Source: Paenibacillus sp. FSL H7-0737 (GTDB lineage: Bacteria > Bacillota > Bacilli > Paenibacillales > Paenibacillaceae). Taken from it: DNA of 64,000 nucleotides. This document shows positions 1-64,000 of this stretch, one piece after another (position 1 is the stretch's first letter; every line of letters begins with the position of its first letter). Both the position numbers and the translations under genes were made by a program. The notes beneath the pieces were generated by a model. The model was not told the DNA's origin and searched no databases. It saw only the letters and a program-made list of their open reading frames with translations. The stretch spans positions 1,922,001 through 1,986,000 of the forward strand of contig NZ_CP009279.1 in the NCBI RefSeq assembly GCF_000758545.1. The letters run 5' to 3'.

Positions 1-1
1 A

Positions 2-88
2 CGAACAACAACGGGATTGATCGTTCATTTACCAGAGAGCGAGCTTACGGGAATTGCCCCAATTGCACATGTATTTCGCATAAAATAA
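2..88 (+). CDS. C-terminal tail of an upstream gene, possibly a glycoside hydrolase
   Basis: The reading frame starting at base 2 is open from the window edge to a TAA at 86-88 and encodes 28 residues ending in PIAHVFRIK. The stretch GLIVHLPE followed by IAPIAHVF looks like the last beta-sandwich strands of GH29-type fucosidases and related enzymes, where a hydrophobic strand ends in a short basic tail. That family assignment is inference from a very short piece. The stop lies 27 bases before the next start codon, with an intervening GGGAGGAAG ribosome binding site, so the gene is most likely an upstream member of the same operon. The other two forward frames also have stops close by, so the frame choice is not certain. 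Confidence 0.45.
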   Translation, partial: RTTTGLIVHLPESELTGIAPIAHVFRIK

Positions 89-115
89 CGAGTTGAACTA
101 TGGGAGGAAGAGCAG

Positions 116-1402
116 ATGCAACAATGGTTCACTGATGCAAAGCTAGGAATTTTCATTCACTATGGAATTTATGCGGTACAAGGAGTTGCAGAATCATGGT
201 CTTTCTATAACGGGAGAATGTCTTATGAGGACTATATGAAGCAATTGAATGGTTTTACGGCCTCTAAATTTGATGCGAAGTATTGGGCAGATCTGATTGC
301 GAAGTCAGGAGCTAAGTATTCTGTTCTTACAACGAAACATCATGACGGAGTTGCATTATTTGATACGAAATTCAGTGATTTGAGCGTTATGAAGGCGACA
401 CCTGCCAAGAGAGATATTATTAAGGAGTGGTCTGAGGCGATTCGAGATCAGGGTCTTCGCGTAGGGATGTATTACTCCCTCATTGACTGGTCTCATCCTG
501 ATTATCCTTCAGTCTATGAGAATGGTGTCGTACCAGATGACTTGAGACAGATAAATCGTTATTCAAGTCCGATGGATGGTGTCCAAGATCCAGAGCGATG
601 GGAAAGATTTCTGGCATTTAACCGTAATCAATTAGGAGAAGTGTTAACGGATTATGGTCAGGTTGATCTGTTATGGTTCGATGGAGATTGGGAACGAAGC
701 GCAGAGCAGTGGGGATTACCAGCATTCAAAGATTATTTAAAATCATTTAATCCTGATCTTATTATAAACTCACGTTTGCAAGGGTATGGGGATTATAAGA
801 CTCCTGAGCAAGGTCTTCCCATTACGCGTCCGGAAGGTCCGTGGGAATTCTGTACGACGATAAATACGTCATGGGGTTATGTGCATACAGACCACAATTA
901 TAAATCATTGAATCAAATGATCCGAATGTTCTGTGACTGTATCAGCATGGGCGGTAATATGCTGTTAGATATTGGGCCCATAGAGGATGGAACGATTGAT
1001 CCTAGGCAGGAAGCGATCTTGCTCGGATTAGGTGATTGGATACGTACACATGAAGAAGCCATCTATGGAACACAAGAGGGTATTATGACACGCTACTATC
1101 TGGGTGGCAGTACATTGTCTCCCGATAAGAAGAACTTGTATCTCTTCGTTTACGATACGCCGAAGGAGAACATTTGCCTCAAAGGGCTGTGTAATCCCAT
1201 TACCAAGATTACGGTGCTTCACTCAGGCAAGGAGCTCAACCATGAAATTCACGGTGGTGTGCCCTGGTTCCACATACCAGGTACAACTTGGATTCAGATA
1301 ACACCTGAAGATATGCATGAACAAGTGACAGTACTTAAATTGGAATTCGATGAAGAAATTGAGATGTACGGCGGCTCAGGTGCAGTTGTAACGCACAACT
1401 AA
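116..1402 (+). CDS. GH29 alpha-L-fucosidase, intracellular
   Basis: The 428-residue protein has the GH29 pattern: FTDAKLGIFIHYG near the N terminus, the TTKHHDG motif around residue 75, and WFDGDW at about 187-192, where D189 matches the catalytic nucleophile of the family. A downstream EGPWEF...NTSWGY stretch is the usual second active-site segment. The enzyme would release alpha-L-fucose from a glycan. There is no signal peptide, so it should work in the cytoplasm on imported oligosaccharides. GGGAGGAAG precedes the ATG. The length is near that of short GH29 enzymes without a long C-terminal sandwich. The next gene starts 29 bases downstream. Linkage specificity (core alpha-1,6 versus alpha-1,2/3/4) cannot be read from the sequence. 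Confidence 0.9.
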   Translation: MQQWFTDAKLGIFIHYGIYAVQGVAESWSFYNGRMSYEDYMKQLNGFTASKFDAKYWADLIAKSGAKYSVLTTKHHDGVALFDTKFSDLSVMKATPAKRDIIKEWSEAIRDQGLRVGMYYSLIDWSHPDYPSVYENGVVPDDLRQINRYSSPMDGVQDPERWERFLAFNRNQLGEVLTDYGQVDLLWFDGDWERSAEQWGLPAFKDYLKSFNPDLIINSRLQGYGDYKTPEQGLPITRPEGPWEFCTTINTSWGYVHTDHNYKSLNQMIRMFCDCISMGGNMLLDIGPIEDGTIDPRQEAILLGLGDWIRTHEEAIYGTQEGIMTRYYLGGSTLSPDKKNLYLFVYDTPKENICLKGLCNPITKITVLHSGKELNHEIHGGVPWFHIPGTTWIQITPEDMHEQVTVLKLEFDEEIEMYGGSGAVVTHN

Positions 1403-1431
1403 AGTACATTAACGGATAAAGGAGCATTCGC

Positions 1432-2460
1432 ATGGTAAATCGAAGTGGAGTAGCAGAGCCACACATTGTTTCATACGCCCCCAAGCATTATCTGTGCAGA
1501 CGAGCGACGGAGTCGCTTGTCTTGGATGGGAAGCTAGATAAGCCCTTTTGGCAGCATGCAGCATGGACAGAAAAGTTTGTTGATATTGAAGGGGATTTGC
1601 GTCCGATGCCAGGAAAGGATACGAGGGTAAAAATGCTATGGGATGATGAGTATTTTTACTTTGGTGCAGAGCTGATGGAAGATCAGATCTGGGGAACGCT
1701 GACAGAACGTGATTCCGTTATTTTTTACGATAATGATTTTGAGATTTTTATAGATCCAACAGGAGATTCCCATCAATATTACGAGTTTGAGATTAACGCC
1801 TTGAACACGGTATGGGACTTACTCCTTGTGAAACCTTATCGTGACGGAGGTCCTCCAATTAACGGTTGGGATATCCAAGGCTTGAAGACGGCTGTTCATA
1901 TCGAAGGTGAGTTAAATAACCCGCACGCTGACAATCGGAAATGGACGGTTGAAATTGCAATACCTTGGAATAGTTTAAAAGAATGTGCTACGGATCAACG
2001 ATTACCTTATGCTGGGGAGTTTTGGCGTGTTAATTTTTCACGTGTTGAATGGCGGACCGAGGTTGTCGATGGCAAGTATCGTAAGCTTCTCAACCCCGAC
2101 ACAGGGAAACCTTATCCTGAGGATAATTGGGTGTGGTCACCACAAGGAGTCATTAATATGCATTATCCAGAACTGTGGGGCTATGTTGTATTCGTGAATG
2201 AAGCGGGTCCATATCACTTCGACATCCCTCGCGATGAACATATCAAATGGGAATTACGGAAGCTCTATTATCGTGAGCGGAACTATTACGAAACACATGG
2301 CATGTTCACAGCCGATTTTAATGCATTGTGTGAAGAAGATACATGGACCATAGAACCAAACATTGAAACGACGACTAAAGCTTTTATTATATCTGCATCA
2401 ACATCAGATGAGACGTCCCGTCTTTACATTCGCGAGGACGGGTTTCTCTGGAAGGAGTAA
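1432..2460 (+). CDS. Carbohydrate-binding family 9-like protein
   Basis: The 342-residue protein resembles stand-alone CBM9-like proteins. LDGKLDKPFWQHAAWTEKFVDIEGD at the start, then LWDDEYFYFGAEL, DNDFEIFIDPTGDSHQYYEFEINALNTVWDL and W-rich strands, are the typical CBM9 beta-sandwich signature. About residues 20-250 form the CBM9-like unit; the remaining 90 residues are not recognised. There is no signal peptide and no catalytic domain, so it would be a cytoplasmic sugar-binding protein, unusual for a CBM. It lies between the fucosidase and the transglutaminase-fold gene, only 6 bases before the latter, so it is almost certainly co-expressed. A chaperone-like or delivery role for a bulky glycan or glycopeptide is inference. 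Confidence 0.75.
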   Translation: MVNRSGVAEPHIVSYAPKHYLCRRATESLVLDGKLDKPFWQHAAWTEKFVDIEGDLRPMPGKDTRVKMLWDDEYFYFGAELMEDQIWGTLTERDSVIFYDNDFEIFIDPTGDSHQYYEFEINALNTVWDLLLVKPYRDGGPPINGWDIQGLKTAVHIEGELNNPHADNRKWTVEIAIPWNSLKECATDQRLPYAGEFWRVNFSRVEWRTEVVDGKYRKLLNPDTGKPYPEDNWVWSPQGVINMHYPELWGYVVFVNEAGPYHFDIPRDEHIKWELRKLYYRERNYYETHGMFTADFNALCEEDTWTIEPNIETTTKAFIISASTSDETSRLYIREDGFLWKE

Positions 2461-2466
2461 TCAGAT

Positions 2467-5034
2467 ATGGAACAGATTGAACGTAAGTTTCAGGAGAAAA
2501 AGAGTTTGGCCAAGGCACGTGCAACGCAGTTATTTCAAATCTTTGAACAGGACTTGACAGAAGAAGAAATAATTGCACTTAAGTATCTCTATGCGTATAT
2601 GCCAGTGAATGATTTGGCGGATTACAATGGTGAGCTTTTCTTGAATCATGTGAGAACGACACTAAAGATTCGCCGAAATATGCCATGGCAAGTCCCGGAT
2701 CATATATTTTTACATTTCGTACTGCCCTACCGTGTTAATACTGAAAATATTGAAGAACACCGCCAAATTCTTCATGAACAATTAGCAGAGCGAACTAGCA
2801 AGTTGTCCATGACGGAAGCCATTCTGGAGACAAATTACTGGTGTCATGAGGTGGCAACGTATATTGGGAGTGATTTGCGGACGATTTCACCATTATCGAT
2901 GATTCGAAATGCACGTGGTCGTTGCGGTGAAGAATCCACACTAGCTGTGGCAGCCCTTCGCAGTATAGGTATACCTGCACGTCAAGTGTATACGCCACGT
3001 TGGGCGCATTGTGATGATAACCACGCATGGGTGGAGGCATGGGCAGACGGTGAATGGTATTTTATTGGGGCTTGTGAGCCGGAAGCCCGTCCTAATCAAG
3101 GATGGTTTGGACCTCCAGCGCGTAGAGCAATGTTAATTAACACGCGTATTCTCGCTAATTATCAAGGTCCAGAAGATATTACGCTTGCAGATGAGTGGTT
3201 CACTGAAATTAATGTGTTGGAAAATTACGCATCCACGCGGACAATTACGATTCATGTGAAAGATGAATTCGGACAGTCTGTGCAGGATGCAGAAGTACAG
3301 TTCCAAGTGTATAACATGGCGGAATTTTTCCCGATTGCCATCCTTCCTACCAATGCTCAAGGAGAAGCAACTTTCAAAACAGGTCTCGGTGACCTCATGA
3401 TTCGTGCGGCAAAGGGTGGTACTTGGGGGGAAGTGAAAATTTCAGTGGCGGACAGTGAATGCGTTGAGCTTGTACTGAATCAAGAAAATCAGCCTGCTGC
3501 AGGAACGATGGCCGATTATGATATGGTTCCACCTCCAGCGTGTGAAGGTGAGGTAATAGAGGAACTGTCTGAAATTCGTATCCAGCGACATAATGAACGT
3601 TTGGAGGAAGGGATCTCAATCCGTTCGAAATATGAAGCGACATTTGTGACAGAAGAAGCAGCGAGGAAGCTCGGGGAAACACTGGGTCTCCCGGAAGATC
3701 GTGTATGGACAGTGCTTCAGAAGGCACGTGGTAACAGTGTAGAGATAGCCGCATTTCTGGAGGCAGCCACATCCGCGTATGGAGAATGGGCTTTACGGTT
3801 ATTGGAATGTATTAATGAAAAGGATTTAATTGACACATTTATTCCTACCCTTACAGATCATGTAGCTGGTGCGCTTGCTGTACGTGGTGAGCTCACAGAG
3901 GAAGTGTTCGTGCCCTACATTTTGCGTCCTCGTGTTCACTACGAGATGATTACACCGTATCGTACATTTTTCCAACAAGCTTTCACTTCGGATGAAGTGG
4001 CATTGTTCCGCAAGGACCCAACGAAGCTGGTTCAATTCATAGAAGAAACGTGGGATATATGGACAGACCTTCCGAATCTGAAAGGGAAGGGAACGGCAGT
4101 GGGTACCTTTGAATTGCGCGTAGGCGATCGCAGTTCCCTGGATATCATGTTCGTATCCATTTGTCGTAGTTTAGGAATCCCAGCGCGAATTCATCCCATT
4201 GAATCCAAGCCGCAATTTATAGTGGATAATATTTTCGTGGATGCTCAATTTACCAAAGGCGTTGTTGGAGGCGGGATAGAATTAGCGAACGGCACGCTCA
4301 TACTTCATCGTGATCAGGGTGTAGGGACAGTCCAACCAACGGCTTCATACTATGAGAATTTCACATTAGCTCGGCTGGAGAACGGTTTTTATAAAACCTT
4401 ATGTTATCCGAATGGCGCAAATGACCTATATGATACACCACTTGAGGTTGAGCAGGGAGCATACCGTCTGACGACAGGCGTAAGATTAAAAGATGGCACC
4501 GTGCTTATAAAGTTCACTTATTTCCATATTGCAGAAGGGGAAGAGACGAAGTTGGTCATGAAATATCGTCAATCTACATTGGAAATTCCAGTGTACGGCA
4601 AGGTGGAACGACTCAAGCAGCTGACCTCATGGGCAGGAGTAGAACAGACTTTCGCAGATCTTATTGGTGGAAAGGGCGCCTATGTCGCTTGGCTGGAGCC
4701 GGAACGAGAGCCTTCAAAGCATTTACTTCGTGAACTCGCTGAGTTGAAGCATGAGTTCAATGCGCTAGGTGCTCCCATCATTCTTATTATTGGTGACAAG
4801 CAATGTGCAGCTTCGTTTCATCCCGAGGACTATCCAGATCTTCCTGCAAATGCAGTGTTTGTACGTGATTCAACGAATAATCTATTGCCCGAATTATTTG
4901 CATCGTCCCAAGCGAGTGAAGCGGGCTTCCCGCATCTTATCATTGTGGACCGTGAAGATCAGATTCGTTACATGTCATCAGGATATAAGATTGCAGCGAG
5001 CAAGGAAGCGATTCAAATCTTAAGAAGGTTGTGA
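2467..5034 (+). CDS. Multidomain transglutaminase-fold protein, candidate deglycosylating or peptide-acting enzyme
   Basis: The 855-residue protein has a transglutaminase-like core at about 115-225. The Cys motif NARGRCGEESTL contains C153, and DDNHAWVEAW contains H186. Where the third catalytic Asp would fall (four residues after W197) there is Gly, followed by ACEPE. An Ig-like beta domain follows at about 257-340. A second, degenerate core appears at about 500-600, where the Cys motif reads GDRSSLDIM. A thioredoxin-like alpha/beta domain lies at about 735-855. No signal peptide is seen. Eukaryotic cytosolic peptide:N-glycanases share this fold with a related GRCGEW motif and a DPCE segment, and the operon is devoted to N-glycan sugars, so a glycan-peptide hydrolase is an attractive but unproven role. 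A protease or non-catalytic binding protein is equally possible. The start follows GGAAGGAG. Confidence 0.75.
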   Translation: MEQIERKFQEKKSLAKARATQLFQIFEQDLTEEEIIALKYLYAYMPVNDLADYNGELFLNHVRTTLKIRRNMPWQVPDHIFLHFVLPYRVNTENIEEHRQILHEQLAERTSKLSMTEAILETNYWCHEVATYIGSDLRTISPLSMIRNARGRCGEESTLAVAALRSIGIPARQVYTPRWAHCDDNHAWVEAWADGEWYFIGACEPEARPNQGWFGPPARRAMLINTRILANYQGPEDITLADEWFTEINVLENYASTRTITIHVKDEFGQSVQDAEVQFQVYNMAEFFPIAILPTNAQGEATFKTGLGDLMIRAAKGGTWGEVKISVADSECVELVLNQENQPAAGTMADYDMVPPPACEGEVIEELSEIRIQRHNERLEEGISIRSKYEATFVTEEAARKLGETLGLPEDRVWTVLQKARGNSVEIAAFLEAATSAYGEWALRLLECINEKDLIDTFIPTLTDHVAGALAVRGELTEEVFVPYILRPRVHYEMITPYRTFFQQAFTSDEVALFRKDPTKLVQFIEETWDIWTDLPNLKGKGTAVGTFELRVGDRSSLDIMFVSICRSLGIPARIHPIESKPQFIVDNIFVDAQFTKGVVGGGIELANGTLILHRDQGVGTVQPTASYYENFTLARLENGFYKTLCYPNGANDLYDTPLEVEQGAYRLTTGVRLKDGTVLIKFTYFHIAEGEETKLVMKYRQSTLEIPVYGKVERLKQLTSWAGVEQTFADLIGGKGAYVAWLEPEREPSKHLLRELAELKHEFNALGAPIILIIGDKQCAASFHPEDYPDLPANAVFVRDSTNNLLPELFASSQASEAGFPHLIIVDREDQIRYMSSGYKIAASKEAIQILRRL

Positions 5035-5038
5035 AAGG

Positions 5039-6082
5039 ATGGATCAACAGATGATTGTAGCAGGCTACGTGAGTGATTCCAAACTATCTGAGTTATCGGG
5101 TGACCACTTGATGAAGTTAACGCATCTCAACGTTGCATTTGGTTATGTGAAAGAAGATCAGATTACAACAGCACATTTGAAATGCACGAACCAGCTACAA
5201 GAGATGAAAGCGATGTATCCGAATCTGACACTGCTACTCTCCGTAGGCGGATGGGGGAATGGGGGCTTCTCTGAGGCTGCCTCTACCGAAGAAGGACGTC
5301 AGAAATTTGCAGCGTCGGCTGTGCAAGTGGTAACAGATTTCCCGTTCGATGGAATCGATTTGGATTGGGAATATCCTTGTTACAGTGAAGCGGATATTAA
5401 ATCGTCGCCGGATGATAAATGCAATTTCACACTGCTATTAAAGGCGATTCGAGATGCACTGGATGTGAAAGGTACAGCGGATAGCAGGCATTACCTGCTT
5501 ACAATTGCGGCAGGTGCTGATCAGTATTACATTGATGGCACCGAGATGGATCAAGTACAGCAATATTTGGATTTTATACAGCTGATGACCTACGATATGC
5601 GTGGCGGTTTCCAGATTCTAACGGGACATCATACGAATTTATTTCATACGACAGGAGATTTGTATCGTATCAGTACAGAGGCATCGGTGAATATGTTCAT
5701 TCAGGCAGGCGTTCCCCGAGAGAAAATCGTCATTGGCGTGGCGTTCTATTCCCGAATGTGGAAGCAGGTGCCGAATAAGACCCATGGATTTCTACAAATG
5801 GCGGGCACAACGGGTGGCTATGGTCCAGAATATACAGAGCTGTTTGCTAATTACATCAATCAGAATGGCTACACACGGCATTGGGACGATGAGGCCAAAG
5901 CACCATATTTATTTAATGGAGACACGTTTATTTCCTATGATGACGTAGATTCGATCGCACATAAATGTGAGTATGTCAAACGTGAAAAACTTGCGGGTGC
6001 CATGTTCTGGGAATATAGCTGTGATAGGACACACACGTTGCTTGATGCACTGTATGCAGGCTTATATGAGAGCGTGAAGTGA
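5039..6082 (+). CDS. GH18 glycosidase (chitinase or endo-beta-N-acetylglucosaminidase type)
   Basis: The 347-residue single-domain protein carries the GH18 signature DGIDLDWEYP at residues 104-113, with E111 as the catalytic acid, and LLLSVGGWG at about 66-73. A late WEYSCD strand closes the barrel. The complete DxxDxDxE motif predicts an active enzyme that cleaves beta-1,4 bonds after N-acetylglucosamine with substrate assistance. DWEYP is more chitinase-like than the DxE motifs of typical endo-N-acetylglucosaminidases, but in this operon the likely substrate is the chitobiose core of N-glycans (inference). There is no signal peptide. The start lies 5 bases after the previous stop, with AGAAGG upstream, so the two genes are translationally linked. 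Confidence 0.85.
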   Translation: MDQQMIVAGYVSDSKLSELSGDHLMKLTHLNVAFGYVKEDQITTAHLKCTNQLQEMKAMYPNLTLLLSVGGWGNGGFSEAASTEEGRQKFAASAVQVVTDFPFDGIDLDWEYPCYSEADIKSSPDDKCNFTLLLKAIRDALDVKGTADSRHYLLTIAAGADQYYIDGTEMDQVQQYLDFIQLMTYDMRGGFQILTGHHTNLFHTTGDLYRISTEASVNMFIQAGVPREKIVIGVAFYSRMWKQVPNKTHGFLQMAGTTGGYGPEYTELFANYINQNGYTRHWDDEAKAPYLFNGDTFISYDDVDSIAHKCEYVKREKLAGAMFWEYSCDRTHTLLDALYAGLYESVK

Positions 6083-6167
6083 GCTACCTGTTCAATTAGT
6101 TAAGAAACATGATACTTCAGTCAACAAACGTTAGATTCAGGATAAATTCCCTTTTAATGCGCTTTAT

Positions 6168-6173
6168 TATGAT
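6168..6173 (+). promoter_or_regulatory. Possible internal promoter -10 (TATGAT) in the operon gap
   Basis: The 174-base gap between the GH18 and GH130 genes is the largest in the operon. It contains TATGAT but no convincing -35 box at the correct distance and no strong hairpin. An internal promoter is possible, but the evidence is weak. Confidence 0.2.
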
Positions 6174-6256
6174 TTAAAGTAGGGGTGCAAGTAGGGTTAG
6201 ACATACTGAAAACGTAGTTGCAGATCACAATTGTATACATGGAAGGAGTTTATGAA

Positions 6257-7249
6257 ATGAGCAAAATTATTGGTGAAGCACTATCAAATATTCCTTGGCA
6301 GGATAAGCCGAGTGGCTATAACGCTCCAGTGTGGCGATATACCCATAATCCGATTATTCAGCGAGATGCACAGTTAAACTCGAACAGTATTTTTAATTCC
6401 GCGGTTATTCCTTTTGAAGAGGGATATGCAGGGGTATTCCGTTGTGACTCCAGATCTGTAAGTATGGACATATTCGCTGGCTTCAGTCAGGACGGGCTTC
6501 AATGGGAGATTAATGAGAATCCGATCCAATTTGAAGGCGACGAATATGTAACAAAGCGGGAGTATCGTTACGATCCACGCGTCTGCAAAATCGAGGATAA
6601 ATATTATGTTTCTTGGTGTAATGGATACCATGGTCCTACAATTGGTCTCGCATATACGTATGATTTCAAAACCTTTCACCAATTAGAAAACGCTTTCCTG
6701 CCATACAACCGGAATGGTGTATTATTCCCGCGCAAAATAAATGGCAAATATGCGATGTTAAGCCGTCCAAGTGATACGGGGCATACACCATTTGGAGATA
6801 TCTTTTTTAGTGAGAGCCCTGACCTGACGTATTGGGGAAAGCATCGTTACGTGATGGGTACGATCAATTCGGACGCTTCTGCATGGCAATCGAAGAAAAT
6901 TGGTCCAGGGCCGATTCCAATTGAAACAGATCGCGGATGGTTGTTGATCTATCATGGCGTAATAAATACGTGTAACGGGTTCGTATATCGGATGGGTGTT
7001 GCTTTATTAGATTTGAATGAGCCATGGAAGGTGTTAGCACGTTCACGAAATTATATTCTCGGACCAGAGACATTGTATGAGTGTGTAGGAGATGTGCCAA
7101 ATGTCACCTTCCCTTGCGCAGCACTTTCGGATGGCGATACAGGCCGAATTGCAATTTACTATGGCTGTGCTGATACCGTAACAGGCGTTGCCTTCACAAC
7201 TGTGGATGAGTTGTTCGACTATATGGATAAGTATCCGCTCGAGAATTAG
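6257..7249 (+). CDS. GH130 beta-mannoside phosphorylase
   Basis: The protein begins [15 protein letters not shown] and is 330 residues long. An upstream in-frame ATG at 6218 is rejected because GGAAGGAG at 6241-6248 sits just before the ATG at 6257. The family features are REYRYDPRV, with D106 matching the catalytic Asp, IGLAYTYDF, and [22 protein letters not shown]. Known GH130 members of this kind use phosphate to split beta-1,4-mannosyl bonds. Those acting on mannosyl-GlcNAc or mannosyl-chitobiose release mannose-1-phosphate from the N-glycan core. The neighbouring GH38, GH125 and GH18 genes support that substrate. It lacks a signal peptide, as phosphorolysis requires cytoplasmic phosphate. 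Confidence 0.88.
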
Positions 7250-7302
7250 TAGAGTAAGCGAAGTGTCATAGCAAGTTAAAATAACTATAGGGAGAGATTG
7301 AG

Positions 7303-9747
7303 ATGTCCAGCAAACGACCTTGGAAAATATACGCAATCCATCATTCTCATACAGATATCGGATATACAGAGCGTCAAGAGAAAATTCAGCAGTATCATGT
7401 TAATTTCATTCGCCAGGTCTTGCATATTTTACGTGAAAGCAAATCGGGACGTCGTCCGGAATGGCAAGGCTTTAAGTGGGTCTGTGAGACATTTTGGCCG
7501 ATTGAAACCTTTCTGAAGCAGGCGACAGAGCAAGAGAAGATAGAGTTCGCTGAGGGCGTGAGACAGGGAGCTATCGGGTTGTCGGGGACTTATCTAAATA
7601 TGACAGAATTAATTGGTAAAGAGCTATTCCAATCGATGATTGCGCGGGTGTGTGATTACGGACAGTCCATTGAAATTCCTGTAACATCGGCAATGACAGC
7701 AGATATTAACGGTTTCAGCTGGGGGTATGGTCAGGTATTGCTGGATGCTGGGATCCAGAATCTGTCCACCTGTATTCATACGCATCATGGAATGTTTCCT
7801 TGCTGGAAGAAGCAGCAGCCGTTCTGGTGGGAGATGCCTTCAGGGGATCGCCTGTTGACGTGGAGCGGAGAGCATTATGTGTTCGGAAATGATCTGGGGC
7901 TTGTACCTGGCATGGGTGGAAAATATACGATTAAAGATGAATTCGATATGAGTAAGGGCGCGGATTTTGAAATAGCTGAACAACGGATCGGGCGTTATAT
8001 CGATCGTCTGACAGAGGATGGCTATGCATTTGATTTCTTTCCGGCGATGTTCTCAGGCTTGCCTACGGATAATAACCCGCCAAATGCGGCGGCAATAGAG
8101 TTTATCCAACAATGGAACACCAAGCATGGGGACCGGATTTTAATTCAAATGGCAACGCTAGATGACTTCTTTGCAGAAGTCCGTGCCCATGCAGCACAGC
8201 ATCCGGAAGATATTCCTGTTTATCGAGGAGATTGGCCAGATTGGTGGACGGATGGGGTTGGCTCGACACCAAAGCATGTACAAGTATTCCGTGAGGCGCA
8301 GCGGGTGTACCAGAAGGTAAGAAGACTAGATCCTAATTATGACATCATTTCCCCGGAAGCTATTAAGGACATGGAATATCAATTAACGATGTTCGCTGAG
8401 CACACATGGGGCTATCATTCTTCCATTTCGGAGCCTTGGAACCCGTTTGTTCAGGAGTTGGGCTTGCGTAAGGAGGCATTTGCAGCAAATGCGAGCACCG
8501 CTGCACATCGCGCATTGTACGAAATCCTTGAAGCCAAGGGAGATGCACTGCTTGCACCGGGTCGGCCGATGAAGTTCAAAATTTGCAATCCTTACAGCTA
8601 TGTTCAGGAGGATCATGCTCATCTTATTCTTGAGGGTTGGTATTACGAGCAGATTAAAGAAGGGTTTGAGGTGCGTGATTTCAATACAGGTGAGGTGCTC
8701 CCATCTCAACTGCGTCTTGCGCATCGCGGGGTTATTGTAACCATTCCGGTCATGCTGGAGCCTCAGGAAGAAAAAGTGCTTCATATCGTAGCGGTTAAGC
8801 CAACAATTAAAACCGCATATATGAACGATTATGTGGCATCGGATCGTGTATTGGATTTGGATGTTACCCATGAAGTAAAGGACTTCCATGTGACATCCAC
8901 ATACGCTGAAACACCATTTGTACGTATTGAATGGAAGAAGGGTGAAGGAATCACCTCTTGGAAGGATAAGGAGACTGGACAGGAGCTGCTACGTGCAGAC
9001 CGGAATCATCATGCATTCACACCGGTATATGATGTTACGCCAGCCACAAAGGTGGTCGAAATGACGGAGGTTCGTCGTCTTATGGGCCGTAATCGGAAAG
9101 GTCCGAATGCGATTGTATCTACAGGTGTGTTGACAAGTGCAGAAATTGTTGGACAGGGAGAGCTTTATAGCATGATTCAATTGACCTATGAAGTCTCCGG
9201 TTGTGAGCATTATTCCTTATTCTTAACCGTGTATGCGGATCGTCCTCGTGTCGATGTGTCGGTACGGATGCATAAGGAAAGTGTATGGAAGCCTGAGAAT
9301 TTGTATATTTCACTTCCGTTTGGCGGCGCATTGACAACCTCTACGCAGGAGCTGTGGGTAGATAAGATGGATGCACTAACTCGTCTGCGCAAGGATCAAT
9401 TACCAGGCAGCTTGGCCGATTATACGGCTGTTGGCGAAGGTGCTGCATACATTTCAAAGGAACAAGGTATTGTGATTGCGATGCCAGACACTCCGTTGAT
9501 TCAAGTGGGTGCTTTAGAGCATAAATATCGTCTACTTAATGGCGATGCAAGACTAGAACAGGACCCTGCGCACTTGTACGCCTGGGTGATGAATAACTAT
9601 TGGGAAACCAACTTTGCAGCTACGCTTGGCGGCTTCTATGAATTCCGCTATTACATTACATGGGGTGAGAAGTTTAACAACCCTGAAGTATCGTTCGACA
9701 TGTGTCGGGGGATGAATGCAGGAATCCTGGCGTGGAGACAATTCTAG
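7303..9747 (+). CDS. GH38-type alpha-mannosidase (divergent, HxHTD motif)
   Basis: The 814-residue protein opens with HHSHTDIGYT (H14, H16, D18), the place of the zinc-binding HxHxD motif of GH38. The usual Trp after the second His is replaced by Thr. D134 in MTADINGFSW is the expected nucleophile position. AEHTWGYHSS at about 366-375 resembles the conserved late active-site segment. The C-terminal half is a long beta-sandwich region, as in GH38. The protein probably cleaves alpha-linked mannose, but its divergence leaves room for another alpha-glycoside; it may belong to the uncharacterised GH38-like families. There is no signal peptide. GGGAGAGATTGAG precedes the ATG, and the GH3 gene follows after 28 bases. 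Confidence 0.75.
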   Translation: MSSKRPWKIYAIHHSHTDIGYTERQEKIQQYHVNFIRQVLHILRESKSGRRPEWQGFKWVCETFWPIETFLKQATEQEKIEFAEGVRQGAIGLSGTYLNMTELIGKELFQSMIARVCDYGQSIEIPVTSAMTADINGFSWGYGQVLLDAGIQNLSTCIHTHHGMFPCWKKQQPFWWEMPSGDRLLTWSGEHYVFGNDLGLVPGMGGKYTIKDEFDMSKGADFEIAEQRIGRYIDRLTEDGYAFDFFPAMFSGLPTDNNPPNAAAIEFIQQWNTKHGDRILIQMATLDDFFAEVRAHAAQHPEDIPVYRGDWPDWWTDGVGSTPKHVQVFREAQRVYQKVRRLDPNYDIISPEAIKDMEYQLTMFAEHTWGYHSSISEPWNPFVQELGLRKEAFAANASTAAHRALYEILEAKGDALLAPGRPMKFKICNPYSYVQEDHAHLILEGWYYEQIKEGFEVRDFNTGEVLPSQLRLAHRGVIVTIPVMLEPQEEKVLHIVAVKPTIKTAYMNDYVASDRVLDLDVTHEVKDFHVTSTYAETPFVRIEWKKGEGITSWKDKETGQELLRADRNHHAFTPVYDVTPATKVVEMTEVRRLMGRNRKGPNAIVSTGVLTSAEIVGQGELYSMIQLTYEVSGCEHYSLFLTVYADRPRVDVSVRMHKESVWKPENLYISLPFGGALTTSTQELWVDKMDALTRLRKDQLPGSLADYTAVGEGAAYISKEQGIVIAMPDTPLIQVGALEHKYRLLNGDARLEQDPAHLYAWVMNNYWETNFAATLGGFYEFRYYITWGEKFNNPEVSFDMCRGMNAGILAWRQF

Positions 9748-9775
9748 TTCATGTGAACGGGAGGAATTGTAAGCT

Positions 9776-12085
9776 ATGAGATATAAAGATTCATCTTTGC
9801 CGATTCATGAGCGTGCTATAGATTTATTGGCTCAAATGACGCTGGAGGAGAAGATCGGGCAGCTCCTCCAGCCCTTCGGCTGGAAGGCGTATGAGAAATC
9901 AGAAGGCAAGATTCAATTGACAGAAGTATTTAAGGAAGCAATTGCAAGCGGTGGCGTGGGCTCTTTGTATGGTGTGCTGCGTGCAGATCCTTGGACAGAG
10001 GTATCATTGGAAACTGGGTTGTCACCTTTGGAAGGCGCAGAAGTAACGAATCTGATCCAGCAATATGCGATTGAGCATACACGTCTGGGTATTCCGATTC
10101 TGCTGGGCGAGGAATGCTCTCATGGTCATATGGCGATTGGCAACACCGTCTTTCCCGTACCGCTTGCTATCGGAAGCACATGGAATAGGGAATTATTCCG
10201 GCAGATCTGTCAAGCAGTGGCTGCAGAGACTCGCGCTCAAGGAGGGGCAGCAACCTACTCCCCAGTACTAGATATTGTACGTGATCCGCGCTGGGGGCGA
10301 ACAGAAGAATGCTTTGGGGAAGATCCATATTTAAATAGTGAAATGGCAGTAGCTGCGGTAATGGGCTTACAAGGTGATTCATTAAATACAGACCATACGA
10401 TCCTGGCAACATTAAAGCATTTCGTCGCGTATGGCAGCTCGGATGGTGGTCGTAATGCGGACACCGTACGGATGGGAAAACGCGAGTTAATGGAGAAGGA
10501 TTTGCTGCCATTCCAGAAGGCAATTGAAGCTGGGGCTAAATCTGTTATGACCGCTTACAATGAAATTGACGGTGTTCCGTGTACTTCGAGTAAGGAGTTA
10601 TTAACAGAGGTACTTCGTGAGCAATGGGGCTTTGATGGCTTCGTCATTACGGATTGTGGTGCGATCAGCCAGCTTAAACACGGTCACCAGATTTGTGAGA
10701 CCGAAGAAGAGGCGGCGACTCTTGCACTTAAAGCTGGTGTGGATATGGAGATGTCTGGTGAAACATTTGGCAGATATCTAATAAACGCATTACAGCTGCA
10801 GTTGATTGACATTTCCGATATTGATCTCGCAGTCGAACGAATTCTGCGTGCGAAGTTTGAATTGGGATTGTTTGAACGTCCCTTTGTTGATCCGACTACA
10901 GCACAGCGTGTCGTTGGACAACAGTTGCATTTAGAGATGGCGCGACAAGCTGCACGTGAAGGCATCATTCTTTTGAAGAATCATGATGAGGCTCTGCCGC
11001 TTTCTCCGTCACTTGGTAAGATTGCCGTTATTGGGCCGAATGCCAACAATATTTATAATCAATTGGGTGACTATACTTCACCACAGGAGCGTCATCACAT
11101 CATTACCGTTTTGGACGGGATTCGCGCTAAATGTGCAGGACTCAGCGAAGTGCTGTATGCTCCGGGCTGCCGCGTGAAAGATCCATCGAAAGCAGGCTTT
11201 GAGAAGGCAATGGAGGTGGCGTCAGCAGCGGATACCATTATTGCAGTTGTCGGGGGATCAAGTGCACGTGATTTCGGTGAAGGTACGATTGATTTGAAGA
11301 CAGGGGCTGCCGTCATTACGGATCAATTTAGTCTTAGTGATATGGAATGTGGAGAAGGCTTCGATCGTGCAGAGCTGAACTTATGCGGTGTGCAACTTGA
11401 TCTGCTGCAGGAGCTGCACAGATTGAACAAAAAACTGATTGTTGTCTATATCAATGGTCGTCCCATTGTCGAGCCTTGGGTAGATGAGCATGCGGATGCC
11501 ATTCTGGAGGCTTGGTACCCGGGACAGCAGGGCGGGCATGCGATTGCTGATATTTTGTTCGGAGACTATAATCCATCCGGCCGGCTTACACTATCCATTC
11601 CAAAGCATCCAGGGCAATTACCGATTTATTACAATAAGAAACGCTCCAGAGGTCATCGCTATCTCGAGGTGGACTTTCATCCGCAATATGTGTTTGGTTA
11701 TGGCCTAAGCTATACAAGCTATCAATACGAGCATATTCGCTTGGATCAGATACAAATAGAGTTGGATGATTCTTGTACTGTATCCGTGGAGGTCAAGAAT
11801 ATTGGCGATGTAGCTGGACATGAGGTTGTTCAGCTATATATAAAAGATTGCACTAGCACAATCACACGCCCGGAACAAGAATTAAAAGGATTTCAGAAGA
11901 TTTATATTGAGCCTGGTGAGATGCGTACCGTTCAATTTCATATTACTCCGCGGGAGCTGCAGTTTGTCGGTTCTGATTTGCAGTGGACGGTTGAGCCCGG
12001 CAAATTTGAGATCATGATTGGATCGAACGTAGGCAATACCATTTCAACAAGCTTAGAGGTTGTTCAACGTAACTTGAGATCGTAA
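9776..12085 (+). CDS. GH3 beta-glycosidase with C-terminal Fn3-like domain
   Basis: The 769-residue protein has the three-part layout of long GH3 enzymes. A barrel with KHFVAYG at about 214-220 and nucleophile D293 in FVITDCGA comes first. An alpha/beta sandwich from about 380 carries the acid/base, and a fibronectin type III-like domain lies at about 660-769 (EVVQLYIKD, PGEMRTV). The NagZ-type KHFPGHG motif is missing, so a beta-glucosidase or beta-xylosidase-type enzyme is more likely than a short beta-N-acetylglucosaminidase. Its exact substrate in the pathway is open. No signal peptide is seen. The spacing to GH125 is 21 bases, with GGGAGGG before that gene. Confidence 0.88.
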   Translation: MRYKDSSLPIHERAIDLLAQMTLEEKIGQLLQPFGWKAYEKSEGKIQLTEVFKEAIASGGVGSLYGVLRADPWTEVSLETGLSPLEGAEVTNLIQQYAIEHTRLGIPILLGEECSHGHMAIGNTVFPVPLAIGSTWNRELFRQICQAVAAETRAQGGAATYSPVLDIVRDPRWGRTEECFGEDPYLNSEMAVAAVMGLQGDSLNTDHTILATLKHFVAYGSSDGGRNADTVRMGKRELMEKDLLPFQKAIEAGAKSVMTAYNEIDGVPCTSSKELLTEVLREQWGFDGFVITDCGAISQLKHGHQICETEEEAATLALKAGVDMEMSGETFGRYLINALQLQLIDISDIDLAVERILRAKFELGLFERPFVDPTTAQRVVGQQLHLEMARQAAREGIILLKNHDEALPLSPSLGKIAVIGPNANNIYNQLGDYTSPQERHHIITVLDGIRAKCAGLSEVLYAPGCRVKDPSKAGFEKAMEVASAADTIIAVVGGSSARDFGEGTIDLKTGAAVITDQFSLSDMECGEGFDRAELNLCGVQLDLLQELHRLNKKLIVVYINGRPIVEPWVDEHADAILEAWYPGQQGGHAIADILFGDYNPSGRLTLSIPKHPGQLPIYYNKKRSRGHRYLEVDFHPQYVFGYGLSYTSYQYEHIRLDQIQIELDDSCTVSVEVKNIGDVAGHEVVQLYIKDCTSTITRPEQELKGFQKIYIEPGEMRTVQFHITPRELQFVGSDLQWTVEPGKFEIMIGSNVGNTISTSLEVVQRNLRS

Positions 12086-12106
12086 TCACGGGAGGGTTAC
12101 CAAATT

Positions 12107-13429
12107 ATGAAAGAGCATCGTTTACCTACTATTGAAATTAATAAGTTCCCTCTGCCTCAGGCGGTTCAGCAAGTTATGAAGGACGCTAGTGAACGTCTGG
12201 CTCATCGTCCGAAGCTGCGTCAATTATTCCAGAATTGTTTTCCAAATACATTAGAAACAACTACTAAGCTGTTGGATGACGGAACAACATTTGTGTTAAC
12301 TGGCGATATTCCGGCGATGTGGCTGCGTGACTCTGTTGAGCAGGTTATTCATTATGTTCCTTTTGCCAAGGAAGATGCTGAACTTGGGCGGATTCTAGAA
12401 GGCTTAATACGCCGTCATATGTTTTATATTCAAATCGATCCTTATGCGAATGCCTTTAACGAGTCTGCAAATGATTGGCATTGGAATGCAACGGATGAGA
12501 CAGACAGCTCGCCTTGGGTATGGGAGCGTAAATTTGAGCTGGATTCCATGTGCTTCTCATTCCGCTTGGCATATCTATATTGGAAAGAAACCGGACGCAC
12601 CGGGATCTTTGATGAAGTTTTCCGAACTTCACTACTGAAGATGTTGAACGTATGGCAGATTGAGCAGGAGCACAAGGAGCAGTCAACCTACCGCTTTCAA
12701 CGTCACAACGGCATCATGATAGATACATTACGTAAGAACGGTTTGGGGATGCCGGTAAATAATGTTGGACTGATCTGGTCAGGCTTCCGCCCCAGCGACG
12801 ATGCGTGTGACTTTCACTTCAATATTCCATCGAATATGTTCGCCGCTGTAACGCTTCACCAATTGCAGGAAATTGCTCAATATGTATATAGAGATTCAAA
12901 TCTCGTAGCCCGAATGTCGGCAATGGAAGAAGAAATCCGGCATGCAATTGAGCTTTATGGAATCATTGACCATTCCAAATACGGCAAGATGTATGCGTTC
13001 GAAACGGATGGTTTCGGTAACCATTTATTGATGGACGATGCAGGTACTCCGAGCTTAATGTCAGCACCCTATCTAGGTTACTGTGCGCCAGACGATCCAA
13101 TATATTTGAATACCCGCAAATTTGCTCTGAGTGAGGATAATCCCTATTTCTTCAAAGGCGAGAAGCTCAGCGGCATTGGCAGTCCGCATACTAGCATGGG
13201 ATTCGTATGGCATCTTGCTTATACGATGCAGGGCTTAACCGCAGTTGATCCTCAAGAGATGCTCGAGATGATTGAAATCTGTGAGTCGACAGATGCTGGT
13301 ACTGGATTTATGCATGAGGGATTTAATGTCAATGATTCAACCCAATTTACACGTGAGTGGTTCGCTTGGTCGAATAGCCAGTTTGCGCAGCTTGTGTGGA
13401 AGGCATTGGAATCAGGCATATTGCCCTAA
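12107..13429 (+). CDS. GH125 exo-alpha-1,6-mannosidase
   Basis: The 440-residue protein matches GH125 over its whole length, including the signature TGDIPAMWLRDS at residues 65-76, ANDWHWNATDET, KFELDSMCF and EWFAWSNSQFAQLV near the end. Characterised members from Streptococcus and Clostridium remove non-reducing alpha-1,6-linked mannose from N-glycan cores, and pneumococcal GH125 sits in a locus with GH38, GH29 and ROK genes much as here. It is the most specific marker that this operon handles N-glycans. It has no signal peptide. GGGAGGG stands 10-16 bases before the ATG. Confidence 0.92.
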   Translation: MKEHRLPTIEINKFPLPQAVQQVMKDASERLAHRPKLRQLFQNCFPNTLETTTKLLDDGTTFVLTGDIPAMWLRDSVEQVIHYVPFAKEDAELGRILEGLIRRHMFYIQIDPYANAFNESANDWHWNATDETDSSPWVWERKFELDSMCFSFRLAYLYWKETGRTGIFDEVFRTSLLKMLNVWQIEQEHKEQSTYRFQRHNGIMIDTLRKNGLGMPVNNVGLIWSGFRPSDDACDFHFNIPSNMFAAVTLHQLQEIAQYVYRDSNLVARMSAMEEEIRHAIELYGIIDHSKYGKMYAFETDGFGNHLLMDDAGTPSLMSAPYLGYCAPDDPIYLNTRKFALSEDNPYFFKGEKLSGIGSPHTSMGFVWHLAYTMQGLTAVDPQEMLEMIEICESTDAGTGFMHEGFNVNDSTQFTREWFAWSNSQFAQLVWKALESGILP

Positions 13430-13482
13430 AATATATCACTATGAGCGGGATAGAGCTCACTAACTGTATAGGAGTGACAACT

Positions 13483-15297
13483 ATGTTCGAGAAAAGACCT
13501 ATTAACCCTATTCGGTACACTCAACAAATGAAGCCAGATACAGTTACGCCAAATGCAAAAGCCGGAGTCCAGCGAGGTTTTGAAGCAATACTGTCCCCGC
13601 TACAACAAGCTGCAATGAATTCCACTAGTATTATTAATGTAGCTATTGACGGAACGCATGGTGCCCAATATCAGCACGTCCTGGCAAGGATCATAGATGT
13701 ATTGGAGCAAGAAGGGCATAAGACGGTTCTCATCGGTACCAATAGTTTTGTGAAGACAAGCGAAGAACTTCGTACGTTCTTTGAAGCGAATATTACAGAT
13801 AATCGTGCATTTGGTTATTTTTCGGATGCTACGATTGCAGATTATTTCGTCCTAGAAGCACAAGACAAGATAGACAACTACAAAAAAAAGATTCAATTAC
13901 CTGCCCACCAAACAACCTTCATCATCACGTTTGGACCAGGGGCCTATTGGCTCGGGAACGGCAACTACGATATAACCTACTTCTTGGATGTATCTCGTGA
14001 GTATCAGCAATTGGAACATAAAGCACATTTATTGAATTTCGGCTTTAGCTGGAACCGAGATGTGGTGGAGAAGTATAAAATCTGTCTATTTGTGGAATGG
14101 CCAGTACTGGAAACTTACCGAAAAGAAGTATTGGATTCGATCCACTATTACGTGGATATGAATGAGCCCGAGTGTCCCAAGCTAACGACGGTCTTCACCC
14201 TACGCCAGATGATTGCAGATATCGCCAAGTCCCCTATGCGTGTGAAGCCGTTCTTCGCGCCAGGGATATGGGGCGGTCAATATTTGAAGAAATTCGCGGA
14301 GCTTCCGAAGGAGTGGGCCAACTGCGCATGGAGCTTTGAACCGATTGCACCGGAGAACTCCATTTTGCTGAAATACAACGACGAAATAATCGAGGTCCCC
14401 TTCCTCATAGTCATGCATTATGAGCATCCGGCCATTCTTGGGAATCGTATTGTCGGGCTGTTTGGTGATTATTTTCCGATTCGCTTCGACTACCTTGATA
14501 CCATCGACGGAGATAGCTTGTCGTGCCAGGTACATCCGAAGCAGGAGTATATTCGTGAGACATTTAATGAATTTATGGCACAGCAAGAATCGTACTATAT
14601 CATGGAGAATTTAGAGAATACATCTGTGTTCTTGGGACTGACTGAACAATGTACGAAGGAGGAATTCTTTAACGCGGTACACCATGCACAAGAAACTGGT
14701 GAACCCATTCAAATCACTGACTTCGTTAATCAATATGAAGCGAATAAGGGGGATTTATTCCTAATTCCTACAGGGACTGTTCATGCCTCTGGAAAGAACA
14801 ACTTAGTACTCGAAATATCCTCTACGACATGGTGGTTTACGTTCAAAATCTACGATTTCCTTCGTAAAGGAATGGATGGCAAGCCACGTCCTATTAATAT
14901 TGATCATGCCTTTGACAATATTGATTTCGATAAAAGAACGGCATGGGTAGAGGACAATTTGATTCCTAAGCCAAGCTTGCTGCAAAAGCAGGGGATTAAC
15001 GAGGAGTATGTTCTTGGACAGCGTGAAGATCTACTGTTTTATGTTCATCGTGTGCACTTACATGATACATGGGTGGACCATACAAATAACGAAATGGTAA
15101 TGTATAACTTGGTTGAGGGAGAAAAGGTTCGTATAGTATCCTGTGCAGATGAATCTATATATGTGGAGTTACAATACGCGGAATCATATATCCTTCCAGC
15201 CGTGTTCAGTGCCTATAAAATTATAAATATCGGAAACAAGCCATGTAAGCTTGTGAAAGCAGGCGTATCCAAGGCATGGGATGTGAGTCTCCTTTGA
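13483..15297 (+). CDS. manA: Class I mannose-6-phosphate isomerase fused to a degenerate kinase-like domain
   Basis: The chosen ATG at 13483 follows GGAG and gives 604 residues; an earlier in-frame ATG at 13396 lies inside the GH125 gene. Residues about 250-604 are a type I phosphomannose isomerase: KPFFAPGIWGG, the metal motif CQVHPKQEY (Q349, H351) and IPTGTVHASG. It interconverts mannose-6-phosphate and fructose-6-phosphate. Residues about 45-245 look like a uridine-kinase-type alpha/beta domain, with a hydrophobic strand and DGTHGAQYQ where a P-loop would be. The Lys and Ser/Thr of GxxxxGK[ST] are absent, so nucleotide phosphorylation is unlikely and a regulatory role is inferred. Class I enzymes of Firmicutes are usually about 310-320 residues, so the fusion is distinctive. 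Confidence 0.87.
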   Translation: MFEKRPINPIRYTQQMKPDTVTPNAKAGVQRGFEAILSPLQQAAMNSTSIINVAIDGTHGAQYQHVLARIIDVLEQEGHKTVLIGTNSFVKTSEELRTFFEANITDNRAFGYFSDATIADYFVLEAQDKIDNYKKKIQLPAHQTTFIITFGPGAYWLGNGNYDITYFLDVSREYQQLEHKAHLLNFGFSWNRDVVEKYKICLFVEWPVLETYRKEVLDSIHYYVDMNEPECPKLTTVFTLRQMIADIAKSPMRVKPFFAPGIWGGQYLKKFAELPKEWANCAWSFEPIAPENSILLKYNDEIIEVPFLIVMHYEHPAILGNRIVGLFGDYFPIRFDYLDTIDGDSLSCQVHPKQEYIRETFNEFMAQQESYYIMENLENTSVFLGLTEQCTKEEFFNAVHHAQETGEPIQITDFVNQYEANKGDLFLIPTGTVHASGKNNLVLEISSTTWWFTFKIYDFLRKGMDGKPRPINIDHAFDNIDFDKRTAWVEDNLIPKPSLLQKQGINEEYVLGQREDLLFYVHRVHLHDTWVDHTNNEMVMYNLVEGEKVRIVSCADESIYVELQYAESYILPAVFSAYKIINIGNKPCKLVKAGVSKAWDVSLL

Positions 15298-16235
15298 AGC
15301 CTAAAGTCGTGATCGCTTTAGACGTGGGAGGAACCTTTATTAAATCTGGTTTAGTCGTGGATGGAGAATTGCAACAGGCTAGCTGCAAGCAGCATCCTGC
15401 ACTTGCTGATCAAGATGCCGAAGTGATTATAGAGCAATTTATTTCTATATTCGAAGATCAATATCAGTTTTATACCGTTACACTAGGGAAATCGGCAAAC
15501 TGTACTTGGAATATCGGTCTCGCCTTTCCTGGGCCCTTTGATTATCAGCAAGGTATCTGTTATATTCAGGGGCTTAGTAAATATGAAGCATTGTATGGTA
15601 AGAATGTACGAGAAGTATTATATACCCGGTTTAATACCTTACAACATAAGGAATGGGCGAAGCACCTGCTGCAGGCAGATATTCGCTTTGAGAATGATGC
15701 GAAGCTGTTTGCCTTAGGCGTAAGCAGGTTATTTCCAAATGAACGATATATTTCGTTAACTTTAGGGACAGGGTTAGGCTCCGCATTTATTGATCGTGCA
15801 TCGATTCTGAACGAAGGACCAGGTGTTCCCGAGGACGGTTGGCTTTTTGATAAACCTTTCCTGGAGAGCACCATAGATAACGCCTTCTCACGTCGCGGAA
15901 TTCTTCGCCTGGCTGAGCAGATGGGAGCTCTAGAAAAAGGAATGGACGTGAAGGAACTCGCAGAACAAGCAAGAAACGGGAATAGCTTGTGCTGCAAGGT
16001 GTTTGAAGAATTCGGTGCACGATTGGCTAGGATGCTAAAGTCCTATGTTATAGACTATCAGCCAAACCGCATCGTTATTGGCGGACAGATTGCCAAGAGC
16101 ATCGATTTATTTAGCCCCGCCCTCCAGAAGGGATTGGCTGATTCATCTATTGGTATATTTACTTCAGAAAATGTGTTCGAACACACGCTTATCGGAATAT
16201 CGAGATTATTTGACGATTCCTTAGGATTCAATTGA
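15294..16235 (+). CDS. ROK-family sugar kinase
   Basis: The protein carries the ATP-binding motif ALDVGGTFIKSG at its start, the catalytic Asp in RFENDAKLFALG, and SLTLGTGLGSAFI. The CxCGxxGC zinc motif of many ROK kinases is absent. The start is uncertain. TTG at 15294 overlaps the manA stop by four bases and places the first ROK strand right at the N terminus; an ATG at 15276 would add six residues. Neither has a strong ribosome binding site, suggesting translational coupling. As the last gene of the operon, directly after manA, it most likely phosphorylates mannose (or GlcNAc) set free by the glycosidases. Substrate preference is inference. Confidence 0.85.
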   Translation: MKPKVVIALDVGGTFIKSGLVVDGELQQASCKQHPALADQDAEVIIEQFISIFEDQYQFYTVTLGKSANCTWNIGLAFPGPFDYQQGICYIQGLSKYEALYGKNVREVLYTRFNTLQHKEWAKHLLQADIRFENDAKLFALGVSRLFPNERYISLTLGTGLGSAFIDRASILNEGPGVPEDGWLFDKPFLESTIDNAFSRRGILRLAEQMGALEKGMDVKELAEQARNGNSLCCKVFEEFGARLARMLKSYVIDYQPNRIVIGGQIAKSIDLFSPALQKGLADSSIGIFTSENVFEHTLIGISRLFDDSLGFN

Positions 16236-16245
16236 TAATTCAAAG

Positions 16246-16285
16246 ATAACCAGTTACCGATCGATGTCGGTGACTGGTTATTTTT
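16246..16285 (+). terminator. Rho-independent terminator of the glycan operon
   Basis: A 15-base arm starting ATAACCAGT pairs with the arm ending ACTGGTTAT around a short loop and is followed by a run of T. It lies 10 bases after the ROK stop codon and closes the operon. Confidence 0.85.
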
Positions 16286-16327
16286 ATGCTCCATCTTCGG
16301 CCAGAAATTGAGCATTTCATTAGGGAT

Positions 16328-16355
16328 TATAAATGAACTTGTCGGTTCATTTATA
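16328..16355. repeat. Perfect 11-bp inverted repeat upstream of the CPBP gene, candidate operator
   Basis: TATAAATGAAC, a six-base spacer and its exact complement GTTCATTTATA lie 60 bases before the CPBP start. A TATAAT -10 box is at 16384-16389, so the palindrome sits upstream of or over the -35 region. There is no T-tract suited to termination. A repressor operator is the most likely reading. Confidence 0.5.
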
Positions 16356-16414
16356 GTTCATATTCCAGTGATAGGATTCACAGTATAATAATAAGCGTTG
16401 GAAGGTCGTGCAAC

Positions 16415-17176
16415 ATGACAAAAGTAAAACAAACCGTAGATTATCCTTTGTATAATGGACAGCCGTATTTCATGCCTATTGGCAAATGGGTAGTGATCCT
16501 TGCAAGTATCGTTGTAGGCTATTTAACAATGACAGTAGAGATTCCTTTTCTGCCTAATGAAGTGCAGAGCAAGATTGCTCCTTTTCTATTCACGCTGTTT
16601 CCGTTAATCGCATTAGTGTGGGCAACCAAAGGGAAGTTGGGAATTCTCTTCAAAAAGCCTGAAGTAAGTCATGTATTATACGGGATTTTATTCTTTATTA
16701 TTAATTTCATCGTAACGTTGGGGGTAGCTGCGCTGCTTTCATCGATGGGAGCTGTAACAGTAAATGCGGTGCTAGGTCATGGGGATACCCTTTCAACAGG
16801 TGAGAAGCTCTGGACATTGTTCTTCTCAGGATTTCAATTAATTGGCGAGGAATTGTTAACGATCTTGCCATTCCTGGCGATTATGCAGCTTTGCTTTATT
16901 GGCTTTAAAATGTCACGCAAGGCGTCCGTGTTTATTGCATTAATCGTAACAGCGCTCATTTTTGGTGCACTACACTTAAAAACGTACAATTTTAATTTTG
17001 CTCAGGCCATTCTGGGAATCGGAATCGCTCGAATTATTCTAACGCTTGCTTACATGAAAACAAAGAATATCTGGACGTCGATCATTGCACATATTTTAAA
17101 TGACTGGGCAATATTTGGGACTAGTATGTTAGGTGGCGCAGTAGCAGCACCGTTCCTGATGCATTTCTTGCATTAA
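16415..17176 (+). CDS. CPBP-family intramembrane metalloprotease
   Basis: The 253-residue protein has about seven hydrophobic segments (e.g. residues 24-45, 55-70, 88-110, 150-165, 172-188 and 200-215). It carries the three CPBP motifs: GEELL (E145, E146), FGALH (H187) and HILND (H226). The Arg of the canonical EExxxR motif is not seen. The family includes CAAX-type and bacteriocin self-immunity proteases and acts inside the membrane. It stands alone between two terminators, with its own TATAAT box and an upstream palindrome. GGAAGG precedes the ATG. The substrate is unknown. Confidence 0.82.
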   Translation: MTKVKQTVDYPLYNGQPYFMPIGKWVVILASIVVGYLTMTVEIPFLPNEVQSKIAPFLFTLFPLIALVWATKGKLGILFKKPEVSHVLYGILFFIINFIVTLGVAALLSSMGAVTVNAVLGHGDTLSTGEKLWTLFFSGFQLIGEELLTILPFLAIMQLCFIGFKMSRKASVFIALIVTALIFGALHLKTYNFNFAQAILGIGIARIILTLAYMKTKNIWTSIIAHILNDWAIFGTSMLGGAVAAPFLMHFLH

Positions 17177-17261
17177 GAGCCGGAAATTTCCGTAGACTCA
17201 CAAAGAGGTTAAGCATATAGTGCGATAGATATTGAGGAGATTTCTGAGGTACAGAAGCACA

Positions 17262-17290
17262 GCTGATTGGATATCCAATCGGCTTTTTTT
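17262..17290 (+). terminator. Rho-independent terminator after the CPBP gene
   Basis: GCTGATTGG pairs with CCAATCGGC over a four-base ATAT loop and is followed by seven T. It lies about 85 bases after the stop codon. Confidence 0.85.
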
Positions 17291-17331
17291 GCTATCTAGT
17301 TTAAATTCCTATCAATCTCTCTATCATCAGA

Positions 17332-17376
17332 TATCCCTCTGGAGGGATACCCAGCCCCCGTTATTATTGGTATACT
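17332..17376 (+). promoter_or_regulatory. 18-bp palindrome next to a TATACT -10 box
   Basis: TATCCCTC-TG-GAGGGATA at 17332-17349 is a perfect inverted repeat. It covers the -35 position relative to TATACT at 17371-17376. The lipoprotein ATG follows 47 bases after that box, suggesting a regulated promoter. Confidence 0.45.
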
Positions 17377-17422
17377 TTAACAAATGATTCTACTTATGGA
17401 GTGTTTAAGGAGGTTATGATCG

Positions 17423-18256
17423 ATGAGATCGAGCGGTATTCTTCTGATTTTTATAGCGCTTATAGTAACCGGTTGCTTTAACCAGCCATCCAATGGAGAA
17501 GACAAATTCACAACTACCATTAATGAACAAGAAGATGTGATAAACAGCCATGGAATGATTGTTAAGAATCTTAAGAAGCTGGATGCTTTTATCAAAAATA
17601 AAGCGGGTAAGCAGCGTGTGGTTCATTACACAATTGAGGGTGATCCGATCTTTAATGACTTGAAATATACTGACCAAGGGATTGAAATGCGGCATGATAA
17701 TTCCGAAGATACGTTTGGTAGTCCCCAAGTAACCACATACACTTGTCAGAACCTTGTTAGAAACGAAACGGATAAACTTCTGTCGTATACCTTAACGGGC
17801 TGCGAGGGCGAACAAGCAAAGATCGAGCTGCTACAGATTCCTTTTGACGTAACGAAACAAGATAAGTTTGAGTTTGTTTTAAAGTATGGTGTGAACCAAA
17901 AGAACGAAATTAATACGATAGAGAAGAAGTTGGTCAAAGATCTCCAGAATGGGGAAGTAGTCGAGGTTAGTGATTTTGAGTTTTCTGAACAGGAACGTGG
18001 ACAAATCTATAAAGAAATGGTACTAGCGAATTACTTAGGTGAAAAAGAGTTATCTACCGAGTGTAATCGAAAACCTGCTGTAAGTTACGATTTATCGATT
18101 CAGATTAATAGTGGAGAGCGTCATTATCAGTGGACAGAATGCCAGAATACTGTGGATGATGGTCAGATGACTGAACTAGCTCAAGCGATCATTAAGATCG
18201 TGCAGGACGGAAGCATTTATAAGCAACTGCCTGAGGTTAAGGGGTATTACGAATAA
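17423..18256 (+). CDS. DUF4362-type lipoprotein
   Basis: The 277-residue protein has a short signal peptide with lipobox IVTGC (C18), so it should be anchored to the outer face of the membrane. The following HYTIEGDPIFNDLKY stretch, and the preceding pattern of a short helix with lysines, match DUF4362 lipoproteins of Bacillus and Paenibacillus. About residues 30-120 form that domain; residues 120-277 are a second region with scattered Cys (e.g. TGCEGEQ, TECNRK, TECQN) that is not recognised. AAGGAGG precedes the ATG. It appears monocistronic. Function is unknown. Confidence 0.75.
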   Translation: MRSSGILLIFIALIVTGCFNQPSNGEDKFTTTINEQEDVINSHGMIVKNLKKLDAFIKNKAGKQRVVHYTIEGDPIFNDLKYTDQGIEMRHDNSEDTFGSPQVTTYTCQNLVRNETDKLLSYTLTGCEGEQAKIELLQIPFDVTKQDKFEFVLKYGVNQKNEINTIEKKLVKDLQNGEVVEVSDFEFSEQERGQIYKEMVLANYLGEKELSTECNRKPAVSYDLSIQINSGERHYQWTECQNTVDDGQMTELAQAIIKIVQDGSIYKQLPEVKGYYE

Positions 18257-18280
18257 TTACACTATATAAATTGAATTTTG

Positions 18281-18478
18281 AAACTTTGGAAAAGGGAACG
18301 GAGTGACGGAGGGGGATTTTGGAACTGTAGGAGTGATAGCGTCCGCCTGAAAGCTTTCCGTAGGAAAGCTCGCTCCGGAAGCATAGGCTCACCGGATTTC
18401 AACCGTGAAACACGGTATATAATCAAGAAATCTGGGGACAACAGCGACCGGAAGTCCAAACATTCACCGCAGTTGCGA
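18281..18478. ncRNA. Structured intergenic element (candidate ncRNA or dispersed repeat)
   Basis: About 200 bases of GC-richer sequence with nested hairpins lie between the lipoprotein and the response regulator. AGCTTTCC-GTA-GGAAAGCT is at 18352-18370. An outer stem CCGGATTTC (18392-18400) pairs with GAAATCTGG (18427-18435) and encloses ACCGTG-AAA-CACGGT at 18402-18416. Open frames exist on both strands (73 and 65 codons), but they have arginine-rich, non-protein-like content and no ribosome binding site. Strand is uncertain. A dispersed genomic repeat or structured RNA is inferred from composition and pairing. Confidence 0.45.
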
Positions 18479-18537
18479 CTGATCTTTAACTATATCTAGC
18501 ATTCATATTTATTCTCAGATCATTGGAGGCAGCACTC

Positions 18538-19251
18538 ATGCACCGAATATTGTTAATTGAAGATGACGAAGCAATTAGTGAAATGGTTAGGTCCTATTTA
18601 GTAAAAGAGGGCTATGAAGTGGAAACGGCGTTTGATGGTGAAGTAGCGGAAAGGACATTCCGTACTAGTAATCCTTTTGATCTTGTATTATTAGATCTCA
18701 TGCTGCCCAAGCGCAGCGGTACTGATATTCTCCAGACGATCCGTGCGACAAGTCTAGTTCCGGTGTTGATCATGTCAGCCAAGGACAGCGATGTGGATAA
18801 AGCGCTTGGACTTGGCTTTGGGGCGGATGATTATATTACCAAGCCATTTTCAATGATCGAATTAGCTGCAAGAGTGAAGGCTGCGATTCGAAGAGCGGGT
18901 TATGCTACCCCCACCATCCAACCGGAAGCTCCAATTCCTGCGAAGCAAAAGATTTCCATTGGTGGCCTGACTGTGGATTTGGATAATTTCTCTGCGCTAA
19001 AGAACGGGGAAGAAGTGAAGTTAACGTCTAAGGAATTTCATATTCTTAAGCTGTTCGTTACACATCCGGGCAGGGTCTTCACCAAAGCGCAGATTTATGC
19101 TAGCGTATGGGCAGATGATTATTTCGGAGATGAGAACGTTATTAATGTACATATGAGAAGATTACGCGAAAAAATAGAAGATGATCCCTCCCATCCAGAG
19201 TTCATCAAGACGTTGTGGGGGATCGGGTATAAGTTGGGAGAGCAGCTATAA
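18538..19251 (+). CDS. OmpR-family response regulator
   Basis: The 237-residue protein has a receiver domain (residues 1-115) with acidic pocket D9/D10, phospho-acceptor D53 in LLDLMLP and the conserved Lys in ITKPFS. A winged-helix DNA-binding domain follows (about 138-235: KLTSKEFHILKLF and VINVHMRRLREKIE). The ATG at 18538 follows TTGGAGGCAG; a TTG at 18523 overlaps that binding site and is rejected. The stop codon overlaps the kinase start by one base, and an ABC exporter follows, so it probably regulates that exporter in response to a cell-envelope signal. Confidence 0.93.
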   Translation: MHRILLIEDDEAISEMVRSYLVKEGYEVETAFDGEVAERTFRTSNPFDLVLLDLMLPKRSGTDILQTIRATSLVPVLIMSAKDSDVDKALGLGFGADDYITKPFSMIELAARVKAAIRRAGYATPTIQPEAPIPAKQKISIGGLTVDLDNFSALKNGEEVKLTSKEFHILKLFVTHPGRVFTKAQIYASVWADDYFGDENVINVHMRRLREKIEDDPSHPEFIKTLWGIGYKLGEQL

Positions 19252-20186
19252 TGAGCATGGCGCTTAGTGTGGTCATTGTACTCCTGCTCGTCGTCATTGT
19301 ATGGCAATATCAGCATTCGCGTAAAGCTTCCAGAGACCTGAAATATATTCATGACAAGCTAAGTAGCATCATGGCTGAAGGTTCACACGAAAGACTGCTG
19401 TTATTCAGTAGTAATGTGGAGCTGCAAAGTGTGCTGATTGATCTAAATCGGCTGCTCGACATTAATCATAAAGGAAGCATTGAGCGCGTGAAGCTGGAAA
19501 AGTCCATGCGTAATATGCTGTCGAACATTTCCCACGATCTTAAGACTCCGCTAACGGTAGTACTCGGTTATATTGAAACGATTCTTCAGGATGAACATAT
19601 GCCAGCCGAGGAACGGGAACGTATAATGAATACGATTCACCAAAAAGCAAATGAAGTGATCCATCTGATGAACAAGTTCTTTGACTTGGCTAAGCTGGAA
19701 TCAGGGGATCGGGAAATCAATCTTTCACGTGTTGAGGCAGGCGAGGTGTGCAGACGTAATATTCTCTCTTTCTATGATATCCTTAGCGCCAAGGGCAGTG
19801 AGGTGGAGATAGAAATCCCTGATGACTCGCTTTATTTCATGGGAAACGAAGAGGCGCTTGACCGGATATTGACCAATTTGTTATCGAATGCGATTGCTTA
19901 CGGGGATGCCGGAGGCGTATTAGGCTTGAAACTCTATAGTGATAAGAACAAAGTATACATAGATGTTTGGGACAGGGGAAAAGGCATTAGTGAAGTTCAC
20001 CAGGATAAAGTATTCGAACGGCTCTATACACTGGAGGATTCGAGAAATCGATCATATCAAGGGAGTGGTCTAGGTCTGACGATCACCAAAAGATTAACGG
20101 AGCAGATGAATGGAACCATTACACTGGTTAGTCAACCGTTTGTGAGAACAGTATTTACCCTTTCTTTTCGTAGATTAAGCTTCTAA
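19251..20186 (+). CDS. Sensor histidine kinase, single N-terminal membrane segment
   Basis: The 311-residue kinase has one transmembrane helix (about residues 3-19) and essentially no extracellular domain. A HisKA domain carries H95 in NISHDLKTPL, an N-box reads LTNLLSNAI, and G-boxes DRGKGI and GSGLGLTI mark the ATPase domain. Such kinases without a sensor domain are often controlled by, or sense through, a partner membrane protein. Here the partner could be the ABC exporter encoded just downstream. It overlaps the response regulator gene by one base. Confidence 0.92.
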   Translation: MSMALSVVIVLLLVVIVWQYQHSRKASRDLKYIHDKLSSIMAEGSHERLLLFSSNVELQSVLIDLNRLLDINHKGSIERVKLEKSMRNMLSNISHDLKTPLTVVLGYIETILQDEHMPAEERERIMNTIHQKANEVIHLMNKFFDLAKLESGDREINLSRVEAGEVCRRNILSFYDILSAKGSEVEIEIPDDSLYFMGNEEALDRILTNLLSNAIAYGDAGGVLGLKLYSDKNKVYIDVWDRGKGISEVHQDKVFERLYTLEDSRNRSYQGSGLGLTITKRLTEQMNGTITLVSQPFVRTVFTLSFRRLSF

Positions 20187-20196
20187 AGAATGAAAT

Positions 20197-20258
20197 TGTG
20201 TACAGCTTAAGATTTTTGTAAGAATCGAGTAATAAAAAAGAAAATTCTGCTGTGTACA
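20197..20258 (+). promoter_or_regulatory. Two direct TGTGTACA repeats upstream of the ABC exporter
   Basis: TGTGTACA occurs at 20197-20204 and again at 20251-20258, 54 bases apart, in the 117-base gap between the kinase and the ABC ATPase. No terminator is seen. The pair may be a binding site for the neighbouring response regulator; this is inference. Confidence 0.35.
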
Positions 20259-20303
20259 ATAAGAACTAAGGAAGACGAGACGAAAACAAAGGGGAGCGCG
20301 GAA

Positions 20304-21224
20304 ATGACTACAATACTTCGAACAAGAAATTTAACGAAAACCTATCAAGGCAAAGAAGCCGTTAGCAATGTGAATATGAATATTAAACAAGGTGAAATTT
20401 ATGGCTTTCTTGGACCGAACGGTGCCGGCAAAACAACGGTCATGAAAATGATCACAAACCTCGTTAAGCCGACGAGTGGCGAGATTGAATTTTTTAATGA
20501 AAAAATGACAAATCATTCGTATGAAATGCTCAAACGGATGGGCTGCATCATTGAATATCCAGTGTTCTATGATAAACTCACAGCCAAGGAAAACCTGATC
20601 CTGCATGGAGAATACATGGGCTATTATGATCCGCAAGCGATTGGTGAAGCGCTGGAGCTGGTAAAGCTTACGGGTATTGATAAAAAGCCGGTGAAGCAAT
20701 TTTCGCTTGGGATGAAGCAGCGCCTTGGTATTGCCAGAGCCTTTATGACGAAACCGGAGCTACTCATTCTGGATGAGCCGATTAATGGACTAGACCCTGT
20801 GGGAATCAAAGAGATGCGTGAAGTGTTCCGGATGCTTAGCCGTGAATATGGAATGACGTTACTTGTATCTAGTCATATTCTGGGGGAAATCGAGCAGATT
20901 GCTGATACTATCGGTGTGATCCGGCAGGGTGCTCTGGTAGAAGAGGTGGCGATGGATTCCATTCGCGGTCAAAATACAGAATATATCGAAGTGGTTACGA
21001 ATGAGATTAACAAAGCAGTGTACGTGTTGGAGCACAAGCTTGGCCTCAATAACTTCAAAGTACTTGATCATATTACAGTAAGAATCTATGACGGCGGAAT
21101 CTCACAACGTGATCTGAATAAGGCGTTAGTGCTAGCAGACGTGGAGATTGAGAGCATCAGCAAGAAACAACATACGCTGGAAGATTATTTTTTACAATTG
21201 ATTGGGGGTGAAGGCGTTGCTTAA
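20304..21224 (+). CDS. ABC transporter ATPase, BcrA/lantibiotic-immunity type
   Basis: The 306-residue protein has Walker A GPNGAGKT at residues 37-44, a signature loop FSLGMKQRLGIARA, Walker B LLILDEP and SSHILGEIEQIAD. SLGMKQRLG is typical of BcrA and lantibiotic immunity ATPases. A C-terminal extension of about 90 residues follows the nucleotide-binding domain. It would power the permease encoded by the overlapping next gene, and the upstream two-component pair suggests inducible export of, or resistance to, a membrane-active peptide. GGGGAG precedes the ATG. Confidence 0.9.
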   Translation: MTTILRTRNLTKTYQGKEAVSNVNMNIKQGEIYGFLGPNGAGKTTVMKMITNLVKPTSGEIEFFNEKMTNHSYEMLKRMGCIIEYPVFYDKLTAKENLILHGEYMGYYDPQAIGEALELVKLTGIDKKPVKQFSLGMKQRLGIARAFMTKPELLILDEPINGLDPVGIKEMREVFRMLSREYGMTLLVSSHILGEIEQIADTIGVIRQGALVEEVAMDSIRGQNTEYIEVVTNEINKAVYVLEHKLGLNNFKVLDHITVRIYDGGISQRDLNKALVLADVEIESISKKQHTLEDYFLQLIGGEGVA

Positions 21225-21909
21225 ATTAATATCTTTGGAGATTCGGAAGAATAAGCTAAAGACTCTTCTTACAGGGGCAGCAATCGTCAATCTCGCTATT
21301 CTTGGGTTTATGATTATGGTTTTATTCGTTGATCGAAATGAGAATGAACCGTCGTTCGCTTCTTACGCAGATATGTTTGAGGGTGTGTTCGTTTTTGTTA
21401 AGGCTGCTTATATTATTTTCGCTTCCGTTATTATTAGCAAGCTGGTGATTGATGAGTATAAGAACAACACAATTACTCTTCTCTTCATGTACCCTATCTC
21501 ACGTAAAAAGCTAATGACTGCGAAAATATTGATAGTGTTCGCCTTCACATTTGTTGCCATCATCGTGTCAGACATTGTGGTTGGCGCTATCCTAATAGGA
21601 TTCAATTCTTTTGTAGGGCTTATTCCGGGTGAGTTAAACCTTCCCATGATCACTTCAGAGCTGATCAAGTTAGGTGCAAACGCATTTTACGCAGCGGGTA
21701 TTGCTTTGATTCCTTTGTACTTTGGAATGAAGAAAAAATCAGTCCCTGCCACCATCGTCTCTGCGGTGTTAGTTACGTCCCTAATTTCTGGTGGATTTGA
21801 TCAAGCACGCTTAGGTAATTTAGCGGCGGTGTCGATCTCACTTGGCTTGATAGGAGCAGGTATTGCCTATATGGCGATTCGCAATATTGACCATAAAGAT
21901 ATAGCCTAA
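21217..21909 (+). CDS. ABC-2 type transporter permease
   Basis: A protein of about 230 residues with six hydrophobic segments, starting LISLEIRKNKLKTLL, typical of BcrB/LanE-type permeases. The N-terminal segment is cytoplasmic and basic. The start is probably TTG at 21217, preceded by GGGGGTGAAGG and overlapping the ATPase gene by eight bases; GTG at 21208 or TTG at 21202 are in frame and possible. It should form the membrane channel for the upstream ATPase. Confidence 0.85.
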   Translation: MLKLISLEIRKNKLKTLLTGAAIVNLAILGFMIMVLFVDRNENEPSFASYADMFEGVFVFVKAAYIIFASVIISKLVIDEYKNNTITLLFMYPISRKKLMTAKILIVFAFTFVAIIVSDIVVGAILIGFNSFVGLIPGELNLPMITSELIKLGANAFYAAGIALIPLYFGMKKKSVPATIVSAVLVTSLISGGFDQARLGNLAAVSISLGLIGAGIAYMAIRNIDHKDIA

Positions 21910-21920
21910 AATATTTATAG

Positions 21921-21985
21921 AAATCCCTCTTAAGAATCTCAGTACGATGTGTAAGTCATCGTGGTTGGGTTCTAAAGGGGGATTT
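21921..21985 (+). terminator. Long imperfect hairpin after the ABC permease gene
   Basis: AAATCCC at 21921 pairs with GGGATTT ending at 21985, and an inner stem ACGATG/CATCGT closes the loop. There is no good T-run, so termination is uncertain; it could mark the transcript end or a regulatory structure before the next promoter (TATAAT at 22020-22025). Confidence 0.35.
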
Positions 21986-22115
21986 AGTGTTTATCTGCGA
22001 CCGGTTAAAGTATATTTGCTATAATGGTCAAAATAGAAGAATTTAAAATTTGAGATGATTTCCGCTCATTTTAGGGTAATGATAATGGATGAGAGAGCCT
22101 GAGGTGAAATGAATT

Positions 22116-23756
22116 GTGGATAAAGACTGGACGTCCATTCTAACACGATTGCTTTCGGAAGAGAGCGCTTATAAATCGTTATATGACCATCATCCTAATT
22201 TGATATTTGTGTTGGATCGGCAAGGTCGCTGCGTAGGAACGAATCGTACGTTCTATCTAGAATCCAGTGCAGAAGCATCGTTCCAAGATATAGGTCTGAC
22301 AGCACTTAAAAGAATATACCTTGTTGATGTAGCTAGTTTTGAGGCTGCCCTGCAAGGGAATCCCTCTAGCTTTGAATTGCAAGATCTGAACAATCCCAAA
22401 GCGGACGTTGTGAAGGGAAACTTTATTCCTATAACGATAGACGAGGGAATTGTCGGGGTATTCGCGATCATACAAGTGGATAACAGCAACTATCATCATT
22501 ATTCGGAAGGGTTACATGACTGGCTAAACGCATTAGCAGATTCTTTTCATGCTAAATTATCGGATAAGGTAGAACTAGAGTCAAACTTCAAATCTACTTT
22601 TGCTGCTGAAGTCGAAGATAAACGAGCGAATCTTATTCTGAACTCCGTCTCAGCTGGAATATTCGTACTAGATAATATAGGGCGAACGCTCTTTATTAAC
22701 CGTGAGGGAGCAGATATGTTAGGTTACCAGCCTACAGAATTGGTTGGCCTGAAGCTGATGGAATATATTCATCAAATCCAAGGCGATGGCTCACGTTATT
22801 CAACCCCTGATTGTCAGATTAGTCTTACAATTGCAGATGGAATTATCCGCAGGAAAGACGATGAGATCTTCTGGCGTAAGGATGGAACCAGCTTTTTTGT
22901 CAATTATCGGGTGTCGCCTCTTATGGATGGGGGGATGATCTCAGGAGCAGTTATTGCTTTTAGTGATATCACGAATGCGAAAGAAATCATTCGCGCTAAA
23001 GAATCTGCAGAACAGGCGGCGCAAGCCAAATCTGACTTCTTAGCGATGATGAGTCATGAAATTCGGACACCGATGAATGGAATGATAGGGATGTCAGATC
23101 TTTTACTTGAAACTGATCTTGGAGAAGAACAGCGGGGGTATGTTGAGATTTTACGAAGCTGTAGTTACACGCTTTTACAGATCTTGAATGACATTCTTGA
23201 TTTCAGCAAGATGGAAGCGGGTAAAATGCCACTGCAAACCGAATCGTTTGAACTTCGAGAGATGATATCGGACATTATTGATTTATTTACGCCTAAAGCC
23301 GAAGAGAAGAAGCTGGCCTTGCGGTGGTGGGCGGATACGAGTGTTCCAACAACGTTACTGGCTGATCCGATCCGTTTGCGACAGATTATTGTCAATCTGG
23401 TTGGAAATGCTCTGAAATTCACAGAACATGGGAGCGTTACACTATCGGTTAAGAACATTCCACTTTCGGATTCAAAAGAATATTTATTGGAATTCTCTGT
23501 CCGTGATACAGGTGTTGGGATTGCCGATAATAAACTCAATTTATTATTTCAATCCTTCTCACAGCTGCACCCGATCATCAACCGTAAATATGGCGGTACA
23601 GGGTTGGGACTCGCTATTTGTAAGCAGCTGGTTGAGCTGATGGGTGGGACAATCTTTGTAGAAAGTGAAGAGAATAAAGGTTCAACGTTCCGGTTTATGT
23701 TACCATTCATAAAAAAAGAGGTCGAGTTAAATTCAACTTCAAATCAGGAGGGGTAA
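22116..23756 (+). CDS. Soluble PAS-domain histidine kinase, orphan
   Basis: The 546-residue protein has no membrane helix. A PAS-like region lies at about 20-110 and a second PAS at about 175-290 ([34 protein letters not shown]). HisKA follows with H314 in [13 protein letters not shown], then an ATPase domain with [16 protein letters not shown] and GGTGLGLAI. No receiver or response regulator gene adjoins it, so its partner is elsewhere. It starts at GTG, with GAGGTGAAATG upstream, and a TATAAT box lies at 22020-22025. The signal is unknown; cytosolic redox, ligand or light sensing by PAS are all possible. Confidence 0.9.
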
Positions 23757-23810
23757 ACGCACAAATCCCCGGTTCATTGACTTACGAAGCAATGACCGGA
23801 GATTTGCGTT
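23756..23810. terminator. Bidirectional terminator between the PAS kinase and degV
   Basis: AACGCA...AAATC...CCGGT and its complement ending GATTTGCGTT form a stem of about 20 base pairs around a 10-base loop. It separates two convergent genes and can serve both. Confidence 0.8.
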
Positions 23811-23816
23811 AGAATA

Positions 23817-24668
23817 TTAATCTTGAAGCATATACATGAGACCTACAGTATGTGGGCCACAATGGCTACCAATAACACAACCTGCGTTGAGGATAGCGAT
23901 CTCATTCACTTGAGTTTTCTCTCGTATCGCTGTCTCTAGATAGCGAGCATCTTCTTCCGCTAAGGTATGAACAACGATGAGCAGCTCTTTATCCATCCGC
24001 TCGACGTTAACCAAGGCGTTCTGGAGCATTTGTTCCACGGCTTTTTCTTTTTTGCCACGAATTTTACTAGTAGGTACGATGCTGCCGTCTACAAGTCTAA
24101 GAACAGGACGAATTTTTAGCAGACTACCGATGAAATTCTGCATACCTGAACAGCGTCCACCCATATATAAGTAATCTAGCGTATCTACCACGAATTCTGT
24201 TTCTACAAGATTACGACTCTGCTTCAGCATAGCTGCAATCTCAATGGCACTGTAACCTTTTTCAGCGGCTCTGACAGCTTTCATAACGAGAAGAGCGATG
24301 CCTCCACATAAGGTCTGTGAATCAATAACCTGTACACGCCCCTCTGGGAATTCCCCAGCAGCCAAAAGTGCATTCTGATATGTAGAGGATAATGATGAGG
24401 AGAGACTGATATATACAATATCATCTCCACGGCTAATTACCGGATGAAAAGCGGCGATAAAGTCAGCTGGCGAAGGCGCGGCCGTCTTTGGCAATACTCC
24501 GCTTGCTGCGACACGGCGATACACTTCTTCTGGTGTGATATCTTCACCATCTTTGTAGGTTCCTTCTTCAAACACTACGTAAAGGGGAACGATGCCGATA
24601 TTAAAAGTATCCTTCCAGCCTTGAGGCAAATCGGAAGTGCTGTCTGAAAATATTTTTACAGTAGACAT
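23817..24668 (-). CDS. DegV-family fatty-acid-binding protein
   Basis: The 283-residue protein begins MSTVKIFSDSTSDLP, with GAAGGAGAAATTC before the ATG; a longer in-frame start at 24707 lacks such a site. The signature includes SDSTSDLP, TAAPSPADF, YISLSSSLSSTYQ, DYLYMGGRCS and an ending HCGPHTVGLMY. DegV (FakB-like) proteins bind a fatty acid and can present it to a kinase. No fakA gene is visible here. It is transcribed away from the upstream AraC gene, from which a hairpin separates it. Confidence 0.88.
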   Translation of the reverse strand: MSTVKIFSDSTSDLPQGWKDTFNIGIVPLYVVFEEGTYKDGEDITPEEVYRRVAASGVLPKTAAPSPADFIAAFHPVISRGDDIVYISLSSSLSSTYQNALLAAGEFPEGRVQVIDSQTLCGGIALLVMKAVRAAEKGYSAIEIAAMLKQSRNLVETEFVVDTLDYLYMGGRCSGMQNFIGSLLKIRPVLRLVDGSIVPTSKIRGKKEKAVEQMLQNALVNVERMDKELLIVVHTLAEEDARYLETAIREKTQVNEIAILNAGCVIGSHCGPHTVGLMYMLQD

Positions 24669-24789
24669 GAATTTCTCCTTCACCGATAATCGGACGACAA
24701 TAGTCATTATTGAATCACATAATCTATTTATTATACCAAGATTAAGCCGATTCTCAAAATGAAATCGTAGAAATTCTGAAAGAAAGAAA

Positions 24790-24813
24790 GACTATCCGGA
24801 ATTCCGAATAGTC
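24790..24813 (-). terminator. Terminator after the AraC/GyrI gene
   Basis: A near-perfect palindrome GACTATCCGG-AATT-CCGAATAGTC lies just beyond the stop codon on the minus strand and is followed there by a T-rich stretch. Confidence 0.65.
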
Positions 24814-24823
24814 TAAGTAAGTA

Positions 24824-25696
24824 TTAATTTTTTTTCATAACCGGTATCCAGATCTCGCAGCGATAATCCTCTGCATCAGGTCTTCCCGGAAGGTATAACT
24901 CAAACTCGGGTCCTCCTGTATGCTCATAGCCTGTTGCAGGGAACCACTCCTGAAAGATCCGTGACCATGCTTGCTGAATAGCATTCGGCATTGGCCCTAC
25001 TGAGGTGAACACAGCCCAACTCGCAGCTGGTATCGTCGTAGAAGCAAAGCCCTGAGCGTCCGTCTCTGGAGAGGCTTCGACAGCAATCCAATAGGAGAAG
25101 GTTTCTTTTTCGTGATTGAAATCTTTACAAATACCAAGGATGTCCTTATCAACACCGATCTCAATCAGCTTATCCGACGTACCATTTTCATTAGCTTCAA
25201 TCCACAGCTGGGGGATACGGCGTAAATTCTCCCCATCTTTCGTTGTCATTTCCTCTACTAGTCCGATAACATTAAAAGCGTCTCTTGTCTCAATTCTGTA
25301 GTCCATTTCTTTATCTCCCTTCAGTGATAGATGGAAGGAGAGTCTAGGGAAGGCTTTGAGCTGTACCCCTGACTCCCGCGCAGCAGAAGGAGTAATTCCA
25401 TGTGCTTTGCGGAATGCTTTGGCAAACGACTCGGGAGAGTCATATCCGTATTTTAATGAGACATCTAGCACCTTAACTTTAGAAATAGCGAGTTCCTGTG
25501 CCGCCAGAGTTAGTTTGCGTTTACGGATATAGTCTTTGACTGATACTCCGGTGAGCATGTAGAACATACGCTGGAAGTGAAAAGGGGAGGAATAAGCAAC
25601 CTTTGCTATATCTTCTATATTAAAGGTTTCCTCCATTTTGCTCTCCATATAATCTAAAGCTTCTTTCATGCGGATAAGCCATTCCAAGCCTGCCAT
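24824..25696 (-). CDS. AraC-family regulator with GyrI-like effector domain
   Basis: The 290-residue protein has two helix-turn-helix motifs in the first 110 residues (FNIEDIAKVAYSSPFHFQRMF and VLDVSLKYGYDSPESFAKAFRKAHG). A GyrI/BmrR-like ligand-binding domain from about 130 includes the final ELYLPGRP and CEIWIPV strands. Such Rob/BmrR-like proteins sense lipophilic or toxic compounds and control efflux or stress genes. The GGGAG motif abuts the ATG, so the exact start is uncertain; M10 is an alternative. It lies downstream of malL on the same strand, but 135 bases away and with a possible own promoter. Confidence 0.88.
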   Translation of the reverse strand: MAGLEWLIRMKEALDYMESKMEETFNIEDIAKVAYSSPFHFQRMFYMLTGVSVKDYIRKRKLTLAAQELAISKVKVLDVSLKYGYDSPESFAKAFRKAHGITPSAARESGVQLKAFPRLSFHLSLKGDKEMDYRIETRDAFNVIGLVEEMTTKDGENLRRIPQLWIEANENGTSDKLIEIGVDKDILGICKDFNHEKETFSYWIAVEASPETDAQGFASTTIPAASWAVFTSVGPMPNAIQQAWSRIFQEWFPATGYEHTGGPEFELYLPGRPDAEDYRCEIWIPVMKKN

Positions 25697-25831
25697 CTCC
25701 CTTTGAGTTCATACTAACATGCCACCATTTGCAAATCCTGTTATTCCTTGCTCTCTAATGACAGGTTGCTGATGGAAGAATAATCTTAACAAAATCATCC
25801 TATATAGTATAACTCAGGAAGGTGGAGAGAG

Positions 25832-27514
25832 TCAGCTTTGTAATCTGTACACTCTTGCTTCGTAAGGACGCAGAATTTCTCGTGTTGGTGATTCATCCAG
25901 GTAATTTCCAATGATTAAATCAGTAACGGTGCTCAGCTCAGCGGAGAGATCAACGGTTTGAGGGGCCTCGTTGAAGTTCAGCAGGATCAGCCATTGTTCA
26001 TCCTCTAAAGTTCTTGTATAAACATAAAGGTTCTCATGATCAGGCAGTAGCAGCTTATATTCTCCATATACCATAATCGGATTTTTTTTGCGTAAAGCAA
26101 TTAATTCCTGGTAGTAGTAGAAGATTGAATCAGAATCCGCCAATGCTTGCTCCACATTAATTTCCTTGTAAATCGGATTTACTTTGAGCCATGGTTCTCC
26201 TTCTGAAAATCCGGCATTAGCAGATGCATCCCATTGCATTGGGGTACGGGCATTGTCTCGGCCTTTGACATGGATAGCGTTCAGAATCGTTTCATGATCT
26301 GCGCCACCCTCAGTTACTTTTTCACGGTACATATTCAGAATTTCGATGTCTTTATAATCTTCCAGCGTTGTGAATTTTACATTCGTCATCCCAATTTCTT
26401 CACCTTGGTAAATATAAGGGGTGCCTTTAAGTGTATGTAGTAAGGTAGCGAGCATTTTGGCAGATATTACGCGATACTTCCCATCATCACCAAATCGTGA
26501 AACCATACGCGGCTGGTCATGATTGTTTAAGTACAGACTATTCCAACCCTTTTCAGCCAAACCGATCTGCCATTTATGAAGTATGCCGCGCAGTTTAGTT
26601 AATGTCCATGGGGCTACATCCCATTTGCCTCCTGGGCCGGAATCTACGTCCATATGCTCGAATTGGAATACCATTTGAAGTTCTTCACGATCTTCGTCTG
26701 TGTAAAGAACGGCATCCTCTACTGAAGCCCCTGGCGTTTCCCCGACGGTCATAATGTCATAGCTTGAAAGAACTTTTTGGTTCATTTCATGTAAAAACTC
26801 ATGGACTCGGGGGCCATTCATAAAGTAATCGCCACCCCAAGCAAGTTCCTCTGGCGCCTCGCCCTCGATTTGGAAGGAAGGTAGCCCTTCTGCTTTAGAA
26901 ATCAAATTAATGACGTCCATCCGCAATCCATCCACACCCTTGTCGAGCCAGAAGGTAATCATCTTGTATAATTCCTCGCGCAGCTTTGGATTGTCCCAGT
27001 TGAGATCCGGTTGCTTGCGTGAGAACAGATGTAGATAGTATTCACCGGTAGTCTCATCTAGTTCCCAAGCCGGACCGCTGAATATGGAACTCCAATTGTT
27101 TGGACGTTCGCCATTCGGTCCACCTGGACGCCATATGTAGTAATCACGGTATGGATTATCTTTTGACGAACGGGACTCTACGAACCATTGATGTTCATCA
27201 GAAGAGTGGTTGATTACAAGATCCATCATTAGCTTAATGCCACGATCATGCAGTCCAGTCAGTAGTTCCTCCCAGTCTTTTAGCGTGCCGAACTCATCCA
27301 TAATATCTTCGTAATCGCTGATGTCATAACCATTATCATCATTTGGCGATTTATACACTGGTGACAACCACACTACATCGACACCGAGCTTCTGCAAATA
27401 ATCCAGACGTGAAATGATGCCTTGCAGATCTCCAATACCGTCACCATTACTATCTTGAAAGCTGCGTGGATAAATTTGATAAACGACAGCTTCCTTCCAA
27501 AAGGTTCTTTTCAT
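25832..27514 (-). CDS. malL: GH13 oligo-1,6-glucosidase / alpha-glucosidase
   Basis: The 560-residue enzyme has all GH13_31-type blocks: region I DLVINHSS, region II GLRMDVIN with D200 as nucleophile, E259 in TVGETPG, and D333 in NNHDQPR. Val201 after the nucleophile is the residue seen in oligo-1,6-glucosidases, favouring isomaltose-type bonds, although many MalL enzymes also cut maltose and sucrose. There is no signal peptide. It is the last of the mapA-malL gene pair. AAGGAGTGATTATTA precedes the ATG. The mapA terminator hairpin ends only about 35 bases upstream, leaving little room for a separate promoter. Confidence 0.92.
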   Translation of the reverse strand: MKRTFWKEAVVYQIYPRSFQDSNGDGIGDLQGIISRLDYLQKLGVDVVWLSPVYKSPNDDNGYDISDYEDIMDEFGTLKDWEELLTGLHDRGIKLMMDLVINHSSDEHQWFVESRSSKDNPYRDYYIWRPGGPNGERPNNWSSIFSGPAWELDETTGEYYLHLFSRKQPDLNWDNPKLREELYKMITFWLDKGVDGLRMDVINLISKAEGLPSFQIEGEAPEELAWGGDYFMNGPRVHEFLHEMNQKVLSSYDIMTVGETPGASVEDAVLYTDEDREELQMVFQFEHMDVDSGPGGKWDVAPWTLTKLRGILHKWQIGLAEKGWNSLYLNNHDQPRMVSRFGDDGKYRVISAKMLATLLHTLKGTPYIYQGEEIGMTNVKFTTLEDYKDIEILNMYREKVTEGGADHETILNAIHVKGRDNARTPMQWDASANAGFSEGEPWLKVNPIYKEINVEQALADSDSIFYYYQELIALRKKNPIMVYGEYKLLLPDHENLYVYTRTLEDEQWLILLNFNEAPQTVDLSAELSTVTDLIIGNYLDESPTREILRPYEARVYRLQS

Positions 27515-27549
27515 TAATAATCACTCCTTATATAAGTTATCCATTTAGG

Positions 27550-27597
27550 AAAAAAATAAAGAGACCCTAAAAAGCTATTGGCTTCAAAGGGTCTCTT
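27550..27597 (-). terminator. Terminator or attenuator between mapA and malL
   Basis: AAGAGACCCT and AGGGTCTCTT form a 10-bp stem; on the minus strand a T-rich tract follows. It comes directly after the mapA stop and about 35 bases before malL, so read-through is needed unless malL has a promoter inside the hairpin region. Confidence 0.75.
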
Positions 27598-27608
27598 GTG
27601 GTGTCGGT

Positions 27609-29927
27609 TTATACTGTGACGGAATTGCTGTCAGCAGTGATGCTGCTTAGTCCGTTCACGGTATATTCTTTGTCATAGATAGTAATAGAAGCTGGAATAT
27701 CAGTTTCATTCGTAACCGTAACCTGTGCGTCCGAAACGCTTACTTTTAGACGGGAGCCGCGGAACATGATTTTGAAAGAGTACGCTGTCCAGTGACCTGG
27801 GTTCGATGGGCTTAGAGTCAGTCTGCCATCATGAACACGTAATCCGCCGAAGCCATGTACGATTGACATCCAAGTACCGGCCATACTAGTGCTGTGTAAG
27901 CCGTCTTCGGTATCATTGTTATAGTTATCAAGATCCAGTCTTGAAGTACGCAAGTACATTTCATAAGCCTTATCCTTATATCCTAGTTCGCTGGCTAGAA
28001 TAGAGTGGATACAAGGGGATAGGGAGGACTCATGAACAGTGATCGGCTCGTAAAAGTCGAAATTCCGTTTTTTGGTATCCAGATCGTAGCGGTCCCCTAG
28101 GAAATATAATCCCTGCAGAACGTCTGCTTGTTTAATGAAGCAAGAACGAAGGATACGATCCCAAGACCATTTTTGATTTAGCGGCAGGTTCTCAGCTGCC
28201 AGATCCTTGACTTGAATAATCTCTTTATCTAGGAAGCCATCTTGTTGCAAGAAAATACCCAGTTCTTCATCTGCAGGATAATACATTTTGGCAATGATAT
28301 CATTCCATTTTGCAGTTTCGCTCTCTTGGAGTCCTAGTTTATCAACTAGTTCTGCATAGCGTGTGGATTCGTTCTTTTTCAGATAATCCAGAGCTTCTAA
28401 GGTATATTCCATAGTCCAGGAAGCCATCCGGTTGGTGTACCAGTTATTATTTACGTTATTTTCATATTCATTAGGTCCCGTTACGCCAAGCATCACGTAT
28501 TTGTCTTTACGATTTGCATAGTGAACACGTTCTTCCCAGAAGCGGGAGATTTCCACCAGAACTTCAAGGCCATATTGACCAAGATAAGCTTTGTCTCCTG
28601 TGTAGTTTACATAGTTGTAAATCGCATAAGCAATAGCACCGTTACGGTGAATTTCTTCAAATGTAATTTCCCACTCATTGTGGCACTCTTCGCCATTCAT
28701 TGTAACCATTGGGTACAATGCGCCTTTTGCGAAACCAAGCTTACGAGCATTTTCCTTAGCCTTTTCCAAATGCTTGTAACGGTAGATCAACAGGTTGCGA
28801 GCAATAGAGGAGTCTGCTGTACTGAGATAGAAGGGAACGCAATACGCCTCTGTATCCCAGTAAGTGCTGCCGCCGTATTTTTCACCTGTAAAGCCTTTAG
28901 GGCCGATGTTCAGACGGTCATCTTCACCATTGTAGGTTTGGTTTAACTGGAAAATATTGAAACGAATCGCTTGCTGTGCCGAAACGTCACCTTCAATAAT
29001 GATGTCGCTTTCTTTCCATTTCTCTCTCCAAGCTTCTATTTGTTCTGTCAGAAGGGTTACAAAACCAGCTTCCTTAGCAGCTTGTAAAGCAGTTTGAGCA
29101 GCATCGACCAATTGTCCAAGACCGTGATTACGTGAGGTTACGTTAGCAACATATTTATAAATGACGACTTGATCGCCAGATTGTACGGATACATTCATTT
29201 TGCTGGCTACATATTTCTCTTGTTCAATAGCTCCAGCATCAGCGTTGACTTTCTCACCATTGACAAGGATATCAAAAGCCATAGCAGAGGTTACATGGAA
29301 ATCGAGTTTTTTAGTCTTAAGGGTGAGGTGTCCACCTTCAGTGCCTGCTTGCTTCTCAACTTCATTCCAGAATTTCTCGTCGTAGTTGGAATCCTTGTTC
29401 TTCACGTCACCGTCGAGATAAGGAGTGATCGTAATCTTGCCTGAGAAATTCACAGGAATGATGGAGTAACGAATAGCACCGATTTCTTGACGAGTCATGC
29501 TGACGAATCGGATACTCTCAACTTTAACTTCCTTACCATCTTCGAGTGTGGCAGTGAAACAACGGGAAAGCGTACCTTCCTTCATGTTAAGAACACGACG
29601 GAAATCGGAAACCGTACATTTTGCCAGGTCTAAAGGAGTTCCTTCAATGTCGATGTTAATACCGATCCAGTTTGTGCTGTTCAGTACTTTAGCAAAATAT
29701 TCAGGATAGCCGTTCTTCCACCAGCCGACCCGTGTTTTGTCAGGATAGTACACGCCAGCCATGTAGCTGCCTTGTAGGCTACTTCCACTATATTTCTCTT
29801 CAAAATTAGCTCGACCACCCATAAATCCGTTGCCAAGGCTAAATACACTTTCAGAGATTTCTTGTGTCTGTGGATCAAAGGATTCTTCAATAATGGACCA
29901 TTCATCAATTGTTAAATATTGTTTCAC
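27609..29927 (-). CDS. mapA: GH65 maltose phosphorylase
   Basis: The 772-residue protein follows the GH65 pattern. An N-terminal beta-sandwich is followed by an (alpha/alpha)6 barrel with the KYGGSTYWDTEAYC loop and acid E487 in GVTGPNEYENNV, the same number as in the classic Lactobacillus maltose phosphorylase, and a C-terminal jelly roll. It converts maltose and phosphate to glucose and beta-glucose-1-phosphate. The preceding pgmB gene handles the product. A closely related kojibiose or trehalose phosphorylase cannot be strictly excluded, but the malL-mapA-pgmB-malR context favours maltose. It starts at GTG with AAAGGAG upstream. Confidence 0.9.
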   Translation of the reverse strand: MKQYLTIDEWSIIEESFDPQTQEISESVFSLGNGFMGGRANFEEKYSGSSLQGSYMAGVYYPDKTRVGWWKNGYPEYFAKVLNSTNWIGINIDIEGTPLDLAKCTVSDFRRVLNMKEGTLSRCFTATLEDGKEVKVESIRFVSMTRQEIGAIRYSIIPVNFSGKITITPYLDGDVKNKDSNYDEKFWNEVEKQAGTEGGHLTLKTKKLDFHVTSAMAFDILVNGEKVNADAGAIEQEKYVASKMNVSVQSGDQVVIYKYVANVTSRNHGLGQLVDAAQTALQAAKEAGFVTLLTEQIEAWREKWKESDIIIEGDVSAQQAIRFNIFQLNQTYNGEDDRLNIGPKGFTGEKYGGSTYWDTEAYCVPFYLSTADSSIARNLLIYRYKHLEKAKENARKLGFAKGALYPMVTMNGEECHNEWEITFEEIHRNGAIAYAIYNYVNYTGDKAYLGQYGLEVLVEISRFWEERVHYANRKDKYVMLGVTGPNEYENNVNNNWYTNRMASWTMEYTLEALDYLKKNESTRYAELVDKLGLQESETAKWNDIIAKMYYPADEELGIFLQQDGFLDKEIIQVKDLAAENLPLNQKWSWDRILRSCFIKQADVLQGLYFLGDRYDLDTKKRNFDFYEPITVHESSLSPCIHSILASELGYKDKAYEMYLRTSRLDLDNYNNDTEDGLHSTSMAGTWMSIVHGFGGLRVHDGRLTLSPSNPGHWTAYSFKIMFRGSRLKVSVSDAQVTVTNETDIPASITIYDKEYTVNGLSSITADSNSVTV

Positions 29928-30007
29928 GATAACCGGCTCCTTTAAATATGTTGTGGGGATATATAATGAACTATATCTCTACTTTGGTGCTTGTGAGTCG
30001 CTCCGCT

Positions 30008-30055
30008 GGCGAAAGGTTGTTCCGATCGCTAGCGCTTCTACACAATCCTTTCGCC
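30008..30055. repeat. Hairpin element between pgmB and mapA
   Basis: GGCGAAAGG-TTGT pairs with ACAA-TCCTTTCGCC (one bulge) around a loop of about 21 bases containing GATCGCTAGCGC. It lies in the 233-base gap between two genes of the same operon and is more GC-rich than its surroundings. It lacks a T-run and may be a dispersed palindromic repeat or an RNA processing or stability element. Confidence 0.45.
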
Positions 30056-30160
30056 ATCTCCACTTCAAGCGTACCTCTAGATATACATATTTCATTTATA
30101 AGTGGAATGCAGCAGGGCGAATCACATTAACACTTTCAGTTGATTAATGTTCGTTAGACT

Positions 30161-30817
30161 TTAAGCAAAAGATTTTTTGAGTTGTGACACACTCATATGA
30201 GCGAGCGATGGAACAACGATATTCGCCGCATTGAGCGTTTCCGGTGAACCAATACCAACGCTGAACATTCCAGCACGCGACGCAGCTTCAATTCCTGCTT
30301 CTGCATCTTCGAAGACAACACAGTGTTTAGGATCAGCGCCAAGTGCTTTAGCTCCTAAAAGAAAAACTTCCGGATCAGGTTTAGCAGCACTTGTGTGTGT
30401 GCCATCGATGATTGCATCAAAGTAAGGGGTCAATCCGGTATTATTTAATATCGTCATTGCGTTCTTACTAGCAGACCCGAGGGCAACTTTGATGCCATTC
30501 TCACGGCACTCTTTCAGAAAATCAAGCGCACCTGGCAAAATCTCTGAGCTGTCCATTTTCGCAATATATTCGACATATCGATTATTCTTCTGTTCCGCAA
30601 GCTTAGCTTTCTCTTCTTCATCGATAGTTAGTCCGCCGATTTCCAGCAAAATATTTAGCGAGGCAGTTCTGCTAACTCCTTTAAGGCGTTCGTTATCTTG
30701 TTCTGTGAAGAGAAACCCTAATCCATCTGCAAGCTCTTTCCATGCGATATAATGGTATTTGGCAGTATCAACGATAACACCATCCAAATCGAACAAGCAG
30801 GCTTTAATTTCCGTCAT
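30161..30817 (-). CDS. pgmB: Beta-phosphoglucomutase, HAD superfamily
   Basis: The 218-residue HAD protein starts MTEIKACLFDLDGVIVDTAKYHYIAW, with the nucleophile and acid/base Asp pair DLD, followed by the beta-PGM cap signature GVSRTASL, KVALGSASKNA and VVFEDAEAGIEAA. It converts beta-glucose-1-phosphate to glucose-6-phosphate, completing maltose phosphorolysis. AGGAGG stands before the ATG; a longer in-frame start at 30886 has no such site. A CAAACGTTTG operator is found upstream at 30986. Confidence 0.93.
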   Translation of the reverse strand: MTEIKACLFDLDGVIVDTAKYHYIAWKELADGLGFLFTEQDNERLKGVSRTASLNILLEIGGLTIDEEEKAKLAEQKNNRYVEYIAKMDSSEILPGALDFLKECRENGIKVALGSASKNAMTILNNTGLTPYFDAIIDGTHTSAAKPDPEVFLLGAKALGADPKHCVVFEDAEAGIEAASRAGMFSVGIGSPETLNAANIVVPSLAHMSVSQLKKSFA

Positions 30818-30985
30818 TGTAGTACCTCCTAAAATTTGTGACAGTATCGTGATCCATTGGGTTATCGTATCTGAATTTGCTTTCAATTCGTATAAGCTTT
30901 GCTAAAGATGTTAAGTTTATCTTAACCTCAGATTCGAATATTCACCCTGAAAAGAACTGGATCAAGAAGTTTTAGTAATTTAGCG

Positions 30986-30995
30986 CAAACGTTTG
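30986..30995. promoter_or_regulatory. CAAACGTTTG operator upstream of pgmB-mapA
   Basis: A perfect 10-bp palindrome CAAACGTTTG with flanks GCG and TAC sits between malR and pgmB. It matches LacI/MalR-type and cre-like operators. Similar boxes occur at 32101, 32528, 32614 and 42918. Confidence 0.65.
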
Positions 30996-31003
30996 TACAG
31001 ATT

Positions 31004-31038
31004 TTCAAAAAATAAATGAAGCGTTGATCGCTTCACTT
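31004..31038 (-). terminator. Terminator of malR
   Basis: TGAAGCG-TTGAT-CGCTTCA forms a compact hairpin three bases beyond the malR stop on the minus strand and is followed there by TTTATTTTTT. It isolates malR from the pgmB operon. Confidence 0.8.
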
Positions 31039-31040
31039 AT

Positions 31041-32087
31041 TCATTCGGTTTTGTTCTTAGCATGTGAGTACATGGATGACTCTCTCACGATCAAGCGATG
31101 TGGAATAACAAATCGGTTTGTATAACCAGCATCGTGATTCGGACTCTTGATATTCTGAATAAGTACCTGAGATGCAGTGTAGCCAAGATGATAAATTCCA
31201 ATATCAATACTACTGATCGGAGGGCTGGATAATTCAGATAATGGAATATTGTTAAAGCTCACAATAGCGAGATCGTCAGGCACTTTGTATTTCAGCTCAT
31301 TCAATCCACGTAAAATTCCGAACGATACCATATCATCCACTGCAACTAGAGCAGTAGGCCGATTAGGCAAATTCATGAAAAAAGACATCGCTCTATATCC
31401 GCTATCCTGTAGAAATTCACCTTCTACAATCCATTCATCACGCATTTCAAGACCGCTATTCAGCAGTGCTTTACGGTATCCTGCGAGACGATCGCGAGAA
31501 ACAATTAGATTAGGCGGTCCACTTACGAAGCCAATACGTTCATGACCCATTGAAATGAGGTGGTTTGTAGCATCATATGCTGCCATCACATTATCGTTAT
31601 CGACAGATAAAATATTCTCATATCGATCACTTCGGCCTACCAGTACGAATGGATAATCGTTACTCTCTAGAAAATCAATAACAGCATCATCTGTACGAGA
31701 GTAAAGCAGAATAACACCATCTACTCGACGACCCTTTAGAAGTCTTGAAACGGCTTCCAATTCTTCCTTCTCGTTTGCTCCGGAGCTAATTAACACGTCG
31801 TAGCCGGAACGGCTAGCTTGTGTAACGATCCCTCGGATTAATTCCATAAAAAATAGATTTGAGAACAGCTCTTCAGCTGGTTTAGGAAGACTGAAGCATA
31901 TGCTGTTTGTAGTTTTCGACACTAGACTCTTAGCCATCATGTTAGGTGTATAGCCCATATCTTCCATAATAGCTTTGACCTTGCGGGAAGTTTCCAGGCT
32001 GATTCTGGGGTGATTGGACAATACCCGGGATACCGTGGAGGGAGATACTCCCGCTTTCTTGGCCACATCCTTAATGGTAACTGTCAT
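31041..32087 (-). CDS. malR: LacI-family regulator of maltose genes
   Basis: The 348-residue protein begins with a LacI helix-turn-helix (VTIKDVAKKAGVSPSTVSRVLSNHPRIS) and a hinge helix, followed by a periplasmic-binding-protein-like effector domain (FVSGPPNLIVSRDRLAGYRKAL and TALVAVDDMVSFGILR). The placement among malL, mapA, pgmB, pullulanase and malEFG, and the palindromic CAAACGTTTG boxes, indicate a MalR that senses maltose or maltodextrins. AAGGAGG precedes the ATG. A cre-like box at 32101-32114 lies just upstream of the ribosome binding site, suggesting autoregulation or CcpA control. Confidence 0.88.
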   Translation of the reverse strand: MTVTIKDVAKKAGVSPSTVSRVLSNHPRISLETSRKVKAIMEDMGYTPNMMAKSLVSKTTNSICFSLPKPAEELFSNLFFMELIRGIVTQASRSGYDVLISSGANEKEELEAVSRLLKGRRVDGVILLYSRTDDAVIDFLESNDYPFVLVGRSDRYENILSVDNDNVMAAYDATNHLISMGHERIGFVSGPPNLIVSRDRLAGYRKALLNSGLEMRDEWIVEGEFLQDSGYRAMSFFMNLPNRPTALVAVDDMVSFGILRGLNELKYKVPDDLAIVSFNNIPLSELSSPPISSIDIGIYHLGYTASQVLIQNIKSPNHDAGYTNRFVIPHRLIVRESSMYSHAKNKTE

Positions 32088-32100
32088 AGAAACCTCCTTA

Positions 32101-32114
32101 TGGAACCGTTTGCT
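32101..32114. promoter_or_regulatory. cre/MalR-like box before malR
   Basis: TGGAACCGTTTGCT fits the TGNAANCGNWNNCW pattern of CcpA sites and resembles the other operator boxes. It lies between the malR promoter and its ribosome binding site. Confidence 0.5.
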
Positions 32115-32124
32115 TTACACAGTA

Positions 32125-32153
32125 ATATTAATCTAAGAGTTCTAAATTGTAAA
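32125..32153 (-). promoter_or_regulatory. SigA-type promoter of malR
   Basis: On the minus strand TTTACA is followed, after exactly 17 bases, by TAATAT. The predicted start site falls just before the cre-like box and about 40 bases before the malR ATG. Confidence 0.65.
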
Positions 32154-32482
32154 TAGATAAAGTCATTTGGAAGGGCAATATTGCTACTTTTGGAAAGAGT
32201 ATTAGAAATTTATGTGTAAAATTGTTTGTTTTCACCAAAAAAGTATGAATGATTTAGCAAGATTGACCTTAATATGTATAAAAGATATCCAATTTCTTCG
32301 AGAGGAGCATTTCGTAAATGCAAACGTGTGGCTTAAATTTTTTGGAACAATTTGATTCGAGGAATGGAATTAGAGTGACAGTCAAAAAAAACGGATAAAT
32401 CCTAAATGGGATTATCAGGTTCACTTTTCTTTATTTTTACTTTTATGATAATTTGAGTTCGTTAAACACATAAAAATACTGG

Positions 32483-32512
32483 TTGACAATACCATAAATA
32501 CAGCATTAGTAT
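32483..32512 (+). promoter_or_regulatory. Promoter for the amylopullulanase gene
   Basis: TTGACA at 32483-32488 and TAGTAT at 32507-32512 (18-base spacer) lie at the start of a roughly 320-base leader. Operator-like boxes follow downstream at 32528 and 32614. The stretch 32160-32480 is AT-rich, with no convincing gene. Confidence 0.55.
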
Positions 32513-32527
32513 GTAAATCAAAATATA

Positions 32528-32541
32528 GCAAGCGTTTACAT
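32528..32541. promoter_or_regulatory. Operator box (AGCAAGCGTTTACA)
   Basis: This cre/LacI-like box lies 16 bases after the predicted -10 box of the pullulanase promoter, where a bound repressor would block elongation or initiation. Confidence 0.5.
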
Positions 32542-32613
32542 TGGGTGATTTTGGATCGATATCAGTTGTGTTAAGGAATGAATTTTATGTACTTAGGTTT
32601 GTGCACGACTATT

Positions 32614-32627
32614 TGCAAACGTTTGCA
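32614..32627. promoter_or_regulatory. Perfect 14-bp palindromic operator TGCAAACGTTTGCA
   Basis: This perfect palindrome fits the cre consensus and shares the CAAACGTTTG core of the site before pgmB. It is the strongest operator in the window and lies about 205 bases before the pullulanase start. Confidence 0.65.
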
Positions 32628-32674
32628 CTAAATTCATGGTTTTGGTGTTGATCTTTAACTTTGATGGGAGGATG

Positions 32675-32710
32675 ATGCTGTTAATCCGGTTTGACGAGCC
32701 GCACACATAG
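32675..32710 (+). CDS. Possible 11-residue leader peptide in the pullulanase mRNA
   Basis: GGGAGG at 32666-32671 stands just before ATG codons and opens a short frame MLLIRFDEPHT that ends at TAG. It lies in the 5' leader, followed by hairpins CCTTCT/AGAAGG and AACCCC/GGGGTT. No regulatory amino-acid run is evident; the role is speculative. Confidence 0.3.
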   Translation: MLLIRFDEPHT

Positions 32711-32832
32711 ACCTTCTCCAACCACAGAAGGAAGACGCATGATTTCATAACCCCAGAATAATTGGCGGGGTTCGAGAAATTATGTATCCGCTTGCACAAA
32801 GGGAATTCATAATTATGGGAGGTTTTACAAAA

Positions 32833-35800
32833 ATGAAAATAACTTTATGGGGCAAGAGGACGTTCGCGATCTTCATGATCGTTGCTCTTGTGTTCTCCAG
32901 TCTCGGCTTACACCCAGTTAAGGTTTCAGCAGAAACGACAAAGGTAGTTTTGGTCGGTGATTTGCAATCACAGTTTATTTCTACTGGGGCGGAAAATCCC
33001 GGCAAAGATTGGGATGAGGCATCAGTAGTCACCCAAATGACTTACTCAGACAATGGGTTGTATTCTTTTACTGGGACTCTGCCAGCAGGAGAATATAATT
33101 ATAAGGTTGCTCTGAACGATAGTTGGGATGAGAACTATGGATTTGCAAAGTATACAAACCCTCAAGGGAAAAATGATGGAGAGAATATCCACATCAAGCT
33201 AGAAACAGAAACGATTGTAACCTTTTATTATAATGACATCACTCATAAAATAGCTGATTCTACGTATTACACGCCAATTACGCCTAAATTGACAGGAAAC
33301 CTGCCAGCAGAGGCGTTATCCACATTAACAGATCCGGATTTTGATGGTGTGTACAGTACAGTTGTTACTGTGCCGCAGGGAGATTACACATATAAGGTTT
33401 CTGTTCCAGGAGCCACAGAAGCAGAGGATATGTCTTATCCAGAAAGCGATCTAGCGTTGAGCCTACCGTTAGATCTTAAGGTAACCTTCAAGTACAATAC
33501 TGCAGATCACAGTGTGACCGCAGAATATAAAATCCCTACTGAACCTGTAGAGGTTACACCTGTTCCAGCAGGGCACATTCGTGTTCACTACAAAGCTAGT
33601 GATTACACCGATAAGGGATTGTGGTTATGGGGTGATGTTGTAAGCCCTTCTGTTGATTGGGCTATGGGTGCGACCCCTTTTCCTGATGGACAAATGGATT
33701 CCTATGGTGCATATGTTGATGTGCCGATTAAGGATGGGGCTAAGAAAATCTCATTCATCGCGCTTCAGCGTGCAAGTGGTGCTAAAGATGGAGGAGATAA
33801 GAACTTCTCGATTAATACTCCACAAACTAATGAAGTATGGATCACAGAAGGCTCTGATGTAGTTACGCCTTATGAACCGGTTAAGCTTCCGGCAAATACC
33901 GTTCGGATCCATTATATGAGATCAGATTCCAATCAAAGTCAATATGGATTATGGTTGTGGGATGATGTTGCAGTTTCACTTAAGGAATGGCCTAAAGATG
34001 CAGTTCCATTCCAAGCCGATCAAGTAGGTCGCTTTGGTGCTTATATTGATATTCCATTGAAAGAAGCTGCAAAAAAAATTGGGTTTCTCGTAGTGAACCC
34101 GTTGAATGGCGATAATAAAGACGGCGGTGACAAAGGATTTACTCTACTGGATCGTTACAACCAGCTGTGGATAAAAGAAGGAGACAACAATGTATATGTT
34201 TCACCATTTGGTGAAACACCTATCGGTTTAGTATCTGCTGAAGTGTTGTCGACGAGCAAAATCCTTCTTGGTTTCACGTTAACTGACGGCTTGGATGCAG
34301 CAGCATTGAAGAATGAGATTACCGTTAAAGATAAAGACGGTGTTGCTATTCCTGTATCGGCTGTAACCATTACTAGCAAAACTTCAATTGAAGTTGATAC
34401 AAAAGCCTTTGATCTGGATAAAGTTCCGCTTAGCGTTACTTATTCAGGCAAAACGGTCTCTGCGGCTAGTGGTTGGAGAATGCTTGATGAAATGTACAAT
34501 TATACAGGAGATGATCTAGGGGCTACGTACAACGCTGACAAAACAGCCACGTTAAAATTGTGGGCTCCTAAAGCTAGCTCGGTTGTCGTAAATGTGTACG
34601 ATAAGAATGACTCCAACGTGTTCGTGGGTAGTGTGGACTTAACGAGCGGTGAGCAAGGAGTCTGGTCGGTGGACTTAAAGCCGACTGATTTGACAGGCAC
34701 GACTACAAACGATGTAAGAGGATTCTTTTATCAATATGAAGTGACGAATGACGGTGTAACCAATAAGGTCCTTGATCCTTATGCTAAATCAATGGCGGTA
34801 TTTACTGTGGATACCACAGGTGCTGCTGGTGCTGGCGGGGATACAGTCGGTAAAGCGGCTATCGTTGATTTAAGCCAGACGAACCCAGATACCTTTGGTT
34901 ATGCTGATATTAAAGGCTACGAAAAACGCGAAGACGCAATCATTTATGAAGTTCACGTCAGAGACTTTACATCCGATGTATCGATTGAAGATAGTCTGAG
35001 TGGCGAAAGATGGGGCTCTTATAGCGCTTTTGAAAAGAAGCTCGATTATATTAAATCTCTCGGTGTAACTCATATTCAATTACTTCCTGTGATGGCTTGG
35101 TATTACGGGGATGAGACGAAGATGGGGACTAGAGAAACAGAATATTCCGCTAAAAACAATGAATACAACTGGGGATATGATCCTCACAACTACTTCTCTC
35201 CAGATGGTGCTTATTCGCAGAAACCTGCTGATCCTGAGGAGCGGATTAAAGAATTAAAAGGATTGATTGACGCCATACATGAAGCTGGAATGGGTGTCAT
35301 TCTGGATGTAGTGTACACACATATGGCTAAAAAAGAATTCTTAAACGACATCGTTCCTAATTATTACGCGTTCCAAGATGCAAATGGCAACTTTATCGGA
35401 GGTTTCGGAAACAATCTGGCCACTAACCATAAAATGGCTGAGAAGTTGATGGTTGATTCCGTGAAATACTGGTTTGAAGAGTACAAGATTGATGGAATGC
35501 GCTGGGATATGATGGGCGATGCGACAGCGGAGGCTGTTCAGAATGCTTATGATGCCGCGGCAGAAATTAATCCGAAGGCACTTTTTATCGGTGAAGGCTG
35601 GAGAACATTCGGTGGTGCCGCAGCCGATCCTTCCCTTGCTGGAAAAGGGGCAGATCAGGATTGGATGGATAAAACGGATAATGTCGGTGTTTTCTCTGAT
35701 GAATTCCGTAATGAATTGAAGTCTGGTTATGGTTCCGAAGGTCAACCTAGATTTATTACGGGCGGTGCGCGTCCAATAGCGACAATCTTTAACAATATTA

Positions 35801-38800
35801 AGGCGGAGCCCTCAAATACGCCTGCTGATGATCCAGGTGATATCGTTCCGTACATCGAAGCGCATGATAACCTGACGCTGCACGATGTTATTGCACAAAC
35901 GATCAAGAAAGATCCTGCCATTGAGAAGAATGAGCTTGAAATCCAGAAACGGATTAGACTCGGAAACATGCTTGTTCTAACCTCCCAAGGCACTGCCTTC
36001 ATTCATGCAGGCCAGGAATATGGGCGTACCAAGCAATGGAATAGCACTTCGGTTCCTCAGGATAAGTACACTGAAATGTTTGATAGTGAAGGCAAATCCT
36101 TTGGTTATTTTATTCATGATTCGTATGATTCTTCGGATGCTGTCAACATGTTTGATTGGACCAAAGCAACGGATGAATCACAATTCCCAGTACAGAATAC
36201 AACAAGAAAATACACGTCAGGTCTGATGGAATTGAGAAAGTCTACCGATGCATTCCGATTGGGCGACAAGGATCTGGTTGATTCCAATGTTAAACTAATT
36301 CCTGCACCAGAAATGAAGACTGATGATCTTGTCATTGGCTATTCAAACAAAGCTACTGATGGCACAGGTATCTATTATGTTTTCATGAATGGCGATAGCA
36401 CAGAAAGAACTCTTACTTTATCAGAGGATTTGACGAGTGGTCAGGTGCTTGTTGACAATGATGAAGCTGGTGTTACTGCAGTTAGTCAACAGAGTGGTTT
36501 CATTTTAACTGCTAATTCAATCAAGCTAGATCCTTTGACTGCAGTGATTATCAAAATGGAAGCTGAAGCCGCTACGCTTACTTCTATAGAGACCGATAGT
36601 GCAAGCTACACGCTGGCAGCAGGCAATACGCATCAAACAGCTGTTTTTGCGAAGTACGACGACAACAGCAGAAGAAATGTTACGCAATTGGCTACTTACA
36701 CTTCCAATAAGCCTGAAGTGGCTACAGTAACCAGTAAAGGTCAAGTGAAGGCAATTGGTAATGGAACAGCTGTAATTACCATCACTTATGGCGGTATTTC
36801 TACAACTGTTACCGTAAAGGTTACTGATAAGAGATATGTCCAATTTACCTATAATCGTAGTGATAAGGATTATAAGGATTGGAACATCTGGGTCTGGAAT
36901 ACAGGAGTTAAAAATGATCAGATTGATTTTACAACCTTTAAGAATGGCACAGCGAGTGTTTTGATTGAGGTTGCTGAGAATGCGACAAGTGTAGGGTTCG
37001 TCCTTCGTAAAGGTACCGATTGGTCGATTAAGGACCCTTACGGGGATGACCGTATCATTCCGCTGACGCCTGGTGAATTATTCACTAAAGTGAATGTAAC
37101 TAGTGGGGTGAAGGAGTTTGATATCAAACCAAGTATTAGCGGTCCTATCCTTAAGGATGGAACGATTACTTTTAGATATCGCGATGATGCATTGTTCCGC
37201 AGTGGGAATATGGAAGCGATCACAGCTGCTAAAGTAAAAGTGAATGGAAAAACATATCCAATGGTTTATGATTCCGCTAACGAGTGGTTCACTTACACGT
37301 TGACTGATTTAGTAGAAGGTACGTATAAGTACACGTTCTTGATCACGAAAAACGGAATCACTACTGAATTTACAGATCCTAAGAATACAGTGAATGATGA
37401 ATCTATTGTTGTGTATCATATTCCTGACGTTAAGATTACGACATCCGTGAATCCGGAAGCAGTTGCATCTAATCAGAATGCGGTTGTAACCATCAATGTA
37501 GTGACTTCAGAAGAGGTAACATATTCAGAGGGATACATGGATTTAACCAATCTTGGAGGACCAAGCAAAGTTAAGCTGGATACGGAGCTGATGAAGCAGA
37601 CAGTTGCTGTGAAGGACACGGTGTCAGCGGGGATCAAAAATATTCCGATTACGCTCGTGGACCAGTACGGAAATTCACATAAAGAAAATGCTAAACTCGA
37701 GGTAAAAGCGAGAACCTACACAGGTGATAAGCTGGATTTTGATTGGGATGAGGCTCGTATATACTTCGCGCTTACAGACCGCTTCAAAGACGGAGATCCA
37801 ACAAATAATGAGAATGTAGATAAAGATCAACTGGAAGCATACCACGGTGGTGATTTCCGAGGAATGATCGACAATCTCGATTATTTGCAAGAACTTGGTA
37901 TTAACACGCTTTGGATTACGCCAATTGTAGATAATATTGATTTTAATAAAGGTCATGGCTTCAAACAATACGGATATCATGGCTATTGGGCCAAGGATTT
38001 TACAAAGCTCGACGAGCATCTTGGTGATATGGAGACCTTCAAGGAATTGATCGAAAAGGCACATGACAAGGGCATCAAGATCATGGTCGACGTTGTACTC
38101 AATCATACGGGCTACGGTTTAAAGGCTGAGGATAAAGAGCCGACGATTACAGCTGAGGATAAAGCACGTTTTGAAGGAATGCTTCGTACGGATGGTGTAT
38201 CCGCGGATACAGATCCAATCAAAGGCGAGCTTGCAGGATTGCCGGATTTCAAAACGGAAGATCCAGCCGTTCGTGAAAAAATTATCGCTTGGCAAACAGG
38301 GTGGTTAGATAACGCTCGGACGGAACGTGGAGATACGATTGACTATTTCCGTGTGGATACAGTCAAACATGTAGAAGATACAACTTGGAAAGCATTTAAA
38401 AATGCACTGACTTCAATTGATCCAAACTTCAAAATGACCGGTGAATACTTCGGCGGAACCATTGATAGCAATGGTGGAATGCTCGAAACAGGCCAGATGG
38501 ACGGACTGCTTGATTTTGGATTTAATGATGCTGCGAAAGACTTTACTGATGGTAAAGTTAACAGTGTTGATTCCTATTTGCAGGAACGAGAGTTAAAGAT
38601 TGATAACACGAAGATGATGGCTCAATTCCTGAGTAGTCATGATGAGGATGGCTTCTTGTCTAATTATGTGGATGGAGATAAAGGCAAGCTGAAAATCGCA
38701 GCCGCTCTGCAAATCACAGCCAAGGGACAGCCAGTCATTTACTACGGAGAAGAACTGGGGAAATCGGGTAAAAATGCAGGAGACATGTCTAAAGGTGAGT

Positions 38801-40338
38801 TCAGTGAGAACCGTAAAGATATGCCTTGGGATCAGTTGACTGCAGAAAAGCCACTTCATGATCATTATCAGAAGCTGTTGAATATCCGTGCAAAATACTC
38901 CAAAGTGTATTCTAAAGGTACGCGCACGAAGTTGGCAGGTTCAGATGATTTAGGTTATTTAGCCTTCAATAAGTCTTACGATAATGAGAACGTCGTGACG
39001 GTTATTAACACTAAAACAAGTGAGGAATCCGCAACGATTCCAGTACCGTTTGCTGCCAATTCATCTGTAAAGGATGAGTACAGCGGTAAAACATACACGG
39101 TATCCGAAGATCAAAAAGTAATCATTGATCTACCAGGTAGAGATGATGGGGGTACGGTTATTCTAGCTGCTGTATCTAAAGTGACACCAACACCAACCTC
39201 AGGTGGTGCTGAAGTTAGCCCAACAACTCCTGCTGATATGCAAGTTGTCAGTGAGGACAGTTTGAAGAATGGTAAAGATGGAAAGGTACAAATCGATATT
39301 GCTGCAGGTAAGACAGCGGTATTGTTACCGTTGCAAGCAGCAAAAACATTGGGATCTAATGATCTAGTATTTAAAGTGGGGGATCTATTACTTACTATCC
39401 CTAACAAACTGTTAAGCACAATACCAAGTTTAGCTTCAGGTGTGGATGCGGAAGGTGCTCAAATCCTGTTGGAGCTGAAACCATTGGTCCAGTCTGCTAC
39501 AAAAGAATTAATCGACGGTTTAAACAAAGAGGTGGGGACCGTAACTTCGCTTTCTGATGTGTTTGAACTGAGACTTAGCATTCTGAAGAAAGATGGTACC
39601 CGGATTGTAGTTAAGAAGTTCGATGAGCCAATTACGATATCGTTTAAGATTAAAGGCCAATCGAATAAAGATTTATTGGGCATCTACTATTTAGGCGATA
39701 ATGGCGAGCTTGAGTACGTAGGTGGACAGCTGAATGGAGACGTGATATCTACACAAGTCACGCACTTTAGTAAATATGCCGTATTAGAGATTGTGAAGTC
39801 GTTTGAGGATGTTCCAACTACTTATTGGGCATTCCATGCCATTCAGTCTCTTGCTGCAAAACAAATTGTTTCAGGGGTTACGACAACCGAATTTAATCCG
39901 AAGAGCAATGTTAGTCGTGCGGAATTTACCGCATTACTAGTTCGTGCACTTGGTTTAAATGCGGAAGGGCCGGTTCAATTTACTGATATCAAGTCAGATG
40001 CATGGTATTCATCATACGTAGCAACAGCGTCTAAGCTGGGCATTGTTAGTGGTCGAAGCAAGGATACTTTTGCGCCGAATGCTTCCATTACCCGTGAGGA
40101 AATGGCTATCATGGTGATCCGTGCGCTTGAAGTGAAGTCTGGTAAGAAGATCGAACCAGCAGTGGGTGTCACGACATTTGCAGATGCATCTAGCATTAGC
40201 AAGTGGGCAGATAGCTACGTGAAGACAGCAGCAGGTCTAGGGCTTCTCCAAGGCAGAGAGAACAATCAATTTGCTCCAAAAGGATGGATGACCCGCGCCG
40301 AAAGCGCACAGATTATTTATACGCTACTGAGCAAGTAA
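32833..40338 (+). CDS. Cell-wall amylopullulanase with two GH13 domains and three SLH modules
   Basis: The 2,501-residue protein has a signal peptide (cleavage after KVSA, about residue 34). Domains in order: two starch-related beta modules (about 35-235), two CBM41-like modules (about 245-460), a pullulanase N-terminal CBM48-type region, and a pullulanase GH13 domain with D892 (GMRWDMM), E921 (IGEGW) and D1012 (EAHDN). Next come a Big_2-like domain (about 1250-1330), another CBM41/CBM25-like module and beta domains to about 1630, then a second GH13 alpha-amylase domain with D1842 (YFRVDTV), E1871 (TGEYF) and D1937 (SSHDEDG). Three SLH repeats end the protein (about 2320-2501). It should hydrolyse alpha-1,6 and alpha-1,4 bonds of starch at the wall. 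The start follows GGGAGG at 32817; earlier in-frame ATGs lack this. Operators upstream imply maltose induction. Confidence 0.93.
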   Translation: MKITLWGKRTFAIFMIVALVFSSLGLHPVKVSAETTKVVLVGDLQSQFISTGAENPGKDWDEASVVTQMTYSDNGLYSFTGTLPAGEYNYKVALNDSWDENYGFAKYTNPQGKNDGENIHIKLETETIVTFYYNDITHKIADSTYYTPITPKLTGNLPAEALSTLTDPDFDGVYSTVVTVPQGDYTYKVSVPGATEAEDMSYPESDLALSLPLDLKVTFKYNTADHSVTAEYKIPTEPVEVTPVPAGHIRVHYKASDYTDKGLWLWGDVVSPSVDWAMGATPFPDGQMDSYGAYVDVPIKDGAKKISFIALQRASGAKDGGDKNFSINTPQTNEVWITEGSDVVTPYEPVKLPANTVRIHYMRSDSNQSQYGLWLWDDVAVSLKEWPKDAVPFQADQVGRFGAYIDIPLKEAAKKIGFLVVNPLNGDNKDGGDKGFTLLDRYNQLWIKEGDNNVYVSPFGETPIGLVSAEVLSTSKILLGFTLTDGLDAAALKNEITVKDKDGVAIPVSAVTITSKTSIEVDTKAFDLDKVPLSVTYSGKTVSAASGWRMLDEMYNYTGDDLGATYNADKTATLKLWAPKASSVVVNVYDKNDSNVFVGSVDLTSGEQGVWSVDLKPTDLTGTTTNDVRGFFYQYEVTNDGVTNKVLDPYAKSMAVFTVDTTGAAGAGGDTVGKAAIVDLSQTNPDTFGYADIKGYEKREDAIIYEVHVRDFTSDVSIEDSLSGERWGSYSAFEKKLDYIKSLGVTHIQLLPVMAWYYGDETKMGTRETEYSAKNNEYNWGYDPHNYFSPDGAYSQKPADPEERIKELKGLIDAIHEAGMGVILDVVYTHMAKKEFLNDIVPNYYAFQDANGNFIGGFGNNLATNHKMAEKLMVDSVKYWFEEYKIDGMRWDMMGDATAEAVQNAYDAAAEINPKALFIGEGWRTFGGAAADPSLAGKGADQDWMDKTDNVGVFSDEFRNELKSGYGSEGQPRFITGGARPIATIFNNIKAEPSNTPADDPGDIVPYIEAHDNLTLHDVIAQTIKKDPAIEKNELEIQKRIRLGNMLVLTSQGTAFIHAGQEYGRTKQWNSTSVPQDKYTEMFDSEGKSFGYFIHDSYDSSDAVNMFDWTKATDESQFPVQNTTRKYTSGLMELRKSTDAFRLGDKDLVDSNVKLIPAPEMKTDDLVIGYSNKATDGTGIYYVFMNGDSTERTLTLSEDLTSGQVLVDNDEAGVTAVSQQSGFILTANSIKLDPLTAVIIKMEAEAATLTSIETDSASYTLAAGNTHQTAVFAKYDDNSRRNVTQLATYTSNKPEVATVTSKGQVKAIGNGTAVITITYGGISTTVTVKVTDKRYVQFTYNRSDKDYKDWNIWVWNTGVKNDQIDFTTFKNGTASVLIEVAENATSVGFVLRKGTDWSIKDPYGDDRIIPLTPGELFTKVNVTSGVKEFDIKPSISGPILKDGTITFRYRDDALFRSGNMEAITAAKVKVNGKTYPMVYDSANEWFTYTLTDLVEGTYKYTFLITKNGITTEFTDPKNTVNDESIVVYHIPDVKITTSVNPEAVASNQNAVVTINVVTSEEVTYSEGYMDLTNLGGPSKVKLDTELMKQTVAVKDTVSAGIKNIPITLVDQYGNSHKENAKLEVKARTYTGDKLDFDWDEARIYFALTDRFKDGDPTNNENVDKDQLEAYHGGDFRGMIDNLDYLQELGINTLWITPIVDNIDFNKGHGFKQYGYHGYWAKDFTKLDEHLGDMETFKELIEKAHDKGIKIMVDVVLNHTGYGLKAEDKEPTITAEDKARFEGMLRTDGVSADTDPIKGELAGLPDFKTEDPAVREKIIAWQTGWLDNARTERGDTIDYFRVDTVKHVEDTTWKAFKNALTSIDPNFKMTGEYFGGTIDSNGGMLETGQMDGLLDFGFNDAAKDFTDGKVNSVDSYLQERELKIDNTKMMAQFLSSHDEDGFLSNYVDGDKGKLKIAAALQITAKGQPVIYYGEELGKSGKNAGDMSKGEFSENRKDMPWDQLTAEKPLHDHYQKLLNIRAKYSKVYSKGTRTKLAGSDDLGYLAFNKSYDNENVVTVINTKTSEESATIPVPFAANSSVKDEYSGKTYTVSEDQKVIIDLPGRDDGGTVILAAVSKVTPTPTSGGAEVSPTTPADMQVVSEDSLKNGKDGKVQIDIAAGKTAVLLPLQAAKTLGSNDLVFKVGDLLLTIPNKLLSTIPSLASGVDAEGAQILLELKPLVQSATKELIDGLNKEVGTVTSLSDVFELRLSILKKDGTRIVVKKFDEPITISFKIKGQSNKDLLGIYYLGDNGELEYVGGQLNGDVISTQVTHFSKYAVLEIVKSFEDVPTTYWAFHAIQSLAAKQIVSGVTTTEFNPKSNVSRAEFTALLVRALGLNAEGPVQFTDIKSDAWYSSYVATASKLGIVSGRSKDTFAPNASITREEMAIMVIRALEVKSGKKIEPAVGVTTFADASSISKWADSYVKTAAGLGLLQGRENNQFAPKGWMTRAESAQIIYTLLSK

Positions 40339-40344
40339 AACTGG

Positions 40345-40377
40345 ACTTCGGTGTGCTGATTGTTAGTGCACCGAAGT
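40345..40377 (+). terminator. Hairpin directly after the pullulanase gene
   Basis: ACTTCGGTG pairs with CACCGAAGT shortly after the stop codon, but no T-run follows. It may protect the mRNA end; the stronger terminator is further downstream. Confidence 0.4.
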
Positions 40378-40427
40378 ATTAGTAGTTGGCTAGTAATGTG
40401 AAAGTCATTCTTAGTCATCTCTAATAG

Positions 40428-40475
40428 AAAACAGGGTATCCCACAGCTATCATAGCTAGTGAGATACCCTGTTTT
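40428..40475. terminator. Bidirectional terminator between pullulanase and neopullulanase genes
   Basis: AAAACAGGGTATC pairs with GATACCCTGTTTT around a loop that itself contains AGCTAT/ATAGCT. The A and T runs on both sides suit termination of the two convergent genes. Confidence 0.85.
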
Positions 40476-40507
40476 GTTATGTTTTATACGGCCAAAGGCA
40501 TTTAAAT

Positions 40508-42253
40508 CTAGTTGATTGCTTTAAGTATAGCGAAACCATAAGCAGGCATCTTCACGTTCAGCTTGCCACGCTCAGCACGCACTGTATCGGCCGTGAACAA
40601 GTTCTCCCAATTTCGCTCGTCTACGTCAATACGGAACGTTTGAGCGGTCTCTTCGCTATTGATCAGTACAACTATAGTCTCAAGATCCAATCGGCGCTCA
40701 TAGGCTATCTTACTGCCTTGTCGACCTGCCTCTAAGAAAGTAAATGTCCCCGTACGAAGTGCAGGTTGCTCATTGCGGATTTGAATGAGCTGACGGTAGA
40801 ATTCGAACAGATCACGATCCTGCTTCTCAGGGTTCCACTCCATGCATTTACGACAACCTGGATCACCTTCACCGTCCATTCCGAACTCGTCGCCATAATA
40901 GATACAAGGAGTACCCATAAAGGTGAACTGGAATAGTGCAGCTAATCGCATTTTATTTTTGTCCCCAGCAGCCAGCGTAAGTAAGCGTGGAGTGTCATGA
41001 CTATCTAACAGATTGAAGGCAACTTCACTTGCTTGCAGTGGGTAGCGCGATAACTGTCTACCAATAGAGTTGGCAAACCCCTCTGCATCAAGGTTACCAT
41101 GAACAAAAAAGTCTAAGACAGCATCAGTGAAGGGATAGTTCATGACGGCATCGAATTTATCACCCTCCAGCCACGGAGCAGACTCATGCCAGATTTCTCC
41201 AAGGATGTAGGCCTCCGGATTAGCGCGCTTTACCACCTTGCGGAATTCACGCCAGAAATCATGATCTACTTCATTGGCTACGTCGAGGCGCCAACCATCG
41301 ATTCCAACTTCTGTAATCCAGAATTCAGCGACCTTCAGTAAGTACTCTTTAACTTCAGGATGTTCGGTATTAAGCTTTGGCATATGTGGTTCAAAGGCAA
41401 AAGTATCATAAGTAGGAATCCCGTTTACAACTTGAAGCGGAAACTCACGAATATGGAACCAGTCTTTGTAAATGGAGTCTTCTCCCTTTTCCTGAACATC
41501 TAAAAATGGAGCGAAGGTTCCACCGGAGTGGTTGAATACAGCGTCTAACAGCACACGAATACCACGTTTATGGCAGAGGTCGACGAGTTTTTTTAACGTT
41601 GCAATATCCCCGAAATGCGGATCAACTTTCATGTAATCTTCTGTATCGTATTTATGATTAGTAGTTGCAGTGAAGAGTGGTGTGAAATAAATAGCATTGA
41701 TGCCAAGCTCGTTAAGATGATCCAGATGATCAATAACCCCTTGCAGGTCCCCGCCAAAAAAATTGGTTGGTGTTGGCTCTGCTCCCCATGGCTGAACATC
41801 TTTTGGATCAAGGCTAGGGTCGCCATTTGCAAAGCGTTCAGGGAAGATCTGATAGAAAACAGCATCCTTTACCCAGGCAGGTGGAGTGAACACATCAACG
41901 GGGTTAATAAATGGGAACTCGAAAAGCTTGTTTGGATTTTCTGGCCGGTTCGTTTGAAAATCATTTTCGGTCATCCAAACCTTCTCGTTATCCTTTTGCA
42001 GTAAGAATCCGTATTTCAATCGGCGATAGATGGGAACTGAAGCACATTCCCAATAATCGAACATCGCATCAGAGGTGAAGAGGGTCATGGGAATTAGCTC
42101 TTTCGTGGTATCCCAAGTGTACTTATCCCCTGCAAAAGCAAATACTTCTGTTAAATCCCCTTTTTTAGCGCGGAGGCGCAAGTGAATCGTACTCTCATTA
42201 TAGGCATAAGACCAATTTAACCGCGGGCGATGGTACACAGCTTCCAGTAACAT
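40508..42253 (-). CDS. GH13_20 neopullulanase / cyclomaltodextrinase
   Basis: The 581-residue protein has an N-terminal CBM34-like beta domain (about 1-120) and a GH13 barrel. Region I is DAVFNHSG, region V MPKLN is the hallmark of the neopullulanase/cyclomaltodextrinase subfamily, and the catalytic residues are D324 (GWRLDVANE), E353 (LGEIWHES) and D420 (LLDSHDTPR). There is no signal peptide, so it would degrade imported maltodextrins or cyclodextrins inside the cell. AGGAGGACTTATTC precedes the ATG. Its 5' leader contains a tandem 61-base repeat. Confidence 0.92.
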   Translation of the reverse strand: MLLEAVYHRPRLNWSYAYNESTIHLRLRAKKGDLTEVFAFAGDKYTWDTTKELIPMTLFTSDAMFDYWECASVPIYRRLKYGFLLQKDNEKVWMTENDFQTNRPENPNKLFEFPFINPVDVFTPPAWVKDAVFYQIFPERFANGDPSLDPKDVQPWGAEPTPTNFFGGDLQGVIDHLDHLNELGINAIYFTPLFTATTNHKYDTEDYMKVDPHFGDIATLKKLVDLCHKRGIRVLLDAVFNHSGGTFAPFLDVQEKGEDSIYKDWFHIREFPLQVVNGIPTYDTFAFEPHMPKLNTEHPEVKEYLLKVAEFWITEVGIDGWRLDVANEVDHDFWREFRKVVKRANPEAYILGEIWHESAPWLEGDKFDAVMNYPFTDAVLDFFVHGNLDAEGFANSIGRQLSRYPLQASEVAFNLLDSHDTPRLLTLAAGDKNKMRLAALFQFTFMGTPCIYYGDEFGMDGEGDPGCRKCMEWNPEKQDRDLFEFYRQLIQIRNEQPALRTGTFTFLEAGRQGSKIAYERRLDLETIVVLINSEETAQTFRIDVDERNWENLFTADTVRAERGKLNVKMPAYGFAILKAIN

Positions 42254-42269
42254 GAATAAGTCCTCCTAA

Positions 42270-42421
42270 AGTTTTGTAAGCGATACTTCCCTGACCAGCT
42301 TCGGCAAAACTACTTCGAAAGCATACGCTTAGTTTTGTAAGCGATACTTCCCTGACCAGCTTCGGCAAAACTAACTCGAAAGTATACGCTTAAGTTTTGT
42401 GAGCGATACTTTCCCGAACCA
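42270..42421. repeat. Tandem 61-bp repeat (about 2.5 copies) in the neopullulanase leader
   Basis: Two nearly identical 61-base units (42270-42330 and 42331-42391) are followed by about 29 bases of a third. Each unit holds AGTTTTG...CAAAACT and AAGCGATAC...ATACGCTT pairings, so each can fold into a stem-loop. The array ends 9 bases before the ribosome binding site of the minus-strand neopullulanase gene and should be in its 5' leader. Confidence 0.75.
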
Positions 42422-42915
42422 TTCACCACAGCGCGTGGGGTTTAGAATGTCGCTATTGTTAATGGTTGCACAGTTTTTTATGCAACATGCGCAAATGATG
42501 AGGCAAACTTGCACATAACAAAGAGGCACAACCGCCGCGAAGTAGCTTGTCCGAGGTTGTACCTTTCATAAGTAACATTGCCTTTTAGTTATATAGAACA
42601 GGAGGCAGACAATAGATGCAATGACTCATGTTGGATTGCCTCTTAACGATTTGGATTATAGCATGGAATAAAAGGGCTTTCAATACTCTTGTTCAAACCA
42701 TTGCACAAATTTTCACTTGAGTATATGAGCGTTTCTACTGCCCGATAATTGTAAATCTACTGGAAAAGTGAATTTGTGGTATATCAGGGGCAAATAAAAT
42801 AGCAATTCCATTTTTAAACACATGAAATATCGATTAATTAAAAGATATCATGTGAAAAATGGAGATAAATGCCTATATTGTTTATCAATTAATGGAAAAT
42901 GGTCAAATATGGTAT
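42422..42915. other. Gene-free spacer between neopullulanase and malE
   Basis: About 500 bases without a supportable gene. It contains a stem GAGGCACAACC/GGTTGTACC (around 42519-42568) and an imperfect GAGGCA/TGCCTC stem near 42602-42643. The rest is AT-rich. The two divergent transcripts must start here, but no clear minus-strand promoter was identified. Confidence 0.5.
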
Positions 42916-42917
42916 GT

Positions 42918-42955
42918 GCAAACGTTTTTAAAAACAAACGATACTGTTGTATGAT
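42918..42955 (+). promoter_or_regulatory. malE promoter with overlapping MalR/CcpA-like box
   Basis: GCAAACGTTT at 42918-42927 overlaps a weak -35 (TTTAAA, 42927-42932). TATGAT at 42950-42955 follows after 17 bases. A second half-site ATCGTTTGCG lies at 43048. The arrangement fits repression of malEFG in the absence of maltodextrin or presence of glucose. Confidence 0.5.
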
Positions 42956-43010
42956 GTATTCATGAATGAAGCGCTTTCTTGATCTGCTAAATGCAGCTTT
43001 AGAAGGAGTG

Positions 43011-43038
43011 AGCTAAAAGAATAACTTTTTTTTTAGCT
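43011..43038 (+). other. Hairpin in the malE leader
   Basis: AGCTAAAA pairs with TTTTAGCT over a T-rich loop about 80 bases before malE. It is followed by TTTTCTG, so it could act as a weak attenuator. Confidence 0.35.
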
Positions 43039-43118
43039 TTTCTGAAATCGTTTGCGCAAGTTTCTGCTCTACTATTTTATCATCTTATGCTTTTTTAAAA
43101 TTGGGAGGGGTTAAAGTA

Positions 43119-44453
43119 ATGAAGTTAAAAAAAGTGATGGTTATCACCGCTGCTGTCTCTATGGCACTGTCCGTTACAGCGTGTGGTTCGAGTAACAATG
43201 GGAATGCCGGGGGTAACAACGCAGCAAAAGCTACTAATGCTGCTAATAACACTACAGAGACTGCAGCGCCAGAGGGCACAGATGCAGCAGCGACAGATGA
43301 GATTGTACCTGAAGATGGAGCGACTCTAGTTGTATGGGAAAGTAAGGAAGAAAGACCATTCGCAGACGAAATTGCTAAGCAGTTCACAGCAAAATATAAC
43401 GTTCCAGTCAAGATTGAAGAGTTGGCACCACCAGATCAAGTAACTAAACTTACTCAAGATGGTCCTTCAGGATTAGCAGCAGACGTTATCCTTATTCCTC
43501 ACGACAACTTAGGTAAAGCGGCAAGTGCGAGCTTGGTTCTTCCTAACGATGTCTTCGGTGAAGAAACAAAAGCTAGCAATACTGAAGCTTCGATTATCGG
43601 ATCTTCGTATGAAGGCGAATTGTATGGCTACCCAAGAGCAGCAGAAACTTATGCATTGTTCTACAATAAATCACTTGTTAAAGAAGCACCTAAGTCTTTC
43701 GACGATGTTCTTGCTTTCAGCAAAACATTCACAGATAAATCCAAGAACAGATACGGAATTATGTGGGAAGTAGGAAACTTGTACTTCAACTACATGTTTA
43801 TCGCTTCCGATGGCGGATATCTGTTCGGTAAAGACGGTACAGATAAAGACGATATCGGACTTGCTAATGATGGAGCTGTTGCAGGACTTAAAGAATTTGT
43901 GAAAATGAAAGAAGCATTGCCAATTAAGAGCGGGGATATCAACGCTGATATCAAACGCAGCTTGTTCAACTCAGGTGATGTAGCAATGGATATCACAGGT
44001 CCTTGGGAGCTTGGAGGATACAAAGCAGCGCTTGGCGACAACCTTGGTATCGCACCGATCCCTACAGTGAATGGCAAAACAGCCATTACATTCTCTGGTA
44101 TCAAAATTTTCGCAGTTAACTCGTTTACTCAATATCCGAATGCTGCTAAATTGTACGCGCATTTTGCATCAAGCAAAGATGCTCAATTGCTATTGAACAA
44201 AACGATCGGTTCTGTTCCTACAAACAACGAAGCGCTTCTTGATCCACAAATCGTTAATGATCCATTTGTATCCGCTTTTGCAGCACAAGCTAAGAGCTCC
44301 CAGCCTATGCCTTCTATCCCTGAAATGGGTAACGTTTGGAGCCCAGTAAATGCAGCACTTCCAGAAATTTGGGATAAAAATGTGGATCCAAAAGCAGCTA
44401 TGGACAAAGCCGTTCAACAAATCAAAGATTTGAACAATAGTTCATCGCAATAA
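43119..44453 (+). CDS. malE: Maltose/maltodextrin ABC transporter substrate-binding lipoprotein
   Basis: The 444-residue lipoprotein has lipobox SVTAC (C22) and an Asn/Ala/Thr-rich linker, then a type I extracellular solute-binding fold (TLVVWESKEERPF, EELAPPDQVTKLTQDGPSG, AAETYALFYNKSLV, DVAMDITGPWELGGYK). These motifs are typical of MalE/MdxE. The ATG at 43119 follows GGGAGGGG; an earlier in-frame start overlaps that site and is rejected. It starts the malEFG operon and would deliver maltodextrins made by the wall-bound amylopullulanase. Confidence 0.9.
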   Translation: MKLKKVMVITAAVSMALSVTACGSSNNGNAGGNNAAKATNAANNTTETAAPEGTDAAATDEIVPEDGATLVVWESKEERPFADEIAKQFTAKYNVPVKIEELAPPDQVTKLTQDGPSGLAADVILIPHDNLGKAASASLVLPNDVFGEETKASNTEASIIGSSYEGELYGYPRAAETYALFYNKSLVKEAPKSFDDVLAFSKTFTDKSKNRYGIMWEVGNLYFNYMFIASDGGYLFGKDGTDKDDIGLANDGAVAGLKEFVKMKEALPIKSGDINADIKRSLFNSGDVAMDITGPWELGGYKAALGDNLGIAPIPTVNGKTAITFSGIKIFAVNSFTQYPNAAKLYAHFASSKDAQLLLNKTIGSVPTNNEALLDPQIVNDPFVSAFAAQAKSSQPMPSIPEMGNVWSPVNAALPEIWDKNVDPKAAMDKAVQQIKDLNNSSSQ

Positions 44454-44491
44454 GGATCATAAATCACAGTCTTAACAGCATACAGTGAATC

Positions 44492-44526
44492 AAGCTGCCC
44501 GTCGCATGTTTAGCGGAGGGCAGCTT
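44492..44526 (+). terminator. Stem-loop between malE and malF
   Basis: AAGCTGCCC and GGGCAGCTT form a 9-bp stem followed by CTTATTTT. It is probably a partial terminator or 3' stabiliser giving more malE than malFG transcript. Confidence 0.6.
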
Positions 44527-44560
44527 CTTATTTTCACTCGGAGAGGAGAACGGAAGCGAA

Positions 44561-45874
44561 ATGCAGCGACATCGCACGAGGGCCGCAGTACTGTCGACGA
44601 TTTTCATGGGATTGGGACAAATATATAACCGCCAATTCATCAAAGGAATCATGTTTTTAGTTGTAGAAGCCGCCGCTGTTTATTATTTTATTCAGAATCT
44701 TGCTACTGCTTTATGGGGTTTTGTCACACTAGGAGAGAACCCTAGCCGTTTGGTAAAAGTAAAAGGCATCGCTAAGATGGTAGCTGGGGATCACTCGATT
44801 TATATTTTGATTCAAAGCTTGATCACCATTCTAATGCTTATCATCATAATCCTCGCTTGGTATTTGAACATTAAAGATGCTTATAAGACTGGAGAGAAAC
44901 GCGAAAACGGTCTTCAGGCAAACACCTTTAAACAAAGTGTTCGCTATATACTGGATTATAAGTTCGCTCAGACGTTCTTGGTCTTGCCGGGTATTGGTGT
45001 TCTATTCTTTACGATCATGCCAATCATCTTCATGATCCTGCTAGCGTTTACGAACTATTCCGCACCTGATCATCTTCCACCCGCTAAATTGGTTGACTGG
45101 GTTGGATTTCAGACCTTCCGAAATTTATTAGTTCTCAAAACATGGAGCCACACCTTTTATGGTGTATTAACATGGACGATTATATGGGCAGTTCTTTCAA
45201 CGATTACTACATATTTCGGAGGACTATTGGTAGCCTTATTGGTGAGCCAAAAAGGTATTCGTTTCAAAGGAATGTGGAGAGTTATTCTGATTGTGCCTTA
45301 CGCAGTACCTCAGTTAATCTCTTTGCTGCTCATGCGCAATTTATTTAACGGTCAATTCGGTCCGATCAACCAATACCTTGGGTATTTTGGAATGGGCGGA
45401 TTACCATGGCTGACAGATCCATTCTGGGCTAAGGTTACCGTAATTATTGTTAACATGTGGGTTGGTATTCCAGTCTCGATGTTACTTATCATGGGCGTAC
45501 TGACTACAATCCCTCGGGATATGTATGAAGCCGCTGAGGTAGATGGAGCATCAGGTTATCAGAAGTTCCGTATTGTTACGCTACCGATGGTATTGTTCTC
45601 CACAGCGCCTACTTTAATTACGCAATTCGCAGGTAACATTAACAACTTTAATGCGATCTTCCTATTAACAGGTGGTAGTCCTGTAAATGGTGATTATCAA
45701 TATGCCGGTTCCACTGACTTGCTAGTAACCTGGCTATACAAATTAACACTTGATCAGAATAAAAACAACATGGCTTCGGCAATAGGGATTATTATCTTTA
45801 TCATTGTTGCATCATTCTCCCTGTACAATTACCGCCGGACGAAATCATTCAAAGAGGAGGATATGATCCAATGA
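44561..45874 (+). CDS. malF: Maltodextrin ABC transporter permease MalF
   Basis: The 437-residue protein has an N-terminal two-helix region (about 10-35 and 75-105), then a standard permease core of six helices from about 140. The EAA loop EAAEVDGASGYQKFRIVTLPM, near residue 325, contacts the ATPase. It forms the channel with MalG. The stop codon overlaps malG by four bases (ATGA). GAGAGGAG precedes the ATG. Confidence 0.93.
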   Translation: MQRHRTRAAVLSTIFMGLGQIYNRQFIKGIMFLVVEAAAVYYFIQNLATALWGFVTLGENPSRLVKVKGIAKMVAGDHSIYILIQSLITILMLIIIILAWYLNIKDAYKTGEKRENGLQANTFKQSVRYILDYKFAQTFLVLPGIGVLFFTIMPIIFMILLAFTNYSAPDHLPPAKLVDWVGFQTFRNLLVLKTWSHTFYGVLTWTIIWAVLSTITTYFGGLLVALLVSQKGIRFKGMWRVILIVPYAVPQLISLLLMRNLFNGQFGPINQYLGYFGMGGLPWLTDPFWAKVTVIIVNMWVGIPVSMLLIMGVLTTIPRDMYEAAEVDGASGYQKFRIVTLPMVLFSTAPTLITQFAGNINNFNAIFLLTGGSPVNGDYQYAGSTDLLVTWLYKLTLDQNKNNMASAIGIIIFIIVASFSLYNYRRTKSFKEEDMIQ

Positions 45875-46713
45875 GCAGAAAGATCGCGAACTTTATTCGC
45901 TTAAGTGGTAGTTACATCATCTTGATTGCTTTGTCGATTGCGGCACTCTATCCGGCCCTCTGGATTCTATTTGCTTCCTTCCGACCTGGTAAATCACTGT
46001 ACAGTAAAACGTTTATCCCTGAGCAATTCACCTTCGATCACTACAGAGAATTGTTCACATCACCGAGCTATATGTTTGGAACTTGGTATGCGAATACATT
46101 GAAGATAGCCGTATTCTCCATGCTTATCGGTGTAGTTCTTACCTTGTTAACCAGTTACGCTGTATCCAGATTCCGGTTTAAAGCGCGTAAAACAGCGTTA
46201 TCGACCGTTCTGATTCTTGGTATGTTCCCTGGTTTTATGAGTATGATTGCCATTTATATGCTCCTTAAGGAGTTTAATTTGCTGGATACACATATTGCCT
46301 TGATTATTGTTTATGCGGCTGGGGCGCCGCTCGGGGGAACATTTATCGCCAAAGGCTTCCTCGACACGATTCCTCGTTCTTTGGATGAGGCGGCTCGAAT
46401 AGACGGGGCGAGTAATTTCGGGATATTTATGCGAGTTATTCTTCCCTTGTCACGTCCTATGATCACTTACATGGCACTGACTCAATTTGTCGGACCTTGG
46501 GTGGATTTCATTTTTGCCAGACTTATTTTGCGGACGAAGGAGAACTGGACCGTAGCAGTCGGAATGTGGGATATGGTTAACTCGAACCAAAACACTAACT
46601 TTACTTTGTTCTCTGCCGGTGCTGTTCTGATCTCTATTCCAATTATGATTTTGTTTGTATTCTTGCAACGTCTGCTTGTTGATGGATTGACTGCAGGAGC
46701 TAGTAAGGGGTAA
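45871..46713 (+). CDS. malG: Maltodextrin ABC transporter permease MalG
   Basis: The 280-residue permease has six helices and the EAA motif EAARIDGASNFGIFMRVILPL. The start overlaps the malF stop by four bases, and GAGGAGG lies inside malF. No ATP-binding gene follows, so a shared MsmX-type ATPase encoded elsewhere must energise the importer, as is common in Bacilli (established for B. subtilis MdxEFG). Confidence 0.93.
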   Translation: MSRKIANFIRLSGSYIILIALSIAALYPALWILFASFRPGKSLYSKTFIPEQFTFDHYRELFTSPSYMFGTWYANTLKIAVFSMLIGVVLTLLTSYAVSRFRFKARKTALSTVLILGMFPGFMSMIAIYMLLKEFNLLDTHIALIIVYAAGAPLGGTFIAKGFLDTIPRSLDEAARIDGASNFGIFMRVILPLSRPMITYMALTQFVGPWVDFIFARLILRTKENWTVAVGMWDMVNSNQNTNFTLFSAGAVLISIPIMILFVFLQRLLVDGLTAGASKG

Positions 46714-46742
46714 CAATTTCGCTTCATACTACAGAATGAACT

Positions 46743-46784
46743 GGGTACAGCCTTTGTACAGAAATGCAAGGCTGTACCCTTTTT
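46743..46784 (+). terminator. Terminator of malEFG
   Basis: GGGTACAGCCTT and AAGGCTGTACCC form a 12-bp stem followed by five T, 30 bases after malG. Confidence 0.9.
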
Positions 46785-46805
46785 CCATCATAGGGAGTGA
46801 ACTTA

Positions 46806-48860
46806 ATGAAAAAGCTATGGACCCTACAGTTTAGATCAGTTGGGATAAAATTGTTCGTTATTCTTTTCAGCTCCATAGTGCTCTTATCCTCTGTTCTAGG
46901 ATTGACTTCATATTTTGCTGCCAAAGATATCATTACAGATGAGGTTGCCGCGGCCTCCTCACAGTCTATAGTTCAAGCAGCGGACAAGCTGGATTTTGTT
47001 CTAACCGAATATGAAGCGCTCTCAAGGCAATTTGCACTCGACTCCGCATTAAAAGGTGACTTGGAAAAAATAAATAGTGGAGAACTTACAACGGTAGCCA
47101 AAGTCGCTGCAGAAGATCGGATTCGTAGAAAGCTAGACTTAGTTAAAGGATCAGATGAGCGGATGTATGGCGTCAGACTGGTATCTAAGAGCTTGGAAGA
47201 AACAGAATCGTATAAATCTGCCGGTGTTAGTGGCCTTCGTAGTGATGAAGGTATTGCTGAAAGATTGAAACAAATTGCAGATGCTAAAGGAGAGCCAGTA
47301 TGGTTTCCAGTTCGTGAGAAGGGCTTCTTTGATGCTTATACAGAGCCATCTTTAACTATGGGGAGATTGCTTCGGAATCTATTACATCCTGAAGCGGAGT
47401 ACTACATGCTGATCGAAGTTAAAGGGAAGGCCTTGACCGAAATGCTGTCTAATCTTCAGATTGGAATGACCGGTGAGATTCGAATTTTGAACACAGATGG
47501 TAACATTGTTTATGGTGCGGATAATGCTAAACTGGGTCAACTCTCTTACATAAAAGTATCAGAAGAGCAAGATGTGGAAAAGAAACATTCCTTTACAGCA
47601 GCCGATGAGAACGGAAGTCCTCAGCTTGTCGTTTATCAACCTTTAACGACTGCAAAGTGGACGCTCATGGGGTATGCGCCAGTTAGTGATTTTACGAAGT
47701 CAGCGGACAAGCTCCTTTATATTACGTTCTCTGTTGTGCTTGCAGCTGCCGTGATAGCCCTGTTAATTGGCTATGTCCTTGTTCGTTTGGTTGGGCGTCC
47801 ACTAGGTAAACTGGCAACCTTAATGGAAGAAGGTGAGCGAGGAAACCTTCGTGTACGAACGAATTTTAAGGGTAAGGATGAGATTGGTCGGCTCGGGCAT
47901 AGCTTTAACAAAATGATGGAGCAAATTTCTCTGCTTGCAAGCCAGAGTGAAATGTCAGCAGATGAAGTGCTTGGTACTTCAGAACAATTAGTCAAAGCGT
48001 CAGGTACAACATCACTTCATGCCAGAGAGGTTGCATCTGCTACGGGTGAGATTGCACTTGGAGCAGCAAGCCTTGCTGTCGAAGCAGAAAAAAGCCATGC
48101 TAATGTCGAAATCATTGGCAGTAAGATGAGTGAAGTAACTGAACTAAATACAGTAATGGACGCTTCGGCGGAGCGAGTGATTGAGGTTAGTGATCAGGGG
48201 ACAGAGTTGATGAAGCTGCTAGTAGAGCAGAGTGAATCTACTGTGGAGATGTTCAATCGAATACAAGAGAACTCCAATAAGCTAAGAGAGAGTACTCATT
48301 TAATTCGTAGTATTCTTAGTCCTATGATTGCCGTAAATAAGCAGACCAATATTTTGGCGCTAAATGCCACTATAGAGGCGGTAAGAGCCGGTGCAGCAGG
48401 CAGAGGCTTTATAGTGATTGCTGATGAAATCAGACAGCTTGCTAACCAATCGAATGATTCGATCCAATCGGTCTCCAAGATTACGGAAGAGATTGGTCTA
48501 CACATTGAGAATACGGTTAAAGATATCAATGAGACCGCTCCGAAGTTCCGTGAACAGATTTCTTCTGTACGAGAGTCGTCAACGATCTTTGCAAGTGTCA
48601 AAGAGGAAATGGAGCACTTCATGGGGCATCTTAGTGAATCCTCTGCTTCTATTCATGAACTGATAGAGTTTCAGCGTCAATTAGGTGAATCCATGGCGAG
48701 TGTCAGTTCTATTGTGCAGCAGACGACGGCTTCGACGCAGGAGGTAGCTTCTATGTCTTCACAGCAATTTACTGTAAGTGAGGAGCTAGTTTCCTTATCT
48801 CAAAAGCTGGAGAGCTTAGCAGCAGATCTTAAGGAATCTATGGTTTCTTTTCAAGTATGA
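46806..48860 (+). CDS. Methyl-accepting chemotaxis protein
   Basis: The 684-residue receptor has a first membrane helix (about 14-38), an extracellular sensory region of about 260 residues, a second helix (about 300-322), a HAMP domain (about 323-375) and a cytoplasmic signalling domain. The signalling tip reads [35 protein letters not shown]. The highly conserved EAARAGE is EAVRAGA here. AGGGAG precedes the ATG at 46806. It follows the malEFG terminator directly, so a role in taxis toward maltodextrins, perhaps through MalE, is a reasonable guess but not shown. Confidence 0.9.
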
Positions 48861-48888
48861 GAATTAAATCTTATTAGTAAAAACAATA

Positions 48889-48932
48889 AAACGAGCAACT
48901 CTCCTCTGTATTGGAGTTTTGCTCGTTTTTTT
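48889..48932 (+). terminator. Terminator of the chemoreceptor gene
   Basis: AAACGAGCAA pairs with TTGCTCGTTT around a loop that itself contains CTCC/GGAG, and T7 follows. Confidence 0.88.
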
Positions 48933-49026
48933 CTAATTTAATGACTTCAAGTAGCTCTTCTTGTCTTAGAAGTAGTTTGAGAGATACACTTGGGTTAACA
49001 TTTTAATAGAAGAAAGGAGTGATCGA

Positions 49027-49959
49027 TTGACGAATTTTCCTCTAAATCTTAGTGGGAGTCTTTTTCAGCAGGCATTAATTGAAAGAGATTATAGTCCTCA
49101 TTTTTTTGCTTACTATTATAAACAGTGGAACAACTACAGTATGTCTTACCATCAGCATAATTCAACCGAAATCATGTATTTGATCTCAGGAAGCTGTGTT
49201 GTGGATGTCCGTTCAAAAACAGGTGAAGAAGAGAGATTTAGGTTAAAGCGGGGAGAACTGATCATCCTCGATGCAAATGTACCGCACAGACTGATTGTCG
49301 AGGATGGGACGCCCTGCCGAATGCTGAATGTGGAGTTTGGATTTATGGACTATACAGGGGTTGCTCCATCTATCGGCAAGCTCGCTCGGAAAGAAGCGGC
49401 GCTTGCTGAATGGTTACAGGTTCCCTTTTCCAGTCTAGTCATGCCTGATCCGGAGGAAATTTATCATGTTCTAAAAGGACTTGTACTAGAGCTTGATCAA
49501 AGTGGCGGGAAAGGCGGAAGTATGGTCGACTTATTGTTCTGCGAGCTTCTGCTTCGATTATCTAGCTTGCGACAGGATCAGCTTCATGCCAGTCAACAGC
49601 CGTCACAGCTCTATGTGCGGCGCAGTATCGAATTCCTGCATCAGAATTACGACCAGAGTATTCAGGTTAAGGATATCGCTGCCGCGGTCAATCTGCATCC
49701 CGGATATCTGCACCGTATTTTTAAGTCACAGACAGGTAGGACACTCAGTGATTATTTGAATATGCTGCGAATGGAGAAAGCGAAGATGCTGCTGGGGCAG
49801 AGTGATATTCCGATTGCTGAAATTGCCGATTATGTAGGGGTTAGTAGCAGACAATATTTTCATCTCCTCTTCAAAAAATATACTGACAACACGCCCGTAG
49901 AATATCGCAATTCCATTGAGCGTCATTCTTGGAGTTATGAAGAGATGGATGTTCAATAG
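49027..49959 (+). CDS. AraC-family regulator with cupin sensor domain
   Basis: The 310-residue protein starts at TTG, chosen because GAAAGGAG is 7 bases upstream and the sequence reads on well from there. Residues about 35-130 form a cupin (SYHQHNSTEIMYLISG and LKRGELIILDANVPH). Two AraC helix-turn-helix motifs occupy about 205-300 (VKDIAAAVNLHPGYLHRIFK, IAEIADYVGVSSRQYFHLLFKK). It probably activates the adjacent GH4 gene when the sugar is present. Confidence 0.9.
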   Translation: MTNFPLNLSGSLFQQALIERDYSPHFFAYYYKQWNNYSMSYHQHNSTEIMYLISGSCVVDVRSKTGEEERFRLKRGELIILDANVPHRLIVEDGTPCRMLNVEFGFMDYTGVAPSIGKLARKEAALAEWLQVPFSSLVMPDPEEIYHVLKGLVLELDQSGGKGGSMVDLLFCELLLRLSSLRQDQLHASQQPSQLYVRRSIEFLHQNYDQSIQVKDIAAAVNLHPGYLHRIFKSQTGRTLSDYLNMLRMEKAKMLLGQSDIPIAEIADYVGVSSRQYFHLLFKKYTDNTPVEYRNSIERHSWSYEEMDVQ

Positions 49960-49973
49960 ATAAGTTAGGATTT

Positions 49974-50003
49974 TTGACACCTTCCTTCAAAAGAGGTCAT
50001 GAT
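49974..50003 (+). promoter_or_regulatory. Possible promoter of the GH4 gene
   Basis: TTGACA at 49974-49979 is followed after 18 bases by CATGAT. A second -10-like TACAAT is at 50033. The promoter architecture is not certain. Confidence 0.35.
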
Positions 50004-50077
50004 ATTGGTTACGCTTTCCCTAGCGCCCTTGCTACAATGGACAGGAACAATCAATTCATTACCGGAGGATGATAAGG

Positions 50078-51583
50078 ATGTCATTTAAAGTGTCTTTTAT
50101 AGGGGCAGGCAGCATTGGATTTACCCGTGGATTGTTGCGGGACTTACTAACCGTGCCGGAATTTAATAATATTGAAGTCTCATTTATGGATATTAATAGC
50201 CACAACTTGGAGATGGTTACCGAGCTGTGCCAACGTGATATTAAAGAGAATGGATTAAATATTCAAATCCAGGCAACGACGGATCGAAGAGAAGCCTTGA
50301 AGGATGCGAAGTACGTATTTTGTACTATTCGTATGGGTGGACTGGAAGCATTTGCTACAGATGTGGATATTCCATTGAAATACGGAGTCGATCAGTGCGT
50401 AGGGGATACCCTTTGTGCAGGAGGCATCATGTATGGTCAGCGCGGGATTGCGGAAATGCTGAATATTTGCCGTGATATTAGGGAAATGGCTGCGCCGGAT
50501 GTACTCCTACTTAACTATTCGAACCCTATGGCTATGCTGACTTGGGCATGCAACAAATACGGTGGTGTACGGACGATTGGTCTGTGTCATGGGGTGCAGC
50601 ATGGGCATGGACAAATTGCAGATGTGTATGGGCTGAAGAAGTCGGAAGTCGATATTATTTGTGCGGGTATCAATCACCAGACTTGGTATATTTCGGCGAG
50701 TCATAAGGGCAAAGATTTGACCGAAGGTCTTTTAGAAGCTTTTGAGAGTCATCCAGAATTCAGCCGCACAGAAAAAGTTCGGATCGACATGCTGCGACGC
50801 TTTGGATATTACAGTACAGAATCCAATGGTCACCTAAGTGAATATGTGCCATGGTATCGTAAACGCAGCGATGAAATTATGGATTGGATCGACCTGGGAA
50901 GCTGGATTAACGGTGAGACTGGTGGATATCTACGTGTCTGCACCGAAGGGCGGAATTGGTTCGAAACGGATTTTCCAAATTGGATGAAGGACTCGGCATT
51001 GGAGTATACAGTGGAGAATCGCGGAGAAGAACATGGTTCGTTTATTATTGAAGGCTTGGAAACGGGCAGAGTGTATAGAGGTCACTTTAACACTGTGAAC
51101 AATGGCGTGATCTCTAATTTGCCAGATGATGCGATCATCGAAGCACCAGGGTATGTGGATCGGAACGGTATATCGATGCCGCTTGTGGGTGAATTGCCTT
51201 TAGGAGCAGCCGCAGTGTGCAACGTTAGTATCTCGGTGCAACGTTTAGCCGTCGAAGCTGCTGTGCACGGCGATGACAAGCTGCTACGTCAAGCATTTAT
51301 GATGGATCCGTTGGTAGGCGCCGTATGTAACCCGAAAGAAATCTGGCAGATGGTCGATGAGATGCTCGTAGCTGGGGCGCAGTGGCTGCCACAATATAGC
51401 GAGGCCATTGCAAAAGCGAAGGAACGCTTAGCTTCAGGAGATCTTATTCCAACGAATGCCAACAATGAAGGCGCAGCCCGCCTGAAGGTAAAGACGGTGG
51501 ACGAGATGATGGAGGACCGGGAAGCAGCGAATAGAAATGCGGGTGAATCTGATAAAGGCAAGGATAGAGAGAAGGTACAATAG
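50078..51583 (+). CDS. melA: GH4 alpha-galactosidase-type glycosidase
   Basis: The 501-residue protein has the GH4 NAD+-binding motif SFIGAGSIGFTRG at its start, NYSNPMAML, and metal ligands C170 in GLCHGVQHG and H200 in GINHQTW. GH4 enzymes use NAD+ and Mn2+ to hydrolyse glycosides by an oxidation-elimination route. This LCHG/GINH pattern is of the alpha-galactosidase/alpha-glucuronidase branch; melibiose-type alpha-galactoside is the likely substrate. The ATG at 50078 is preferred because GGAGG at 50064-50068 directly abuts an earlier ATG at 50069. The C terminus is a charged tail of about 30 residues. No signal peptide. Confidence 0.87.
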   Translation: MSFKVSFIGAGSIGFTRGLLRDLLTVPEFNNIEVSFMDINSHNLEMVTELCQRDIKENGLNIQIQATTDRREALKDAKYVFCTIRMGGLEAFATDVDIPLKYGVDQCVGDTLCAGGIMYGQRGIAEMLNICRDIREMAAPDVLLLNYSNPMAMLTWACNKYGGVRTIGLCHGVQHGHGQIADVYGLKKSEVDIICAGINHQTWYISASHKGKDLTEGLLEAFESHPEFSRTEKVRIDMLRRFGYYSTESNGHLSEYVPWYRKRSDEIMDWIDLGSWINGETGGYLRVCTEGRNWFETDFPNWMKDSALEYTVENRGEEHGSFIIEGLETGRVYRGHFNTVNNGVISNLPDDAIIEAPGYVDRNGISMPLVGELPLGAAAVCNVSISVQRLAVEAAVHGDDKLLRQAFMMDPLVGAVCNPKEIWQMVDEMLVAGAQWLPQYSEAIAKAKERLASGDLIPTNANNEGAARLKVKTVDEMMEDREAANRNAGESDKGKDREKVQ

Positions 51584-51688
51584 GCAGTAGAGTTTAAAGC
51601 TCACTTGGAATATGACTCTTGCCATCTATTTTCTAAGAGGTAATTAAAGTATTGTGGAACGGTTTAGGACAGTTGAATAGATTTCAAT

Positions 51689-51730
51689 AAAAAAACCTCC
51701 CCTACCAAGCTCTGGAATGGAGGTTTTTTT
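51689..51730. terminator. Bidirectional terminator between the GH4 gene and yhbH
   Basis: AAAAAACCTCC pairs with GGAGGTTTTTTT around an 18-base loop, with A and T runs suited to both convergent transcripts. Confidence 0.88.
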
Positions 51731-51788
51731 ATATGGGTAGGACAATAAAAAAGGTAGTCTAGCTGTGGGCTATAATCAAACGTAGGAA

Positions 51789-52961
51789 TTATGAATTAAC
51801 AGTGCCCTTTTGACTGAAGAAGGTCTTTAGCGCCTGGTACACTTCTTTTTTGTCTTTAATCACATAATGCATGAATTGCTCGTGCTTCAGATGACGATAA
51901 GCGGACATTAGTGTGCTGCTGCGGTTGTACTGATTCACTTCCCCGTAACCAAACATATTGCTTCGTTTTAACAGTTCTCCAATTAGCTTCACACAACGTT
52001 CGTTGTCGGAGGTGAGGTTATCGCCATCAGAGAAGTGAAACGGATAAATGTTGTACTGCGCTGGCGGGTATCGGCTGTCGATAATCTCAATCGCTTTTTG
52101 ATAGGCTGAGGAACAGATGGTTCCTCCACTCTCTCCGCGAGTGAAGAAATCATGCTCGCTGACCTCTTTAGCCTCCGTATGGTGGGCGAGAAAGACAATC
52201 TCCACCTTCTCATACTGGCGGCGTAAAAAGCGGGTCATCCAGAAGAAGAAACTGCGAGCGCAGTATTTTTCAAAAGAACCCATCGAACCTGACGTATCCA
52301 TCATCGCAATAATGACCGCATTGGAGTGAGGCGTTCGAATGTCATCCCATGTTTTGTAGCGCAGATCATCAGGACTTATGCTGTGAATGCCGGGATTACC
52401 TCTGCTTGCATTACGCCGAAGGTTCTCCAGCAGGGTACGTTTCTTATCGATGTTGGACATCATGCCTTTTTTACGAATATCGTTGAAGATGATGGATTTA
52501 ACCTCGATCTCTTCCTTATTCTTTGGCTTCAGATGTGGCAACTCCATATCCTGAAACAAGATGTCCTCCAGATCCTCCAGATTGACCTCTGCTTCCACGG
52601 TGTCCTGACCGGGTTGATCGCCTGCTTTTTCCCCTTTGCCGGGCTGTGCCGACTGTGAATCCCGCCCAAGTACATCACCGACCTGACTTTCCCCGTCGCC
52701 CTGTCCTACATGCTTTTGCTTACGAAAGTTATAGATAATTCGATATTCATCCAGACTGCGAATCGGAACCTTTACAATCTGCTTACCGCCTGACAAAATA
52801 ATATTTTCTTCGGTCACGAGATCCGGCAAATTATCCTTGATAGCTTCTCTGACCTTTTGCTGATGACGTTCCTGATCCTGATGGCCTTTGCGATGAAGGG
52901 ACCAGTCTTCTTTTGAGACTACAAAGGAAAAGGGACCAGATGATTGCGACAGGATGACCAC
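51789..52961 (-). CDS. yhbH: Sporulation protein YhbH (DUF444, VWA-like)
   Basis: The protein of about 390 residues is colinear with YhbH. It has [22 protein letters not shown] near the start, [14 protein letters not shown], a variable acidic/Gln-rich linker at about 85-125, and a metal-site DTSGSMG in a von Willebrand A-like domain. In B. subtilis yhbH is transcribed by the mother-cell sigma-E and affects sporulation. The start is uncertain: GTG at 52961 directly abuts GGGAGG, whereas CTG at 52952 has 8 bases of spacing; no ATG is available. It is the last gene downstream of the DUF11 genes on the same strand, with a gap of 77 bases. Confidence 0.9.
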
Positions 52962-53038
52962 CTCCCATGGGATATAAATATTTATGTTTTGGGGTTGTAA
53001 CTAAAGTATATTCATGGGGATGGGGGATATGTGATTTC

Positions 53039-54724
53039 TTATTCACTGATCTCTTCCACGGTCAATATATAACTGTTCGACTGGCTCTCGCCAGTGTATT
53101 CACGTCCATCCAGATTGAAGAAGTATGGAGCGGTTACTAAGCCTTTAAGAAAACGACCCAGTACATGTTCACTAACCCTGACAAAATAATGGATGTTTAC
53201 AGTGGCAGCAGCTTTGACTGTCCCTAGCGACAAGATACCGTTAAATGAAGATTGTGGATTTGGAATCCCATCAATCACAATGCTGCTAGGATCAATAAGA
53301 CATTCCTCCGGTGTGAGCCGATCAAGGGATACTTCTGCTGGCCAATTCCCACTATTCGTTAGGGAGATCCAGCATTGGACATGTTCTCCTTCTTCTACAA
53401 GGGTAGGCTTTGCATGAGTTTCGAGAGAAATGATAGGCAGGACTATTAAGGTAGTAACGATATTGGAACGAGAGGTTTGTCTTACTGTCCGTCCGTCCGG
53501 GAGCACAAAAGTATACTGAACACTGCCATGATTTTGGACAGCTGCGTGGGCATGAATGTTTATGGCTGCAGGAATGCTCACTTGAAAGACCACGACCGCT
53601 GAAGTTCCGCCTCTTAATGTGCCTAGCTGAATGCCATCAGCAGGACGGGCGCCTTTTTGCATCACTCCGTTTAAGAGAACACTATCCCATACGAAAAGAG
53701 TGCCCGAAGGGATAGCATCGGTCAGAACCGCATTTACGGCCAAGTTCCCGCTGTTGGTTACCGTTAGTTCATATCTTAGGTTGTCACCCGGAGCTGCTGT
53801 AACATGATCTACTCTCTTGCTGATGGTGACGCCTGCCAAAACAAGTGAGACAACGACGGTGTTACTCTCGGTTGTATTGGGATCGTCGTCGACGGTATAA
53901 GTGACAGCAGCACGGTTAGTCAGGTCCAAGGATGAGGGGATCTCTGTAACTCGAACGCGAAAGGTAATATCAATGCTTAGGTCTTTATCAAGTTGACCAA
54001 TTAATATTCCTTGCGTAGGCTCTGATTCTGGATAATAGACGCCACCTGCAATGACACTCCCTGGAATGAACACAGATCCGTTAGGAATAGAAATCGTTGC
54101 GATGATTTGGTTTAATAGGCTGTTACCTTCGTTCGTAAGCCGTAATGTATAGGTAATTACATCACCTATAAAAGAGGTCGGAGTGCTTGCAGACAACAAG
54201 GTAGAGAGCTGGTAGGAGCGTAAAGAAACTAGTACGGAATTAGAATATAAATCTCCGTTAACGATTCTTCCCTCGGGTGTGGCAAAAGAAAAACGGCCCA
54301 GTGCTTTATTTTGCAGCACTAGTGAAGAGGGAAGTGAAATGATAACCACTTGAAAGGCGATGCTCACTTGACTCTGCGGAGCAATAGAACCTAGCGGTAT
54401 GCCCGAAGACGGTGTAGCCCCTGGGAGAGGCACACCGTCTCTAAGCACGCTGTTGGAAATAAAGGATACACCCTCTGGAAGAATGTCATACACCGTTAGC
54501 AAAGCATCTGTGTTTCCATTATTAGAAGCTTTAATGGTATACACCAGAGTGTCACCTAAAGAGGCATGGAGTTTGTCTGTACTCTTCAGCAATGAAAGCA
54601 CGGGGCCCACGACCGGGGTGTTAACGGTATTGGAATAGACAATGCCGTCAACACCCGCTGCCGAGTTGAAGAGTACCATAGATTGATTGGTTACGACAGG
54701 TTGGGTACGTGAGCCGGGAATCAT
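53039..54724 (-). CDS. DUF11 repeat protein, C-terminal part split from the large gene
   Basis: The 561-residue frame starts inside a DUF11 repeat (after the strand ending in VVAL of the neighbour). It continues with the second half of that repeat (VTNQSMVLF, SNTVNTPV) and four more DUF11 units, such as TDKLHASLGDTLVYTIKASNNGN and VDHVTAAPGDNLRYELTVTNSGN. No ribosome binding site stands before the ATG. The ATG overlaps the stop of the upstream gene by four bases (ATGA), and the frame is -1 relative to it. It is probably the C-terminal portion of one protein, separated by a frame change, or alternatively produced by termination-reinitiation. No membrane anchor or sortase motif is seen at the end. 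Confidence 0.75.
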   Translation of the reverse strand: MIPGSRTQPVVTNQSMVLFNSAAGVDGIVYSNTVNTPVVGPVLSLLKSTDKLHASLGDTLVYTIKASNNGNTDALLTVYDILPEGVSFISNSVLRDGVPLPGATPSSGIPLGSIAPQSQVSIAFQVVIISLPSSLVLQNKALGRFSFATPEGRIVNGDLYSNSVLVSLRSYQLSTLLSASTPTSFIGDVITYTLRLTNEGNSLLNQIIATISIPNGSVFIPGSVIAGGVYYPESEPTQGILIGQLDKDLSIDITFRVRVTEIPSSLDLTNRAAVTYTVDDDPNTTESNTVVVSLVLAGVTISKRVDHVTAAPGDNLRYELTVTNSGNLAVNAVLTDAIPSGTLFVWDSVLLNGVMQKGARPADGIQLGTLRGGTSAVVVFQVSIPAAINIHAHAAVQNHGSVQYTFVLPDGRTVRQTSRSNIVTTLIVLPIISLETHAKPTLVEEGEHVQCWISLTNSGNWPAEVSLDRLTPEECLIDPSSIVIDGIPNPQSSFNGILSLGTVKAAATVNIHYFVRVSEHVLGRFLKGLVTAPYFFNLDGREYTGESQSNSYILTVEEISE

Positions 54725-57700
54725 AACGCTACTACCTGAACCTGGAAGGTGATGGTTGAGGAAGCGCCAGCAGCAATCGTTCCGATGGCAATGCCGGAAG
54801 CCGGGCTGCCATTAGGTCGTGGGGTTCCGTCTACAGTGATGCTGCCTGTTACAAACTGACTGCCTGCTGGGATAGGGTCAACCATGATAACGTTATTGAC
54901 TGCTGAAATCCCCAAGTTGGTAACAACAATGGTATAGGTGATGATATCGCCGACAACTGCATCTATAGAGGTAGTGCTCTTAACGACACTCACATCCGGA
55001 GAAGAGACAGGGATGATTAGGACGTTTGAAAGTGAAGTTCCGGTGAGCAGACGACCATCTGGTGGTGTGAATGAGAAAGTTGCCGAAGCTTGATTGACTA
55101 ACTGCTGCGGTGAAGGGAGGGAGGCTACAGTAACTTGCAGGGTTATGGTCACTGTTATCGTGCTTCCCGGAGCAACTGCTCCAATATTTAATCCAGCGGA
55201 CGGATCAGAGCCCGGTTGTGGCACTCCATTTACGAGCACGCTGTTTGGAACAAAGATGGCTCCGCTAGGAATTGTGTCGGTTACGACTACATTTGCTATG
55301 AGATTACCGGTATTCGTAACATTCAGGAAGTAAGTAATCGTATCTCCGACAGTTGCCGCGGTTCTGTCTGCGCTTTTGACTACAACGATGATAGGCTGAT
55401 ACACCGGAATAACAAGTGTATTAGAGAATGAGGATCCCGAGAATGCTCCAGATGTGAAGCTGACGGAAGCTTGATCGGTGAGCGTGGCAGGATTAGGCAG
55501 TACATTGACGATAGTGTTGAATGAAATATTGACCGAAACGCCCGGTGCAATTGTGCCGAGCGAGATGCCATTCGCTGGATTGGCATTAGGACGTGGAGTG
55601 CCATCAACGATCACACTGCCAGCAACAAACGAAGAACCTACTGGTATTGGATCACTGATGTTTACGTTGCTGATATTGGCGATTCCGCTATTGGTAACTG
55701 TAAGGTTGTAGGTAATTGTATCGCCAACAACGGCATCTGTTGCTGGTGATGACTTAGTTACGATCACATTCGGTGAGGATACCGAAATCGTTGTCGAATT
55801 GGAATTGATCGAACTGTTAAACGTCCGCCCATCAGGCAAGGTGTAAGCAAATGCTACCGATGCTTGGTTAATTAGTTGCTGGCTTGCTGGCAGTGTTGAA
55901 ATGAGTACTGAGAACATAACAGATAGTGTTGCACCTGCGGATATAACACCGAGTGGAATGCCAGCCGCTGGATCTGCTCCCGGAGCTGGGGCACCTTGAA
56001 TGAGCACACTGTTTGGCACAAATGTTGTTCCAGATGGGATAGTATCACTCAGAGTAGCCAAAGCCCCGTAATTCCCTGAATTGGTTACATTAATCGTGTA
56101 GGTAATCGTATCTCCGACGGTCGCTTGAATTGAATTCGAGCTTTTTGCTGCGGCTAGAATCGGTAAGTAAATAGGCGTTGATACAATATTAGAGAAGGCA
56201 ACATTCGAGAGAACTCCAGAGGTGAAGCTCACCGTTGACTGGTTATTTAGGAGGCCTGAAGGTGGCAATGAGACTGTATTCACTGTGAATGCCACAGTTA
56301 CAGTTACACCTGGTGCAATACTGCCCAAGGTTACCCCGGTGGAAGGGCTACCCCCTGGACGAGGCACACCATCTACTAATACACTCCCAGATACAAATGT
56401 GGTACCCGCAGGAAGTGCGTCTGTGAAGACTGCGTTATTTACCGTTTCGATTCCGTTATTGGTAATTGTAACTGAATAGGTGATCGTGTCTCCAACTGTA
56501 GTTGATGTGGTAGGCGTAGATTTTACTACAGCCAGATTTGGTGAAGAGACAGGGATAGTAATTGTATTGGATAGGACGGAACCGCCAAGTGTGCGGCCGT
56601 CAGGCAAAGTGAAGCTATACGCTACGGTACCCTGATTGACCAACTGCTGAGGATTGGGCAGTGAGGTGATATCAACAGTGAATATTACTGCAGTAGTAGC
56701 ACCGGGTGCAATAACTCCAGCTGGAATCCCCGTAGATGGATCTGCTTGCGCTAAGGGCAGTCCATTAATGAGCACACTATTCGGAACGAAGGTGGTACCC
56801 GCAGGAATATTGTCCGTAATGATTAAGCTTGCCGGATAGTTTCCTGTGTTACTCACGGTCAGGGTATAGCTGACAGCGTCACCTGTTGTAGCGTTATTCG
56901 TACTTGCTGTTTTGACGACCGAGATGTTCGGCTGGTAAACAGGGATGGTAACGGTATTGGAGAAAGTCGAACCGGAAAAAACACCTGATGTAAAGGTTAC
57001 GGATGCCTTATTGATAAGTGTAGCAGTAGGAGGAACAGAGGTCACGGTAACACTGTAAGCAACCAGAGCTGAAGCTCCAGGCGCTAAGGTACCAATTGAT
57101 ATCCCCGAAGAAGGATTCAGGTTTGGGAAAGGTACTCCGTTCACGGATACGCTACCCGTTACAAAAGCAGCACCTGCTGGTGTTGGATCATTAAGGATTA
57201 TGCTATTGACAGCTTCTATACCGTTATTTGAAATATTTACGTTATAAGTGACCGTATCTCCGATCGCTACGGAAGTTGAGGTGGAGCTTTTGACTACCAC
57301 GATATTAGGAGCTGAGACCTGTAGTGTGACGGTATTAGATACAGCAGTTCCGCTTAAGGGTCTACCGTCAGGCGGAGTAAAGGTGAAGCTTGCAGAAGCC
57401 TGATTGCTGATTTGTTGTGGTGATGGCAAGGAAACGATATTAACAGAGAAGCTAACAGGGACACTGGTTCCCGGCGCGACATTTCCTACAGCTATGCCGG
57501 TATTGGGTGCTGCACCTGGTTGCGGCATGCCTCCTACAATAACACTGTTAGGATTGAAGACAGTTCCAGTAGGAATGTTGTCGGTTAAGGTTACATTTGC
57601 AGCAAGATTACCTGCATTACTTACAACCACTGTGTAGATGACGGTATCACCTACAACAAGAGCATCGGCGTCACCATCTCCATCGACAGCACTTTTTAAT

Positions 57701-60700
57701 AAGGAGATCTGTGGCTGAATGACTGGTGTGCTAGTAATGTTGGATGAAGAAGAACCGGAGAATACACCGGATGTAAAACTGACGGATGACTGATTATTAA
57801 TTTGTGATGGTATCGGCATCGTTATCCTCACCTCGAATGTTACGGTAGCTGTGGCGCCTGGACCCAGACTACCGATTGGAATGCCGGCGGACGGAACTGC
57901 TAGCGGCTGAGTAATGCCGCCTACAATTACGGTTCCGGGAATAAAAGCTACATTCTCAGGCAGAGGATCGCTGAGAATGATGTTGCTTACAGTAGCTATG
58001 CTGTTGTTCGTCAATACTGAGGTGAATGTAAGGATATCACCCGTAACGGCAGTAGCTGCATTCACACTTTTTACGACACTGACATTAGGTGCGGATACAG
58101 GGACAGAGAGCGTATTTGATACTACATTTCCTCCGAGTTGACGCCCGTCCGGGAGGGTGAAGCTATATGTTGCCGAAGCGGAGTTCAGTAACATCTGTGA
58201 AGGAGGTAACGCTGTTATCGTGACCAGAAAGCTCACAGATACGCTGTCACCTGGTGCCAATGGGCCTACAGGGATTCCGGTTACTGGATTATATCCGGGT
58301 AAAGGTGTTCCCCCGATGATTACGCTGTTCGCGTTAAATAAAGCTTGGGGTGGAAGATTATCAGTTAATAGTAGAGTGGTTGCAATATTCCCGGTATTGC
58401 TGATGAGAATCGAGAAAGACAAAGATCCTCCTACGGATGCCTGAGCGGTATTCGCGCTTTTGACCATACTAATAATAGGTTGATACACAGGGGTTACTAC
58501 CGTGTTCGAAAGTGAAGAACCAGTGAAGGCACCGGATGAGAAAGACGCACTAGCTCTGTTTGTAAATTGTGATGGATTTGGTAAAGAAGAAACATTCACT
58601 CTAAAAGAGACTGTAATAGAGCTGCCAGCCGCAATACTACCGATAGATATTCCTGTACCTGGATTTGCGGCTGGTACCGATGAACCGCCAACAATAACGC
58701 TGCCTGCTACAAAAGTGCCTCCCGTAGGAATAGGGTCAGAGACGACAACGTTATTCACAGCTACGCTGCTTGTGTTGGACACTTGGACTGTGTAAGTCAG
58801 ATTCTCGCCGACTGTGACATCAGCAAGGCTTGCGGATTTGGTTAGCGTAATATTTGGAGCGGAGACTGGGATGCTAACGGTGTTTGATTGGCTAGTTCCG
58901 GATAAGGATCTACCGCTTGGTAGTTGGTAGGTGTAGCTGCTGCTGCCTTGATTGTTCAGAACAGGTGGTGAAGGCAAAGATTGCACAGAGACAAGAAATG
59001 TTACGGGCACAACCGTTCCTATGGCTACTGTACCTAGATTAATACCCGTAAGTGGAGAGTCTGTGGGTCGTGTGACTCCATTGACGGTTACGCTACCCGA
59101 TACAAAGGATGCGCCTGAGGGAATATTGTCGGTTAAGGTTACGCTTGCCCCAATGTTTCCAGAGTTCTGAACATTTAATGTATAAAGAATATTACCGCCT
59201 ACGGTTGCACTAGCGGTGTTCGAGCTTTTGACAATTTGAATGATGGGTTGGTATACCGGGGTCGTAGTCGTGTTGGAAAGCGAAATGCCAGTAAAGACCC
59301 CTGAACTGTAGGATGCCGTAGACTTGTTTAATAGCTGTGCTGGACTAGGTAAAGAGGTAACACTGACTTGAAAGGTGACGGCAACTGAACTTCCCGCAGC
59401 GATTGCACCCACAGTAATCCCTGTTCCTGGATTTGCAGAGGGTTGTGACGTCCCCGCAACGGTAACACTTCCCGTAACCAGCGAAGTCCCTGCGGGAATG
59501 GTGTCTGTAAGGGTGACGTTAGTAACTGCTTCGATTCCGTTGTTGGTGATTACAGAAGTATATAGGAGTGTATCGCCGACGGCGACATCGGCAAAACCTG
59601 CACTTTTAACCACGACAACATTTGGGAGTCTAACGGGAATAGACAATGTATTGGACGAGGCTGATCCAGAAATGATTCGTCCATCTGGAACCTGAAAGGT
59701 ATAAGCGGCGCTTGCTTGATCGACCAGTTGTGGAGGGGACGGAAGACTGTTCACTAATACACGGAATTGAACGGTAGAACTACCTCCAGCAGCTATCGTT
59801 CCAATAGCAATACCTGTAGCAGGATTTCCAGCGAATGGTGTTCCATTGACGGTGAAACTTCCTGCAACATAAGAGCTCCCTGCAGGAATGTTATCCGTAA
59901 GTGTCGTTAGCGCACCGATGTTTCCGGTGTTGGTGATTTGAAGCGTATATGTGATTTGATTTCCGACGGTCGCATTTGCAGTGTTGGCTGATTTTACAAT
60001 GTTAAGAACGGGTGAATATACGGGTAAAGTTACAGTGTTGGATGGAATGACCCCGGTCATGATAGGGCCTCCTGCTACACTTTGAAACGTAAAGGCAGCA
60101 TTTGCGGTATTCGCGATATTTTGCGGACTTGGTGGTAATGAAGTAACTTTGGCTTGATATGTAACCGTTATTGAAGTACCCAAAGCTAATGAACCTAGAG
60201 AGATTCCTGCTGTAATATCAAAGGTTGGTCTTGCGACGCCGGCCACTACAACGCTTCCGGTAACAAAGGTTGATCCTGCTGGCAGCGCATCTGATAAAAC
60301 GACGCTAGCTGCACTCGCTGTACCAGTATTATTGATAATTACAGTGTAAGTTACCGTATCCCCGACTATTGGCCCGGACACATTGGCACTTTTAGTAAGG
60401 TTTATTTTGGGTGCATTTATATCTACTTGTATGGCATTTCCATTAAGCACATAAGCGTCACCAGAGGTAGTTAATTGTAAAATCGCTGAAGACTGATTAT
60501 TTACAAGTCTGGCTGACACGTCAACATTAGTAATGTCCCAGCCTTGTCGGCCACCGATAATGTTGGTGCCTGGATTTCCGTTTGTTTGATTGCGATTTCC
60601 GAATGTTCCAGTGGTATCCAGTACACCTAGATCGTTGTTAATCTGTGAAGCGAAGAAGTTGTTGGCAAAGTTATTGGGTCCTGATAAAGCTACAAGCGTA

Positions 60701-61449
60701 GCTGATGTAGGCCCGAACAATGCCTGGTCTCCCGAACGATTCGCATCACCCTCCTGTGCGCTAAATAGTGCCCTGCCTCCAAGTGCACCTGTAATTGGAG
60801 TTGCAAAGCCTGTTATTGTAGTAGAGACTGGTGCAGAAGTTGCCTGTACAAGTATTGCGCCTGCCCGTAAGGACATATTACGGAAGGGCAAGGATGTATT
60901 TTGATAGATTACACCAAGTGTCCAGCCCGCATGATTAGCTGTGGAATCACTAGGAATAACGATCGTACCAACTACACCGCCAGTGGTGTAGGTCCCAGCG
61001 CCGCCTTGTGAAATAATGCTGGTGACATTGGCAGAACGGACATATGCGGAAGCACCACCTCCCAAATCAACAGTATTACTAGTAGCTGCATCGGGAGTTA
61101 TGCTGAACGTACTTCCGGTAGGCGTAATTAAAGAGACTGGGTTGTTTATGGCCGCACTGAGATTCACAGTTCCGTTAATATAAGTACCGCCCCATATCAG
61201 CTCTGCATATAGCACAGTGCTGCCTGATGGCAAGACCAGTATAGCGGATGAACTGTTGCTCGTATAAAGACTTGTTGTTCCATTAGGATAGGTGCCAAAA
61301 ATAGATGTAGTGTTAACAGTGGTGAAACCGCCGATGCTGTCTAGTGTCCCTGGCACTCCGACCGTATCGGAGCGACTAAGTCCAAGTGTGTTGCCTGTAA
61401 ATGTGATAGCACCGGTCGCATTGATCGTTGCCCGTACGACTAGTGGAAT
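54721..61449 (-). CDS. Giant DUF11 repeat protein with apparent AUU start
   Basis: About 2,242 residues. An N-terminal region of about 345 residues (AITFTGNTLGLS, AELIWGG, AGWTLGVIYQN, then a WDITNVDVS segment) resembles the head of DUF11 proteins in Bacillus. It is followed by 15 DUF11 units of about 130 residues, each with KS...VGDTITYT, NTGN or NNGI, DxIPAGTTFV and SNTV. From unit 2 on, two repeat types alternate. No signal peptide or anchor is visible. The start is taken as ATT at 61449: AAGGAGG lies 8 bases upstream, and PLVVR then follows as second to sixth residues. TTG at 61473 is the alternative but contains the binding site inside the gene. Adhesin or spore-surface roles are guesses. 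Confidence 0.78.
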   Translation of the reverse strand: MPLVVRATINATGAITFTGNTLGLSRSDTVGVPGTLDSIGGFTTVNTTSIFGTYPNGTTSLYTSNSSSAILVLPSGSTVLYAELIWGGTYINGTVNLSAAINNPVSLITPTGSTFSITPDAATSNTVDLGGGASAYVRSANVTSIISQGGAGTYTTGGVVGTIVIPSDSTANHAGWTLGVIYQNTSLPFRNMSLRAGAILVQATSAPVSTTITGFATPITGALGGRALFSAQEGDANRSGDQALFGPTSATLVALSGPNNFANNFFASQINNDLGVLDTTGTFGNRNQTNGNPGTNIIGGRQGWDITNVDVSARLVNNQSSAILQLTTSGDAYVLNGNAIQVDINAPKINLTKSANVSGPIVGDTVTYTVIINNTGTASAASVVLSDALPAGSTFVTGSVVVAGVARPTFDITAGISLGSLALGTSITVTYQAKVTSLPPSPQNIANTANAAFTFQSVAGGPIMTGVIPSNTVTLPVYSPVLNIVKSANTANATVGNQITYTLQITNTGNIGALTTLTDNIPAGSSYVAGSFTVNGTPFAGNPATGIAIGTIAAGGSSTVQFRVLVNSLPSPPQLVDQASAAYTFQVPDGRIISGSASSNTLSIPVRLPNVVVVKSAGFADVAVGDTLLYTSVITNNGIEAVTNVTLTDTIPAGTSLVTGSVTVAGTSQPSANPGTGITVGAIAAGSSVAVTFQVSVTSLPSPAQLLNKSTASYSSGVFTGISLSNTTTTPVYQPIIQIVKSSNTASATVGGNILYTLNVQNSGNIGASVTLTDNIPSGASFVSGSVTVNGVTRPTDSPLTGINLGTVAIGTVVPVTFLVSVQSLPSPPVLNNQGSSSYTYQLPSGRSLSGTSQSNTVSIPVSAPNITLTKSASLADVTVGENLTYTVQVSNTSSVAVNNVVVSDPIPTGGTFVAGSVIVGGSSVPAANPGTGISIGSIAAGSSITVSFRVNVSSLPNPSQFTNRASASFSSGAFTGSSLSNTVVTPVYQPIISMVKSANTAQASVGGSLSFSILISNTGNIATTLLLTDNLPPQALFNANSVIIGGTPLPGYNPVTGIPVGPLAPGDSVSVSFLVTITALPPSQMLLNSASATYSFTLPDGRQLGGNVVSNTLSVPVSAPNVSVVKSVNAATAVTGDILTFTSVLTNNSIATVSNIILSDPLPENVAFIPGTVIVGGITQPLAVPSAGIPIGSLGPGATATVTFEVRITMPIPSQINNQSSVSFTSGVFSGSSSSNITSTPVIQPQISLLKSAVDGDGDADALVVGDTVIYTVVVSNAGNLAANVTLTDNIPTGTVFNPNSVIVGGMPQPGAAPNTGIAVGNVAPGTSVPVSFSVNIVSLPSPQQISNQASASFTFTPPDGRPLSGTAVSNTVTLQVSAPNIVVVKSSTSTSVAIGDTVTYNVNISNNGIEAVNSIILNDPTPAGAAFVTGSVSVNGVPFPNLNPSSGISIGTLAPGASALVAYSVTVTSVPPTATLINKASVTFTSGVFSGSTFSNTVTIPVYQPNISVVKTASTNNATTGDAVSYTLTVSNTGNYPASLIITDNIPAGTTFVPNSVLINGLPLAQADPSTGIPAGVIAPGATTAVIFTVDITSLPNPQQLVNQGTVAYSFTLPDGRTLGGSVLSNTITIPVSSPNLAVVKSTPTTSTTVGDTITYSVTITNNGIETVNNAVFTDALPAGTTFVSGSVLVDGVPRPGGSPSTGVTLGSIAPGVTVTVAFTVNTVSLPPSGLLNNQSTVSFTSGVLSNVAFSNIVSTPIYLPILAAAKSSNSIQATVGDTITYTINVTNSGNYGALATLSDTIPSGTTFVPNSVLIQGAPAPGADPAAGIPLGVISAGATLSVMFSVLISTLPASQQLINQASVAFAYTLPDGRTFNSSINSNSTTISVSSPNVIVTKSSPATDAVVGDTITYNLTVTNSGIANISNVNISDPIPVGSSFVAGSVIVDGTPRPNANPANGISLGTIAPGVSVNISFNTIVNVLPNPATLTDQASVSFTSGAFSGSSFSNTLVIPVYQPIIVVVKSADRTAATVGDTITYFLNVTNTGNLIANVVVTDTIPSGAIFVPNSVLVNGVPQPGSDPSAGLNIGAVAPGSTITVTITLQVTVASLPSPQQLVNQASATFSFTPPDGRLLTGTSLSNVLIIPVSSPDVSVVKSTTSIDAVVGDIITYTIVVTNLGISAVNNVIMVDPIPAGSQFVTGSITVDGTPRPNGSPASGIAIGTIAAGASSTITFQVQVVAL

Positions 61450-61482
61450 GATTCTCACCTCCTTCGAGGTCAATTTGCTTTT

Positions 61483-61516
61483 AAAAAAGTGAACCGTCCC
61501 ATAATCAGGACGGCAC
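61483..61516 (-). terminator. Terminator or attenuator just before the DUF11 gene
   Basis: On the minus strand GTG-CCGTCC pairs with GGACGG-TTCAC and is followed by six T. The DUF11 ribosome binding site begins only about 18 bases downstream, so there is no room for a promoter between them. It either ends the methyltransferase transcript or acts as an attenuator. Confidence 0.7.
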
Positions 61517-61558
61517 AGTTAATACCTGTATGTTAGCCTATGATGTAATTCGGGTATA

Positions 61559-61566
61559 ATTGTATG
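61559..61566 (-). promoter_or_regulatory. Sigma-E-like -10 element CATACAAT
   Basis: CATACAAT on the minus strand matches the sigma-E -10 consensus, upstream of the DUF11 hairpin. A possible -35 with CTATAA lies 13 bases before it. Because yhbH is a sporulation gene on the same strand, sporulation control is plausible, but a single box is weak evidence. Confidence 0.25.
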
Positions 61567-61579
61567 TCCCATCAATAAA

Positions 61580-62224
61580 TTATAGAAAATTTTGTCTATC
61601 GTGTGATTTTAGCCTGCGTTTCATAAGAACACGCGGTTCAGCGTAATGCCCTCTACTCATCAATTCCAGCTCATGAATAGAAATATCTTCTTTGATTACG
61701 GTGAAATGGTACATGATTTCATGCACAACATTGGCTTGAAGCGTCTTTAGTATTTCTAGTTCTTCTGTTTCATAAAGAGGATCTTCATAAGGGTATTGAT
61801 AGAAAAGCTCCATCCTAAGCAATCGATAATCGAATGGCGGTACCGGGATGGGATAGTCAGGAATCGATGGGCATACTGGACCGGACGGGGGCTGGAAAAA
61901 GGATCCTGTGAAATACCTCGGAGTATATTCATCAAACTTCTGCTTAAAGGAAGGATTGGACATATGAACAAAACTGTGGGCATACGGGGCCAGTATACAA
62001 ACAATGGCTTTGTGGGTGCTAATTCTGTGAATTTCCGACATAACCGCGGATAAATCGTCGATATAAGGTAATACACGACTAGCCATTACAAACTCGGCGG
62101 TATTGTCCGGCAAAGGGATGCCTTGGCTAATGTCACAGACAATATCTACGTTGGGACCCGCGATACGATCGATCCCGAGATAACCTGCTTCTTTACTGGA
62201 TCCGCAGCCGATATCGATTCTCAA
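61580..62224 (-). CDS. Class I SAM-dependent methyltransferase
   Basis: The protein of about 214 residues starts MRIDIGCGSSKEAGYLGIDR. The DIGCGSS motif is the SAM-binding loop of class I methyltransferases, followed by acidic NVDIVCDIS and LPDNTAEFVMASRVLPYI. TTG at 62224 is chosen because AAGGAG lies 8 bases upstream; GTG at 62233 abuts that site. The C-terminal half is not specific. It lies just upstream of the DUF11 gene on the same strand. Its substrate is unknown; a link to modification of the repeat protein is speculative. Confidence 0.8.
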   Translation of the reverse strand: MRIDIGCGSSKEAGYLGIDRIAGPNVDIVCDISQGIPLPDNTAEFVMASRVLPYIDDLSAVMSEIHRISTHKAIVCILAPYAHSFVHMSNPSFKQKFDEYTPRYFTGSFFQPPSGPVCPSIPDYPIPVPPFDYRLLRMELFYQYPYEDPLYETEELEILKTLQANVVHEIMYHFTVIKEDISIHELELMSRGHYAEPRVLMKRRLKSHDRQNFL

Positions 62225-62353
62225 GGGGACCACTCCTTAGGGATAAATCAGGCTCAACACTATTGTATTAATCTCGCTTAAGCCTGCATCCGACGGATGC
62301 CTATTAAAGATTGGAAGTTACTAAAAATAACGTATTATGAAACCTTAGCAGAG

Positions 62354-62382
62354 TTGATACGTTTATAGGAGTAGGCTTATAG
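62354..62382 (+). promoter_or_regulatory. Possible promoter of the lipoprotein gene
   Basis: TTGATA and TTATAG are separated by 17 bases, 47 bases before the ATG. A GCATCC-GAC-GGATGC palindrome lies at 62286-62300 between the two divergent genes. Confidence 0.35.
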
Positions 62383-62428
62383 AAAATGACTTTGCAAACA
62401 ACCGCTAAACATAGAGGAGGCAGTCAAC

Positions 62429-62896
62429 ATGAAAAAACAACGTTCCTTACCCGCTATAGCTACAATCGCAGCATTAACGCTAGCCCTAACCGCTTGCGGT
62501 GCTACTAATAATTCAGCACAGCCATCTGCAGAACCAAGTGCAACAGCTTCTCCAGTGCCAACAGAGGAGACCACAAGCACACCCGTACCTACAGAAGGTA
62601 CAAGTACCACTGCACCAACAGAGAATCCAAGTACTCCCGCACCCAAACCTACTGCAAATCCAGAAGCTAAAATTCTTAAAGGAACAGGCGTTTACGTCGG
62701 CCAAATAGATAGTCATTCTGTTGAGATTGAGACCAAAGAAGGTCCTACGGCTTTTGAGATCACAGCTGGTATGGAGAGCGTTATTGAGAAGTTAAATACG
62801 GATGATCCTGTAGCTTTTGAATATGTTGAAAAAGCAGTGGAAGGCGATGCTACAGTTAAACAGCGTGTACTTTCGAAGCTGTCACTTGCAAAATAA
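62429..62896 (+). CDS. Small Thr/Pro-rich lipoprotein
   Basis: The 155-residue protein has a signal peptide with lipobox LALTAC (C23). A low-complexity linker rich in Ser, Thr, Pro and Glu (residues about 27-80) follows, then a compact domain of 75 residues beginning GTGVYVGQIDSHSVEIET. The linker should hold this domain off the membrane surface. No enzyme motif is seen. GAGGAGG precedes the ATG. It appears monocistronic with a terminator. Confidence 0.8.
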   Translation: MKKQRSLPAIATIAALTLALTACGATNNSAQPSAEPSATASPVPTEETTSTPVPTEGTSTTAPTENPSTPAPKPTANPEAKILKGTGVYVGQIDSHSVEIETKEGPTAFEITAGMESVIEKLNTDDPVAFEYVEKAVEGDATVKQRVLSKLSLAK

Positions 62897-62920
62897 AGAA
62901 ACGCTATCATTTATGAATAA

Positions 62921-62962
62921 CAAAAGGGCTGCTCCTGATTGATTTCAGGAACAGCCCTTTTG
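62921..62962. terminator. Bidirectional terminator after the lipoprotein
   Basis: AAAAGGGCTG-TCCTG pairs with CAGGA-CAGCCCTTTT around an eight-base loop, between two convergent genes. Confidence 0.88.
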
Positions 62963-62983
62963 TCTTGGAATTAGAAATGAACG

Positions 62984-63445
62984 TTATAGCGTCCCGGCAT
63001 TGACTAAGAAAATAGTAATAAGCAGCATAAAGAGTAAGATAATCACACCGTTGATGATAGTGCCTATAACGCCGAAAACCTTACGTCTCTTCCGGATGGA
63101 AAGCCCAATAATGCCGATGACAACACCAATTACATTAAGAGCTGAAAGAATAATAACAGTCATTCCAAGAAGCATGATGGACTGCGATGATTCGGCTAAT
63201 AGATTCGAGTTCTCGTTAACCATGGAAGAAGCCTTCATAATAATGAAAACGAAGAGAGCAGCATAACCCATTATGGTCACGAGGCTGATGATGAAAGAAG
63301 CAATACCAGGTCCAGAGTGTTGAAGGTCATGATCTACTTTCTGGTACGAATACGACGAACCAGCACTTGGCTGACTCAGATCAGGTTGGGTATTTCCTAC
63401 CTCTGCTGTAGGCGCGTCAGATTTTGAGAGAGAATTAAGGTCCAT
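62984..63445 (-). CDS. Small membrane protein with three transmembrane helices
   Basis: The 153-residue protein has a Ser/Gln-rich cytoplasmic head of about 45 residues, then hydrophobic segments at about 46-70, 88-113 and 125-148 (including IIGLSIRKRRKVFGVIGTIINGVI). The helix-basic loop-helix pattern is like DUF4190 and related proteins, which are of unknown function. The ATG at 63445 follows AAGGAGTGCAACCT; the GTG at 63454 abuts the ribosome binding site and is rejected. Confidence 0.78.
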   Translation of the reverse strand: MDLNSLSKSDAPTAEVGNTQPDLSQPSAGSSYSYQKVDHDLQHSGPGIASFIISLVTIMGYAALFVFIIMKASSMVNENSNLLAESSQSIMLLGMTVIILSALNVIGVVIGIIGLSIRKRRKVFGVIGTIINGVIILLFMLLITIFLVNAGTL

Positions 63446-63614
63446 AGGTTGCACTCCTTGAGAGATAAGAATGAAATGTTGTTAATATCCACTTTTTCAT
63501 ATTGATGCTAAAAAAGCAACCCCTGATTGTGGCTAATTCGTAAATGGCTGCTGGAAAAAGCAATCGGTAATCGTTTATGATAGAAGAAGTCTAATATTAA
63601 GGAGTTGTAATCGC

Positions 63615-64000
63615 ATGCAACGGAAACTTATGGCCTGGGGGGCTGTGCTAGCAATGCTGGCAGTAGGAGTAGGCGCTTTTGGCGCTCATTTATTAAAACC
63701 TGTTATTAGCGAAGAATATATGAAGGTATATGAGACGGGTGTACAGTATCATTTGGTACATGCGCTGGGTGTAATTCTGATAGCACTGGCTGTAGGTCAA
63801 TGGGGAGAAAGTACCCGGTTACGCTGGGCAGGAAGGCTATTAATAGCAGGGACGATTTTGTTCTCTGGTAGCTTATATGTACTGAGCATTTCCGGGATTA
63901 AGGTGCTTGGAGCGATAACACCTATTGGTGGTGTATGCTTCATAGCAGGCTGGTTATGTCTGGCTGTGGAAGCATTCTCACGCAGCAAAGAGACATCCTA
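63615..64000 (+). CDS. DUF423 membrane protein (YwdK-like), truncated at the window edge
   Basis: The frame starts at ATG 63615 after AAGGAG and runs to the last base with 128 codons; the final two bases TA are probably the start of the stop codon. It encodes a protein with four hydrophobic segments, and the signature GVGAFGAHLL, YHLVHALGVIL, GTILFSGSLYVLSISG and ITPIGGVCFIAGW is that of DUF423. This small integral membrane family is widespread in bacteria and has no known function. It has an apparent own promoter region (TATGAT about 40 bases upstream). Confidence 0.88.
   Translation, partial: MQRKLMAWGAVLAMLAVGVGAFGAHLLKPVISEEYMKVYETGVQYHLVHALGVILIALAVGQWGESTRLRWAGRLLIAGTILFSGSLYVLSISGIKVLGAITPIGGVCFIAGWLCLAVEAFSRSKETS

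Follow-up and report, generated by a model that had tools for sequence, protein, structure and literature searches.

Can a transglutaminase-fold protein encoded among Paenibacillus glycan-degrading genes cleave the bond between an N-glycan and asparagine? The question is raised by a 64,000-nucleotide stretch of the Paenibacillus sp. FSL H7-0737 genome (here called the window), in which the gene of interest lies within a run of glycoside hydrolase genes (Table 1). We use TG as shorthand for its product and the homologues of that product, which a sequence-only reading had proposed to be a bacterial cytosolic peptide:N-glycanase (PNGase) of a new architecture. To our knowledge, no bacterial enzyme of the transglutaminase fold is known to cleave the N-glycan-asparagine bond; in eukaryotes, NGLY1 and then ENGase, or glycosylasparaginase and then chitobiase, serve this purpose. 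No bacterial transglutaminase-type PNGase was described in the literature searched, which had most subscription journals outside its coverage. In a 2023 review, the families assigned to N-glycan removal in bacteria are GH18, GH85, and PNGases; transglutaminases go unmentioned, and the prokaryotic enzymes are described as commonly extracellular (PMC10154615).

Table 1. Features of TG and its operon, with positions in the window
Feature	Position	Strand	Basis
GH29 alpha-L-fucosidase	116..1402	+	Pfam PF01120, E 3e-91
CBM9-like protein, conserved neighbor directly 5' of TG	1432..2460	+	Pfam PF06452; synteny
TG, transglutaminase-fold amidase candidate	2467..5034	+	ORF, ATG start, 855 aa, no signal peptide
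Catalytic transglutaminase-like core, residues 105-198	2779..3060	+	Pfam PF01841, E 2.2e-24; core fold search
GRCGE with nucleophile Cys153 (codon 2923-2925)	2917..2931	+	Invariant in 130 homologues, common to PNGases
Catalytic His186 in NHAWVE	3022..3024	+	Invariant in 130 homologues; aligns with Png1 His218
GACEPE, residues 201-206 (Gly201, Asp position; Glu204, PNGase CE glutamate)	3067..3084	+	Alignment
Ig-like domain, residues 258-339	3238..3483	+	3e8v, 0.8 Å over 82 residues, 35% identity
Second, degenerate transglutaminase-like core, ~residues 522-575	4033..4191	+	Pfam; conservation in homologues
Thioredoxin-like domain without CxxC, residues 708-855	4588..5031	+	Fold match; homologue survey
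GH18 lacking a signal peptide, orthologous to the N-acetylglucosaminidase PDB 6INX	5039..6082	+	
GH130, nearest UhgbMP (Man-b1,4-GlcNAc phosphorylase)	6218..7249	+	
GH38-like protein, divergent alpha-mannosidase	7303..9747	+	Pfam PF01074, E 4e-17
GH3	9776..12085	+	
GH125 alpha-mannosidase	12107..13429	+	Pfam PF06824, E 2e-155
Mannose-6-phosphate isomerase-like protein and ROK-family protein	13396..16235	+	

Domain organization of TG

The open reading frame proved real, and all four parts assigned to its product were recovered: an intact Cys-His core, an Ig-like domain, a degenerate second core, and a thioredoxin-like domain. The first core scores 86.2 bits against the Transglut_core profile (curated cut-off, 23 bits) and has invariant Cys153 and His186, which places it in that superfamily. 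The AlphaFold model of TG is mostly confident (mean pLDDT, 84.6), and a fold search with it showed a ResA-like thioredoxin fold for the C-terminal domain (Z 15.7), in which none of 130 homologues has a CxxC. These homologues come from Firmicutes, Bacteroidota, and one Acidobacteria metagenome-assembled genome, with identities down to ∼37%.

The Ig-like domain gives a weak Big_1 match in Pfam (residues 253 to 304) and closely resembles 3e8v (E 1e-21 by profile; structural Z 12.9), a structure solved from a proteolytic fragment of a “possible transglutaminase-family protein” from Bacteroides fragilis. Such Bacteroidota proteins belong to the TG family but differ in being exported, and they carry no function assignment. 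The second core is weakly matched by Pfam (E 1e-4 in TG and E 1e-7 in homologues), and no catalytic Cys/His pair was found in it across the 130 homologues. That this core is dead thus stands, but its description as a Cys-to-Ser change depends on the alignment: position 557 is Ser in 125/130 homologues, yet a gapless alignment puts Arg555, variable among homologues, at the Cys position. We rejected the idea of a new architecture because the same protein, mostly full-length, is common in Bacteroidales (98/295 genomes) and a fragment of one member was solved in 2008. TG belongs to a bacterial family that has no name of its own and that databases show as “transglutaminase-like.”

Active site and comparison with peptide:N-glycanases

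Cys153, His186, Gly201, Ala202, Cys203, Glu204, and Pro205 show no variation across the 130 homologues, and about 40 residues of the first core are invariant, including R138, P142, G151-R-C153-G-E155, R178, W179, H181, D183, N185, H186, W188, E190, G201-A-C-E-P205, W213, F214, and R220. Such invariance is far beyond chance and, as it takes in Cys153, His186, Gly201, and Glu204, makes the first core look like a working enzyme. The replacement of the triad Asp by Gly, as originally claimed, is exact against yeast Png1 (HVDSCE versus FIGACE in TG) and extends to all 130 homologues, whereas 17 other transglutaminase-fold proteins with an extractable active-site segment, from the same genomes, have Asp or Glu there. 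Catalysis thus looks intact but with a different third residue. Residue roles beyond the triad are assigned here by alignment; we infer that the place of the missing Asp is taken by an invariant acid, either Glu204 or one such as Asp183 or Glu190. Judged by eye, short (∼400-aa) Bacteroidales relatives have Glu at the Asp position.

The predicted likeness to PNGase motifs was partly borne out, in that R138-x3-P142-x8-GRCGE and the CE glutamate are common to TG and the yeast and mouse PNGases; among the 17 comparison proteins of the fold, none combines GRCGE with the CE glutamate. TG residues 151 to 157 read GRCGEES, so that E (or Q, in homologues) stands for the W of the PNGase GRCGEW. Like Png1/NGLY1 (1x3w, 3esw, and 2f4m), TG has a transglutaminase fold (Z 9.0 to 9.5) with Cys and His and, in Firmicutes, is cytosolic; unlike them, it carries additional Ig-like, second-core, and thioredoxin-like domains. 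The TG protein contains no CxxC that could bind zinc, and in the 130 homologues none was found in the 120 residues that precede the Cys. PNGase requires the triad Asp, Asp235 in Png1 numbering (PMC2791212, also followed for His218), to which Gly201 is equivalent. Membership in the Png1 family was therefore rejected, since both this Asp and the zinc CxxC...CxxC pair are absent.

We folded and searched the core separately, because the thioredoxin-like domain filled the fold matches of the full-length model. Yeast PNGase was among the matches (Z 9.5; 3.5 Å over 142 residues), but eukaryotic transglutaminases such as TG2 and factor XIII ranked higher (Z 11.9; 3.2 Å over 170 residues), although they gave no sequence match to TG at E ≤ 10. 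The Cytophaga hutchinsonii putative cysteine protease 3isr also matched (Z 9.8; 3.0 Å over 144 residues) and is the best PDB sequence match of the core (E 5e-5), but it lacks both GRCGE and the CE glutamate. The modeled fold places the core in the transglutaminase superfamily without selecting a function, and the comparison does not separate PNGase from eukaryotic transglutaminases. Because pLDDT falls below 50 near residues 132 to 151 and 178 to 185, close to the active site, we make no claim on side-chain geometry.

Two other kinds of enzyme share the bond proposed for TG. PNGase F-type enzymes (Elizabethkingia and Bacteroides), which also serve N-glycan use, have domains with no Pfam match in TG at E ≤ 1; PNGase F itself is built as a beta-sandwich (PMC9102325), and the described bacterial PNGases act outside the cytosol (PMC10154615 and PMC9522356). 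A search of Paenibacillus for PNGase F gave no match, which, lacking a positive control, does not establish absence. Glycosylasparaginase (Asparaginase_2, PF01112), an unrelated family, likewise had no match in TG at E ≤ 1.

Gene neighborhoods in Paenibacillus and other Firmicutes

The claim of an N-glycan operon is supported in the window, where the GH130 is nearest UhgbMP, a Man-b1,4-GlcNAc phosphorylase (PMC4599007), and is followed by the GH38 and GH125 genes. On its upstream side, this island also includes a second GH29 and the importer seen in other loci. The GH38-like product matches the N-terminal GH38 profile only and has no PDB sequence match.

When species genomes were scanned, 80 TG loci came out, nearly all from Paenibacillaceae, with a recurring order of two permeases, solute-binding lipoprotein, divergent sensor kinase, GH29, CBM9, TG, and GH18. 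After thinning to TG proteins less than 80% identical, 49 loci remained, with CBM9 in 40, GH18 in 36, a complete ABC importer in 35, and GH29 in 33; CBM9, TG, and GH18 occur together in 32, and GH125 lies within ∼10 kb of TG in 7. At the genome level, GH125 is present in 13/13 Paenibacillus with TG versus 10/17 without it (Fisher p 0.01, uncorrected for phylogeny and genome incompleteness). Glycosylasparaginase was found neither in the genome of the window nor in any of the 30 Paenibacillus genomes searched (PF01112). In a distant Firmicutes family, TG adjoins GH38 in two genomes; it is preceded by CBM9 in one and followed by a GntR regulator and an importer in the other. Given its place in an island for sugar import and N-glycan degradation, the Paenibacillus TG may cut the N-glycan-asparagine bond.

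In P. barengoltzii, the GH18 directly downstream of TG (L088:12654-13691) is identical in all 345 residues to PDB 6INX. This is probably PbNag39 of Liu et al. 2020, which PMC8471714 cites for chitin conversion. Since it belongs to a TG island, it may naturally act on the chitobiose of N-glycans and not on chitin.

The genome of the window also contains, at L208:4424-13999 (G000:C1 ∼4499424-4508999), an arrangement of GH29, ROK, cutC, M17 aminopeptidase, and Opp/Dpp-type ABC importer genes that looks like an operon for fucosylated glycopeptides and hints at a noncopper role for CutC. The same GH29-ROK-cutC-M17-importer arrangement was read from sequence starts in a second genome (G007, L209).

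Bacteroidales homologues and cutC

Within Bacteroidota, TG is concentrated in the Bacteroidales (the order of G061); an even sample of the phylum yielded it in 2/296 genomes. The Firmicutes proteins and those of Bacteroidota and Acidobacteria split with full support in a tree, and a simple test found hydrophobic export signals in 44/46 of the latter versus 1/84 of the former. The term “cytosolic” therefore holds for the Firmicutes branch but not for the exported Bacteroidota proteins.

Eight of 40 Bacteroidales neighborhoods (L149, L150, L152, L164, L171, L177, L178, and L179) contain GH92, GH125, GH130, GH20, or GH29, and 32 have no nearby glycan enzyme of these tested families. The expectation that homologues sit in glycan loci is thus met mainly in Paenibacillus, whereas those of Bacteroidales lie mainly outside them. 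A relative of the CBM9 gene in the window occurs in three of the eight loci, so the CBM9 link crosses phyla. Among 14 Asparaginase_2 genes of the same Bacteroidales genomes, cutC was never nearby and GH92 was nearby once, so that even this established family is mostly an orphan there.

The copper role of CutC is doubtful. The cutC gene is near TG, and mostly adjacent to it, in 17/40 Bacteroidales neighborhoods, and it is present in 37/38 genomes with TG versus 3/20 without (Fisher p 1e-10, uncorrected for phylogeny and genome incompleteness). In one TG-lacking Bacteroidales genome (G681, L211:7042-14001), cutC, GH2 beta-mannosidase, Asparaginase_2, and GH20 genes follow in that order, placing PF01112 near cutC as TG is elsewhere. 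Together with the cutC operon in the genome of the window, these arrangements suggest that TG, CutC, and glycosylasparaginase share one glycopeptide chemistry; nothing relevant to cutC with glycosylasparaginase appeared in the literature searched, from which most subscription journals were absent. Exported relatives of ∼400 aa, also of the transglutaminase fold and with Glu where the triad has Asp, are encoded directly beside cutC (L203:6972-9002 and L206:5818-7805).

Proposed function and alternatives

We propose, with a probability of about 45%, that TG is a hydrolytic transglutaminase-fold cysteine amidase for the GlcNAc-Asn linkage of imported N-glycopeptides or glycosyl-asparagines, similar in action to PNGase or glycosylasparaginase. 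We infer the substrate, reaction, and order of steps of the pathway. In Paenibacillus, trimmed glycopeptides or glycosyl-amino acids would enter the cytosol through the ABC importer. Fucose removal would fall to GH29, release of Asn or peptide via Cys153/His186 to TG, splitting of chitobiose to GH18, trimming of alpha-mannose to GH125 and GH38, and phosphorolysis of Man-b1,4-GlcNAc to GH130. In Bacteroidota, TG would do the same work in the periplasm.

Gene context favors GlcNAc-Asn chemistry, through the island synteny, GH125 co-occurrence, UhgbMP-like GH130, and PF01112 in 0/30 genomes of Paenibacillus; the TG-GH38 pairing in distant Firmicutes; the Bacteroidales loci with GH92, GH125, GH130, GH20, GH29, and CBM9; the co-occurrence with cutC in Bacteroidales; and cutC beside glycosylasparaginase, mannosidase, and GH20 in G681. 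The active-site invariance down to ∼37% identity and the PNGase-shared R-x3-P-x8-GRCGE and CE pattern, seen in 0/17 other transglutaminase-fold proteins, also argue for a GlcNAc-Asn amidase. Gly for the triad Asp in every member, the missing zinc CxxC pair, and, in the models, the higher rank of eukaryotic transglutaminases argue against it. Also against it are the 32 of 40 Bacteroidales loci without the tested glycan enzymes and the description of the neighboring GH18 as a chitin-oligomer N-acetylglucosaminidase, not an N-glycan enzyme.

It is rather unlikely that TG is instead a cysteine peptidase or isopeptidase that trims the peptide of imported glycopeptides, with the sugar-amide bond cut elsewhere or left. 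By sequence, the closest relative with a solved structure (3isr) is labeled a putative cysteine protease, an annotation frequent among bacterial transglutaminase-fold proteins, and the genome of the window has its fucosidase-cutC-aminopeptidase-peptide importer operon; but TG has PNGase-type GRCGE and CE motifs, its steady partners are sugar enzymes rather than peptidases, and Paenibacillus has no detected glycosylasparaginase (30 genomes). We consider it improbable that TG acts, as a transglutaminase or amidase, on another amide, for example the N-acyl group carried by GlcNAc or by a fucosylated Nod-factor-like lipochitooligosaccharide, with GH18 and GH29 as partners. These two are the sole glycosidases found in many islands, 6INX is a chitin-oligomer enzyme, and Paenibacillus includes soil and plant-associated species, but the associations with GH125, GH38, GH130, and GH92 span phyla and TG occurs in many Bacteroidales. 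Equally improbable is a noncatalytic or regulatory glycan-binding protein whose first core is also inactivated by the missing Asp: Gly in all members, the degenerate second core, and the thioredoxin domain without CxxC fit this, but Cys153, His186, and ∼40 surrounding residues are invariant, unlike in dead cores, and the second core, by contrast, varies at catalytic positions.

If the GlcNAc-Asn amidase assignment is true, it would explain how N-glycopeptide breakdown is completed in the cytosol of Paenibacillus, where no glycosylasparaginase was found, supply a bacterial counterpart to NGLY1, and give a role to a family present in one third of sampled Bacteroidales. It would also tie cutC to glycopeptide catabolism. 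More tentatively, a bacterial family of transglutaminase-fold GlcNAc-Asn/peptide amidases that have a Cys-His-(Gly) site and use another acid might replace glycosylasparaginase, in the cytosol of Paenibacillus and the periplasm of Bacteroidales, with CutC in the same GlcNAc-Asn pathway.

Elsewhere in the window, the minus strand encodes a 2,250-residue protein with many tandem DUF11/conserved-repeat-like domains (54721-61473), accompanied by a 561-residue protein (53039-54724).
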